Below are positions 1 through 64,000 of a stretch of 64,000 bases of DNA, one piece after another. The translations under genes were made by a program, and so were the position numbers. The stretch comes from Labia minor. Taxonomy: Eukaryota; Arthropoda; Insecta; Dermaptera; Spongiphoridae. The notes under the pieces were generated by a model. That model worked only from the letters and a program-made list of their open reading frames with translations. It was not told the origin of the DNA and ran no database searches. The number at the start of each line of letters is the position of its first letter. Within the stretch, counting starts at the first letter, position 1. The stretch spans positions 19,742,491 to 19,806,490 of the forward strand of contig OY720345.1 in the NCBI GenBank assembly GCA_963082975.1. The letters run 5' to 3'.

Positions 1-500
1 TCTGCGAGAATTCCTCTTTTATAGGTGTCTTAAGGTGAGGGGATGAAGATTGGAGGGGGAATAGCTTAACAAAATAATAAAGGCGGAGTCAATTCTGACT
101 GGTAATCATTTATCCAATCAAAATATATCTTCCATATCTGATTATTTTTTTTCAATTATTATTAAAATAAATTCAATAGATATTGGATAACAAATATACT
201 TAAATATATAAAATATATTCTTAACAATTAAATTATTTTATATAATATATATTAAAAATAACCAAATATGAAACTATTCATTTGAATTTTTTTTATTAAT
301 ATATATATTAAAATATAAAAAAAATCTTGTTAAGTTTTTTTCCTAATATAATATAATATATGTATTATATATTAGTGACGAATATAGAAATATATAATTA
401 GTGCACTGTTTAACAAAATTAATGAAGCACACTTTAATTTTTGGACATTATTGATTAAATTTGAAAAATATTATTCCATCTTATATGTAAATAAAAAAAT
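1..500. other. AT-rich sequence, no gene seen
   Basis: Only short AT-rich runs; no coding potential, no repeat matched elsewhere in the window. Confidence 0.6.
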
Positions 501-700
501 CTGGAGTGTCTCCACTTGACTATCTCGCAAATTTGAATTGGATAATCAAGCATTTTTTCTATATTTGAAAATTAATTAAAATTTTATTCTATCCGATCAT
601 AGGATTGAAGGTTTTTGACATAATTTTCACTGATAACATTTTATTGAAATAAGAAGAACAATCAAATAATATCAACATTGTTTTGATTTTTTTAATTAAT
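501..700 (-). mobile_element. Helentron-like family A, 3' part of a variant copy
   Basis: Begins with the family's 3' hairpin CTGGAGTGTCTCCA and the subterminal repeat ACTATCTCGC (reverse orientation). The inner part (540-690) matches the inner part of the copy at 52559-53064 rather than the main form, so a distinct subfamily exists. Confidence 0.7.
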
Positions 701-2841
701 TTGATAATAAAATCTGGTTGGGACGCGATAAAACACAAGAGTCTGTCATATAAACTATTCAACTGATTAATAAAAAAGTTTAAAGAAATTATACATTTTG
801 GTTTTATTTAAATTCTAGTTAGAAGAAATTCAGTCGGTGTGGCAAAAACAATGATCAATTTTTTAGTTAATATAAAGAAAAACTGTATATTTTTTGTTTT
901 TCAACCTATTTTTAAACATATTTTTAGATAAAAAACAAAAACATAAAATGTCTTACAATTCTTCTTTTGTCAATATAAGAAGAGGTGAGACTTTTATATG
1001 TTTACTTAAAATTATATTTATTAATTCAAGAATTAAGTTAATATAAATAATGAATCATCATTCATTGCCTATTGCTTTTATGATTGGTCATTTTGTAAAT
1101 AGACCAAAGACAAAAAACAAAACCATTTTGAGAATGGTAAAGATCTACAATAACAAAAGCCAATTATTATAAAGTAAACTTTTTTTACATTAGTAGTAGT
1201 AGTAGTAGTAGAACTTATATTATTTAACAAAACTTAGAATTCAATCTTTTATCAATTAATCATTTCATTCCTGACTGAAAAAAATTAATAATAAATTTAA
1301 TTAATATTAAATTTGACATTGAAATTTTTTGATAATGATTTTGATATTAGATTCAAATTTTGATTAATAATAAATTTCACCCTTGCAAAGGCAATATGTT
1401 GAAAAAGTTTAAAATTAATTGTCAGTCCACACCAGCGCAATAATTCTAAGAAGGTGGTTTTGGTGGATGAACAGTTTTTTTTTTAAGATTTCCACCCAAA
1501 AGAAAAATTTTATTATTAAATTTGGGAACCTTAAAATTTTATCTGCCCTGTTGGTGGTGTTTTGGCTAAATTAGAACGATACGAAGAAAGAATTATTATT
1601 ATTAATTTCATTTATTATTATTAATTAATTAATTTTTGAAATTATATCATATTTATTTAATAATATAATTGAAACGATTTGTTTTATTTTAATTATTTTC
1701 TTATTTTATACGAAAATAAATTATGTAAATAGAAACATTGTATTTAATAATATATAATACATTGTATTATTTTAATCTTAAAATTATTACATTGTTTGTG
1801 TTTGTACATTATCTCAAAATTATTAATCATTTTATATATTTAAAACCAAGAAAATAATTTTTGATTTAAATCCCTTGAATAGAATTTATATAAGCTCCCT
1901 TCAATTCATCCGATTCAACACTCAAATCAAAGAACCTGTCCATTCATATTTGACAATGAATATAAAATATTCTCGCAATTCCCACTCTCAGAATTATTAA
2001 AATATATAATAATAAATTTTTAGTGTACACAAATGGCACGAACGTGATAACAACTTGATTTATATATTTTCAGAAAAAATTACAGCTATACTACTTTTAC
2101 TTTAACAAATAGATTAAAAATGAAATGAAATATATTTTTATATTTGACATTAAAATAAAAAAATTATTAATTTATTTTGTATTTTAATTATTTTCTCAAT
2201 ATAATATATTGCATTAGAGTTATTTAAAGATTTTTTTTTGTAAATTTAAAAACCACTGATATAAAAAGTCTTACCAAAATTTAAATTTAGTTTATTTTGA
2301 TCAAAAGTCAATCAAGGCATTTGCATAAAAATTTAAATTGGCATCCCATTACAATGTCCATTTCGATGTCCAGATGTGATTCTCCTGTTCTATTCTAAAA
2401 TATTAATAATTATATTATTTTATTTTCACAAATCTAAAATATTATATTTAAAAAATATATTATATATATATTATTGCAAATGGGATAGAAACATTCAAGA
2501 GAACAAAACAGAAAAGTTTAATTATTTTAAATAAAAAAAATTAAATCTATATAGTTAATTCTAATCAAATATCAAAATATTGAAACCAAAATATAAGTGG
2601 CTTTTTTAAAAACTTGGAAATTTTGTTCATTGTAACTTTGGTCTGTTCCGTCTCAAAAGGTTGCTGATCTCTGTTTCTATGTGGTTCAAAAGTTCGAGAT
2701 CGAAATTGTATTTTATTTAAAAAGGGAAATCGCAGGATTTTATAAATTGGACAATGCAGGATTGCTTAATAAATACAAAATGTTGAGGAATTCAAATTAA
2801 ATCGAAAAAGATTGTATGGACATTTGAAATTCAGTCTTATA
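701..2841. other. AT-rich intergenic DNA with an (AGT)n microsatellite at 1191-1211
   Basis: No gene or recognised element. The trinucleotide run at 1191-1211 is the only clear structure. Confidence 0.6.
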
Positions 2842-3010
2842 AGAGGGCAGGTCAATAAGTCCGTGACTTTTGGAATGAAATACAGGTTTTTGGACCAAAA
2901 ATTATTTTATTTTTCAACCTAGTCTCCTTTAAGCTCTATACACTTCGTCCAACGTTTCTCCAATTTTTGTATCCCTTCCAAAAAATAACATTTGTCTAAG
3001 ACGTTATAAT
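2842..3010. mobile_element. Mariner-type MITE, one end only
   Basis: Starts with AGAGGGCAGGTCAATAAGTC next to a TA. The following sequence matches the first half of the element at 3207-3663. The other end is missing. Confidence 0.6.
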
Positions 3011-3206
3011 TTTATTTTTAGAATTTAATTTTATTAATTAATAGTTCAGAGTGAATTTTAATTGATTAAATTCTCACATATAGACTTTGTTGAATATATC
3101 AACATATATTTAAGAAAAATTTAAAAATATATATATATACCTGAAACAGTAATATTAAAAACTATTTATTAAATATATAAATAAATAATAATAAATGTAC
3201 TTTATA

Positions 3207-3663
3207 CGAGGGCAAGTCAATAAGTTTGTGATTTTTTGAATGAAATTTAATAAAAATTATTTTATTTTTCAACCTAATCTCATTTAAGCACTTCTTCAAA
3301 CGTTTTTCCAATTTTTTTATCTCTTCCAAAAAATAAGTATGACATAATTTTATTTATGGATTCACTCAGACAAACCCACTGTTTTGACTGTTGTTTGGTG
3401 GATCCACGTTTCATTCACGATTACGAAACGGCGCCAAAACTTAGTATATGATGTTTTTTTTTTCTGCAAAAAAATAATATTCACTTTTTTCCATTTTGTC
3501 TAGTCTGCTTTTAATGGATGCCAAACAAAAACTAAAAGACACAGCTGGCTCAAATTTCGACAGGAGTCAGATGATAGTTGCCTGCTGACAGGAGCAGCGT
3601 TGCCATTTTTATTTTAGAGAAGACAGGAAATTCAAAAAGTACGGACTTATTAATCTGTCCTAG
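3207..3663. mobile_element. Mariner-type element of about 457 bp flanked by TA
   Basis: The left end CGAGGGCAAGTCAATAAG and the right end (reverse complement CTAGGACAGATTAATAAG) are imperfect inverted repeats between TA dinucleotides at 3205-3206 and 3664-3665. The interior is related to the copies at 2842 and 5755. Confidence 0.65.
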
Positions 3664-3878
3664 TATATACAAATAGAAGTTCTTATAGTTATATGAGGTA
3701 ACAGGTTTTACACATTTACACAAGATACATTTTGTACGAATGGTTACTACTAATCTCATTTAAACAAAGTATATGTGCCTTCTATTCAATGGAGAGTATT
3801 TTACAATAAAAATATATTAATTTTATTGAGAATTCAAATTTTATACCATCTTATATATTATTATATCTCTTATCGGCA

Positions 3879-4657
3879 GGGTGACGTCCTGTTTTTAGGT
3901 GCTCTGTTCCGGCGTCCCGAAAAAAGTCTTCGGGACAGCCTATTGTCCCGTTTTTTTAAATATTTAAGACATTTCGTACTTTTTTTCAAAAATTTTCAAA
4001 TTTGGTTCTAAAACAAAAAGGTCAAACGTTTTCTGACTATCCTCTTAAACATTTCCGAAATTTTTCTAAATTTTTCTCAATTTGGTTCTAAAAAAATTAA
4101 GTTGACCTGTGGCCAGGTCCGAACCGACCGACTGTTTGAAATAAATTAATTTCCAGCTACAGAAACAATTTCAAATAATTTTAATATATCTATTAATGTA
4201 ATAAAAAACAGATATGGATATAACATAAATATTTTTAATTTTATTTTATTTAGAATATATATGCAAGACCAGGCTGTGACGTCACACATGAATGACTGGA
4301 TGACGTCATGTAATTTTAAATTAAGAAAAAACTAATAAAGATGATTTTAATAGTACCACTTCCGGTTTCCGGATTTGCACCAAAAGTTGATCAATTCATC
4401 ATACTGATGCATTAAGTAAATATACCAAATTTCATCAAAATCCATTGAGCCGTTCAAGCTGTACACATCTATACGGACGGACGGACAGACATCATGCTAA
4501 AAATACTTTTTTCTGTTAAGAAAATACTTGATTCGTGGAGATATGTAAAAATCCCCACATGTGAAATTTGGTCTGAAAACATTACCTCCCTTACTATCGT
4601 CAGTTGGTAAAAAGAGTTAAAATGTCCCTATTTGATGTTTTCAAAATATGGTCACCC
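3879..4657. mobile_element. TA-flanked MITE (family D) split by a family B insertion
   Basis: Ends GGGTGACG and TGGTCACCC match the intact short copies at 47308-47489 and 58844-59015. Its body (CTTCGGGACAGCCTATTGTC) runs 3879-4097 and resumes at 4614. Family B fills 4098-4613. Confidence 0.75.
4098..4613 (-). mobile_element. Helentron-like family B copy inserted in family D
   Basis: Reading in reverse, the 3' end carries the hairpin GACCTGGCCACAGGTC followed by AACTTA, and the 5' end reads ACCAACTGACG, a mutated form of the subterminal repeat ACCGACCGACG. A GGAC/AGAC tetranucleotide tract lies at about 4473-4490. The flanking host sequence is an A/T run. Confidence 0.8.
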
Positions 4658-5015
4658 TACTTATCGGCATATATACTAAAATTTTACTCTTAGAATAAGA
4701 TTAGATAGATATACCATTTATTTTCTAAATAAATTTTTAAAATTCATGAGAATTATAATTATATATTTTTATTATTTGATCTTGGCTTATATACTAATAG
4801 ATATTTATAAATAACTAAAAATATTTATCATATCTCACATTATAGCACAAGAAAAACAACAAATATACGTTTTTATGCTTCTATTCAATGAAAAAAAAAA
4901 TATGAAAGTATGTCATTGGAGGTGTAAGCAATTGTGAATGTTTAGGTTATCAGCAATGTCGCTATCATCGCTTCTGGTTTTGCTTGAACGACACTTTGCT
5001 AGCACCGCATTTTCC

Positions 5016-5053
5016 TATATAAATGTCTCTAGGTATATAATTTCATTCAGTTC
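5016..5053 (+). promoter_or_regulatory. Core promoter (TATA box plus initiator) of the Rab-like gene
   Basis: A TATATAAA box at 5016-5023 is followed by an arthropod-type initiator TCAGTT whose A lies at 5049. The first T of the TATA box is 33 bases upstream of that A, the canonical spacing. No clear DPE is seen at +28 to +33. Predicted 5' UTR is about 195 nt and contains one short upstream ORF (ATG at 5114, five codons). The promoter assignment is inferred from motif spacing. Confidence 0.65.
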
Positions 5054-5243
5054 GAGTGAAGCAGTGAGACGAGTGAGTTGACATTCGTGATCGTATTTTG
5101 TTTTTGTTTGAAAATGATAAGTCGCGAGTGAGGGAGGGGAGCGTGTGTGTGCTTTTGAGTGTGAGAGCGAGTGAGGGGGTGGGGGGGAGTGAATGGGCGA
5201 ACATGTGATTGCAAATTATATGTTTTGGATATTAAGCAACACG

Positions 5244-8200
5244 ATGGCAATTGTACAAGGAAAACTAGTTCTCCTAGGAGCTAGTGGTACGTTGGAAAAT
5301 ATTATTTATTTATTTATTTAAAAATAAAGGAAATTACAAAATAAAAATAAATTACTAAAATTAGAATGATGATGAATTTTGTTAAAAAAAGTGTAAAAAC
5401 GAATCAAAACAAGGACATAAGAATAAAAAAAAATTAAAATCGTCATCATTTGAATAGCCGCCTGATTTAAATAAAAATAATTATAATAAAAATAATTATA
5501 ATATTATTATTAATATTATTCATGACTATATCATCATTTATTTATAGAATAATACGAATTGAATTCACTGAAATGATTCATTGAATTTTTTTTTATTTTC
5601 ATTTATATAGGTATTTATATCATATAAGTAAATGATAAATATTATTATTATTTTTCTATTATAACTCTAAATCCTTCCTTATCTATTTTACTCCATTAAA
5701 GAAAAAAAAATTTATATAATTTAATAAAATAAAAAATAAATATTTATTATAATATGAGGGCAGGGCAATAAGTCCGTTTTCTGTCTCTCAAATGAAATTT
5801 CAATACTACTCCTCTCAGTAGGCAACTATTTGACTCCTGTCGAAATTTGAAACAGCTGGGTCTTTTCGTTTTTGTTTGACATTCATTAATAGCAGACTTT
5901 GAGAAGATAATGGAAAAAAGTGAATTTCCATGAAAATCCATGAATTGGGATACGAATTGCTTCCTCATTAACCCTTTTCTCCGGATTTAGCCCCGCGTGA
6001 CTATTTTTTGTTTCCACGATGGCGGAAAGAGATTTGACTCCAATGATGAAATCATCTCACAAACAAATACCTATTTTGATGTCCTCGACAAATGTTATTT
6101 TTTGGAAGGGTTAAAAAAATTGGAGAAACGTTGGACGAAGTGTATAGACCTCAAAGGAGACTACAAAAACCTGTGTTTCATTCAAAATGTCACGAACTTA
6201 TTGACATGCCCTCGTATAACAGATGCTCATGTATAAAATTCAATATTTTAATAATAAAATAAAGAAAAAAAGAGAGATTCAACTTTCATTAGCCTTCCAT
6301 TAACAATGGTTATTTTATTTAATTATTTTTTTAAAAGCAATTCATTGTCTCGCTATTCAAATGGATTGTAGAACATACTTAAATTGAAACATTTTAATTC
6401 ACCGGAAAAGAACACTTAGCTCTGATAACATTTAGACACATCTTTTTATTTATTAAAAAAAAATCCCCTCACTGAGCCTAAGATTGAAACTAAATTGCAT
6501 ATAGAATAATGGAAATAAATCTTTATCTTATCTTATTGTATATATATTTGTATTGTACATATTTGTATTTTTGAAATATATTATAAAATATTATAAATAA
6601 AATAAAATTAAATATTTATTTTAATAATATTTTATAATTAAATTACGAAATATATATTATGTTATATCCACAGGCCATACTTTTCTGTCTTTCAATGCAT
6701 TAATACGTATATTTAAGGGCTATATTTTTTAATTTATGTTCTTTTAAATCATTTGAAATTGTTTCATATTTTTCGTCGCTTATTTATTTTTAAATAATAA
6801 TCTTAAACTTAAATATTCATAGTTCATAAGGAATAATTTTTTTAAAAGTACCGAGCGGCGGTTCGGTGTGAACCAGGTACTAAATTATTATATACTTAAT
6901 TGTGGGTATGTACATATATTTAATAATATTATTTGAAAAAACACGTGAACCACTTTTGAAGACATTGAAGATGTTGATAAGTCTATCCTTGACATTCTTG
7001 AATTATTTTCCCTTCTTATTTATTTCTATTTGTTTATTTATTTATTTGTTATTTAATTTGTTTATTTTGCTTATTTTCCAACATTTTCTTTTCAATCATG
7101 CTGATTGTTCTTAAGATTTATATGCTAGTTTAAATAAACAACATGGAGTCACGTGGAGTGAGTTCCGGTGAGCGCGGCTGCCAGCCAAGATCACCTCTCA
7201 GAGAGATAAGGCGACCTGGAAACATTTCCCTGAGAATGTCCATGGATCGTCGCGATGTGTGGGCGGTTGCACCATCCTGTTGAAACCACACATTTTCCAT
7301 GCCATTTTCTTCCAATTTGGGTCGAAGAAAATTTTCCAGCACCAAACAACTTTGGCCACGTTTTCAGGTCCTGTTGCTGTCCTGGGACGTCCAGGCGACT
7401 TCTTTTTCAATGCTGAACCCGTCTGTCGAAAATTTGACACCCACACTGTAATCGTAGCGTGATGTGGAACAGGACCATGACGCCCGAGTCCGAAATGAAT
7501 TCGAAAAGCACGTTGTGTAGCAATTATCGAACCGCCGTTTTCGATAAACCGCTCAATAACAAAAGCACGATGTTCACCAGACCAAGGCATGTTGACTACT
7601 GACAAATGGCATAAAACCGGCTTTCTAACGGTTTTTATCCCACTACTCTACCTGCTCCCTCTTCTGAGAAAAAGGGATTTGAAATCGGATAGGTTTTTCT
7701 GCCCCACCTTGTAGTACCTGGTTCACCGAGCCGCCGCTCAAATAATTTAAATTACAAAAAATAATAATAAAACATACAGCCCTTAAACGTACCTATTAAT
7801 GCACTGAAAGACAAAAGTATGGTTCGTGGATATAACATAATATATATTTCGTAATTTTATTTCAAGCTGTACATCTATACGGACACACAACGTCGGACGG
7901 ACAGACAAGCGGGCAGATATCATGCTAAAAATACTTTTTTCTATTAACAAAATGAATGATTCGTGGAGATATGTAAAAATCTCCTCATGTGAAATTTGGT
8001 GTGAAAACAATACCTTCCCTTCCTATCGTCGGTCGGTAAAAATGTAATTAATCGACAGCAGCGCCATCTAACAATAATAAAAGTAAAAACACATAAGGTT
8101 TCCGGAAGTCAAATTTGGCTGTCATCCCCCTGGTTGCTACGTATCTTAAAGACAAATATTTGGTTGTTATTTTAATTGTAAATCAAAATCCAAATTTTAA

Positions 8201-11200
8201 ACCTTTATATCACAGACCATCTGGTTTATATTTCTTATTATCTAGTATATATAATTGATAATACATTAATCAATTAAAAATGAATCTTTATTCACAAGAA
8301 GACACAAAATATCCAATATATATAGGTTATTTTTTTATTTCTAAGTTTCTTTCATCTAAAGTAATGTTAATTGTCACTAAAATTATTTTTTTTTAATATT
8401 ATTTATAATTTATAATGATATAATTCCTTAAATTGAATTATAAAATAGTTAGATATATAAAAATGTAATGATTTAAAATAACGAAAACAATTCTTTTTTT
8501 AGGTCCTCTATATTCTTGTGTATATTGCCATACGAATTTTATAAGTGAGGAATTTTTATCGAAACATCTAAAAAAATGTTTTCATAAAAAAATATTTTCC
8601 ATTTTCAAAAATGATGTAAAACTCAAAATGGATACATATTTAGACGAAAAATTTAAAGAAGAAACTGATTCAAACCATATAGAAGACAGGCGTTTTCAAT
8701 GTAATTATTGTAAAGAGAAATTTAATCAGACATCAACTTTAAATAGACATTTATTAGTTCATAGAGGAGAAAAACCTTTTGAATGTAATTATTGTGAAAA
8801 GAAATTTATTGTGAATTCACATTTAAATAGACATTTATTAATTCATACAGGAGAAAAACCTTTTGAATGCAATTATTGTGAAAAGAAATTTATTATGAAA
8901 TCACATTTAAAAAGACATTTATTAATTCATACAGGAGAAAAACCTTTTGAATGCAATTATTGTGAAAAAAAATTTAATCAGAAATCAAATTTAAATAGAC
9001 ATTTATTATTTCATATAGGAGAAAAACCTTTTGAATGCAATTATTGTGAAAAGAAATTTAATCATAAATCAAATTTAAATAGACATTTATTATTTCATAT
9101 AGGAGAAAAACCTTTTGAATGCAATTATTGTAAAAAGAAATTTATTCAAAAATCAGATTTAGTGAGACATTTATTAATTCATACGGGAGAAAAACCTTTT
9201 GAATGTAATTATTGTAAAAAGAAATTTAATCATAAATCAAATTTAAATAGACATTTATTATTTCATATAGGAGAAAAACCTTTTGAATGCAATTATTGTA
9301 AAAAGAAATTTATTCAAAAATCAGATTTAGTGAGACATTTATTAATTCATACGGGAGAAAAACCTTTTGAATGTAATTATTGTAAAAAGAAATTTATTCA
9401 AAAATCAGATTTAATGAGACATTTATTAATTCTTACGGGAGAAAAACCTTTTGAATGTAATTATTGTGAAAAGAAATTTATTCAAAAATCACATTTAGTA
9501 AGCCATTTATTAATACATAATGTTTGAAAAATAGACTTAATAATGAAAACAAGATTTTCTTTAAATATAGCTTATATACTTTATAGTACAAATTATTGTT
9601 TAAATCAATAAAAATCTGATTTATTTAACTTAGTATTTATATTTACTATTTTATATGCTCTATTAAATAATATATTATTACTAATTATCTATTACATTTA
9701 AGAATTCTATCATTTTATTATCCATATGTTAATTTAGTTATTATTTATTTATACAAATCTAAAATATGTCTATGATTCTTATTTATTACTAATCTATAAT
9801 TGTAAATAAAAAAGAAACTTTATAAAAATACTAATTTCTTACACGAGAAAAGCATTTTGAATTTAATTTAATCACATTTAAATGTCATTTACTAATTCAT
9901 ATAGATAAAAAGTTTTTTGGAATGAAATTATTGTAAAAAGAAAATTAATAATATTTAACATTTATTAATACATTCTTGGCTCACCGAGCCACCGGTCGGT
10001 AAATAAAAAAATAGGTTCCTTATTATCGGATACTCGTAATATAAATACCTAGGGGGGTGCGGTGGGTGCGGTCCGCACCGGGCGGCACTTATCTTGGGGC
10101 GGCATTTTTTATATTTAGTTATAGTTGTAAAAAGCAACTTATTCATTTCATATTTATTTTTTTTCTTTCTTGAATAATAAATGATTATTATGATTATTAT
10201 AAGTTTACTATTTGATTTATATAAATTATGATCAACTATATGATTTCGAATATTATTCCTCGGTGTATATAAATGCATTTTAGTGTAAATTTTGAATTCT
10301 AATTTTAAGAACAGGATAATAATTTTATTTTATTGTATTCATTAAAATTCGTTGAATTCGTAAACGCATCTTTACGATTTTGTTCGGCAATTTTTCCTAA
10401 TTAAAATTTTTTGATATCAGTTTATAAATGTCATTTCTTTTGAAAAGTTTATATGATTACTTTGAAGTGATATACCAATATTTTTTTAAATCATAGATTT
10501 TTCTTTTGAAAAGCAGAGCCGGCGGAAAAAATATAAATATAAATTTTGAGAGCATTATACACGATTTTTCTAGTATGAAAGCTAGAAGAGTAAATATTAT
10601 ATTAATATGTTTATACAAGTGCATACAAATATGTGTAAAAAAATTTACTCTCTCTGTGTATTAATTAATATTGATTAAATAACTTAATAATTTATTTATG
10701 TGCATTAATTTATAAATACCACTATTTGATTGACTTATAATAAAAAGGGCGGCAAACTGAAGATCGCCCCGGGCGGCAAAAGTTCTAGGTACGCCACTGC
10801 TGAATCGCCATTCAAATAATTTAACATAACATTAATAAAAAAAAGATTAGTTATAAAACATACACCCCTTAAACGTACGTATTAATGTACTGGAAGAAAG
10901 AAAAGAATGACCTTAAAAAATTATTTATTTAGAGATAAAACTCACATTTCAGCTATGCTGCTATTATGCTTTTCTTAAAAAAAATTATTCCTTATTATTG
11001 GGTTTGGCTGGTAATACTAATAACCATCACCGTTCAAATAATTTAAGAGAACATAAATGACTAATAAAACATACTCCTTAAACGTATGTATTTTATTTTA
11101 TTTTTTTTTTTTGCGGTGAGGGTAGGCAAATGTCTGACACATCTCAAGTTGTCACAAACTTGGTATGTGGGACTTGCACCCACTAAAACCCTACCTCGTG

Positions 11201-14200
11201 TTGAAAAACAACATCCACCCCGGTACCACTTCAGGGTGGTGTTCTTTATTTATTCATTTATTTATCCATTTATTTTTTTTAACAAATTAATCAATATTTT
11301 TATTAATTTATTTATAATAAAATGCTATATTTACAATAATAATTTTAATTAAAAAATAAAATTTATAAAAGAATAGAATATAGAAATTTATATTTATATT
11401 TGGATATTTATTGATACCATATATATGTTTTAAAATTAGATAAATATTTTAAATTTATTAGAGAATCCTAATAAATATTTAGAAAGAGCAGTGGTGTATT
11501 GGGGAATGCGGGGGAACGACGTTTCCTTACTTTTTTACACGTTCTAGTACTTTTTACAAGTTTTAGTACTTTTTCATGTCCCGACGACAACTTCCACTTA
11601 AATCTACTGTTAGAATTTCTTTTTTTTTGTGTTCGTTAATATTTTGCTTAGTAAGAATAAGAAAAAATAAAAACTTATATGGATAAAAATAGTTTACTGA
11701 AAATTTGACTTTTTTTTGCTCCCACTTCTTATTTAACCAAACAATACATCACTGAGAAAGAGTGTATAGTTTAACGAAAAAACAAATGAAAAATAGGCAA
11801 AAACAGGTAGATAAAAAATTTACATTAATATTGATTAGAAATAATTTAAAAAGAAATAATGACTAAATTAAAAATATTGATTGATGAAGAAAATTGAATA
11901 TACATAGGCTATACTGAGTGAGACTGGGAAACAAACTAAATTGCATACTTGGAGATTAAAACTTGTAGACTATGCAGATCAAACAAATACTAATGCCGAG
12001 ACTTGCAAGGAGATCGACGAAAAACTAAAAAACGATCTAAAAGAAGAAAAAACTGGACCTGGTTTCTTTAACCAAAGGTCAGAAAAATAGGTAAACTTAT
12101 CAGAAGAATAATGAAAACTAAAAACCATGAAAATATTTTTGAAAATAATTTTAATTTTAATTTTAATTGTAAATTCTTCTAAGAGTAATGAATAAAAAAT
12201 AATTTATAAATAAAATCTATCTATCTATCTTTGTGGCTCTACGGAATTCGAAAGTTCTTGGCCACAGCAACCACATTTCTCCAAGTATCCCTATCCTAAG
12301 CCACAACCATTCAACTTCTACCCTCTCCCATCTCCCCCACGTTCCTTCCGTTGTCCACCCATCATCCAATCAGTCTCTCCACCAATATATTTTTCGCCAT
12401 TCTTTCCTCTATCATTCTAACCACACATGTCCTGCGTATTTTCAATAAAATAGAGAGGTTATAAGAATATTAGAAACCAGAATAATAGATAAAAACTTAA
12501 AAAATACCTAAAAATGTATTCCTTTACAAAATTTTAAATTTTTTTTTAGTAATACCCAAAATAGAATTATTTAAACGAGTAAAACAATAATTTAACTTTT
12601 TATTTATTTAAAATTCATTTGTTAAACTTCTTTTTTAAGACTTATTTATACAATAAATAGATATGCAAATGCAAAAATGGTATTGATTATTTTTGTATTC
12701 AATAGGGGTCGGAAAAACGTGTCTTGTATGCCGGTATGTGAATCAAGCCTTTCCCGGTGATCAGAGTTCCACTTTGGGCATTGCATTCTTTTCACTCTCT
12801 ATATCAGTTGGGCCAACCCTAGTTAAAATTCAGGTGAGTCTGTATTTAAGAATTTGTAATATCAAATAACAAATGGACTAGAAACGTTTGACTGTCTAAT
12901 GGGGACGGATACTACATAGAAATGTAGGAAAACTACTTAAAAAGAACGATTATATTATTTGAAATATAGAAACTAAATTATATTTTTACACACTTTAATT
13001 TCACATGGTGTCCTGTCGTCAAATCTTAAAAGGTGAGAAATGGGTGTGTAGGTGTTGTTCTAAGTCACAGGGAATACTTAACACGGTTCTTCTCCAAAAT
13101 GAGATTATTTTCTATAATAAATTATTTTATTACAATATTAATGTACTCTATAACAGTGATTCTCAACCTTTTTTTTTACTGCGGCACAATTTTAACGGTT
13201 TAAAAATTTGGCATCAAACAAAGAAAAAGATAAGTGTTGATAACATATTGAAAAAAAGTGTTTATTTTTTTATTTTTTAGAACCATATTGAAAAAAATTT
13301 AGAAAAAAAGTCGGAAATGTTTAAGAGCCTAGTCCCAAAAACGTTTTACCTTTTTTTTTAGAACCAAATTGAAAAAAATAATAATAATTTGGCGGCACAT
13401 TTTGATAATCTTGCAGCACACTTTTGGAAATCTCGCAGCACACAAAAGTGCCGCGGCACAGTGGTTGAGAATCACTGCTCTATACTAGGTAATATAAAAT
13501 TTAAAAGATTATTATATTTTCTTAAATAATAATATTGAGAAATGAAAAATATTTTTTACTATCTCGTTAGAGATAGTATTGCGATCACGAAAATTTTCGA
13601 TGTCGAGATTTTGATGTTTTTATACGTTTTGAAGGTCCCTGAGTCATTTTCACTAACAAGGTTGAGAAAAATGTCTGTGTGTCTATGTTTGTGTGCGTGT
13701 ATGTAGATAAGATTACGTAAAAACGGTTTGAGCTAGAATAATAAAATTTGGTATACAGGCATTATTCAAAATTCGTAGTTTTCTATCAACTTTTGAGAAA
13801 TGTACCTTAACCGGAAGTGGGTTATTACCTACCACGTTTTCATTTTTTTTCCTCTAAAGTGACCGTAAAAATAAAAATATATGTTTGATAATTTTTCACA
13901 TGATTAATAATTGTATAAAACTGCTATATATAGAATTTCAGCTTGATTGAATTGCTGAAAGTACCAGAATTAATTTTTTAACACTGCAAATCTCACGCGC
14001 CAACACGTGCCATGGTGCCATCAATAAAAAGCCAAACATGCGCTGGTTTAATATTTATTATTTATAATTTGTAATTAATTAAATTTAATTTAAATATAAT
14101 ATATCATGTTATTTAATCCAATTTAAATTGCGAGATAGTCGAGTGGAGACACTCCAGCTAATTTTTGAATATAAATGTTATTCAATACTAATGGGATATA

Positions 14201-17200
14201 ATATCCCAATAGTTAACAATATTAGGATATATAAGTTATATTTTTATTTTTGGAAAAAAAAGAATAAAAGAATAAAAAAGAATAAAATTTCAAAAGATTG
14301 TTCCAAAAATTTGAGAAAAATTATTTTATAAGTCTCGAAATTTAATTAATTAATTTATCATTGATAATTTTCGATATTGAGATTTTGATGTTTTTATACG
14401 TTTTGAATCATTTTCACTAAGGTTGAAAAAAATGTCTGTCTGTGTGTGTTTGTGTGTGTGTGTGTATGTAACCAAGATTACGGAAAAACGTTTTGAGCTA
14501 CAATGATGAAATTTGGTACATGGGCATTATTCAAAATTCGTTGTTTTCTATCAACTTTTGAGAAATGTAGCTCAACCGGAAGAGGGTCATTACCTACCAC
14601 GTTTTGATTTTTTTCCTCTAAAGTGACCGTAAAAATAAAGATATATGTCTGATAATTTTTCACATAATCAAAAATTGTATAAAACTGCTATATATAGAAT
14701 TTCAGCTTGATTGAATCGCTGAAAGTACCAGAATTAATTTTTTAACAAGTTGACTGGCAATAACGCCCCAGCACGTGATTTGGTGCCATCAACAAAGAAC
14801 CAAACACTCGTTATTAATTTTAATTTATAATTTATAATTAATTAAATTTTATTTAAATATAATATATGTTAATTAATCCAATTCAAATTTGCGAGATAGT
14901 TGAGTGGACACAGTCCAGACTTGTTTATTTAGCCGTTACCCTGGTTACCAAATCCTCTTCTTCATTTGATTTGGCCGGGTTATAACTTTCCTTTAGTCTT
15001 AGTGTAGCTATTATACCCTTAAGTTCTAATATTTCTTTACTTGCCTTCTTTAGTTGTAGCTCTATTGTTTTAATTTGATTAATGGGTTTTTCACTATCTA
15101 CACTCTCTGGATCCTTATCCACTTGTTTTTGCGCGCGCGTTACCATTCTATTTTCTTTTTAGGTGACCTTTGCACTCTTTTGAAAAAGATTAGATATTGC
15201 TTTTAATATATTACTTATCCCAGTAGCATTGTCTAGTACCATAGTAATTATGAAATTTTGAAGAAATAAAAAAAGCTGGAGTGTCTCCACTCGACTATCT
15301 CGCAAATTTGAATTGGATTAAATAACATATATAATATTTAAATTAAATTTAATTCATTATAAATTAAAATTAATAAATAATATTTATTAAATAAGGGCAT
15401 GTTTGGCTCTTTGTTGATGGCACCACGTCACGTGTTGGCGCGTGAGATTAGCAGTGTTAAAAAATTAATTCTGGTACTTTCAGTAAATAAATCAAGGTAA
15501 AATTCTATATATAGCAGGTTTATACAATTATTAATCATGTGAAAAATTATCAAACCTATCTCTTTATTTTTACGGTCACTTTAGAAGAAAAAAAATCAAA
15601 ACGTTGTAGGTAATGACCCTCTTACGGTTGAGCTACATTTCTAAAAAGTTGATAGAAAACTATGAATTTTGAATAATGCCCATATACCAAATTTCATGAT
15701 TCTAGCTCAAATCGTTTTTGAGTAATCTTGGTTACATACATACACATACACACACACAGACATTTTTCTCAACCTTAGTGAAAATTATTCACGAACCTTC
15801 AAAACGTATAAAAACATCAAAATCTCAACATCGAAAATTTTCGCGATCGCAATACTATCTCTTACGAGATAGTAATAAATAATAATAATAAACAGTATAT
15901 TTTAGTCTTATTTGGGCACAGTGAGACCTCAGGGGTCGTTTAGATGTTATCAAGTTATCTATAAAACCTCTGACTTTGTACGTCCTACGCAAGGACAACG
16001 CCTATCAAGCCGGTTATATCAATGAGGTGTCCTATGATCAGTAGAACGGGTCCTCTCAACCTTTACCTTGATTTTCTTGATCGGAGGCGCTATCAAGTAG
16101 CTTTTCCCCAATGTTGTTCCCGGAGGCTGGGTTGACATAGACTCCAGCTAGGGAAATTCCCTTAAATGTGAGGCAGGTTCGCTACCCACACACCCAATGG
16201 CGCCTTCTCAAGTTCTCTAAAACCGGTATAAACCAGATCACACTTTTAAATAATTTAAAATAAAATAATTTTCATAACAAGATTAGAAATAAGCGTCTAT
16301 TTTGCTTGATGGCTCTATATTTGAACTTGAGTAGAGTATTTATTTAACGATTGAAAATTTGTACAAGATAAATATACATTATAAATATATAAGATATACG
16401 GAGAGTGTGAACTGATAGTAGGAATTGAATAAAAAAGAAAATAATGTGATAAGTGCTTGCATTAAAATATTTTTATAAATAAATTATTGATTTATTTTTA
16501 AATTTATTTTCAGGTTTGGGATACAGCTGGTCAAGAGAAATTTCATTCGCTTGTACCAATGTTTTATCGTGATGCCAGAGCAGCTCTTTTAGTATTTGAT
16601 TTAGCCGATCGTAAAACTTTTGAAGATCTTCAATCATGGATACAGGGTTGATAAAATTTATAATTTTTATTTTTAATTAATTAAGGGTAGATTTATAAAT
16701 GTCTTTTTTGATAATTATATGTTGTTTTTATTGTGTGATTGTAGAAGTCATTTCTTGGTCACGTGGTCAACCGCCACCACTACTTTTTGTTGTTGGTAAT
16801 AAAGCGGATTTAATAAATCGCGAGGTGTCGGAATCGGAGGCCCGAGCTTTTGCATTAAATCATGGGGCCAATTATTATGAAGCCTCAGCACTCACAAGTA
16901 TAGGTAAACATAAATATAATAAATAAATATTTAAGTAATAAATATTTGTACTTATAAGAGAAAACATCAACTGGTAGGAAAAATCCAATGGTTTCCAAAA
17001 TAAGAGGCGCGGACTAGTCTTAGGAGCTTAAGAGGGCGGCAAACCGGGTATTTGTCCTGGGCGGCATATCTGAAGAGCGTCATTTTGGTTATGAATATAA
17101 AAATTTGGCGAATATAGAGGCAGGAGTTTATTGTATTGCCCGGTGCGCCGTAAAAGCGGGTGCTACTTAGGGGAGGCGCAAACATTTGGTACATTTTCTA

Positions 17201-20185
17201 AATCACTTTTTTAGAATTAATAAATATGTTTATTGAGTACTTGTAGTGAGTTAATATGAATGAATACATCTAGATTGTTAATTATACATTGAATAATAAA
17301 TAATTACATCTCACTTTTGTATTATTGTGAAGTACGCAGGCTATCTCGGGCAAAAGTTATTCAGAGGGTACTTATACTCAAAGAAGAAATTGCAAATTTT
17401 CTCCAAGAAAATCATAATGAGGATGCAAATATTTTTAGAGATGATAATTTTATTGTTAAACTTACCTATTTGGTAGAAATTTTTGAAAAATTGATTGTTT
17501 TAAATAAATCAATGCAAGGGTCACAAATGCACTTACTCATTCCAAAAGATAAAGTGAAAGCGTTTATAAAAACAATTGGAGCTATGAAAGCCAAATTTGA
17601 AAAAAAAAATAATTTGTTTATGTTCCAACTTTTAAATTTACGCCCAAGCAGGGTCCAGTCTAGAGGGCGGCAAACCGGGCATTTGTCCGGGGCGGAAAAT
17701 ATGAAGGGCGGCAATTTATTCTATTGCCGGGGAGTCGTAAATGCTAGAGAGGGCACTGGCCCAAGTTAATATAGAAGCAAACAAAAATCTGTTTATTGAA
17801 CATTTGGATAGTTTGGTATTTCATTTTTTCAATTATTTTAATGATTTAGATTTCACAAAATTTGGGTGGATAGAGAATCCATTTGTCAACGAAGATGATG
17901 ACGAGTTTCATTTATTAAGTGTAGACAAACAAAATTTGATTGATTTATCTTGTGATTATTAATTGAAACAAAAATTTCAGGATGTATCTTTAGTAAGATT
18001 TCGGCTAGATATTAAGGGGGAATATAATATTTTATCAAAAAAAGCATTAAATTATTTTATGCTTTAGCTGCAGTGAAATCCAAATATCGTGCTCGTTTAA
18101 TTGTAGAAAAGGAGCTTCGTGTAGCTGTCTCATCAATGACGCCGATATTTGATAAACGTTACGCCAATAGGCAATCACATTCATCACATTAAGAAATAAT
18201 AATAAAAAATTGTTCTTTAGGTAGTTAATAAATTTTTTAAAATTATAATTATATTGAATGGCCATCCAGTCATGGATTTAGAAAAACCTCTACCAGTGGT
18301 TCCTTTTTTAATTCCAAATAAACTTTTCTTATGCAATTTTTGCGGGTCGCTTCTAGTTTACGAGATAAAAAGGATTAAAATTTTCCAGATTAGCTTATTA
18401 TGAACCTCGAAATATGATGTCATTAAGTAATGTTTTATTGACTAATTCACTAATTATTCACTTATTCCTAATTTTCAGTTTTTTCGGTTCGGTTTGGATA
18501 TAGGGAAATTATTTAATTAATTATTTTTTTAATTTTTCTATATCCAAACTGAACTAAAAAAATACCGAAAATTAGTGAAGCCCCCTTGTGGCGAAATAAA
18601 TAAACTATTATAAATATAATAGCTATATTGTATTTATATGCAAATTTTAATAATTTTTATCTCATATACTAGAAGCGACCCGCAAAAATGCATAAGAAAA
18701 ATTTATTTGGAATTAAAAAAGGACCCCACTGATAAAGGTTTTTCAAATCCATGACTGGATGACCATTCAATATAATTACCTTTAAAATTAAATTGTTATA
18801 TAATTGTGGAAAATTTGTTCTTTTTTTTGTAGTTGTTAATAATTTTTTTTAATATTAAATATTTTTGTGTTTATATAATTTTATAAAATAGTAGGGGAGG
18901 CGCCAAATTATAAAATATTTTTAGGGGAGCCGCAGTAAAAAAAGTTTGGAAACCACTGGTGTAACGTATAGTTGTGAAAATTCATTGATTCCTGAAAAAA
19001 ATTTGGAGTTCAAATTCAAATTTTTCACTAAACAGTTGTTTAATTTGGTGTTAGAAATATTAAAATCAGTCCCAGTTATTGAGAAAATTGATTATCCCTC
19101 TTCATCTGAGCAACTTTACTCTTTGCCAACATTCTGTGATTTTTCCTACCAATATCTTTAGTAAAAAACAGTGCTTTTGCTATTGGAAGCGATGATTTAT
19201 TTATAGACTCTTTGAAAATTAAAATAAAATCGGGTAGTCATGAAAATATCTATAATACATACTATAAATCAAAATAAAAAAAAATCATTCATACCTATTA
19301 AGATTCAAATTATAGTTAAAATTAACTAATTCTATGGTAATAATTGACGAGACATGTCACCTCTCTGATTTTGATGACACTTCGTCAGTGGGTTTCTTGA
19401 TTAATTTTAAGAAACTTTTTCCTTAGGCAATTATGGGGCAAACTTCTAATTTTTGAAATAAAGAGGATTAAAGTTTGAATATAAATCCATTGATATTCTA
19501 TTTAGCTACCATGTTTTATTATTTAACCATCAGAGGGCTCCACTAATTTTCAGGGTTTTTTTTTCAGTTCGGATTGGATATAGAAAAATTAAAAATTAAT
19601 TAATTAAATAATTTCGGTATATACAAACCGTACCGAAAAAACCGAAAATTAGTGAATAAATGAATGATGAGATATGTACTGTCAATATCAAAACTTTAAT
19701 CCTTTTTATCTCTAAAACTAGAAGTTTGCCCCATAATTGCCTAAGGAAAAAGTTTCTTAGAATTAATCAAGGAATCCACTGGCGAAGTTTCATCAAAATC
19801 CGAGAGGTGACAAATCTCGTCGAGTATTACCATTTCTATTTTTGATCGTAGGTTATGAAATTAACAAAGCTTTGAAACCATTTTTTTTTCTGAAGGTGTT
19901 AGTGAGGTGTTTGTGTCAGTGGCACGTTCAATTGCCTTATCACATGCTCGGACGAGTGATTATCGTACCGATAGTTTGTTGATTTATTCTCCTGAACGTG
20001 GATTGGGAGGTGCTGCCGCCCTTCGTGATGCTGGCCAACTACGCTATTTAAATGAAAGGGTGGGACGAAGCAATCGCTGCTCCCATTCCAGGTGCACTTC
20101 AGGGGGATCATCGCCGTTGGGTACCACTCAACGGCAAAGCTCTTTTGAATCATTCACAGACTCATTTAGTTCAAATAAAGAATAA
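5244..20185 (+). CDS. Rab-family small GTPase, five exons, no C-terminal prenylation motif
   Basis: Exons 5244-5286, 12706-12833, 16514-16646, 16745-16903 and 19896-20185 join in frame with GT/AG borders into a 250-residue protein. Visible G-domain motifs: P-loop GASGVGKT (residues 12-19), switch I with Thr37 in STLGIAF, switch II WDTAGQEKF (59-67, catalytic Gln64), and GNKADL (119-124). It resembles the Rab5/21/22 group and probably acts in membrane traffic; the subfamily is not certain. Oddities: the usual SAK motif reads SAL (149-151), and the tail ends SFSSNKE with no CC or CXC, so geranylgeranylation is not expected unless another exon exists. The donor of exon 3 (GTTGAT) is weak. I chose the ATG at 5244 for its strong Kozak context (A at -3, G at +4); in-frame ATGs at 5193 and 5220 have weaker contexts. 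AATAAA overlaps the stop codon. Confidence 0.9.
5755..6214 (+). pseudogene. Mariner element, deletion derivative with the transposase C-terminus
   Basis: Perfectly recognisable ends TGAGGGCAGGGCAATAAG and (reverse) CGAGGGCATGTCAATAAG lie between TA dinucleotides. From about 5965 the plus strand encodes FSPDLAPRDYFLFP, then GGKRFDSN and EKRWTKCIDLKGDY (with frame breaks), the typical C-terminus of mariner transposase after the last catalytic Asp region. The N-terminal HTH and first catalytic Asp are missing, so it cannot move by itself. Confidence 0.85.
6640..6893 (+). repeat. Family C repeat (B-related), 3' part
   Basis: Ends in ACCGAGCGGCGGTTCGGT followed by GAACCAGGTAC; the same block appears in reverse at 7718 and, changed, at 9970, 25790 and 26080. 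In better-kept copies CCGAGCCGCCGCTCGG is a 6 bp hairpin. The upstream text shares the attaATGCATTAATACG block with family B. Confidence 0.6.
7130..7715 (-). pseudogene. Tc1/mariner-like transposase with DUF4817-type HTH, internally deleted
   Basis: From 7605 the minus strand encodes an N-terminal helix-turn-helix (MPWSGEHRAFVIERFIENGG, later RPRTATGPENV) of the DUF4817 type found in arthropod transposases. After about 85 residues the frame breaks and the next frame (7345-7130) gives VLENFLRPKLEENG, VWFQQDGATAHTSRR and PRSPELTPRDS, the second half of a DDE domain. The stretch with the first catalytic Asp is deleted and the C-terminus is cut. The right flank (7680-7715) reads GGTGGGGCAGAAAAACCTAT in reverse, probably the element's terminal repeat. 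It sits between two inverted family C pieces. Confidence 0.85.
7718..8037 (-). mobile_element. Family C copy with a family B-type 5' end
   Basis: The left end has the family C block (GGTTCACCGAGCCGCCGCTC); the right end has the B-type 5' end, reading ACCGACCGACGATAGGAAGG in reverse. It includes the GGAC/AGAC tract (about 7895-7915). It shows that B and C share a 5' end but differ at the 3' end. Confidence 0.7.
8280..9527 (+). CDS. C2H2 zinc-finger protein nested in the first Rab-like intron
   Basis: The main exon 8503-9527 follows a TTTTTTTAG acceptor and is open to the stop. A candidate first exon, 8280-8325, starts at an ATG with A at -3 and ends at a weak GTTATT donor; its phase fits, giving about 356 residues. 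The protein has one divergent finger (CVYC...H, x5 between the histidines) and then ten fingers of 28 residues with TGEKP-type linkers. Finger 9 has Leu where the last zinc-binding His should be. It probably is a nuclear DNA-binding protein. Fingers differ little in their contact residues (QKSNLNR, HKSNLNR, QKSDLVR), and a two-finger block is duplicated almost exactly. An AATAAA lies about 80 nt after the stop (9607). The 299-residue part from the ATG at 8628 is certain; the first exon is inferred. Confidence 0.8.
9828..11085. repeat. Duplicated segment with zinc-finger fossil and family C pieces
   Basis: 9828-10044 and 10800-11085 match 25935-26450 almost base for base. The block starts with a decayed piece of the zinc-finger array (9838-9975: ...TTATTGTAAAAAGAAA..., stops in every frame), then the family C hairpin and about 400 bp of C-type text. 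In this copy a hAT element (10045-10799) has inserted. Confidence 0.75.
10045..10799 (-). mobile_element. hAT-type non-autonomous element, copy 1
   Basis: Nearly identical, in reverse, to the element at 38949-39710. The right end CTAGGTACGCCACTG is complete; the left end starts at CCTAGGGGGG and lacks the outer CAGTGGCGTA, so it is damaged. It interrupts a duplicated segment whose uninterrupted copy is at 26140-26165. Confidence 0.85.
11105..11248 (-). mobile_element. tRNA-like SINE, probably with A-rich tail
   Basis: On the minus strand a T-arm-like hairpin GTGGGTGCAAGTCCCAC (5 bp stem, 7 nt loop) is followed about 60 nt later by an A-rich tail (11110-11085). This fits a tRNA-derived SINE with an internal B box. 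No second copy is in the window, so the family is unproven. Confidence 0.5.
11250..12225. other. AT-rich intron sequence, no gene seen
   Basis: First Rab-like intron. Low-complexity runs only; the stretch 11880-12110 has slightly better base balance but no open frame I can identify. Confidence 0.5.
12226..12450 (-). pseudogene. LINE 3' end (reverse transcriptase C-terminal remnant)
   Basis: On the minus strand broken frames give WVDNGRNVGEMGEG and RDTWRNVVAVAKNFRIP, resembling the last part of non-LTR retrotransposon ORF2 proteins. A tetranucleotide (CTAT) tail lies at 12213-12230, the 3' side. A second copy is at 46905-47200. Confidence 0.65.
13154..13477. mobile_element. hAT MITE, 324 bp, with 8 bp target duplication
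   Basis: Perfect 15 bp terminal inverted repeats CAGTGATTCTCAACC. The flanks CTCTATAA (13146-13153) and CTCTATAC (13478-13485) are an 8 bp target duplication with one difference. It holds no coding sequence. Confidence 0.92.
13553..14157 (+). mobile_element. Helentron-like family A copy
   Basis: 5' TTTTTTACTATCTCG, a TG-rich tract at about 13675-13705, then the inner module with CCGGAAGTGG and the 3' end GCGAGATAGT plus hairpin TGGAGACACTCCAG. Essentially full length (about 600 bp). Confidence 0.85.
14362..14918 (+). mobile_element. Helentron-like family A copy, 5' end lost
   Basis: Enters the family at AATTTTCGATATTGAGATTT, carries a (TG)n tract at 14438-14464, and ends GCGAGATAGTTGAGTGGACA with a mutated hairpin. 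Confidence 0.82.
14919..15275 (-). other. Coding-looking island between two family A copies
   Basis: From 15146 the minus strand encodes 73 residues starting MVTRAQKQVDKDPESVDS, rich in Lys/Glu/Leu and likely coiled-coil, then a stop. Base use is less AT-rich than the neighbours. It lies exactly between a plus-strand and a minus-strand family A element. It could be a piece of a retroelement gag or a captured host fragment; I do not recognise it. Confidence 0.4.
15276..15874 (-). mobile_element. Helentron-like family A copy, full length
   Basis: Reverse of the family: 3' hairpin CTGGAGTGTCTCCAC at 15276, (AC)n tract at about 15740-15760, 5' end AGATAGTA at 15874. Confidence 0.87.
15905..16222 (-). 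mobile_element. tRNA-derived SINE, diverged copy
   Basis: The block 15990-16120 (reverse) matches 54570-54690: GCTACTTGATAGCGCCTCCG, AAGGTAAAGGTTGA and TTGATATAACCG. The head (16150-16222) is more diverged from the other copy. Confidence 0.7.
17649..17758. mobile_element. Small hAT MITE inside the hAT transposase remnant
   Basis: Starts CAGGGTCCAGTCTAGAGGGC and ends (reverse) CAGTGCCCTCTCTAGC. The coding frame is interrupted between matching GCCCAAG copies on each side (17642-17648 and 17759-17765), a probable target duplication. Confidence 0.7.
18248..18777. mobile_element. Foldback element, family F copy 1
   Basis: About 530 bp with arms that pair over most of their length: outer ends ATTGAATGGCCATCCAGTCA / TGACTGGATGACCATTCAAT and a centre built on TTCGGTTTGGATATA and its complement. 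No coding sequence. Confidence 0.8.
18960..19333. other. Unidentified sequence between the hAT and foldback elements
   Basis: A frame of about 67 codons is open at 18960-19161 (ends FCDFSYQYL) but I see no family resemblance and no splice context. It is probably a fragment of a mobile element. Confidence 0.3.
19334..19833. mobile_element. Foldback element, family F copy 2
   Basis: Outer ends ATGGTAATAATTGACGAGA / TCTCGTCGAGTATTACCAT, a shared arm text ending GGCAATTATGGGGCAAACTT, and the same central TTCGGATTGGATATAG palindrome as copy 1. Confidence 0.78.
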
Positions 20186-20414
20186 ATATTGATTTGTTTT
20201 ATTATTCTAGTTTTATTTCAAATTCTTATTATATGATATAAATCAAATATACACACGTATTATTAATTATGTATTTTAAATATAAATAAATGATTTTTTA
20301 TATTATATTAATTTATTAAATGCACAAATCCCTCATCTAATCCTTTATATTTTTCCTATGTCTATATATGTATCTAAGATCGAATAAATTTGGTTAAATG
20401 AGACACGTTAGAGT

Positions 20415-21710
20415 TTAGTACCGGGCAAAGAATCGTCCGACGATTTGAAATAAATTAATTTCCAAACAACATTATATATATATATAGAGAGAGAGGAGGT
20501 GGTTGTAATATGGAACCCCATTTTATTTTTCGTGAATTGAAGCTCATCTAAAAGTTGTGTTCTCTGGGTACACTGTAAAATGTTTTTATTCATTATTTTC
20601 CTATTGACATCCAGGTACAATATCACAACTAATATTACTTACACGACGTAGTGGCACTTTTTTTTGAAAAAAGTGAAAAAACGGTTCAAGATAAAAGTGT
20701 TGATAATATGGAACCTACTGTGTTGGTAAAATGGAACCCTAGTAAAAATCAGTCATAGACAGCAATTATTTGAAAAAAACATTTTTTATTCAAAAATTAT
20801 ACATTGACATATATGTATGTAAAATTTAACCGTAATAAAATTATAAACAGAAATCACAAATGTAATAGTCTTTTTCTGCACCTGTGCATTCTAAATGGGC
20901 CCACATTTGACACATTAATGCTTTTCTTGGCATCTGAAAAATATATGGAATAAAATTAAAATAAATAAATAGAGCTAAAAAAAAATAATTAAATGTTTGT
21001 CTAAAATACGGAACCTTGTCTGTATTATGAAACCCGGTTCCATATTAGCATGACGGCAAGGGTCCATATTACAGAAATCGCCATTTAAAAAAAATGACTT
21101 GCTATGAACTGAATATAAATTTATATCAAATTATTTTCAGCAATATATTTAATAATTGGTTAATAAATTAAGGCACATTCATAAAATTAATAAATTATTA
21201 ACAATAGTAATAATTATAAATAGTTTTACTTACCTTAAAAAAAGTTTTTTAAAATTGAAAACACAAAACATTTAAACTGAATGGCAGTTATCAAACAACT
21301 AACCGCCATTTCAATTTTTGTGGTAGATTTTGGTTCTAGTGAATCAATTCCACCTATTGTTAAAAAAGTGCAGCACGTTATAATGAACGAAACAAATGGG
21401 TTCCATAATACAACCACCTCCTCTATAAAGTATAAAAAAATATCTTTAAAACTTGAATTAAAATGACTAATTTATATTTTCTTGGTTTTTATTTTTAGTT
21501 TAATTACTCAATTATTAATTACTACTAAAATCTAAGTGAAAAATTTCCACAACAATGAATATAAAATTAATTAATTACTTTGGAAACTACCACTTTTTCG
21601 GTTTCCGGATATACACCAAAAGTTGATGAATTCATGCTACTGATGCATTAAGTAAATATACCAAATTTTATCAAAATCCGTGGAGCCGTACTTGTCTATA
21701 CAGTCTCCAC
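20415..21710 (-). mobile_element. Family B variant split by another transposon
   Basis: 20427-20492 plus 21424-21710 together match the uninterrupted variant at 31455-31952 (GATTTGAAATAAATTAATTT, later CCGGATATACACCAAAAGTT). The 5' end is lost. The insertion is 20493-21423. Confidence 0.75.
20493..21423. mobile_element. Unassigned 931 bp transposon with repeated GGAACC motif
   Basis: Terminal inverted repeats GAGGAGGTGGTTGTAATATG / rc of CATAATACAACCACCTCCTC, both running on into GGAACCC. At least six more copies of an (A)TATGGAACC-like motif lie inside, in both orientations (e.g. about 20708, 20730, 21008, 21045, 21060). No transposase frame is kept. The exact insertion is proven by the joined flanks. 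The superfamily is unknown. Confidence 0.75.
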
Positions 21711-21719
21711 TTTTCTCTT

Positions 21720-22900
21720 CTCTAATTTTCCCATCATGTTCCTGATCTACTGTTTTCTAATTAATTTTAAAACAAATTTTTATTATCTTGCTTAACAGCA
21801 TAACATCCTCGATTTTAATATTCATACTTTAGGGCTGGATGCAAAAAGTCATTTAATTTTTCATTATTCAATCTCGCCTAATTATAGAGGAAAGTCATTA
21901 TTTTATTCAGTTTTTCCAATTTTAATATTATAAAATTCAATTTTTCAAACATATAGATGAAAATTATTTTTAGATTTTTTGAAATTTTTTGAATTCTTAA
22001 TTGTATATTGCCACATAAAAATTTGCTAGTTCTGATTTTCGAGAATAAAAATCAATGTCAAATTTCATTTCAATTGTATCCTCCATTTTGAAATGTAACA
22101 CTCACACAGGGATACATTCTTTTTTAAAACATATTAATAAATTTGTATAAATTTTTATATCTACAAATAGATAATTAAATAGAGAATTTGATAAAATATA
22201 ACGAGAATCAGTGGGGGTGGAGGAGGAGGATATCATTATCTTGGAAATGTGTTTTAAATTGAAAAGTATCTCAATAACATATATATCTGTATAACACAGG
22301 TAGGGCGTATACTATTGGCTATGATTTCAAACCTGACCAAGTTATAAATTATAAAATAAAATAGTAAATAAGATAAAAATGTCGAACATGATTATAGATA
22401 ATATAAAGCATTGAAAAAATTGTGGATTTTTAGAATTTATTCTGATACATTACAATCCATATAGGAAGGGAAAGGTGAACTTTCCGTAAATTGTATACAA
22501 TTAATAATTATAAAAATAATTTCAATATATTTCATTAGACATTTGAATTCGTACATAGGTACTTATCGCATATAGAAATTGTATTTTCTTAGAATAAAGA
22601 ATAGATAAGATAATCATTTAACAATTTTGAATTTTGAATTTCTAGCTAGATTTGAATTGCACCAATACCTCACCGAGGCCACGCAAAAACGACGCAACGA
22701 CGTTTTCTATAGCAAACCATGTAAAGATCGAAGATAAGTTTTAGGGTTACAAAAATACTTTTTAAAAAGAAAATTGAACAAAGTAAACATTTCAAAAACA
22801 AAAGATATTATATAAAATTTTATTACATACATATAAAAAACAAAAAAAAACGTATTCAATTAAAACAAAATAAATTATTCAATTAATTTATAAAAACAAA
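21720..22900. other. AT-rich intergenic DNA, no gene seen
   Basis: No open frames of note and no repeat matched elsewhere in the window. Confidence 0.55.
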
Positions 22901-22904
22901 ATTA

Positions 22905-23145
22905 AAACCAGGTCCGAACCGACCGACGGTTTGAAGTAAATTAATTTCCAGCTACAGAAACAATTTCAAATAATTTTAATATATCTATTAATGTAATAAA
23001 AAACAGATAGGCATATAACATAAATATTTTTAATTTTATTTTATTTTTAATATATAGCTGAAACCCGGCGTTACCCGAGGCTGTGACGTCATGAAGGGCT
23101 GGGTGACGTCATATAATTTTAAATCAAGAAAAAACTAATTAATCA
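22905..23145 (-). mobile_element. Family B, 3' fragment
   Basis: Reverse 3' end CCAGGTCCGAACCGACCGAC at about 22909, through the paired GTGACGTCA blocks (23083-23112), then cut off. Confidence 0.75.
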
Positions 23146-23220
23146 CTGTCTGATGAGTCCATGGTGGCTATTGTCGTAAGTCTTTCACAAAAAATTGGTC
23201 CAATATTTGCTGAACAGCTT

Positions 23221-23430
23221 TTTACTATCTCGAATTGAGATCACGAAAATTTTTGATGTTGAGATTTTGATGTTTTTATACGTTTTGAAGGTTCCTGAAT
23301 CATTTTCACTAAGGTTGAGAAAAATGTCTGTCTGTGTGTGTGTGTGTATGTATGTAGGCAAGATTACGCAAAAACGGTTTGAGCTAGAATCATGAAATTT
23401 GGTACACGGGCATTATTCAAAATTCGTAGT
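23221..23430 (+). mobile_element. Family A, 5' fragment
   Basis: TTTTTACTATCTCG start, damaged second half of the subterminal region, (TG)n at 23333-23350, then cut off against an inverted copy. Confidence 0.78.
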
Positions 23431-23431
23431 T

Positions 23432-23940
23432 GTATTATTTAATAAATTAATAAATAATATTTATTCCACCAGCGCATGTTTGGCTCTTTGTTGATGGCAC
23501 CACGTCACGTGTTGGCGCGTGAGATTAGCAGTGTTAAAAAATTAATTCTGGTACTTTCAGCGATTCAATCAAGCTGAAATTCTATATATAGCAGTTTTAT
23601 ACAATTATTAATCATGTGAAAAATTATCAAACATATATCTTTATTTTTACGGTCACTTTAGAAGAAAAAAATTCAAAACGTTGTAAGTAATGTCCCACTT
23701 CTCACATTTCTCAAAAGTTGATAGAAATTTATGAATTTTGAATAATGCCCATGTACCAAATTTCATCATTCTAGCTCAAACCGTTTTTGCGTAATCTTGT
23801 CTACATACATACACACCCACACACACAGACATTTTTCTCAACCTTAGTGAAAATGACTCAGGGACCTTCAATACGTATAAAATCAACAAAATCTCGACAT
23901 CGAAAATTTTCGTGATCCCAATATCTCTGTCGAGATAGTA
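23432..23940 (-). mobile_element. Family A copy, 3' end lost
   Basis: Runs from the CATGTTTGGCTCTTTGTTG block to the 5' end CGAGATAGTAAAAA at 23940. Together with 23221-23430 it forms a tail-facing inverted pair. Confidence 0.8.
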
Positions 23941-24435
23941 AAAATTATATATACTTGCGGGGAAATGGATTATATACTTCAAGATCGATTTGAAATATAT
24001 ACGGTTTTAAGCATTTTATAAGACTTTTCTTTAAGTATTTTGAAATAATTAAAAAAATAATTTCAATATTTTTTGTAGAAATATTTATTATTCATTTGAC
24101 ATTTCAATAGATAAGTATTTGTCAAAAATAGAAATTGTATTTTCATAGAATAAAGAATAGATAAGATAATAGTTTTACAATTTTGAATTCTAAATTACTA
24201 GATTGATTTAAATTATTGTAAAATTTCTCATATGAATTGTAATGTCTGAGGCATTATGCGAAGGGAGAGGTCTAGTTGTCTTGTAGTAAATTTTAGAATA
24301 CACCAATTGTATTTTTCCTCGCTTTACGTCGGTTTGTTTTGCGTTCGAAGTTGATCGCTGTTTAATTAGTAGTAATTTTCAAGATGCGTCGTTAGATTTT
24401 CGAGACTGCATTGTTTTGGGTTCGAGCCTTTAATT

Positions 24436-24861
24436 TTTACTATCTCGCCAGAGATAAGTAGTTTGCGATCATGAAAATTTTCGATGTTGAGATTTTGATG
24501 TTTTTATACGTTTTCAAGGTTACTGAATCATTTTCACTAAGGTTGAGAAAAATGTATGTGCATGTGTGTATGTATGTAACCAAGATGGCTGGAAGTACCA
24601 GAATTAATTTTTTAACACTTCAAATCTCACGCGCCAACACGTGACGTGGTGCCATCAACAAAGAGCCAAACATGCACTAGTTTAATAAATATTATTTATT
24701 AATTTTAATTTATAATTTATTTAATTTTAATTTATAATTTATTTAATTTTAATTTATAATTTATTTAATTTTAATTTATAATTTATTTAATTTAATTTAA
24801 ATTAATATATGCTATTTAATCCCATTCAAATTTGCGAGATAGTCGAGTGGAGACACTCCAG
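24436..24861 (+). mobile_element. Family A copy with internal deletion
   Basis: Both ends intact (TTTTTACTATCTCGCC and the 3' hairpin at 24845-24861). About 200 bp of the inner module is missing, and AATTTTAATTTATAATTTAT is repeated four times in tandem at about 24690-24785. Confidence 0.85.
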
Positions 24862-25137
24862 ATTTTTTTTATTTTTATAAGAAATAAAAATAGGAAAAAA
24901 AAATTAATTTAATTTATAGGATTAGAGAGATTAGTTAATTTTTTTGTGTTTTTGTTTTATTTATGTGGGTGGAGTTTGAAATAAGTCCCGCCTATATTTT
25001 TCCTTTAAGCCACGCCCATTCCTTTAAGGGTCCAGGAGTGTGCTGCTGCGCCCATCAACAGTGCCAGTAGCACTTGTAATGGTTTTGTGAATGAATCAAC
25101 TACTACGTATATCTATTTACTAGAAGTATTAGTTAAA

Positions 25138-28100
25138 ATGAATGAACCGATGTATAATAAAAATCTTCTTGATTCTAATTCGATGGCGGTTGCAAATACA
25201 ATCCATGCCACCTCCACAACCCCATCACGATCCACCGGATTCTCTATTGAATCCATTCTTTCATCCTCTTCTTCATCCACCTCCTCCTCATCGGCGTCCT
25301 CCTTGAATTGTTCACCATTGATGGAGTTGAGTCGATTGACCATTTATCCAACGGAGTCATCGGCCACGCGTGGCAATCTTTTATCATTTTCATCTTCACC
25401 AGGCGTTGATGACTACGATGAGGAGGGAATTCATGATGATGAGGATCCATTGGATGCCGACGTTGATATGGATGAAGAGGAGGAGGATAACGACGATACG
25501 GAAGTAGAAACAAACATTGGCGATGTTGGAGAGCAACAAACCAGAATCATGAATCCAGCTACCAAAGGAAACCATTCGAAAACAACACCTACATCCATCA
25601 AAGGTAGGTTGCATTCAAAAAAATAATTTCATTTCTATTTATTCATAGGTAACGAGTTTTATATTTTTTTTTTATTATTGTGTCCAAAAATGAACACAAT
25701 ATTCGTGTGAATTAAATAAAAAATACAATTTGGGTTTCAACAAGACATGTGCTACATGTAAACCAGGTATTTATACATTAAATGAAGATTTAATGTATAA
25801 ATACCTGGTTTACCGAGCCGACGCTCAGTCATTAAAAAAATTATTCCTTATTATCGGATTTGGTTTGCAATATTAATATCTGGTTCACCGAGTTCAATTT
25901 TCGCACACAATATATATTTCGTAATTTGATTTAATTTCTTACACGAGAAAAGCATTTTGAATTTAATTTAATCACATTTAAATTATCATTTACTAATTCA
26001 TATAGATAAAAAGTTTTTTTGGAATGAAATTATTGTAAAAAGAAAATTAATAATATTTAACATTTATTAATGCATACTTGGTTCACCGAGCCACCGCTCG
26101 GTCAATAAAAAAATAGGTTCCTTATTATCGGATATGATTCGTAATATTAATACCTGATTCACCGAATCGCCATTCAAATAATTTAACATAACATAAATAA
26201 AAAAAGATTAGTAATAAAACATACACCCCTTAAACGTTCGTATTAATGTACTGGAAGAAAGAAAAGAATGACCTTAAAAAATTATTTATTTAGAGATAAA
26301 ACTCCCATTTCACCTATGCTGCTCTTATGCTTTTCTTAAAAAAAAATATTCCTTATTATTGGGTTTGGCTGGTAATACTAATAACCGTCACCGTTCAAAT
26401 AATTTAAAAGAACATAAAATAGTCATAAAACAGATTCACCTTAAACGTATGTATTAATGCTCTGAAAGACAGAAAAGAATGGTCTGCTGATAATATATAT
26501 TTCGTAATTTGATTTAATATAATATATTTTGTATTTACGAAAGCGCTGTCTGAAAAAGTTGATGAAGTCATTTAAATTTTCTATTTTAAATTAAGAAAAA
26601 ACTAATAAACGTTCTGAAACAATTTAAATGTATGTATTAATGCAATAAAAAATAGATATAGATGTAATATAAGTATTTTTAATTTTATTTTATTTTTAAT
26701 ATATTTTGTATATAAGGAAGCGCTGGCTGACGTAGTTGCTGAGGTCATATAAATTTAAATTAAGAAAAAACTAATGAAGATGATTATTCCCGAGGCTGAA
26801 ACCGATAATTATAACAATATTTTAATAACAACGATAATAATGTTTAATATAATACAATTTGATACAATTTTTATATTAGATTCCTTCCCCTTTTTGGGGT
26901 GGATTACACAATTAAAATTACTTCCATTTCAATTTATCGAATACAAACATTTTAATCTCCAGACTACAAATAATATTGAATTAATATAATTTTCTTTATA
27001 GAAAATAAAATAATAAACGTATTATATATTTATTCGTGTGAAAAGAAGTAAAAAATCTGTAGCTACTTTACTTATTATTTCTCATTTATTAAATATTAAG
27101 GCTAATAGATAGTTTTATTTTAATTACCTGAAATTACGTTTATTAGGGTCGATGGAGATTTCGAAAAATCATATAGGGGTTGATGATCATAAAAGTTTGA
27201 CGACCCCTGAAATAGACCTTTGACTTAAAATAACCCCATAAGAAATCTAAGTTATAACTATCCTGTATAAAAGTGTTATAATTTTAAATATTAAACTTTA
27301 TTTATTTTATTGTATGGAAATTCTTGAATTGATTTTAGTTTGTAATTTGTAGTTGTAGATAATGATCAAATTCCAAAATGTATATCTAATACAGCGAACC
27401 ACTTACATTTTCATGTTTTGACAATGCTATGTTAAATTCTAGAAAAAGATTGCGATCCTGGCACTATTCTCCAACCATCCTATGGGCCAAGTAAAGCTTT
27501 GCTAAACTTAATATGAATTTGAAAAAATTAATTTTAATTTTTTACTATCTCGCCAGAGATAGTATTGCGATCACGAAAATTTTCGATGTTGAGATTTTGA
27601 TGATTTTATACGTTTTGAAGGTTCCTGAATCATTTTCACTAAGGTTAAGAAAAATGTCTGTGTGTGTGTGTGTATGTGTGTGTATGTATGTAGGCAAGAT
27701 TACGCAAAAACGGTTTGAGCTAGAATGATGCAATTTGGTACATGAGCATTATTCAAAATTCATAGTTTTCTATCAACTTTTGAGAAATGTAGCTCAACCG
27801 GAAGAGGGTCATTACCTACAACGTTTTGATTTTTTTTCCTCTAAAGTGACCGTAAAAATAAAGATATATGTTTGATAATATTTCACATGATTAAAAATTG
27901 TATAAAACTGCTATATATAGAATTTCAGCTTGATTGAATCGCTGAAAGTACAAGAATTAATTTTTTAACACTGCAAATCTCACGCGCTAACACGTGCCAT
28001 GGTGCCATCAATAAAAAACCAAACATGCACTGGTTTAATATTTATAATTTATAATTAATTAAATTTAATTTAAATATAATATATTATGTTATTTAATCCA

Positions 28101-31100
28101 ATTCAAATTGCGAGATAGTCGAGTGGAGTGGCTTGTTTTAATTAATATTGATAAAATTTGCAGCATATATTAAAAATAAGAGGATAGAAGAATATTCTGG
28201 TAATATTTCATCGCCTCAATCAATTTTGAGTTTATAACTTCATAATTTCCAAAACAAACAGACAGACATAAAACATACAAAAGTCATATTTGGATTCTCC
28301 AGGTCACTAAGAGTGAAGATTTGCAAAAAAATTTAAATCCTGAACAATGCAATTTGTACAGCAACAACACGCAATGACATTAATAGAAGTATACACTGAG
28401 TCTATTATGAATGTTTTTATACTACGAGGGAATTCAATCGATATTTCAGTAATAAAATATACATTTTGCTAGTTTAATCAACTAAGATAAATAAATAAAT
28501 ATTCAGTAGTTCAAATTTCATAATTTGTAATTTTAATGTGAATTGTTCAATTTTAATTCATTTCGATTGAAAAAAGTTATAATTATTAAAAAAATAATTT
28601 TGGCTTTATGCGTGCTTCGAAATTTTTCAAACGTGCCATAGGTTCGCCATTCTTGATCTAGAGCAGCTATTCTCAAAGGGGTCCATGTGGACCTCCTGGG
28701 AGGTCTATGGGACTTCATGTGGGGTCTATGATCACCAAGGGGTCTATTGGGGGTCTATGGATATCTTTTTAGTAAAAAATAAATTAAAAGGGGAGATTTA
28801 AGAATAAAACTTAGTAATTTTAGGCCAGAAATCGCACAAAAACGTCATCCATCATCTACACTAATATTATAATTTTGTAAAATATTTATGTTTTTTTTTA
28901 TTATGTGTTAAATTTAATCATTAAAAATATAGATATAATTATTGATATTTCAGTTTATTTCTTCTATACAATTTCCCCTCTCATTTTACTATTACTATGT
29001 GTTTTAAAATGAGTCGTCTGTGGTAACTTTGACACACATACAATTAGATATATATATATATATATATATATTCCTTAGGTAGGGGGTCTATGTAATAAAT
29101 AAAATTCCTACAGGGGGTCTATGGAAGAAAAAGTTTGAGAACCCCTGATCTAGAGGGTCAATTCTGATCACCGAAACGATAGAGTAGACACACGATCAGG
29201 AAATATATCTTATCTTATTATATTAGCAAAAATATTATACTAGCAAAAATTGTATAAATATATTTGTAAATAGGATCTATTAAACCGCTCTAACGATTTT
29301 TTTGAAATTCACTTCATAGATAGCATTTATAAAGAAAAATGAATTTAAGATGATTAAGATGTTTAAGATGATTTGTAAAAATTATAAAAAATAAATTCAG
29401 TTCAATAAAATAATAAATAATATTAATTTTCGATATTGTAAAAAAAAAGGATTTCTTTAAGCATTTTCGTCTTCAGATTGTAATTTCTTCTTTCTTTATT
29501 GTAAATATATAAATGTGTTGTTTTTTTTTATTAATCTCTTATTTCTTGTTTTATCAAATGTTTGAATTCTTTATTATGTGTAAAACACAAATCTAATGTA
29601 AAATAGAATTTTTTAATAATGCTGTTATGTTAATATTTAATACAGAATACTTATGACAAAATTTCGACAAAAGGTGCTTATCTGTCAGAAAAACCGTGGA
29701 TCTGTTATTTCATAAAAAAAACCCTATCTTATATATTATATATTAATGTAAATATATATTGAAATGGAAATTATTTTAATTATGTAATCTACCCCTAAAA
29801 GGGGGAGGAATCTAATACAAAATTGTATCTAAATTTCTTGAAATAAATCTAAATCTAAATCTATAAAGTCAAGAAATCTCAAGAATGAATTCTTATATAT
29901 GCATATACATATTATAATCATATAACTTTAAATTAAACCATATTCATAATACTAAAAGAATACTAATAGAATGAGATCCGTGTACAAAAAAAAACAAGTA
30001 ATTTTTTACGTGTTTCAGATAAATTATTATGGAAATCCAGAAAAATTCACATTATTTTATTAATTTTTTTATTTTTATTTTAACGTCTAAATTTTTGGTT
30101 TTTATAAGTTCGGTTTGGATATAAGAAGATTAAAAAATTAATTAATTAAATAATTTTCCTATATCCTAACCGAACTTATAAAAACCGAAAATTAGTGAAT
30201 TAGTCAATTACTAAATGGCTGCTCATTCATAACTAATTTATATGCAAACTTTAATCATTTTTATCTCGTAAACCGTAAACTACAAGCGACCGCCACATAC
30301 TTCTTAAGGAAAGTTTGTTTTGAATCAAAAAAGGAATCTACTGGTAAAGTTTTATCAAAATCCATCTACAATCATTAGACTAAACCAGGGTTTCCCAAAT
30401 TTTTTTCGGTTCGAGGTCTTAAAATTTGTCGCGACCCACTTCATTAAAAAAAAACATTTATTTAGAACACAAATTTTATTTTTCAATAAAAATCAAGTTG
30501 TTTATTTCATACACATAAATTGCAAAATAATTATATAAGAAAAATAAAAGTAATTAAAAAATTAATAATTTTCAAATTGTTTATTTTATACAAAAAATTA
30601 CAAAATAATTATACAAGAAAAATAGAAGTAATTTTGTGTTTCTAATGATGTAAAAAAATAATAAGAATTTCTAAAATTTTTTCGCGACCTACACTTTGGG
30701 AAACTTTGGACTAAATAATTACCAAATAAAATTTAAATTATGTTTGTTATCAAGTACAGCTTATTCTACCAAGAACTTTCGACTTATGTAGGACCATCAT
30801 AGATAGATCAGCATATAAATATAAATATATTCTAATATTAATTATTTTATAAAATAATCCATTCTAAAAACAAATAATGTGAAATTTTACTCATTTATAT
30901 TAAAATTAATAAATTTTAAAAAAAACTGTGATTATGCTGAGTTGTTTAGAACGTCTCTGGTCATCCTCATCTGTTCGTTAATGAAGCAGAAAAGCGAGGC
31001 AGATGAAGTGAGTGGCGTCGCTTGGCTGCCTCTTTCTCTCTTTCTCTCTCTGATGGCTCTTTAGGCTAATTAACCACCAGAAGCATCCCCTTGAAAAGTC

Positions 31101-34100
31101 AACGAAATCGTGCCGCCGAATTAACTCTTTCAAATTTATTACCCACGTCCATTTTTACTAAACTATTCTTAAACTACAAACACACACAAATTTATAAAGT
31201 ATTTTCTTCAAAGAGAATTTATATATTTTCACGCTTTTCCAAATCATCATCATTAACTTCATTAATTAATTAAAATAAATCATTTATTTCCATTTAATTT
31301 TTTTTATAAATCATTGAATAATTATTTATTTAATTTTATTCTTTTGATTAAATTATTATTATTTTTATTGTTCAATTACTTTTGAAACTTAATAAATTTG
31401 AACTACATTGGTCACTTAAAAAAAGAAAAGAAAAACTAATATTAAAAAAAATGAGCAAATCCAGTCACAGAACCGACCGACGATTTGAAATAAATTAATT
31501 TCCAAACAACATTATATATATATATATAAAGTATCAAAAAAAAAATATTTTTAAAACTTGAATTAAAATGACTAAATTATATTATCTTGGTTTTTATTTT
31601 TTGTTTAATTACTCAATTATTAATTTCTATTATATTTTAAATGAAATATTTTCCGACAATGAATATGAAATTAATATGTTGTAAACTACCACTTCTGGTT
31701 TCCGGATATACACCAAAAGTTAATGGATTCATGCTACTAATGCATTAAGTAAATATACCAAATTTTATCGAAATCCGTTCAGCCTTTCGAGCTGTAAACG
31801 TCTATACTGACACCCAGCGGACAGACGGACAGACATCATGCTACAAATTTTTCTGTTAACAAAATGCATGATTCGTGGAGATTTGTAAAAATCTCCACAT
31901 GTGAAATTTGTTGTGAAAACAATACCTTCCCTTCCTATTGTCAGTCGGTAAAAAAAAAAAAATTTCTTAAAGTGCAGAAAAAGGGCTCAAAAGGTTCTCT
32001 TCTGGTTCTCCTGTTCATGGACTAAGAGAAATCTTTATTTATTTTGAACGAAATTAATACTTTAATTCAAAATATATATATAAGTTAATCCTTTTTAATA
32101 ATATTAGTATCTATTTTAAAATTTTTATTAATTGATAGTTGATGGGAAATTAAATTTTTTACTTAATTATTATTATTATTATTATAAAGTAACTAAATTC
32201 GTTTAAGAAAAAGAAATTAAAAAATATCTTTCAAGATATTATAATACACTTTCAAGTTAATAGTGTCTTTATAAAATTTGGTTTTATCTATTTTTTTTAT
32301 TTTGAAAAGGGGGGAGTGTGGTTGGAAAGGGCGGAATGTGATGAGTGGGGCGGAGACTGAAGCCTGGAATAGATTTGGAAATGGGGCATCATAGAAAGAC
32401 TGAGTGTGTATAACAGAGAGAGAATGAAAGAAAGCAAGAGGGTAGAAGAGAAGAAGGAAAGGGGGCAAGCAGGAAAGGGAAGATCGATGGTTACGGAGCC
32501 AATTAGCGAGTTGGAAGACAGACAAGCAACGAACGAGAAACGGCGCTAACTGCCCTCTAATTACCCAGACCAGCCAAACAGAATCTATTTGTATTCGCGG
32601 TTAGGAAATGGAGAGATTATTATCCTCTTTAAATAAATATATACGATTACCCATTGGTGTAGGAGTAAATGTGAATGGGGGGGAGTGGGGGTGGGGGAGG
32701 AGGTGGAATGGAATGGGTTTAGGAATGAGAAAAAAGAGATAGTGAAACGATATAATGAACATGAAGATGAAGTGAAAGATCAATTTATTTGTTTTTTCTT
32801 TTTCTTTTAAATAGGATAAGTCTCCATTTTAAACAAGAGATCATTAAATCGAAATTAACCCATTTATTTGAATAACTATATACAATATAACAAATAATAT
32901 ACTTAATAGAAATATATAGTACCCCTATATACAAAAATGCATCCCTTCCTCATTAAAGATATTTAAATTATATGTGATGTGATTATATGTGATTGGCTCA
33001 CTTAAAAATGACTGAATCTCCTATAATCCTATGGGAAATTGAGCTTAGAAAGAACATTTAATGTATAATTTTATACAAAATAATAACAGCTACTATTTCA
33101 AATAATTATATAAATATTTTTAAGATTTTTTCAAAAAAAAAATCACTATCATTACAGCATTGATGAATTTCAATAAGTCTTAAACCTAAACTTTTCTATC
33201 TCATGTTACCTCCAAACATGTTTCTCCTCCAAATCCCTTTAATAAAGTGAGTCTAAACTAAGCACTAAATATCAAAATAAAAAATTGAATATTTTCAATA
33301 TCAAATATTTTAAATAAGAAATGTTTACTGGACAGTATATCTATAATATGAAAATGAATCGCAAAATGTGTTTGTAAGCTCATAACTCAATAACGCCTGG
33401 ACCAATTTTGCCAATTCTTTTTTTAAATATTCGTTGAAGTCTAATGATGGTTTTTACGACGAGAAAATCAAATACTTGCCGGGAAAACCCTATAAACAGC
33501 CCTTTTCTTTTTCCTTTACGTTACCATGACAACCGATAACAAGAAATTTCAAATTTGACTTTTTATTTTAGTTAGAAATTTTTTTTCCAGAATGCCATGA
33601 AAAAATCAAATTTAAGTAGGTATTTAATAAATAGTAGGCAAAGAAAAGAACGTTTAAAGTTAAGTCAGGTAGAGTCATCTGATTTGTTAGAATTACAAAA
33701 CAAAGATAAGGAACCTAAAATTATAAAACGATTAATTGAGTCTCAGTCAGAGAGAGAACATAGCCTTTTTAAAGATAAACTCTTACATGCAGCAGGTCGC
33801 TCTACTGAGACAGAAGAAGAAAAAGAAGAGAGGTTAAAAAAAAAAGATAGACTTCAGGGGGTACAAGGGGCGAGCCCGCGTCTAGGTGTGAAGAGCGCCG
33901 AAGGATGGATGTGATCAGGAAAATAAATTCAAAATAGTTTGTCAATGAGTGTGTTGATAGTTTCGTGTTTCATGTGCGTGTTTGTGGTCATTTTTTGTTA
34001 AGCTTCCACTGGTGCTGGTTTGAAACATTTGTAAACTTTTGACTTCTTTTTTTCTCAATCATAATTTTTTTTTTAAATTAATAAATAAACATAAAATATT

Positions 34101-37100
34101 ATTACACAAGTTATAGTAGGGATATTTTTCAATAAAACATAAAATATCAAAAAATATTTTATCGTTTTAAACCACCCAGGCTTAAGGATAAAGCACTGTA
34201 TATATTAACAGTCGGCATTGGTAGGCAAAACTGCGCGTTATTGGTAATAAAAAGTTGCTAAGATAAAGAGTGACAATGAATTTTCTCAATATCGAGGACT
34301 GATTTTAAAATTTTTAAAACAACTTTTAAATGAAAATGCATTGAAATTTTGAAAAGCCTAAATTTTCTCCAGGAACAAATCAGTTTTCACAACCATACCC
34401 TACATACTTGGTTCTTTCCTACCAGACTTTTTCTTCCTATTTAGCTTGATCGATTAATATTATAAATTGAAAAGTCATAACCTAACACCATTTTATTTGT
34501 TTTTTTTTTAATTTCAAATAATTTTAAAACAAAATAATAAAAAATTTTTTTTTTTTTTTAAATTCTGATATTTCAAATGCAAATGTTATTTTTTATTTTT
34601 TGAAAATATCTTTGACATGATGTTTTACTTAATGAATGACAGAAGAATAAATGAATGAATGAATGACGATGATGAGTATCGAGAAAACATTGAGTTAATT
34701 GTGTGAACTTGCATTGGATCTTTTTCTTTTTTTATATTTTCACTCTCTCTCTCTCGCTCTGTATATGTTTGTGTGTGTATGTTTGTCTATTTCTGTGCCT
34801 GTCGTTGGTTTTTCAGAATAGATATCGTTTAGAAACATTTGCATTCCAAGCACACTAATTTCTCAGCTCCTCGTTTCTAACCATGATAAACGACCGGTTA
34901 ATTGAACCCCCGAAAACAGAACTCATTTTTTTTCCAACTAATTTTTTTTTTGCTTTCTAATAGTATAAAGAAAGACAGCCCATCTCAATCTATTTAAACC
35001 AATACATAGAAATGACAAACAAACAGACGGATACGTCTCATTTGAAAAATTTGTTGGATTTCATTAAACGAATATTTACATGAAAATAATTTTTATTTTA
35101 AAAAGAATTTTTATTTATGATCTTTTGGCTAAAATAAAATTATTATAAATATCAAAGAAATTAAGTAATAATTAGTTCCTTTGATATTTTCCCTCTCACT
35201 CTCTCTTAATCATTAATTATATTTGTTTATGTTTATAGATCCAAATTAATATATAATATATTTTTTATAAAAAATGTATATTAAACTGATAAATATACTA
35301 CTTACATTTTCGTCATCTGTTAAAAAAAAATCAATTTATACAAATAACATATAATTAAAGTACAGTAATACCCCGTTTAACGCGGGGGATACGTTCCATC
35401 AAAAGAGAGCGTAATGCGAAACAGCGCTAAACGAGGCTATTTTAACATGTAAATAATGGGGTTAGGGGAAGATGGATAGAAAATTGGTTAGGTGTTAAAT
35501 TTAATAATTCTGTTTTTTTTAATAAAAATAAAACCAAACATTTATTTCTTACAAAAATAAAAACAATATAAACGAAAATATAAATAAAATTCTAAGTCAG
35601 ACAAATCATTCAGTCTATTCTGTGTTTCTAATTTTCTGCCTTTTTATCAAGAAGGCATCTAATGTAGTTTGCGTTTTCCTTGTGCGTTCTGTTAGAAGTT
35701 GTTGATAAGTGGATAAAGCATCTATAACACCTCGTCTTGCTTTTGAACTCCTGTCAAAATTTGGATCATTTTCAACAAATTGGTCCATAATTTCAGTTAT
35801 AGTGGTCAAACTGCTTTTTACAAACGCCATCGAAAGTTCTTTTTGTATCATTACTATTAATATTTTTGTTTTCTTCTTGCTCAGTTAATTCCTTGAGCTC
35901 ATCATTAGAAAGACTAGCTGCTGTTTCTTGAACTATTTCTTCGACGTCTTCCACATTTACCTCATCTAAACCGGTTTGTTTCGCTAATTCCACTATTTCT
36001 TCCAAAATTTTATTCATATCGACGGAGTGTCCAATGTCTTCACTCTTACTTAAATCTGGCCAAATGTTGAAGTTGACAAATTCAATGTAGCACTAATTTG
36101 AGATTGACGTTCACCAGAATCTAATCTTCTAATCACTTGCATTTTAGTTTCCAGTGAAATGCTTTTTCTGGTTGCTTTCTTTTCTTGTTTTTCGTTATTA
36201 CCCATGTTAAAAACTAAAGATCATAATATTTGTCACTGTATTAATCGTTATACATATTATATAAATTTATACTTACAATAATGTCACCAAATGTTTCAAA
36301 TAATAAAATTGCGTTCGCACAGCACCGTACCAAACAAAAAATACAACTACACTGTTTCGAATATTGGAAAACCTAGTGCTGCGAACGATTTCGGGGAATC
36401 CCCAGGTTCAAATAAAAGAGCGCTAAACCGAAACAGCGCTAACCGAGACAGCGTTAAGCGGGGTCTTACTGTATAATATATATATGTATATATTATATTA
36501 ACATTAATAAAAAAAGAATTAAATTGATAGAATTAGAAATGTTATAGAGACACAAGAATTTTATTCAATTTTTCATTTATTCTATTTATTTAATATTTAT
36601 CTACTAAATTAAATTTAGAAATTTGGATAAGATAGTACATAAAATAAATATAAAATTAGTCCTAATCAGACCTACATAATTATGTAATGGACAAAGTATT
36701 TATATTTTTATTTATTTTTTTTTATTATTCATTTTATTTTGTTTGTCTATTTTTCTTATTATAATTTTGTTTGTCTATTTTTATTATTATATTAACAAAG
36801 TTATTTTGTCGCATTAAGGTTAAAATGAAATATATGTATATAGATATAATATTTAGACAACGGGGAGGAACCGTCTCCTTCCAAGTTTTTATATTTTTAT
36901 CAGTTTTAATTGGCAGTTGAAAAAGATATATCATCCTGATATGAACTTGTAACTATCACGTCCCGTGATATAATTATTTTTTTTATAAATCATCACACCC
37001 TCTGATAACTATTCCTGTTACTCCCTGTAATAGTAATGAATTACATTATCTTATTTTTTTTATTTAAATGTCTTATATTTAATCTGTTTAAAATTTTTTT

Positions 37101-40100
37101 TATTAATTAAAGTGAATTAGTGCGAACATTATTTGTTTTCCTTTTCCCTTAATTTTTTTTTCACCCTTTTGTATTCTGGGATAAAGACAATTTACCCAAA
37201 GTCTGGCGCCCATAATTTACTTATAATACAATTCTCAGTCATCGTGGGTCATTACAAGTGCCCCATAGTTGGATTTTCTTACAATTATTATTATATATAT
37301 ATGTTACGACCAAAACCCGAATTTTGGTCACATCTCAAATTGGCCGGTCAAATCGCACATTGACCAATATCGCCTCACAATGACCGGCCAAAATCCGATC
37401 TCTCCTTGATTTCGAAGTTTGGCCAGCGAGCTCGCGAAATGGCCCTTTGGCTCCTTCAGAAGAAAAAGGTCCTTCAGAACACAGGCCAAGGTTGGTTAGT
37501 AAGTAAGGATCTCAAAAGTACCAGAAATCTCCTGCTCTCCTATGAAAATTTCCTCTCCCTTGGAGAAAACAAACAAACAAATAATCTTGTTACAAAATGT
37601 TACAAAATGAACTTTTTTTTAGACATTTCGAATTGCACAGCAGTTTGACTTTCCAATGTCTCCTCCACAACTGCAGCTGATTCGTTTGCGGAGAAACTCA
37701 CTGTATTTACAGCATCATCCATTTCTTTTTCGAGATCTTTGTCTGTAACTAATTTATCGATAACCTCTATGGGCAAATTTGAGATGTTCAGTTTCCCTTT
37801 AGCTTTACAACCAAACTTAGCCTCATAATGTGACTGCTGAATTCCTTGATGAAAAGAATGGTTTTTCATAAATTGAATGAATCTGAGATGTGTAGATTTA
37901 TTTGTCTGTATATAACTAACCTTGCCACCCTATGTCTGTCGTTATCACACCGGAATCGACAGCTGCTGCGCCTACCAAACAGTCATGCTTCATCACATCG
38001 AACATTGGCCTGGGAGTTCCGGCCTCTTCCCGAATTCACCAGCCAAAGTCGTATATACTCTGTACAGTTCCAGTTATCGGACATTGACCAATAGGTGGTT
38101 TGGCCGGCCAATTCTGGAAATGGCTAAACTTCGAGCCTTGGCCGTAACATATATATATAAATTTAAATAAAGTTTTGAAACAAATGAATATTTAATTTTT
38201 ATTTTTGTTATATTTATCATCTAAATTTATGGGTATTTTTAAAGATCCGAGTGTTTCTGGATAATATCGATTATAAAATCTTATGTTATGTTAAAATAAA
38301 TAGATTTTTAAATTTTTGGTATGGTAACAAAATGTATTATCCAATTATCTTTGGATAATAAATATATTGTGATATTTTTACTATGTTTAAATTGGTAATT
38401 TTTTATGGGCTGAATTCCTGACGGTACTGCAATATCAGACCAACCCGTGACGAAAGTGGAGCAAGCTCTTAGCACTTCATCTATTTCTAAAAATCAGTTT
38501 AATATTCTGGTCTCTCGATGAGAGACGTATCAGATATTAAGCTGATAAGAACAGATACTACACTTTGATCTTAGCCAAAAGGCCGAGAAGCGATAACTTG
38601 ATAAGCATTTCACTCTTACTATTATTAAGGTGACAACCAAATAGATCATTAAATACAATTGCTTATTGGCTGCATATTTCGACGTTCTTAACCAGACTGT
38701 CAGACTTTAATATTTTTTATCTAAGCTATATCTAAACTAGAATTATTGTTTTTTTTTTAAAAAATAGAGGTCGCTTTTACAAATTGTCAAAGAATAAGCA
38801 TTATAAAAGTAATTATTTAATAATTTATATATTATAATTATAGATCATTAAATTAATTTAAAATAATTTTATTTATTTATTTCTGTAATTTTCTTTCAAT
38901 TTCTTATTGTTTTAATTTTTAAAGATATTTTCGATGGTAAGATAAATTCAGTGGCGTACCTAGAACTTTTGCCGCCCGGGGCGATCTCCAGTTTGCCGCC
39001 CTTTTTATTATAAGTCAATCAAATAGTGGTATTTATAAATTAATGCACATAAATAAATTATTAAGTTATTTAATCAATATTAATTAATACACAGAGAGAG
39101 TAAATTTTTTTACACATATTTGTATGCACTTGTATAAACATATTAATATAATATTTACTCTTCTAGCTTTCATACTAGAAAAATCGTGTATAATGCTCTC
39201 AAAATTTATATTTATATTTTTTCCGCCGGCTCTGCTTTTCAAAAGAAAAATCTATGATTTAAAAAAATATTGGTATATCACTTCAAAGTAATCATATAAA
39301 CTTTTCAAAAGAAATGACATTTATAAACTGATATCAAAAAATTTTAGTTAGGAAAAATTGCCGAACAAAATCGTAAAGATGCGTTTACGAATTCAACGAA
39401 TTTTAATGAATACAATAAAATAAAATTATTATCCTGTTCTTAAAATTAGAATTCAAAATTTACACTAAAATGCATTTATATACACCGAGGAATAATATTC
39501 GAAATCATATAGTTGATCATAATTTATATAAATCAAATAGTAAACTTATAATAATCATAATAATCATTTATTATTCAAGAAAGAAAAAAAATAAATATGA
39601 AATGAATACGTTGCTTTTTACAACTATAACTAAATATAAAAAATGCCGCCCCAAGATAAGTGCCGCCCGGTGCGGACCGCACCCACCGCACCCCCCTAGG
39701 TACGCCACTGGATAAATTGAAAGAACTTGTTGCATGTATGATTAGGTGATAAGGCATGTGGTAGAAACCTTCGCTATTCCACACCAGAAAGTACTCTCAA
39801 ATTTAGCTATGGATGAAATGGTCAAACCTATATTTTGCAAGTACATTTGAAAATCTAATGGAAAAGAAGAAACAATTAATAAATTGGATTTATATATTTT
39901 TTAAATATTATTAACTCTATTATCATCATCCTTGATGTTATTTTTATCAATTATCTTCCCTTAAATTTATATTTTTTTTTTGATAACTTTAAAAAAAAAA
40001 AATATGTTTATAAAATAATTTTTTTTTAATATGATTTTTTTTAGTGTTTATTGACCATAGTCTTTTCAAATTCAAAGCATTTAAGAAATAAATATAAGGT

Positions 40101-43100
40101 AATGGCACCTATAGATGACATGGCACCTATAGATGACACTTTTGAATTTAAACTAAAAAAATAAGCAAATTTTAAAACATACGCGGAAATTTTTTTTTTA
40201 AATGATAGTTATGCTTTTCCACCACCTGAGATATCCTACAACAATACAATAAGTCGCCCTATTTTTTTTCTTTTAACTTGAAAAGCAGACCGAATCGTCA
40301 ACAATTGATTTTTTCAACAAATCTTAAAGATAACCTTAAGGGAAGTAATGTTCTTAATTAGTATTTTATATTTTTATATTCATATTTATCAAGAATTTAA
40401 CAACTACATTATAAAATAGACTTAATATAGATATAAATCATTTCTTTTTAAACACCTAATTTTTAAAAGTATCTTTTTTATCAACGGTGTTATCTATAGG
40501 TGCCCCTAAAAATTGTTTTTCCTATAGATGACAGCAATGTCAGCTATAAGTAGGTTTTTAAAAAAATTGTCTATTATATTAATAGCTGTAAAGAGGAGAT
40601 AATTTTATATAATTCCACCAAGTTGCATGTCTGAATTGATATAGGAACCTAAAGGTGACGCTGTGTTTCTCATTGTCAGAAAATTTTTTTCTGTTCCAGA
40701 ACTTCATACACTATTTTTTGAAATTTTTTTTAAATTACTCTGTTCTCAATGTAAAATTAAAAATGCATAATTAAAAAAAGATTTGTTTAAAATCAATTTT
40801 TTATTTTATTATAATAATCAGCTAAAAATAAAATCAATCCCAATAAATATATCTAATGTATCATTATATGAAACCTGATTTTTTTATTATAACTAAAGTT
40901 AAAGCAGCAACAAGGTGTTGGAAAGATGTTTTACTTTGTAAATAAATAAGTTGAAGATAAAGAGAGCAAACGAAGTGAAAAAAAGTAGATGTCATCTTTG
41001 GGTTCCATAATTGTCATCATTAGGTTCCACCAAAATTTTTGGTGTCATCTATAGGTTCCATTTGATTACTTTGAAAAAAAATTATATTTCCTATTAAACT
41101 CATATAAAAGTTTAAAATATTTATCCTGGTGATAAAAGGTAAGATAAGCTTTATAATAACCAAAAGATTTTTTTTGTGAGACGTATAGTTTCGGTTTTAT
41201 AAAAGAAAATAGCGACAAGAGCGCTTAAAATGTCATCTATTGGTGCCATTACCTTATTATTAATTTGTTTGAGTCATTAATAAATTGTTGATTAAATTTT
41301 ATTGCTTTGGAATGTTTTAAAATTTGGAATTTAATTGAAATGATTTGTAACGAATAAAATTTTAATTAAATTTATCCATTAAATGGTCATAAAGGAATTG
41401 TGTTGTGATGGTTGCAGCAATTTAAGGGGAGAAAAGTGAAATGGAAAAAAATAGAAAGATGGTGTCTCATTACTCATGATTTATTCTATGTTTATTTCTT
41501 AATAATTTATTTATTTTTAAACTTTCAAATATATATGTATATTAACTCGGAATAGAATCCTAGTGATAATTATTCATTTTTCAACATTACATTCAGTATA
41601 AAAAACATACATAAATTATTATTATTTCTTTTTAGATAGGTTAATAAATGGAACTAGTAGGAGGTGAGGTTTGTTAGTAGAGAACGAAAGGGTAAGGATG
41701 AAGTGAGGGTGAAAAATTAGACACAGGAAGAATTAATCAATTTACACTTCATCCAATTAAAAAAAAAAATAAACTTATAGCTACATTTATTTTATTATTA
41801 TTAAACACAAGACATTTACTTGATAATAACCACAATTTACACTTATTAAATATTTTAAAATTTAATTTATTGCTTTATTATTTCAGTAATGTCATTAATT
41901 ATAAGTTAAAATAAGATTTAAATTAACTTAAGTTACCTTTCAAGTTACTTTTATTAGTATGTATTTACAAATGAGTTATATATTAGAAAGAATTATATAT
42001 AGTCTTCATCATCATGGATATAATATATAAATATAAGAATATAACTTAAATATTTTTGTCTGTATAACCATACATCAATATATATAATTTCCGTCGTATG
42101 TATGTGATATCTGAAACAAAATGAAGTTAGTTACAAATTGTCAAAATTATTAATCTGTAACTAACTTCATTGTATTTAGACTAGGAGCCGCCTGTCCCTC
42201 TAAGAAGAGTTTTATACTGCCGGAAGCATATTATGCCGGGAACGGCTAGTAAATAATTATTTTTCATTTATATTCATGTGTTTTGTTATATCAATGTATG
42301 GAATCCTTTAAAAGGGTCGCATTTGAAGGTTATGAATAAATTTTAATAAGAACAAAGAGAATATAATCCTAAAAATTAAGAAAATCCCGTTGACTTTATC
42401 AAGACAAATAATTAAAATAATTATTGATTATAAATTAGTAGTTCTAATTTAATATTATTATACCACATTTCTCCATTTTCATCTTATTTTGTATTATTAC
42501 TTTTTCTTTTTTCTTGCCACACTCGTTTCAGCATATCAGTTGTAACTTTGGCAACTGCAGCTTTGATCCGATTGATCTGAGGGATTAAAAAGTTTTCCAG
42601 CATATTAAGATAAACAATTCCCTTGATAGTTTTCTCCATGAAGAAAATAGGGCTCTACACTTTAAAATGACTGACGGCACAAAAAACGTTACTTTTGGAC
42701 TGTCACGAACGTGTTCAATACTTGCATTTGGATTTGCTACCCCAAATTCTACAAATGTGAGTGTTCACCTTGTCATTAACATGTAAAGTCGACTCATCGG
42801 TGATCTTAAGGAATGTCTCGTCTGCCTCTATCCGTTCAAACATTTCAACACAGAATTGACTACAAGCTACCTTAACTAAATCACTAATCTTTAGCATCAT
42901 TGAACCTTAAAAATTTAAGTAATTATATTAATAGTATTGTATCTTTTCATTGAGTGTTTTTCTGAGTTGGCTCATTTGTAAATAAAATACATTGTAGAAA
43001 TCAATTTTTGAATACAAGTGCCATTTTTATATTTAAGTTTTTTAATAAAATAAAAGTAATTTCTTTCACTGCAATTTTTTTCTTAATTATTATCTTCTTA

Positions 43101-46100
43101 TTCTTTTTAATAATATTAATAATAATTATATATATATACCAGCCGTTCCCGGCCTCATATGGTTCCGGCGGCATAAAACTCTTCTTATTCGAGGGACATT
43201 TTAAAACATTTCAAATACTTATAAAACAACAAAATGTTTAAATATAAAATTAACTTTATTCAAATCGTCGTAATAATTTTTTTATTTGACACTTATTTAA
43301 TTTAACAAAAATGAAGTTAATTACAAATTAATAATTTTGAGAATTGGTAACTAACTTCATAATGTTACAAAAATCACATACGTAAGACAGAAATTATATA
43401 TATTGAATTTATATTAAACGCTTCATTGATCTGTATAATTAAAATAAATGATTATTTATTATCGTTGTTGTTATATATTGATTAATGTAATGGCACCAAT
43501 AGATGACATTTTAAGCGCTCTTGCCACTATTTTCTTTTATAAAACCGAAACTATACGTCTCACAATAAAAATCTTTTGGTTATTATAAAGCTTATCTTAC
43601 CTTTTATCACCAGGATAAATATTTTAAACTTTTATATGAGTTTAAGAGGAAATATAATTTTTTTTTCAAAGTAATCAAATGGCACCTATAGATGACACCA
43701 AAAATTTTGGTGGAACCTAATGATGACAATTATGGAACCCAAAGATGACATCTACTTTTTACCGACCGACGATAGTAAGGGAGGTATTGTTTTCACACCA
43801 AATTTCACATGTGGAGATTTTTACATATCTCCACGAATCATGCATTTTCTAAACAGAAAAAAGTATTTTTAGCATGATGTCTGTCCGTCTGTCCGTCCGT
43901 CTGTCCGTCCGTCCGTCTGTCCGTCCGTATAGATGTGTACAGCCTGAACGGCTCAACCGATTTTGATGAAATTTGGTATATTTACTTAATGCATCAGTGG
44001 GATGAATTGATCAACTTTTGGTGCAATTCCGGAAACCGGAAGTGGTAGTATTAGCGATCGACGATAGGAAGGAAAGGGTTATTTTCACACCAAAGGAGAT
44101 TTTTTTATATATCACCACGAATCATGCATTTTGTATTGGTTTTATCCTCGAAAAAAATCATATTTATTAGTTTTTTCTTGATTTAAAATTATATGACGTC
44201 ATCCAGCCATGCATGACGTCACAGCCTGGTCTTGCATATATATTATAAATAAAATAAAATTAAAAATGTTTATATTTATTATTTATGTATCCATATCTGT
44301 TTTTTATTACATTAATAGATATATGAAAATTATTTGAAATTGTTTCTGTAGCTGGAAATTAATTTATTTCAAACCGTCGGTCGGTTCGGACCTGGCCACA
44401 GGTCAACTTATTTTCACTTCGCTTGCTCTCTTTATCTTCAACTTATTTATTTACAAAGTAAAACATCTTTCCAACTTTAGTTATAATAAAAAAAATCAGG
44501 TTTCATATAATGATACATTAGATATATTTATTGTGATTGATTTTATTTTTAGCTGATTATTATAATAAAATAAAAAATTGATTTTAAACAAATCTTTTTT
44601 TTAATTATGCATTTTTAATTATTTATACTTTGAGAAAAGAGTAATTTAAAAAAATTTTCAAAAAAATAGTGTTTGAAGTTCTGGAACAGAAAAAAATTTT
44701 CTGACAATGAGAAACCTAAAGATAAAACACAATATCAATCAATTCAGACATGAAACTTGGTTGAATTATATAAAATTATCTCCTCTTTACAGCTATTAAT
44801 ATAATAGACAATTTTTTTAAAAACCTACTTATAGCTGACATTGCTGTCATCTATAGGAAAAACAATTTTTAGGGGCACCTATAGATGACACGGTTGATAA
44901 AAAAGATACTTTTAAAAATTAGGTGTTTAAATTGAAGTGATTTATATCTATATTAAGTCTATTTTATAATGTACTTATTAAATTCTTGATAAATATGAAA
45001 ATAAAAATTTAAAATACTAATTAAGAACATTACTTCCCTTAAGGTTATCTTTAAGATTTGTATAAAAAATCAATTGTTGACGATCCTGTCTGCTTTTCAA
45101 GTTAAAAGAAAAAAAATAGGGCGACTTATTGTATTGTTGTAAGATATCTCAGGTGGTGGAAAAACAAAACTATCATTTAAAAAAAAAAATTCCGGGTATG
45201 TTTTAAAATTTGCTTATTTTTTTAGTTTAAATTCAAAAGTGTCATCTATAGGTGCCATGTCATCTATAGGTGCCATTACCTTATATAAATAATATATTGC
45301 AAATAAATAAGAAAAAAAGTTATATTAACGCATCTAGAACGAACGTATTTATATTTATGAATAGAAAAAATTCATGTGCGATATTTAAGGCGATTACTCT
45401 TTGGTCCGACGGCGGATTTCAATTCAGATTTAATGAAGCTTATCTCTCGCTCACTCTTTAGAAGCATTTTTTTTTATAAATTTAATAAAAATCACTAAAA
45501 TTATCATCTTTTATAAATTATAAACTTATATTAAAAAATTTTAAAAAATATTGAAATTGAAATAGTTTAAGGATATTTTTAATTATTAGAATATAATATA
45601 TAAATATATCTAGAATATAATATACTCATTTTTTTCTACGATGAAGAAAAATGTATAAAATAATCAAAATATTAAGGATTGGTTAAATTAACATTAGAAT
45701 TCAATAAAGTTTTTAGTTTTTTAAATTACAGAACTACTAAAAATATAAGAATAGTAATATATTTATAATATTATTTATTATATTTATAAATTCTTTCTTA
45801 TTTAATATAAAAATAACAAATCTTAGAAATTTAAATTACAAATAGAAATTCCAATATTTATCATGTTACATTTACAATTATAATGATTTAAAGAATTATT
45901 TATTTATTTTTTTAAATGATCATTAACTAAAAATGTTTATCAAAATCCTTTATTTTTTTTTTTTTTTAGAAAATGGCATTTCCAGTTCAGCTGGCCTCGA
46001 AGAACGTAAAAAAAGGCCCCGTACAGCATTCACGGCAGCACAAATCAAAGCATTAGAAGCCGAATTTGAACGAAATAAATATTTAAGTGTTGCAAAACGT

Positions 46101-49100
46101 TTGGCACTTAGTAAACAACTAAAACTCACTGAAACACAGGTATTTTATAAATTATCACATGAAAAAATTAATTCTAATTTTATTATATAAAACTATTGAT
46201 TCATAATGTATTTCTGATATGTGTTTGGTATTATAAAATTTAATTTTTTTCACTTTTCATTGTATGATAATGCGTATGATGAGGCGATTTTTGAAATTAT
46301 AATAAATTTATAGAGAGAAAGGCATAAAGGACCTATTAGAATATTATACTAAACTATTTTTTGAATATAAAATTTTTAACGTTATAACAACTGTTAAAAA
46401 TGTATTTTTTAATCATTTCAACTATAGTCATTATAATTACTTGTTTTCCATTTGATTAATTGAGATCTTTTACATAAATTATAATTATATAATAATATAA
46501 TATTTATTAAAATAAAAAAATTTCGATTAAAATTTGATAACTTATCTTATATAAAGGAAAAATTTAAACCTTTAAAATTTGAATTTATTCAAAATCTCTT
46601 TTATGGAGGAGCGTTATCACTCTCGAAAGAAGATAATAGATAAGTATCAAATTAATTATGAAAAAAATGAGAATTTAAATTATCTTTTTATTAATAATTA
46701 ATATATACTAGCTACTCCGAGCGCCTTCACACCTAGACGGGGGCTCCGCCCCCTGTACCCCCGAGTGATATATAGTATTTGGTTGAGTCTGTATGTAAAA
46801 GGTTTTCATCCATTTTGTTTCAATCAGTATAAATAGATAAAGCATTTATTTGTTTTCTTGTAAAATATATTTTAATTTAATCAGTAAATTAATTATATAT
46901 TATTATTGTATATGTTATATTTATCTAACTCTGTGTCTCTACAGTTTTCGAAAGTTCTTAGCCGCAGCATCCACATTTCTCTAAGCGTCCCTATCCTGAT
47001 GTACAACCAAATCCTACCCTGTCCCATCTCTCCCATGTCCCTTCCTTCATTGTCCACCCACTTTGGTCCTTGGTCTTCCACCGGATGTTTCCCAATCGGT
47101 TTCTCCCAATTTCTAGTTTCTCCAATTCCAACCACGTTCCCTTCCCATCCCAGCCTTCTCGATTTTATAACCTTAAGAACTTAACTATATCTGGACATTA
47201 TTTCTCGTTATGCCATCTCCGCCATCCCCCTTGGCCTATAAATGCTGCGAACAATATTAATCTCTCAAATACTCTAAATCTACTCTCGTCTCCCAGAGTC
47301 ATCGATAGGGTGACCAAACGTCCCGTCTTTAGGTGCTCTGTCCCAAAAATGTCTTCGGGACACCCTACTGTCCCGTTTTTTTAATATTTAGGACATTTCG
47401 TAATTTTTTTTTCAAAATTTTTTCAATTTAGTTCTAAAAAAAAGGTATACCGTTTGTCCCGGTTTCGTGTTTTCGAAATATGGTCACCCTAGTAATCGAT
47501 CAACATGAAAAATAATTGTTTTATATATTTTAATTTTGATCCTCTTTGATGAGATGAGCCCCTTTACTGCATAACAATTACTCAATTACAACGTCGATTT
47601 AAATTCTTCTCGAATATTATTATCCTTCGTGATTAGAGATCTTAAGTATTTAAATATTTATACTTTTTCAAATTCTACATTTTGAATGTTAATTGTATGT
47701 AAGTCGTATCCGTAGCATAATTCTTGAATTTTTTTGTTTAATTACATTTCGGTTGATTTTTCCCCAATTTCTCTAATCACATGTCTCCTCTTCCAGTCCG
47801 ATTCATTTACCTGGCTAGAACACTCCATTTTTTAAAATTTTAAATAGAGGGAGAGAGAGAGGTTCTAATTATATATATATATATCTGTTTCTATGACAGT
47901 AAAAAAGTAAACAAATTACATACATACAAACACTCTCCTTATATTTATATTTCTGGAAAATGGAACACCCGCAGCTCAGCTCAGGAGTTACCAAAGATTC
48001 TAATTTCTTTTTTATTTTTCATCTCATTTGAGGTACCCTTCACCTCAGAAAAATTTGGTTACCTTACTCCTTGTATTTTAGGCTCTGGAGTTTTTTGCGT
48101 ACGGACGGACACTGTCGTATTAAATATATAGATATATATATAATTATTATATATATTATTTATAAATTAATTTACAAAATTTTTCATTTTTTTTAAATCA
48201 AAGAAAATAATATGCTATGAAATATGTATGAATTTAAATATTGATTCATGACATAATTTTTATATATTCTAAATATTTTATTATGGATCATTTGATTAAT
48301 TACTATAATTTACAATCAAACAGGATAGGAATAAGACAATATTATTGTGAGTAGGTGTGCGAGTAGGTTTTGATTTTATTTTAAATTTCCTTTTACCTTT
48401 GAAAATGATGACTTTAATAAAATGAATTTGGATAACATTTATTTTATATTAATGAGGATCTTTCTTATAAAAACAAATAAAAATAGTAGTACAATATTAT
48501 ATCACTTTCCCTTTCATATTCCTTTTTTTTATTTTCATACTCTCCTCTCACCATTTTTCTTCCCATTCGATCCTCCCACTCATTCACATTTGAAAATAAA
48601 TTATTACAATATCATTTCTAAACCATAAATTTGTCAAAAGATTGGAACCATTTTCTGTTCATAATTATATTCATTGCTAAACAGATTTAAAAAATAAAAA
48701 ATTAAAACACATGAAAATTATATCGGCCAATAACCTTTTTTTATAAAAAAAAAATAATTTATGTTACTAGGATATTTAATAATAAGAAGAAGAAACATAT
48801 TTCATTTTTACTCTCTTCCTTTGTATAATTATAATTAAAAAAAAAAAAACTAAGAAGAAAAATAAATAAATATATCAACCAAAGTTATTTCGTTGAGTAT
48901 TTGAGTATTTTTTATTCTAGTAATAATTATCTATTAACTTTATTTTTTTTTTATTTGAAATTTTATTTTTGTAAAACAAATTCAGTCGTTATTCTTTTTT
49001 TCATTTTATTTTTTTTTTAATAAGAGATTTGTTCTTAGCAAAATATTATTAAAAATATTTTGTAAATTTATAATTCACAACATTAAATATTTAAAATTAT

Positions 49101-52100
49101 ACATTTTATTACTTGTCTTTTTACTATCTCGCCAGAGATAATAAATATTACGATCGCGAATGTTTTCGATGTCGAGATTTTGATGTTTTTATAAGTTTTG
49201 AAGGTCCCTGAGTTATTTTCACTAAGGTTGAGAAAAATGTCTGTGTGTATGTGTGTGTATGTAGACAAGATTGAGCAAAAACGGTTTGAGCTAGAATAAT
49301 GAAATTTGGTACACAGGCATTATTCAAAATTAGAAGTTTTCTATTAACTTTTGAGAAATGAATCTCATTCGGAAGAGGACCATTACCTACGTCGTTTTCA
49401 TTTTTTTTCCTCTAATCTGACCGTAAAAATAAAGATATATGTTTGGTAGTTTTTCACCCGATTAAAAATTGTATAAAACTGCTATATTTAGAATTTCAGC
49501 TTGATTGAATCGCTGAAAGTACCGGAATTAATTTTTAAAATTTTTTTACAAGTTGACTGCCAATCACGCGAATGCACGTGACATCAACAAAGAGCCAAAT
49601 ACGCACTGGTTTGATAATTAGGTGACCAATCGTCCTCCTATAGAGAGAACAATCCTCCATTTGTAAGCTCTGCCCTATCTTTTGTAACTGTCCTCCTAAC
49701 AGTCCTTTTTACCGACCGACGATAGTAAGGGAGGTATTGTTTTCACACCAAATTTCACATGTGGAGATTTTTACATATCTCCACGAATCATGCATTTAAT
49801 TAACAGAAAAAAGTATTTTTAGCATGATGTCTGTCCGTCCGTCCGTCTGTCCGTCCGTATAGATGTGTACAGCCTGAACGGCTCAACGGATTTTGATGAA
49901 ATTTGGTATATTTACTTAATGCATCAGTGGGATGAATTGATCAACTTTTGGTGCAAATCCGGAAACCGGAAGTGGTAGTATTAGCGATCGACGATAGGAA
50001 GGGAAGGGTTATTTTCACACCAAATTTCACATGAGGAGATTTTTTTACATATCACCACGAATGTATAGGTTTTATCCTCGGGAAAAATCATCTTCATTAT
50101 GTTTTTCTTAATTTAAAATTATATGACGTCACCCAGCCCTTCATGACATCACAGCCTCGGGTAACGCCGGCAACGCCGGCTATTTCAGCTATATATTATA
50201 AATAAAATAAAATTAAAAATATTTATGTTCTATCCATATCTGTTTTTTATTACATTAATAGATATATTAAAATTATTTGAAATTGTTTCTGTAGCTGGAA
50301 ATTAATTTATTTCAAACCGTCGGTCGGTTCGGACCTGGCCACAGGTCAACTTATTTTAGTTGATCTGTCCCGTTTATAAATATTTAGGATATTTCGTACT
50401 TTTTTTCAAAATTTTTTCAATTTGCTTCTAAAATAAAAAAAAGGTAAAACGTTTTCTAGACTAAGCTTTTGAACATTTCCGAATTTTTTTTAAAATTTTT
50501 TTCATTTTGGTTCTAAAGGGTAAAATGTCCTGATTTGGTGTTTTCAAAATATGTTCACCTTATTAATAAATATTACTTATAATTTTAATTTATAATTAAT
50601 TAAATTTAATTTAAATATAATATATGTTAACTAATCCAATTCAAATTTTCGAGATAGTCGAGTGGAGACACTCCAGATTTTTTTATATTATTTTTTCTAT
50701 ATATAAATTTTTAATGAAATAAAAAAAAAACATTAAATATTTAATTAGAAATTAAAATAAAATAATAATAATAAATATAACAATAATAATAATGAGTTTT
50801 TTTTTTTAATTGTGTGAAATTTAATAATTGTCAAAGGACTCTCAAGATATTTTATCCTTGACTGAATCATGTTTTATGCCCGGAAGGAAATCGAGTTGAT
50901 GGGAAGAGGTGTTAGAAGAGCAAAGGGGGGGAAATTTGGTGAGGTATTCAGGTGTCATGGTATGTGAGAATGAACGGCGCCAGTTAGTCGAGGCGCCCCC
51001 ACATGGCCAATTAACCCGACATTAACGCCCCAAAAGTTTAGCGCCAGTGATTCTTTCTCTGTGACTTCCTACCCCTAAAAACACATGGTGATATTTTTCC
51101 TTATGATTTATGACGGCATTTCACATTCAAGAGGGATTAGTTTGCAATGTATATCATTCCAACACACACACTCACAAGACCAATGTTTATTTTAAAACAT
51201 CATTGAAAAAAATAAAAACATCCATAAATTATCTAAAATAAATGAAGCCGTTTGGAATTAATTTAAAAGTGGATTGGATGAAATCTGGCTTAGACCCACT
51301 CCTCTCAGCTTTCTTATTAGTATCGTTGTTACAATCAATAAATTATTCAAAGGAAAAAATAAGCTACTCGAGCTCTCCACTCGCAATTTTAATTGGAATA
51401 AATAACATATATTATATTTAAATTAAATTTAATTAATTATAAATTATAAATTAAAATTAATTAATTGTTTGGTTCTTTGTTGATGGCACCACGTCACGTG
51501 CCGGCGCGTGATTGCCAGTCAACGTGTTAAAAAATTAATTCCGGTACTTTCAGCGATTCAATCATGTTAAAATTCTATATATAGCAGTTTTATACAATTA
51601 TTAATCATGTGAAAAATTATCAAACATATATTTTTATTTTTACGGTCACTTTAGAGGAAAAAAATCAAAACGTTGTAGGTAATGACCCTCTTCCGGTTGA
51701 GCTACATTTCTCAAAAGTTGATAGAAAACTTCTAATTTTGAATAGTGTCCGTGTACCAAATTTCATTATTCTAGCTCAAAACGTTTTGCGTAATCTTGTT
51801 TACATACACACACACATGTATATATATACAGACATTTTTCTCAACCTTAGTGAAAATAACTCAGGGACCTTCAAAACATATAAAAACATCAAAATCTCGA
51901 CATCGAAAATTTTCGTGATCTGGCGAGATAGTAAAAATAATTGAATTTTAAAATATACTTACAATTAGTATACATATTTATCTTCTTAATTAATATATGA
52001 TCAAAAGTATACATATTATTTTTTCAATTTCTACTATATCAGATCACACTCTCCCTATATAATATATATTTCTATTGTACAAATTTTCAACCGTTAAAAA

Positions 52101-55100
52101 AATACTTTTTAATGATTCATTTTAGTTTAAATAATTTTTTTTTTTAAATCTGTAAATTTGATATTAATAGAGTTTTTCAAATATTAAATTCATTTAAGAT
52201 ATTTAGCTGGATATAAAATGGGCAACCTTTTTGTAATGTGGGCCAAAATTGAAAACAACCAAACTTAAGCGGGCCATTAACATTGGTTTTCTAGGTAAAT
52301 GAAAATTATGTTTTCAGAAAACGGTGAAGAAAATTGATCATAAAATAACCACAATTGACAAAAAAATGATGTTATTGGTATGGTATTTATTTTAGTAATG
52401 AATGTTATTAGAAATAACTGAATATTTTGATAAATATCATTAAAACATTTGAATAAGGGCCGGCCACCATATAAATTTTAAATATGTTCGCGGGCCGTAG
52501 TTTATGTGCAGGCGGGCCGCGGGTTGCCCACCCCTGGCTAAGATGGTTGAGTGACGATTTTTACTATCTCGAAAGAGATAGATAAAATAATGAAATTTGG
52601 TACACGGGCATTATTCATAATTCGTAGTTTTCTATCAACTTTTGAGAAATGTAGCTCAACCGGAATGAAGTCGATCATTACCTACTACGTTTTCATTTTT
52701 TTCCCTCGAAACTGACCGTAAAAATAAAAATATATGCTTGAAAGTTTTTCATATGATTAAAAATTGTATAAAACTGCTATATATAGAATAATATCAACTT
52801 GATTCAATCGATGAAAGTACCGGAATTATTTTTTTAAATTATCACTTTAAAATGAAGGTAAAAGTTTTAAAAAAATCAAAACAATGCTGATATTTCGAAT
52901 TTGATTGCTTTCTTATTTCAATAAAATTTTTATCAGTGAAAATTATGTTAAAAACCTTAAATCATATGATCGGATAGAATAAAATTTTAATTAATTTTCA
53001 AATATAGAAAAAAGTTTGATTATTCAATTCAAATTTGCAAGATAGTCGAGTGGAGACACTCGAGATTTAAAAAAATTCAATTAATTTTTAGCAGTTTTAA
53101 ATAGAAATAATTTTAAATGTTTTTATTTCATATTGTTATGTTGTTTAAATAAGAAAAAAATTAAAACAAAAAAAAAAACAAATTCAAAATTTCGTCTATT
53201 TTTGAATCAAATGGAACACCGTGGAGGTTTAATACATTTTTGTTGTCTTTTTTTTTCTATATTTCACAACTAATGAATTTAGGGATTATTTAATAAATTT
53301 AAATAATGTTATTCATATGTATAGAAAGTAATTCAATTTAAAAAACAAAAATGTTTTTCGTCTCAACTAGCATGCATTTGGAAATATGAATGCGTTCCAG
53401 ATTTGTTGCTTTATTCATCCTCTAGCCAAATTTTAATTGGTGGGATGGTGTGCTCTTTCAATGTGATTTACTACCTTACCCACCCCCTTAACGGGGACAG
53501 AATGAGGGGTCGGTTCTCATCACACCCTCTGGCGCCAGCAGGTCTTCCGCCCTCAAGAATGTCGCCTTTAATTACTATTCCACACCAAATGTCGTTTCAC
53601 GTTGTCATTTTTCTTTTAATTAATGGCCCAATTCATTTATTTAAGAATAATCATTATATGATAATGAATAATACCATATTTATCTATCTATCTATTTATC
53701 TATATCTATATATATATAATACAAATCTTAGATATTATCTAATTATCTATTTTTCTCATTTTTTTAAAAATAATGTCCAGTCTCCCCTCCAAGCTTCCTT
53801 CTCCTTTCCTGATTGGATGGTTTTCTGGACATTTATTACATTTTAATTGATTTACATCTGTATATCATTGATGGGGAAGGGGTACTGGTGAAGAAGTGAT
53901 GGTGTGTTTCTCTTTGACTTAAGCTGTTTGACTGTTATTCATGAAAGGTTGTCGTAAACAAACAGCAACAAAAACAAATTTATCTGTGACATTTAATAGA
54001 AGAGTAAAAAAAAAATTATCTCTCCAGTCAAGAGAAAAGTCAACAGAAATAGATTCTACTCAATCTCTCTCCCACTCTTCACCCTCTCCTCCTTCATCAT
54101 CTGAAATCTATTTTCATTTACACTTATTTGTCTTTAAATTAAAATCATCATCATTTATTAAGTAACTATTCTTTTATGTGTTATATACAAATTGGTTTAT
54201 TATATTATTTTATTTTATTATTATATTATTTTCTTAATTAAAAATTAAAAATGTAAATTAATTAATTTTAATAATTATTTTAAAAAGCTGGAAAAAAGAT
54301 AAAGCCGCCGTTTTACTTTTTTAGTTTTAAGTGTTTAGAGGTGGTCCATTTATATATTTAAATAAATAAATAATTTAAATAAATCTAAATAAATATAATT
54401 TTAAGATTACTATTGTATATGTATTAAAGGCGCCACAGGGTAAGGGGTTAGCGTAGCTTGTTCAGATTCTCGTGGTTCCGGGTTCAAGTCCCGGGCCTGG
54501 AAAGGGAACTTCTCTAGGTGGGGACTATGGGACGGAGTCAACCCAACCTCCGGATCAAAATTGAGAAGCTACTTGATAGCGCCTCCGATCAAGAAAACCA
54601 AGGTAAAGGTTGATAGGACCTGTTCTACTGATCATAATTGATATAACCGACTTGATAGGAGTTGTCCTTGCCTAGGCCGTATTGAAGTCATAGGTTTTTT
54701 TTATATTATTAAGATTAAAATTTGTAATGTAAAATTACAAAAAAAAAATACTTTCTTACTTTTGTTTAAATTTTAGAAATAAAGATGTATTAAATTTTTT
54801 TTATTTATATTCCAAATTAATACAAAAAATCTTGATCTATATTTCTTGACATTAAATAAAAGTGTAATACAAATATAAAATAGATATTTTATACAAAAAG
54901 AGATGAAAGTGTTCTTTGAGTAGGAGGAGGGATTATTTATTTTTTTTTGTTTTACTCTACTCATATTAAAAAATAAAATTATTCTTATATTACTCCAAAA
55001 ATAGTAAAATTGTATTCATGAGATTTCTCTACTCATAGTAGAAGACTAAAAGAAAATGCTTCGAAATATTTTTTGCTCTTAGATTTTTGTTTATTTTATG

Positions 55101-58100
55101 TTCTGTATTTTTTTATTTTATTATTGTAATTGCAAATTAATTAATTCATTTTTTAATAATATTTTTTTTTCATTTAACAAATTTAAAATAAAGAGGACAA
55201 AATTGATTGCTTCCATAATTTTGTTGAACATTGCAAATAATATTCCTAAAAATCTCCATATTAATTAAATTATAAATTAATTTCTATTTATTTATAAAGA
55301 AAAGTAATTTTATAAAATAAAGATACTTAATTATTGTTTATTTCTTTAGCAATTATTGTATATTAAATCTAATCAAAAACATACCTGTTAAAAAGGGGGC
55401 CAAGTTCCTATCGGGTATTTGTTTGCCTAAAAAAGGGTTCAAATCCATCCCAATGCCAAGTTTAGATGCACTTCAAAATCATTCATAATCATTTTTATCA
55501 ACAGCCTGATCCACTGGTAAACATTTGGCATTCCAAAGAATCGCCACCACACCCAGTCCTCCGCCTCCTGCATCCAGGCACGCCACTTTATTCACGTCAA
55601 CGGTCCATCTGGCCGAAATTCACTTTACCATACACCCAACTTAAAATATGGTATAGTTGTTAAAATACTTAGGTACATGGTTTAAAATATCTAAAATTAT
55701 AATACTTAGAAATTTGAACTGGGCAGGTTTTCGTGCTGTACAAAACACTCAGTCCCACACCAAGTCCTCCGCCTCCTGTATCCAGGCACACTACACGCCA
55801 CTTTATTCACGTCAACGGTTCATCTGGCCGAAATTCACTTTACCATATACCCAACTTAAAATATGGTATAGTTGTTAAAATTCGTAGGTACTTGGTTTAA
55901 AATATCTAAAATTATAATACTTAGAAATTTGAACTGGGCAGGTTTTCGTGCTGTACAAAACACTCAGTCCCACACCAAGTCCTCCGCCTCCTGCATCCAG
56001 GCACACTACACGCCACTTTATTCACGTCAACGGTTCATCTGGCCGAAATTCACTTTACCATATACCCAACTTAAAATATGGTATAGTTGTTAAAATTCGT
56101 AGGTACTTGGTTTAAAATATCTACAATTTTAATACTTAGAATTAGCAGGTTAAATTATATATTTAAATAATAAATATAATTATACAATTAATCTAGTGTT
56201 ACGTACAGTACGAAAACCTGCCAAGTTCAAATTTCTAAGTATTATAATTTTAGACATTTTAAACCATGTACCTACGTATTTTAACAACTATACCATATTT
56301 TAAGTTGGGTGTATGGTAAAGTGAATTTCGGCCAGATGGACCGTTGACGTGAATAAAGTGGCGTGCCTGGATGCAGGAGGCGGAGGACTGGGTGTGGTGG
56401 CGATTCTTTGGAATGCCAAATGTTTACCAGTGGATCAGGCTGTTGATAAAAATGATTATGAATGATTTTGAAGTGCATCTAAACTTGGCATTGGGATGGA
56501 TTTGAACCCTTTTTTAGGCAAACAAATACCCGATAGGAACTTGGCCCCCTTTTTAACAGGTATGTTTTTGATTAGATTTCAATACTTTTTTTTTAAGAAA
56601 GCTTCCTATTTTTTCCTTTTTGTGCCGCGCCCGCGTCCATTCTTAGCCTTTGAAGTAATTTTGTATTTAAAAAAATTGCAAATTTTTTTAAATTAAAATT
56701 ATATTTGTTTATATATTAAATATAATAATTTTATTTGTTCTTTTATTTTATAGTTCTGAATTTCCAACTTGTATTGAATAATAAATAATTAGAACTATTA
56801 ATATTAATTGAAAATTATATAGAAACTGTTAAGTTATAACAATAAAAATAAACAAACATTAATTTAAATTATAAAGTAAAATGGTTTAACACTATTATAT
56901 ATATTTATAATTTACACCTAACGCTACTTGTATAGGTAAAATGTCACTTCCGGTAGTCAGATCATGATGAAATTTGGTATCTGAATTTTTTTCATATTTT
57001 TAAATCTATATACAAAATATGAAGCAAATATCTCGAAGCAAACTGGTACTTTACTTGAAAGGTAAACGCAACCAGTGTAGGTAAAGTACCACTTCCGGTT
57101 AACCGATTTTGACGAAATTTTAAAAGAAATTTACAAACTGTGAATAATATCGGTGTACCAAATTTCGAAGTCCTAGCTTGATTAGTTTCTGACAAAACCA
57201 ATGAATTCGTTTGAATTCGTTAAAATCGCATTGATATTCGATTATAACAACTCAAGCTTGACCGATTTCTTAAATTTCATAATTTTTTGTTAACCTACTT
57301 ATAACACACGACCTGTATGCCAAATTTCATAGCGCTAGGACAATTGGAAATACCCTAAGAATTTTGTTGACCAATCAGTGAATCAGTTCCAAAATAAGCC
57401 ATTTTCACAGGGTCATATTTCAGGATCTACTGAAGCTATAACTATGAAATTTGGCATACTGCTTTAGTTCTAGTATATGACTACGTAGATAAAATTTTAT
57501 CTCTGTACTTGCAATAGGCACTGAGATACAGGGGGGTCAAAAGTGACTCCAAACCATTCGTGTAAATATACTTACGGCATGCGCGCGGCTTGCTGGAACT
57601 TGGCCGGCGCACTGCCGTGCGCATAGATTTGATTAATGAATATTGAAGGCCCATCACCTTCTTAATCCCGACTTGGTCTCTCTTAAACTTAGGAAAAAAA
57701 AATTAATTTTTTAAAGATTTGAATACTTTACTAATGAATTTTTTTTTAATAAACCATGTTTTCTTGATACAATAATACAAATTATACTTGTAAAAATAAT
57801 TCATTTATTTATGTATTTCTTTTTAGATTAAAATTTGGTTTCAAAATCGTCGAACAAAATGGAAAAGAAAATATACAAACGATCTTGAATTGCTTGCTCA
57901 ACAATATTATTCTAGTCTTGGATTGGCAGCGCCTCGTCCAATTTTTTTAGGCGATCGTCTTTGGTAATTATAATATCAATTTTTTTCTTTTAAGATTTCA
58001 CGTTATGGTTTTCTCTTTGAATTCATTTCATAATCATTTCCGCTTTCATACAGATATGTTCTTACAATTTTCTTAAATTCAAATTTTATTTTTAATGCAT

Positions 58101-58427
58101 TCTTATTGAAATTTATTTTATTATAAAGTAAACATTTTAAATAATTTATTTTTAAGGTTCTTCAATTGTCCTGGAGGCCCGCCCCTTTCATCAAATATTT
58201 TGAGTCCACTTGCTGGACCACATCATCATTCTCATCCACATCCACATCATCATCATCATCACCATGCAGTGACTTCATCCACACCTGGAGCAGCACCCCC
58301 GCCAAATTCTCTCCTAAATGGCGAGAGTTCTGCATTTCCTACTTATTCTTTATCTACCAAAGAACCTAGTCCCTCATTAAGCTATCACCATCACCACCAT
58401 CCCCATCATATTCCACATCCAGAATAA
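25138..58427 (+). CDS. NKL-class homeobox transcription factor, four exons
   Basis: Exons 25138-25603, 45970-46139, 57827-57963 and 58157-58427 join in frame (phases 1, 0 and 2) into 347 residues. Residues 35-41 (FSIESIL) form an EH1-like Groucho-binding motif, followed by a Ser-rich tract and an acidic region (91-125). The homeodomain is residues 169-228, with R5, F8, L16, F20, Q50, T54 and helix 3 IKIWFQNRRTKWKRK. The intron between homeodomain residues 44 and 45 is common in this class. The region after the homeodomain (DLELLAQQYYSSLG) and the His-rich C-terminus fit a Drosophila lateral muscles scarcer / amphioxus Nedx-like gene; this is from memory and not certain, so no symbol is given. 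The role is inferred as a sequence-specific repressor in development. If intron 3 is kept, the stop comes directly after GDRLW. The reading frame is open upstream to 25009, so a longer N-terminus or an upstream exon is possible. Confidence 0.9.
25930..26800. repeat. Duplicated segment, uninterrupted copy, plus B/C-type text
   Basis: 25935-26450 matches 9828-10044 joined to 10800-11085. The fossil finger block (TTATTGTAAAAAGAAA) is at 25940-26075, the hairpin CCGAGCCACCGCTCGG at 26088-26103. From 26560 the text is B-like (AATTAAGAAAAAACTAATAA twice). Confidence 0.7.
26800..27538. other. AT-rich intron sequence, no gene seen
   Basis: First homeobox intron. No coding signal or repeat identified. 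Confidence 0.5.
27540..28128 (+). mobile_element. Family A copy, nearly complete
   Basis: TTTTTACTATCTCGCCAGAG start, (TG)n at 27656-27688, CCGGAAGAGG module, 3' GCGAGATAGTCGAGTGGAG; the hairpin is cut after its first arm. Confidence 0.87.
28664..29147. mobile_element. hAT MITE, 484 bp, with perfect 8 bp target duplication
   Basis: Starts CAGCTATTCTCAAAGGGGTC, ends (reverse) CAGGGGTTCTCAAAC. ATCTAGAG flanks it exactly at 28656-28663 and 29148-29155. Several GGGGTCTATGG repeats lie inside each end. No coding sequence. Confidence 0.93.
29160..30077. other. AT-rich intron sequence, no gene seen
   Basis: First homeobox intron; no identified repeat or coding signal. Confidence 0.5.
30078..30375. 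mobile_element. Foldback element, family F copy 3 (one arm)
   Basis: Carries the central palindrome (TTCGGTTTGGATATAAG ... CTATATCCTAACCGAAC) and the right arm, but lacks the left arm. Confidence 0.72.
30386..30708. mobile_element. hAT MITE, 323 bp, with 8 bp target duplication
   Basis: Ends CAGGGTTTCCCAAAT and (reverse) CAAAGTTTCCCAAAG. Flanks GACTAAAC (30378-30385) and GACTAAAT (30709-30716) form an 8 bp duplication with one change. Inserted in or next to the end of the foldback copy. Confidence 0.9.
30940..31120. promoter_or_regulatory. Candidate intronic regulatory element
   Basis: A less AT-rich, non-repeat stretch inside the large homeobox intron, with GGCTAATTAACCA at about 31065-31077 (a homeodomain-type site) next to a CT-rich tract. 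No frame suggests coding. Regulatory function is inferred only from base composition and position. Confidence 0.3.
31455..31952 (-). mobile_element. Family B variant, about 500 bp
   Basis: 3' side ACCGACCGACGATTTGAAAT, 5' end (reverse) ACCGACTGACAATAGGAAGG next to an A-run. The hairpin is decayed. It supplies the uninterrupted form of the split copy at 20415-21710. Confidence 0.78.
32300..32580. promoter_or_regulatory. Candidate intronic regulatory element, G-rich
   Basis: Purine-rich, then CCAATTAGCGAG (about 32500), CGGCGCTAACTGCC and CTCTAATTACCC (about 32560): TAATTA-type cores in an unusually GC-rich stretch without repeat matches. Function is inferred. Confidence 0.3.
33350..33915 (+). 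pseudogene. Helitron deletion derivative with N-terminal coding piece
   Basis: Starts with A|TCTATAATATGAAAATGAA, a typical Helitron 5' end at an A/T site. The frame 33597-33914 encodes about 105 residues rich in Arg/Glu (SQSEREHSLFKDKL, RSTETEEEKEERL), like the repeated N-terminal region of arthropod Helitron helicases. It runs straight into the 3'-terminal text GGGGTACAAGGGGCGAGCCC, shared with 46708-46775; the final CTAG is lost. The Rep and helicase domains are absent. Confidence 0.6.
33920..35360. other. AT-rich intron sequence, no gene seen
   Basis: Contains a (GAAT)n run near 34645 and a CT/TG-rich patch near 34740-34800. The stretch 34850-34925 (GACCGGTTAATTGAACC) is less AT-rich and non-repeat. 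No coding signal. Confidence 0.45.
35363..36471 (-). pseudogene. Tigger/pogo element, internally deleted
   Basis: Terminal repeats CAGTAATACCCCGTTTAACG and (reverse) CAGTAAGACCCCGCTTAACG lie between TA dinucleotides (35361-35362, 36472-36473). On the minus strand the N-terminal psq-type HTH (MGNNEKQEKKATRKSISLET, from about 36205) is followed after a frame break by the C-terminal part (EEIVELAKQTGLDEVNVED; then RTRKTQTTLDAFLIKRQK, ending at 35615). The whole catalytic DDE domain is missing, so it is non-autonomous. Confidence 0.88.
36475..37300. other. AT-rich intron sequence, no gene seen
   Basis: No identified repeat or coding signal. Confidence 0.5.
37302..38149. mobile_element. Probable solo LTR, 848 bp
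   Basis: Starts TGTTACGACC and ends GGCCGTAACA (TG...CA), flanked by TATA on both sides, within a TA tract so the target duplication is not decisive. Base composition is far less AT-rich than the flanks, with repeated TTGGCCGG/CCGGCCAA blocks. A minus-strand frame (37869-37600, 89 codons) is open but unrecognised. No internal retroelement domains were seen. A DNA transposon is the alternative. Confidence 0.5.
38405..38594 (-). ncRNA. U2 spliceosomal snRNA
   Basis: The reverse complement begins ATCGCTTCTCGGCC at 38594 and follows U2 through the branch-point pairing sequence GTAGTA (38556-38561), a perfectly paired stem IIa (GTCTCTC/GAGAGAC), an Sm-type site GATTTTTAG (about 38488-38498), and the 3' stems ending GTACCGTCAGGAATTCAGCCC. 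At about 190 nt it is full length and closest to insect U2. Loop IIa and the 3' stems stay paired, which suggests a working gene rather than a pseudogene. I could not assign a proximal sequence element with confidence in the 5' flank (38595-38660). It lies antisense in the first intron of the homeobox gene. The exact 3' end is approximate. Confidence 0.96.
38949..39710 (+). mobile_element. hAT-type non-autonomous element, 762 bp, perfect target duplication
   Basis: Terminal repeats CAGTGGCGTACCTAG and exact GATAAATT copies at 38941-38948 and 39711-39718. Subterminal GC-rich blocks (GCCGCCCGGGGCGA; CCGCACCCACCGCACC) contrast with the AT-rich centre. Nearly identical to 10045-10799. No transposase domain recognised in the short frame it carries. 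Confidence 0.93.
39720..40094. other. AT-rich intron sequence, no gene seen
   Basis: Nothing identified. Confidence 0.5.
40095..41256 (+). mobile_element. Unassigned 1.16 kb transposon (family E), uninterrupted copy
   Basis: Terminal inverted repeats AAGGTAATGGCACCTATAGA / rc of TCTATTGGTGCCATTACCTT. The motif GGCACCTATAGATGACA or GGAACCTATAGATGACA occurs about nine times in both orientations (two in tandem at the left end; also near 40490, 40525, 40645, 40990, 41010, 41040). No transposase frame. The second copy, inverted, is at 43484-45283. Confidence 0.82.
41257..42055. other. AT-rich intron sequence, no gene seen
   Basis: Nothing identified. Confidence 0.5.
42060..43410. repeat. Inverted repeat pair flanking a mariner remnant
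   Basis: 42060-42250 and 43133-43410 are inverted copies of one unit: AGCCGTTCCCGGC, then a TAAGAAGAGTTTTAT block, then an inner small palindrome TGAAGTTAGTTAC ... GTAACTAACTTCA. Between them lies mariner transposase sequence. It may be one composite element or two insertions of a short repeat. Confidence 0.6.
42530..42900 (-). pseudogene. Mariner transposase remnant
   Basis: The minus strand encodes CVEMFERIEADETFLKITDE, STLHVNDKVNTHICRIWGS, then with breaks NVFCAVSHFK, FFMEKTIKGIVYLNMLENFL and the start of the next block: the middle of a SETMAR-type mariner catalytic domain, including the first catalytic Asp region (DEST). Ends and C-terminus are lost; stops are present. Confidence 0.88.
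43484..45283 (-). mobile_element. Family E transposon, copy 2, split by family B
   Basis: Reverse of the copy at 40095-41256; without the insertion at 43761-44410 it is about 1.15 kb. The doubled GGTGCCATGTCATCTATAGG end is at 45250-45280. Confidence 0.82.
43761..44410 (+). mobile_element. Helentron-like family B copy, full length, 650 bp
   Basis: 5' ACCGACCGACGATAGTAAGG, a CCGT/CTGT tetranucleotide tract at 43883-43928 (about 120-165 bp in), the module CCGGAAACCGGAAGTGGTAG, and the 3' end CGTCGGTCGGT-TCG-GACCTGGCCACAGGTC-AACTTA. It lies between T-runs in a family E element; the empty target is visible at 40976-40990. Confidence 0.9.
45284..45932. other. AT-rich intron sequence, no gene seen
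   Basis: End of the first homeobox intron, with a long T-run before the exon 2 acceptor (45968-45969). Confidence 0.5.
46708..46775 (-). mobile_element. Canonical Helitron 3' end
   Basis: In reverse: GGGGGTACAGGGGGCGGAGC, hairpin GGGGGC-GGA-GCCCCC, the block GTCTAGGTGTGAAGGCGC, and the terminus AGTAGCTAG followed by T. CTAG with a hairpin about 28 nt upstream is the Helitron signature. How far the element extends to the right is unclear. Confidence 0.65.
46905..47200 (-). pseudogene. LINE 3' end (reverse transcriptase C-terminal remnant)
   Basis: Minus-strand frames give KWVDNEGRDMGEMGQGRIW and then, shifted, RDAWRNV-like text, matching 12226-12450 and the end of non-LTR ORF2 proteins. Frame breaks inactivate it. 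Confidence 0.65.
47308..47489. mobile_element. Family D MITE, 182 bp, TA-flanked
   Basis: GGGTGACCAAACGTCCCGTC at the left and TTTTCGAAATATGGTCACCC at the right, between TA dinucleotides. Confidence 0.85.
47500..49120. other. AT-rich intron sequence, no gene seen
   Basis: Second homeobox intron. A GA/TA simple-repeat patch lies at 47850-47885. No coding signal. Confidence 0.5.
49121..50676 (+). mobile_element. Family A copy split by family D, itself split by family B
   Basis: A: 49121-49617 and 50566-50676 (both ends present, (TG) tract at 49240-49262). D: 49618-49705 and 50354-50565 (GGTGACCAATCGTCC ... AATATGTTCACC). B lies inside D. Confidence 0.87.
49711..50353 (+). mobile_element. Helentron-like family B copy, full length
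   Basis: ACCGACCGACGATAGTAAGG after five Ts; CCGT/CTGT tract at 49829-49858; 3' end with hairpin GACCTGGCCACAGGTC and AACTTA. About 95% like the copy at 43761 by eye. Confidence 0.9.
50880..51140. promoter_or_regulatory. Candidate intronic regulatory element
   Basis: GC-richer, non-repeat stretch in the second homeobox intron with CGGCGCCAGTTAGTCGAGGC, CCAATTAACCCGACATTAAC and AGCGCCAG. No coding frame. Regulatory role is inferred. Confidence 0.35.
51372..51933 (-). mobile_element. Family A copy, 3' hairpin decayed
   Basis: Runs from a damaged 3' end to the 5' end GGCGAGATAGTAAAAA, with the (AC)n/TATA tract at 51806-51830. Confidence 0.82.
52211..52536. mobile_element. hAT MITE, Charlie-like ends
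   Basis: The right end reads, in reverse, CAGGGGTGGGCAACCCGCGG; the left end is decayed (ATAAAATGGGCAACC). The flanks AGCTGGAT and GCTAAGAT are only a partial match. Confidence 0.65.
52559..53064 (+). mobile_element. Family A variant copy
   Basis: 5' TTTTACTATCTCGAAAGAG; the microsatellite region is deleted; the inner 52855-53030 matches the variant at 501-700; the 3' end is CAAGATAGTCGAGTGGAGAC with the hairpin. Confidence 0.8.
53440..53640. promoter_or_regulatory. Candidate intronic regulatory element
   Basis: GC-richer, non-repeat patch with CTGGCGCCAGCAGG, GCCTTTAATTACTATTCC and TTTTAATTAATGGCCC. It shares GGCGCCAG with the patch at 50880-51140. No good coding context. Role inferred. 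Confidence 0.35.
53641..54424. other. AT-rich intron sequence, no gene seen
   Basis: A short frame at 53941-54165 ends in Ser/Pro-rich low complexity and has no splice or family support. Confidence 0.45.
54429..54708 (+). mobile_element. tRNA-derived SINE
   Basis: The head (54429-54500) has a B box GGTTCAAGTCC at 54481-54491 inside a T-arm-like stem (CCGGG...CCCGG). The body (GCTACTTGATAGCGCCTCCG; AAGGTAAAGGTTGATAGGAC) is shared with 15905-16222. A T-rich end follows at 54695-54708. Confidence 0.8.
54710..55360. other. AT-rich intron sequence, no gene seen
   Basis: Nothing identified. Confidence 0.5.
55365..56579. repeat. Large foldback element with internal tandem repeats
   Basis: Arms 55365-55741 and 56204-56579 (about 376 bp each) are near-perfect inverted copies, starting AAATCTAATCAAAAACATAC. 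The left arm and the spacer share a unit of about 215 bp (containing CCTCCGCCTCCTG and CTGGCCGAAATTCACTTTAC) repeated in tandem at about 55660-55874 and 55875-56089. The same frame is open in each unit and encodes about 73 residues, which probably reflects recent copying rather than a gene. Confidence 0.88.
56935..57660. mobile_element. Repeat related to the inner module of families A and B
   Basis: Contains several ATGAAATTTGGTAT / CCAAATTTCATAG blocks and ACCACTTCCGGTTAACCGAT, the module seen in A and B, without their ends. A GC-rich hairpin-like patch (GCATGCGCGCGGC ... GCCGTGCGCAT) at 57575-57625 could be a terminus. Confidence 0.5.
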
Positions 58428-58429
58428 AT

Positions 58430-58843
58430 ACCAAACACGCACATATACTTTATACTTCAATATGAAAAGTATTTATATTTATTTATTTAATATTATATTT
58501 ATTTATATTTGTGCCAAGAAAAAAAGACTATAAATCGAATCTAATATATTTATATTTAAAAATTTCTGAAATTTTAGAATAAATTGAATTTAGTTTTATA
58601 AAATGTATATTAAATTTGTTAAATATTTTTGTTCTAAATAATATTAAGTAGTTAGGTTTTTTAAAAAAATAATTAAACCTTTTAATTTAAGTTTATGATT
58701 CTCTCATGTATGAAATTATAAAATAATAATATACTATTTTTGAAGGTATTTCTAAAGGAGTTCTAGTACTATTCATTTGTTTCTTATTTCTATTCTTCCC
58801 TCACTACTAAACAAATAAATAAACAAATAATAAAACATAGATA
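58430..58843. other. 3' flank of the homeobox gene
   Basis: AT-rich; several AATAAA-like signals, the first overlapping the stop codon and another near 58577. No other feature. Confidence 0.5.
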
Positions 58844-59015
58844 GGGTGACCAAACGTCCCGTCTTTAGGTGCTCTGTCCAGGCGTCCCGAAAAGTCTTCG
58901 GGACAGCCTATTGTCCCGTTTTTTTAAAATATTTAAGATATCTCGTACTTTTTTTCAAAATTTTTTCAATTTGGTTCGTTTGTACGGGTTTGGTGTTTTC
59001 GAAATATGGTCACCC
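58844..59015. mobile_element. Family D MITE, 172 bp, TA-flanked
   Basis: GGGTGACCAAACGTCCCGTC to TTTTCGAAATATGGTCACCC between TA at 58842-58843 and 59016-59017. Confidence 0.87.
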
Positions 59016-59017
59016 TA

Positions 59018-60975
59018 AACAGATGAATTCAATATATATTAATTAAATATATAAATTTAATTAATTTCTCATATTTTTCCATTGATTATTTTATCACAAG
59101 TAAGCATTATTATAATAGTTGTTAAAATCATTTTAAATCAACGAGAACTTTTGAATATATGAAAAATGATGCTGACTTAAATATGTTATAAGATATATTA
59201 TATATATATAATATTTATTAAAAATAAACATTATATATATATAATATTTATTAAAAATAAACTAATTTTTACATAACAGTAAAAACGAAAAAATAAAAAA
59301 ATAGATTTATTTATCTTTAAATTATTTTTTAATAATAATTATGAAATGATTTTCATAATTTCACAGAGAACTTAGACAAAGTTCTTGGAACATTAGTGTT
59401 CGGTGAACAGATTTAATAAATTATTATATGAATTCAGAATAGATATAAATTAATTAGATATAATTAAAAAAGACGAATAATTAAAACAATATTTTTATTA
59501 TATCTATATAATATAATAATAATAAATAATGAAATGTCAGTTTCATAACAAAATCAAATTTTTCTTAAAACAAATAACAGTATCAAATCATTTTTTAATA
59601 CTATTTTATATATATATATATATATACTAAAAGTTTATGTTAAAATACAAAAATATATAATATATTATATATATTATTATTATTATAATTAAGAATATGA
59701 TTCATATGAAATCAGTCTTATATATTTTATTTATTATATTATTATTATATATATATATATATTGAGAATTGTGTATATTAGGCAGTATATGGTTTAAATT
59801 TACATTACAAACAACGGTTTAGAAATATATTCAATCAAGTAAGTCGAAAACTTATAAAATGTTATATTTAATATTAAATTTTTATAAAATTGAGTGTATT
59901 TTTCTATTTGGACTTTGATTGACAAATTGAGATGCAATCATATTCCCAATATATTCATATGAATTTTTTTTACAAATCTTCAACAATTAAAAAAGAAAAT
60001 TTGAAGGATCAAACAGACCAATTCATAAATTGGAACATTTTTACCTTGCTCTTGTAACTAGGTTAACAGTTTATTCTTTGAAATGTTTTAGAAAAGTTAA
60101 AATTTATTTTTTAATCCAACTGTGAAATTAAATTAGCAATTGCTTTGAGCTTCACAAATTCTATGGGCAGCTCTAATCATAAGGGATATATCTATATTTA
60201 AAAAATTGGAGTAAAAGATAATTTAGATGTATAATACTACTATAATAAAAGATATTAATTATTTACAAAACATTTCTTAAAATTAATTAAAATCAATAAT
60301 TAATTGAATCAACTTCAACACTAATTTCTTTCAATTTTTATATAATTTAGTTGAAAAAAATAATTTGAAATTATCATACTATATTAGTGATTTAAAAAAA
60401 AAAGTATTATGTGTGATACAAAATAAAAATGAATTATTCTTTCGTAACGCACTGAACAATTATTATGGTACCCAGGCATCATCATCTAGTAAAGTAGAAC
60501 AAATGTCGACTAGATTAATTGTTTAAAACGTTACAGAGTGATTATTTTTTCTTAACTTAAGACATTTTAGTTAACAAGTATTAATATCTTTTTGATTAAA
60601 ATTAAATTATTATATAGTTCATTTTTAATAAAAAATATTTTATTCTTTAAACAGAATTGAGAAATATATGGTATATAAATATTTAAAACGTTATTTTTAT
60701 ATAAGGTAACATCGGCTGAGGTAGTTAATATTAAAAAAATAAAAAAAAATTAATATATATAATATAATGATATGATTAATGAATCAAATATTAGTTGTTT
60801 TCTTTGATAAAATTATGTTTTGGTTTATATAAATATATGATAGGTAGATAGGTATTAAACAAAAGAGAGAATGAAACCTAGAGGGATTTAAAAACAAAAA
60901 AATAAAACAAAAGAATAACAACAAATTCAGAAATGTATAAAATACGCTTAATGCATGTAATGATTGATTAAAGAA
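59018..60975. other. AT-rich intergenic DNA between convergent genes
   Basis: Simple TA and ATT runs and a short tandem duplication (ATTTATTAAAAATAAAC near 59209-59265). No gene seen. Confidence 0.55.
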
Positions 60976-63917
60976 TTATGATGGTGATAAGGCATGTGTG
61001 CCACTAGTGTCACCGAGTAGTCGTTCTTCTTCGGAGGCTTGTTCTTTCAATGCTCGTCGATAGTCCATTGAATCACGATCATCATCTTCACAATTCAATG
61101 CTTCATGCATACGTTGTTTATAGCTAGAAAACAATAAAATAGAAATGAAATATACTACTTATAATTAAAACTATTAATTGAGAAAAAAGATATACATTTA
61201 ATATAACTTTTAATATATTTTACAATATATAAATAAATATTTTTTTTACTTACATTTCACTATCTGGATTATTCTCTTGATTTCGACATTTATCTAATTT
61301 TTTCTCCAATTGTCTACCTAAATCCCGTGGAGGTGCTTCCATTGCTTTGACCATCGAACGGATATCTAATGAAATATATGAATATTATATTATAATGAGG
61401 ATACTTTTTAGTTTAATTTTAACTGCGAATAAAGCAGCTGAGAGGCCAGTAAGAATATTTTTTATTAAAATTTTCTGATTTTTTATTTTAACAAAATAAG
61501 TTATTCTACTCAACTAGGTGCTTAGTATTCAAAGTTAAAAAAATCCTTTATTATATAGTCTCTCTATTTATAGATGTTATTTTTTTACTTTAAAGAATGT
61601 TATTTTTATTTTCAGGGGCAAGTTTTATTTATTTATAATTACTTGCTAATAAAAGTCAACTTAAATATTAATTAATTTATAAAAAAAAATCAATTTTAAT
61701 TGAGAACAATATGCAAAGAAACAAATAAATTAAATATACATATAATAAAGCTTGTTTGTAATATATAAATTTTTTTTTCATCTAAGTTTATTAAAGTTTT
61801 TATCTTAGAAGTAAATTTATGAAAATTTAAGCTAAATTGAAAATCTTAAAAAAATCTAACAAATTCTATAATTTGTTTGTTTTTATTGAGGTTTGTTCGA
61901 ATAATAATTCTGTCTTATCCTCACTGATATATACTTTAAACTTTACTTTCATAAAGAAAATTTAATGTGTTATTATTATAATATAATTGATAAATTAAAT
62001 TTGATAATTTAGATAAAATAAATTAAAAACATACTTCGAACAGCTTCAATTAAATTTGCTAAACGATCCCTTGCTGGTTGACCAAATAATATTTCGGTAA
62101 CGTAAGCATCCAAATTCTCTTGTATTTTACTGACGGCATGTAATATAGCTGCTATTGCCAATTGCGATGGTGCATAAAGTAAACAAGCATCAGTTAAAAA
62201 AGTCTTATCAAGTTGTTCATCAATGGCTGGCCGAAGGCGTTCAGGATCTTGCAAATTGGTTCGAGTCTAAAATTGAAATTTTCTTTATTTATATTTTTTT
62301 ATTTAGCTTCCATAAAAATACATTAATTCAACATCTGTCTGATTTGAGGCATCACAAGAATATGTAAAGATAATATATACAAAATATAAACAATTAAGAA
62401 TAGACGTATATTATGAGGGATAAGTAAGAGAAGGTGGATATATTAAAGACGTATGTCTCCTTTAGAGGCTCGTTAAAGAATGATTTTAATTATTAATTAA
62501 ATTAAAAAAAATAGTCATATATATATATAAATATAACTTCATATTAATAGTATCATATAAATTATAAATGGATTTATTAAATTATTTATTATTCTTTTTT
62601 AAAATTCAATAAAATAATTTATTTTACCATTTTTAAGATATTATAAAATATGTTTTTTAGAATCTAATTTAACAACTTACCTTAATATCTATTAGTAAAC
62701 CTTCTATAGGTCTAAAAGGGTTATGTATTGTAAGATCGTAATTTATTTGCATCATTAATAAAAGTTCATTATTTAAAATAATATCTGAAGCTTTTTCTCT
62801 ATCACCACGAATATTTGCAACAAATTGTGGAATGGAAACATTAAATTCTTCAACTTTACATGCCAAATATACACATGTAACACTAAAAAAAAAAAAAATT
62901 AAACCAAAATGGTTATTTAAATCTTCATATCATTGCTACATGTCTCCAGTTTTTTGTGATTTGTAAGGTATTAATACAATTTATTTTTATTATGAATATA
63001 AATATATATATATATATATATTTATATATCGTAATTATATTGCTAAAAGTGGCCAAAAAATTACAAAAATAATGGAGGATGAGATAGAAATTGAAAGTTC
63101 TAATTAGTTTAAACTATTAAGATTAATTTACATTAGTCTATATAAAATGAAAAATATTAAATATCACACTAATATTTTAAAATTTCTTAACTTTCTATAT
63201 CAGTGATGAATATTGTCTCTCTTTTTGTGATTTATTTTGTTCTTTGCTAGAATGATTTACAAATTTATTTTTATTCTTGATATATTATTATATTATTTAT
63301 TTAATTCAAATTTTTAGCGATATGACAAACAAGAAATTTTAGTGAATCTTTTATTATGTTTTATAAATATATATAAATATACAGGTATATATAAAAATTT
63401 GGTAATTGAATTCTTTAAATTAATCAATTTTTCCTCTTAATTAACTTAATCTTAATCAAATTATTAAATTACTTACAGTATTTCTTTCGGATGATAATCC
63501 ATTACAGAATTATTTAAATAAAATCGTTTAAAATAATGAAATGATGAACCAATGACAGCACGAGGCATTGGTGGATTAAATCTTTTACAAAATTCTCTTA
63601 ATTGAAGTTCATACTGTTTAAGTAATAAACGTTCTTCATCTGCTGTTAAGAATGTAGCCTTTTTCTCATTTTCCTAAATTAAAAAAATATAAGAAATAAG
63701 TAACATTCAATGTATTTATATAGAAAAATAAAAAAATTAATAATTTATTTCAAATATATATATTATATTAAAGGTTATAAAAAAAGATGTTGATATATAC
63801 ACTCATTCCAGCTCCATGTTTTTGTATAAATTCATAATTTGCTTTTTCTCTAAGGCGTGTTAAATCATTTTCAGAACTAAATATCCAATTCTTCTTCTGG
63901 GTACTTTGAGGAAACAT
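60976..63917 (-). CDS. CycH: Cyclin H, regulatory subunit of the CDK-activating kinase and TFIIH
   Basis: Six exons on the minus strand, 63801-63917, 63477-63673, 62681-62882, 62035-62266, 61254-61365 and 60976-61123, join in frame with GT/AG borders into 335 residues (human cyclin H has 323). The N-terminus [17 protein letters not shown], the cyclin-box segments [14 protein letters not shown] and [11 protein letters not shown], and [10 protein letters not shown] match cyclin H closely. By family knowledge it binds CDK7 and MAT1 in the nucleus, forming the kinase that activates cell-cycle CDKs and phosphorylates RNA polymerase II as part of TFIIH. The C-terminal tail (287-335) is acidic and divergent. 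The start at 63917 matches the family's N-terminus. The gene is tail-to-tail with the homeobox gene, 2.5 kb away. Its promoter lies at or beyond the window edge. Confidence 0.96.
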
Positions 63918-64000
63918 TTTTAAAATTTTTATAAATATATAAATAACTATAAAATGTTTTATTTTTCCTGAGAAACTTAATGTCATTCAAAAAAGTATTT

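Follow-up and report, generated by a model that had tools for sequence, protein, structure and literature searches.

The window, a 64,000-nucleotide stretch of the Labia minor genome, contains two families of short repeated elements, A and B, which carry unrelated ends around a related inner module. We conclude, with a probability of about 0.92, that both are HINE families, that is, non-autonomous transposons of the Helentron (Helitron2-type rolling-circle) group. The layout has been published before as the HINE/DINE-1 architecture, the (GTCY)n tract of B included. What is new here is an empty site for B in a T-tract, together with an ORF-bearing element that is bordered by the 3' end of A.

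Structure and abundance of families A and B

A and B have a common layout consisting of a short inverted end, a tract, a core, an AT-rich filler, a 3' inverted end, a hairpin and T-flanks. For B, the preliminary description had claimed a 5' end, a tract, and a 3' end followed by three bases, a hairpin and AACTTA, and this was confirmed in two full-length copies on the forward strand, B43 (43761–44410) and B49 (49711–50353), the latter inside a homeobox intron. Both open with TTTTT directly before ACCGACCGACG (the 5' subTIR, 43761–43771 in B43). The (GTCC/GTCT)n tract starts at +116 in both (the TRF interval in B43, with period 4, is 43879–43928), and the core lies at +204 in B43 and +184 in B49. 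Both copies close with CGTCGGTCGGT-TCG-GACCTG-GCCA-CAGGTC-AACTTA, followed by TTTT (44375–44410 and 50318–50353). In the window copies, the subTIRs of B are 11 bp long and match perfectly as inverted repeats. The core of B43 (43945–44054) contains GATGAAATTTGGTA at 43965, ATCAACTTTT at +45 and CCGGAAGTGG at +71. B43 represents a long subtype with an internal second copy of the B-type 5' end (44053–44131), and B49 also has this second copy (49983–50062). Further B copies lie on the reverse strand. B4 (4098–4608) has no internal second 5' end and sits in another repeat, and B31 (31470–31949), of subtype II, differs in its 3' inner half and has no hairpin after the 3' subTIR. B22 (22908–23142) is a 3' half that ends within the hairpin, B7 (7861–8037) is a fragment of the 5' part, and B21 (21586–21689) is a fragment of a subtype II core. 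An intact hairpin is absent from B31, B22 and B20. A GTCY tract on a short element, as in B, is reportedly also a feature of the (GTCY)n microsatellite MITEs of Lepidoptera (Coates et al. 2011).

Family A follows the same order with the 5' end ACTATCTCG and the 3' end CGAGATAGT, then the hairpin TGGAG-ACA-CTCCA. Its subTIRs of 9–10 bp are slightly under 11 bp, the HINE range being about 11–15 bp, and its TG-rich tract opens with ATGTCTG. The A 5' end forms a palindrome, ACTATCTC-GTTA-GAGATAGT, and the folding stem of the A 3' end begins four bases past GAGATAGT, not three. Full-length elements are A13 (13558–14157, forward) and A15 (15276–15873, reverse). Altered copies on the forward strand are A27 (27544–28140), with a truncated hairpin; A24 (24439–24860), with two ends and the core deleted; A49 (49123–49620), directly upstream of B49 and without a 3' end; and A52 (52563–53063), in which deletion of the tract leaves 26 bp from the 5' end to the core. 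A23 (23224–23939, no strand assigned) is a composite with inverted A 5' ends at both sides and T/A flanks. A third core copy (57080–57189, reverse) keeps the same register and matches A at 63 of 96 positions and B at 49 of 96; no HINE ends were seen at this copy.

The claim that the order and spacing of B are like those of A was borne out in genomic copies, which were searched from +80 to +170 for the tract and from +140 to +260 for the core. Among 22 A and 16 B 5' ends, the tract was located in 10 and 12, starting at 97–114 and 97–120, respectively, and the core in 12 of each family, at 163–201 in A and 153–216 in B. When exact, the second core motif always lay at +45 (seven A and nine B genomic copies) and the third always at +71 (five A and six B). 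Failure of the spacing in genome-wide copies had been named as what would speak against a single lineage; the spacing held where the motifs were found. The inner blocks described earlier as shared do occur in both families, and a third shared motif, ATCAACTTTT, had been overlooked.

Outside the 14-mer of the core, A and B agreed at 46 of 96 positions, against 26.5 (s.d. 4.4) over all window positions. With local alignments that included the 14-mer, 0 to 237 of 1,000 shuffles reached the score in nine A/B pairs, B31/A27 being the worst; downstream of the 14-mer and with looser gap costs, the figure was 0 to 2 of 1,000 in six pairs. The two cores are only about 50% identical, and their common descent is supported by the ungapped register that the three motifs keep in both. 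The ~110-bp core may resemble that of DINE-1. Viral contigs, a collection with few animal sequences, were scanned with the core, spaced cores and the 3' end of B; these scans gave nothing but 44 matches in one of them, which were read as chance phage sequence. A search for the spaced core in a genome contig collection, likewise with few animal sequences, gave no match, and a literature text search for the core letters returned no transposon paper by title.

Both families are abundant. ACCGACCGACG, allowing up to two mismatches, occurred 28 times in the window; in 100 shuffles the count averaged 1.16 and never exceeded 4. Genome-wide (604 Mb), the B end motif was found at 25,431 + 25,612 = 51,043 places, with a complete B element contributing two matches, and the reversed pattern used as a control at 50 + 42. 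Exact A 5' ends numbered 15,582. The layout was also sought in a blind scan for an inverted 9-mer, a hairpin and T-flanks. All nine window matches were A or B ends (one spans the ends of two adjacent A copies); 20 shuffles averaged 0.1 matches. Twenty unselected 10-kb stretches, scanned with a wider length limit and without a shuffle control, gave 23 matches, 21 of them with A or B ends; the other two were one that borrowed an A hairpin and one due to chance.

Insertion sites, hairpins and coding content

The host repeat of B43 has an inverted paralogue without B at 40092–41256 (reverse strand), which represents an empty site. The occupied site reads CTACTTTTT, B, TTTTCACTTC and the empty site CTACTTTTTTTCACTTC, with flanks that are 97% and 92% identical. 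One B copy has entered a T-tract, and the target site is otherwise unchanged. The B4 site agrees with T-tract insertion but aligns poorly, and the D11 repeat, in which B49 lies, proved too diverged to provide an empty site. Of 14 5' ends, 13 had TTTT directly before the first base, a context found at 3.2% of positions; the set is biased, since a pattern containing TTTT, with up to 2–3 mismatches allowed, had been used to gather it. Canonical Helitrons have 5' TC and 3' CTRR and insert between A and T; this class was rejected for B, which starts with ACCGACC and ends with AACTTA in a T-tract.

Counted by eye, the 3' hairpin was fully paired in 18 of 22 3' ends of A, all selected for GAGTGG after GAGATAGT, and in 12 of 17 of B. 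The A14 hairpin has changed on both sides, from TGGAG/CTCCA to TGGAC/GTCCA. Folding of the hairpins exceeded that of shuffled sequences only to a modest extent (z −1.5 to −2.5). None of the three window ORFs of at least 150 aa lies within A or B, and a 119-aa stop-to-stop frame that overlaps A51 had no Pfam match. Of the 24 window frames of at least 90 aa, 17 were compared with Pfam, as were two homeobox exons, and none matched a Rep or helicase. U2 snRNA was the sole Rfam match at gathering scores.

An ORF-bearing element bordered by the A 3' end

The genome contains at least 104 Helitron_like_N matches. The ORF at one locus, L077, encodes 2181 aa without a stop and matches Helitron_like_N (E 1.3e-23) and PIF1 (E 1.9e-31). 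Its C-terminal match to Exo_endo_phos_2 (E 0.0013 in the whole ORF, 2.7e-4 alone) is under the Pfam cut-off (21.2 versus 27.4 bits), and a PDB search with the C-terminal 431 aa found no match. The Rep motif, VEFQMRGSPHEH, carries S, which is described as diagnostic of Helentrons (PMC4067079).

An A 3' end is present 1.26 kb past the ORF stop at L077 and 0.24 kb past it at L080. The two loci are 99% identical where shared, up to the A terminus, and diverge beyond; a ~1 kb segment between the ORF and the A 3' end at L077 is absent from L080. The A 3' end is the border of the ORF-bearing element. Upstream, positions 1–519 of A13 match a 5' module ~4.3 kb before the L077 ORF. The 3.3 kb upstream of the L080 ORF contained no A 5' end and no similarity to the L077 upstream region. 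From end densities in the right orientation, the chance expectation is 0.044 for an A 3' end and 0.152 for an A 5' end, or about 0.007 for both at the L077 locus, a figure uncorrected for the six ORFs examined. The L077 ORF is thus followed by an exact A 3' end, as is the same C-terminus at L080, and the A 5' module precedes the ORF at L077; family A has therefore probably arisen from a Helentron by deletion.

Five other Rep/helicase ORFs (L073–L076 and L078, 9–9.5 kb each) had no A or B end apart from one B subTIR with one mismatch and no hairpin at L076. L081 and L082 had no A or B end, and also no similarity to the L077 ORF, and may be wrong places. Among the Rep/helicase loci examined, none was a full-length Helentron with B ends. 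At the locus C1:47.87 Mb (L077/L079), a 5' portion of B, unaccompanied by a B 3' end, lies downstream of the A 5' module and before the Helentron ORF.

Classification and the origin of the different ends

The HINEs and Helentrons of Metaseiulus, Culex and other organisms, as described by Thomas et al. (2014, PMC4067079), share with A and B their subTIRs, 3' palindrome and T-rich sites, and with B the unmodified target at an empty site. Their non-autonomous copies are presented as deletion derivatives, and their Rep/helicase/endonuclease ORF with S in the Rep motif is like that of L077. The 3' subTIR lies about 38–60 bp from the terminus in those HINEs, about 25 bp in B and 18–22 bp in A. DINE-1 (INE-1, mini-me) of Drosophila, in the account of Yang and Barbash (2008, PMC2374699), has subTIRs, in its case of 13 bp, inserts between Ts and has no significant ORF, like A and B. 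Its block A has a GTCY-rich tract, matching that of B, and its hairpin lies a few nucleotides past the 3' subTIR. The partial inverted repeat beside its 5' subTIR has a counterpart in A but not in B, as judged from one folded B copy and the listed 5' ends. The subTIR sequences differ from those of A and B in a comparison with four melanogaster-group species, and, unlike in DINE-1, no central tandem repeats were noted in A or B. By description, Helitron2_Cv of Calliphora (PMC3630058) and Cg_HINE of oyster (PMC7492417) are also similar, with 11–12 bp subTIRs, a GTCY tract and a 3' stem-loop or palindrome. Oyster Cg_HINE comprises several families per genome with unevenly shared modules, like A and B, and, unlike them, bears satellite-like arrays (PMC7492417).

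If A and B are HINEs, the 5' subTIR would be the start point of single-strand copying by the Rep nuclease, and the 3' subTIR with the hairpin would be the stop signal. The copy would go in between Ts and leave the target unchanged beyond the T run. The proteins would be supplied by full-length Helentrons, which for A are probably represented in the genome, and B would need a partner of its own. We infer that A and B came from one ancestor with a tract-plus-core module, and that ends, tracts and fillers diverged later. Cut-and-paste MITEs that bear terminal inverted repeats and duplicate a TT target would also have short perfect inverted ends at T-rich sites, and related elements were formerly classed in this way (PMC2374699). 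We nevertheless consider this highly improbable, as the inverted copy at the 3' end is subterminal, with a hairpin (and AACTTA in B) behind it, and as the A 3' end borders a Rep/helicase ORF and no transposase.

The preliminary description had proposed one lineage that swapped its terminal sequences. The shared ancestral module stands, but no swap was seen. The window has 14 A or B cores, for which 12 of 12 5' ends and 9 of 9 3' ends belonged to the core's own family. Among genomic stretches L045–L072, of which L045–L052 were chosen by a B end and are biased, 41 core-like places gave 32 full cores after nine poor or partial matches were dropped. In a search that covered A and B ends only, the 5' end within 300 bp was of the own family in 24 of 24 cases and the 3' end within 700 bp in 21 of 21; one B core also had an A 5' end in range besides its own. 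A one-step exchange, in which an A- or B-type Helentron gained foreign ends and kept its inner module, through template switching or read-in from a neighbour's 5' end, would explain a shared core with unrelated ends. It is also consistent with the internal second 5' end in long B copies, which is nearest to that of B7, with the B 5' portion at C1:47.87 Mb, and with the new 3' ends by bypass documented for bat Helitrons (PMC4778049). However, no copy joining the ends of one family to the core of the other was seen among these cores, and since the cores are so diverged, any exchange must be old, so that slow divergence of the 9–11 bp ends, which do not align across the two families, predicts the same and explains the own-family ends equally well. 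We therefore regard such an exchange as unlikely. A mixed A/B element, and with it a swap, is conceivable, since a B 5' end lies between an A 5' end and the ORF at one locus. Independent capture of the core by two unrelated Helentron families, in the way that Helitrons take up host DNA, would fit the third core copy without visible HINE ends. Capture would not give the similar 5' distance, or the position of the core behind an ATGTCTG-opening tract, in both A and B, and the ~90-bp core of DINE-1 shares a block with the GTCY tract of that element (PMC2374699); we judge this very improbable.

The same contrast between A and B, one core with different subTIRs, is reported for DINE-1: across 11 species its conserved ~90-bp core is combined with five distinct subTIRs, and D. 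willistoni alone has three subtypes (PMC2374699). About half of the bases differ between the A and B cores, yet most copies keep the register (0, +45, +71) and a near-constant 5' distance, which would be expected of a bound or structured site. It is therefore imaginable, though we think it quite doubtful, that the ~110-bp core is a functional Helentron part that works independently of the ends. This would permit the ends to be replaced, and the A-ended Helentron that includes a B 5' end would then represent an intermediate form, with launching possible at each of its two 5' ends.

Two repeats that are very abundant in this genome can now be placed as Helentron derivatives, one of them tied to its likely source element. 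The DINE-1 pattern of a conserved core with unlike ends is extended to two families that coexist in one genome, and with A and B side by side, what the core is for and how new ends arise become testable questions.

Layout and insertion sites of families A and B

A and B are two repeat families read as non-autonomous Helentrons (HINEs), with a short inverted repeat near each end (subTIR). Both full-length B copies, B43 (43761-44410) and B49 (49711-50353), start with ACCGACCGACG after five Ts and carry a (GTCC/GTCT)n tract from +116, then the core and AT-rich filler. The B 3' end is CGTCGGTCGGT-TCG-GACCTG-GCCA-CAGGTC-AACTTA, followed by a T run. Family A starts with ACTATCTCG, with Ts in front, and ends with CGAGATAGT-CGAG-TGGAG-ACA-CTCCA-G. 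The preliminary description had claimed that B is laid out like A with unlike ends, and we confirmed this order (inverted end, tract, core, hairpin, T-flanks) in both full-length B copies. In the window, 14 A or B cores were present (nine A, five B), with fragments in addition, and 28 occurrences of ACCGACCGACG (two mismatches or fewer) were counted, where no shuffle gave more than 4. Hairpins were counted by eye from printed rows. A perfect 8-bp palindrome lies beside the 5' end in A (two copies folded), and none was found there in B. Two subtypes of B differ in their 3' inner halves. Three B 3' ends are broken off at or within the hairpin (31470-31504, 20430-20464 and 22908-22928), two of them directly after the subTIR; they are possible alternative stop points or truncations. 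A 716-bp composite, A23 (23224-23939), has inverted A 5' ends on both sides, is flanked by TTTTT on one and AAAAA on the other, and resembles two A copies fused head to head.

PMC2374699 defines DINE-1 by subterminal inverted repeats, a GTCY tract, a core of about 90 bp, a 3' hairpin and TT insertion, and lists five subTIRs from 11 species, with D. willistoni having three subtypes. A and B share this layout: subterminal inverted repeats, tract, core, 3' hairpin and T-flanks. PMC4067079 unites DINE-1-type elements with Helentrons. Because its family rule asks for at least 11 bp of identical subTIRs, A and B are separate families by this rule, although the A subTIR (9-10 bp) is shorter than foreseen.

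The repeat hosting B43 has an inverted paralogue without B at 40092-41256. Comparison of the occupied site (CTAC-T5-B-T4-CACTTC) with the empty one (CTAC-T7-CACTTC) showed that B43 entered a T tract, with the number of Ts as the sole change; PMC4067079 likewise reports T-tract insertion without other change at HINE empty sites. The B4 site agrees, with poor alignment; the empty-site evidence comes from B copies (B43 clean, B4 poor). TTTT precedes 13 of 14 5' ends, compared with 3.2% of window positions; the ends had been collected with TTTT as part of the pattern (up to 2-3 mismatches allowed), which biases this count. The inverted pair of the B43 host repeat (40092-41256 and 43483-45286) holds tandem ATGGCACCTATAGATGAC units, and a repeat with GGTGACCAnnCGTCC (3944-4099, 47300-47500, 50365-50570 and 58836-59017) hosts B4 and adjoins B49.

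Concerning the surroundings, a homeodomain is split over two exons, whose intron contains A49, B49, A51, A52 and C1 (a third core copy), and a U2 snRNA is present in the window; both point to animal DNA. The two arms of a 754-bp inverted repeat (10046-10799 and 38949-39702) are 100% complementary and separated by 28 kb, suggesting very recent origin, either as a duplicate or as a transposon pair. At 8472-9527, an 84-bp DNA tandem array carries an open frame of 351 aa, in which Pfam marks 10 stretches of C2H2 zinc fingers.

We scanned for an inverted 9-mer, hairpin and T-flanks, giving no family sequence. The window yielded 9 rows, A and B only, whereas shuffles averaged 0.1 row. Twenty unselected 10-kb stretches, run without a shuffle control, yielded 23 rows, of which 21 carry A or B ends; of the remaining two, CTCGCAATT borrows an A hairpin and GAAGTGAAA is a chance match. 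The structure-based search for further families suggested earlier was thus negative at this sample size, as no third family with the A/B layout occurred in the 264 kb covered by the window and the 20 stretches.

The common core and the unlike ends

Aligned without gaps, the consensus sequences of A and B were identical at 50 of the 90 positions of the core, and at 37 of 76 downstream of the 14-mer, a motif shared by both. Outside the 14-mer, with 20 upstream bases included, identity was 46/96, compared with 26.5 (s.d. 4.4) over all positions on both strands; this level was reached at 11 of 127,730 positions, family copies among them. The core holds GATGAAATTTGGTA, then ATCAACTTTT at +45 and CCGGAAGwGG at +71. 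Among 22 A and 16 B 5' ends, the +45 offset was constant wherever the exact second motif followed (7 A, 9 B copies), as was +71 for the exact third motif (5 A, 6 B). Exceptions to the register are small indels in B21 and A23m in the window and in copies in L067 and L068 elsewhere in the genome. Since gapped alignment with shuffles gave an uneven signal, the register is our main argument for homology, and we take the inner modules of A and B to be homologous, as had been proposed. The Drosophila DINE-1 core may resemble them.

C1 (57080-57189, minus strand) matches A at 63/96, better than B matches A, and B at 49/96. Its surroundings showed no HINE ends. The intron region 56920-57500 contains several GAAATTTGG cores in both orientations and CCGGAAGT blocks; HINE ends were not seen there either.

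From the common module, the preliminary description had supposed that one lineage exchanged its terminal recognition sequences and retained the inner part. The module stands; the exchange we consider unlikely. Two observations speak for it: long B copies hold an additional 5' end in their interior, most similar to the one of B7, and an A-ended Helentron includes B49 1-538 (83%) with the B 5' end intact and no B 3' end. At this single locus, the B piece may represent a nested B copy that was truncated, or a second start point that the element could use. Against exchange, linkage of core and own-family end was complete in the window (12/12 at 5', 9/9 at 3') and in the stretches L045-L072 (24/24 and 21/21, 32 full cores), the latter counted by eye from printed rows, after exclusion of 9 poor or partial rows out of 41, and with L045-L052 picked by a B end. 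One B core in L045-L072 also lies within reach of an A 5' end; no copy mixing ends and core was found in either sample. With cores about 50% identical, the A/B split is old, and drift of ends 9-11 bp long, as Rep itself changed, suffices to explain the A and B ends.

A probable A-ended Helentron

Helitron_like_N had at least 104 matches in the genome, and six Rep/helicase ORFs were retrieved. The Rep motif was RGLPH, the Helitron form, in L073, L075 and L076, and RGSPH, which PMC4067079 gives as the Helentron form, in L074, L077 and L078. Only L077 of the six had an Exo_endo_phos_2 match, below the Pfam cut-off, in a long C-terminal extension. The C-terminus of its ORF (L077:1894-8436) further shows a weak match to Ulp1 protease (Peptidase_C48; E 0.004, below cut-off). 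L074 and L078 contain Rep/helicase ORFs with no endonuclease match and no A/B ends in the fetched stretch. At the other five ORFs, no A or B ends were found in the stretches fetched, save a B subTIR in L076 that has one mismatch and lacks a hairpin, nor in L081 and L082, which may be wrong places. A B-ended full-length partner was not found at the six ORFs or L080-L082.

On the strand of the L077 ORF, 1.26 kb past its stop, there is an exact A 3' end. At L080, a second locus with the same C-terminus (97%, 106 aa), an A 3' end lies 0.24 kb past the stop; no A 5' end occurred in the 3.3 kb read. Because the loci are 99% identical in two common blocks (230 and 249 bp, with about 1 kb extra between them in L077) up to a stretch ending in CTCCAGCTAATTTT and unrelated beyond, the A 3' end is the border of the ORF-bearing element. 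Upstream of the L077 ORF, 4.3 kb away, lies a match to A13 1-519 (87-94%, inner part present twice), which gives the whole A-ended element a length of about 12.2 kb (C1:47862610-47874777, minus strand). The chance of both A neighbours at this ORF is about 0.044 x 0.152 = 0.007 from end densities, uncorrected for the six ORFs inspected. A three-neighbour product of 6e-5 was discarded, as it treats two 99% alike loci as independent. With the A 3' border and the A13 5' module at a Helentron locus, family A is best read from these alignments as an internal-deletion derivative of the L077 Helentron, and, judging from their class, A and B would be copied by rolling circle.
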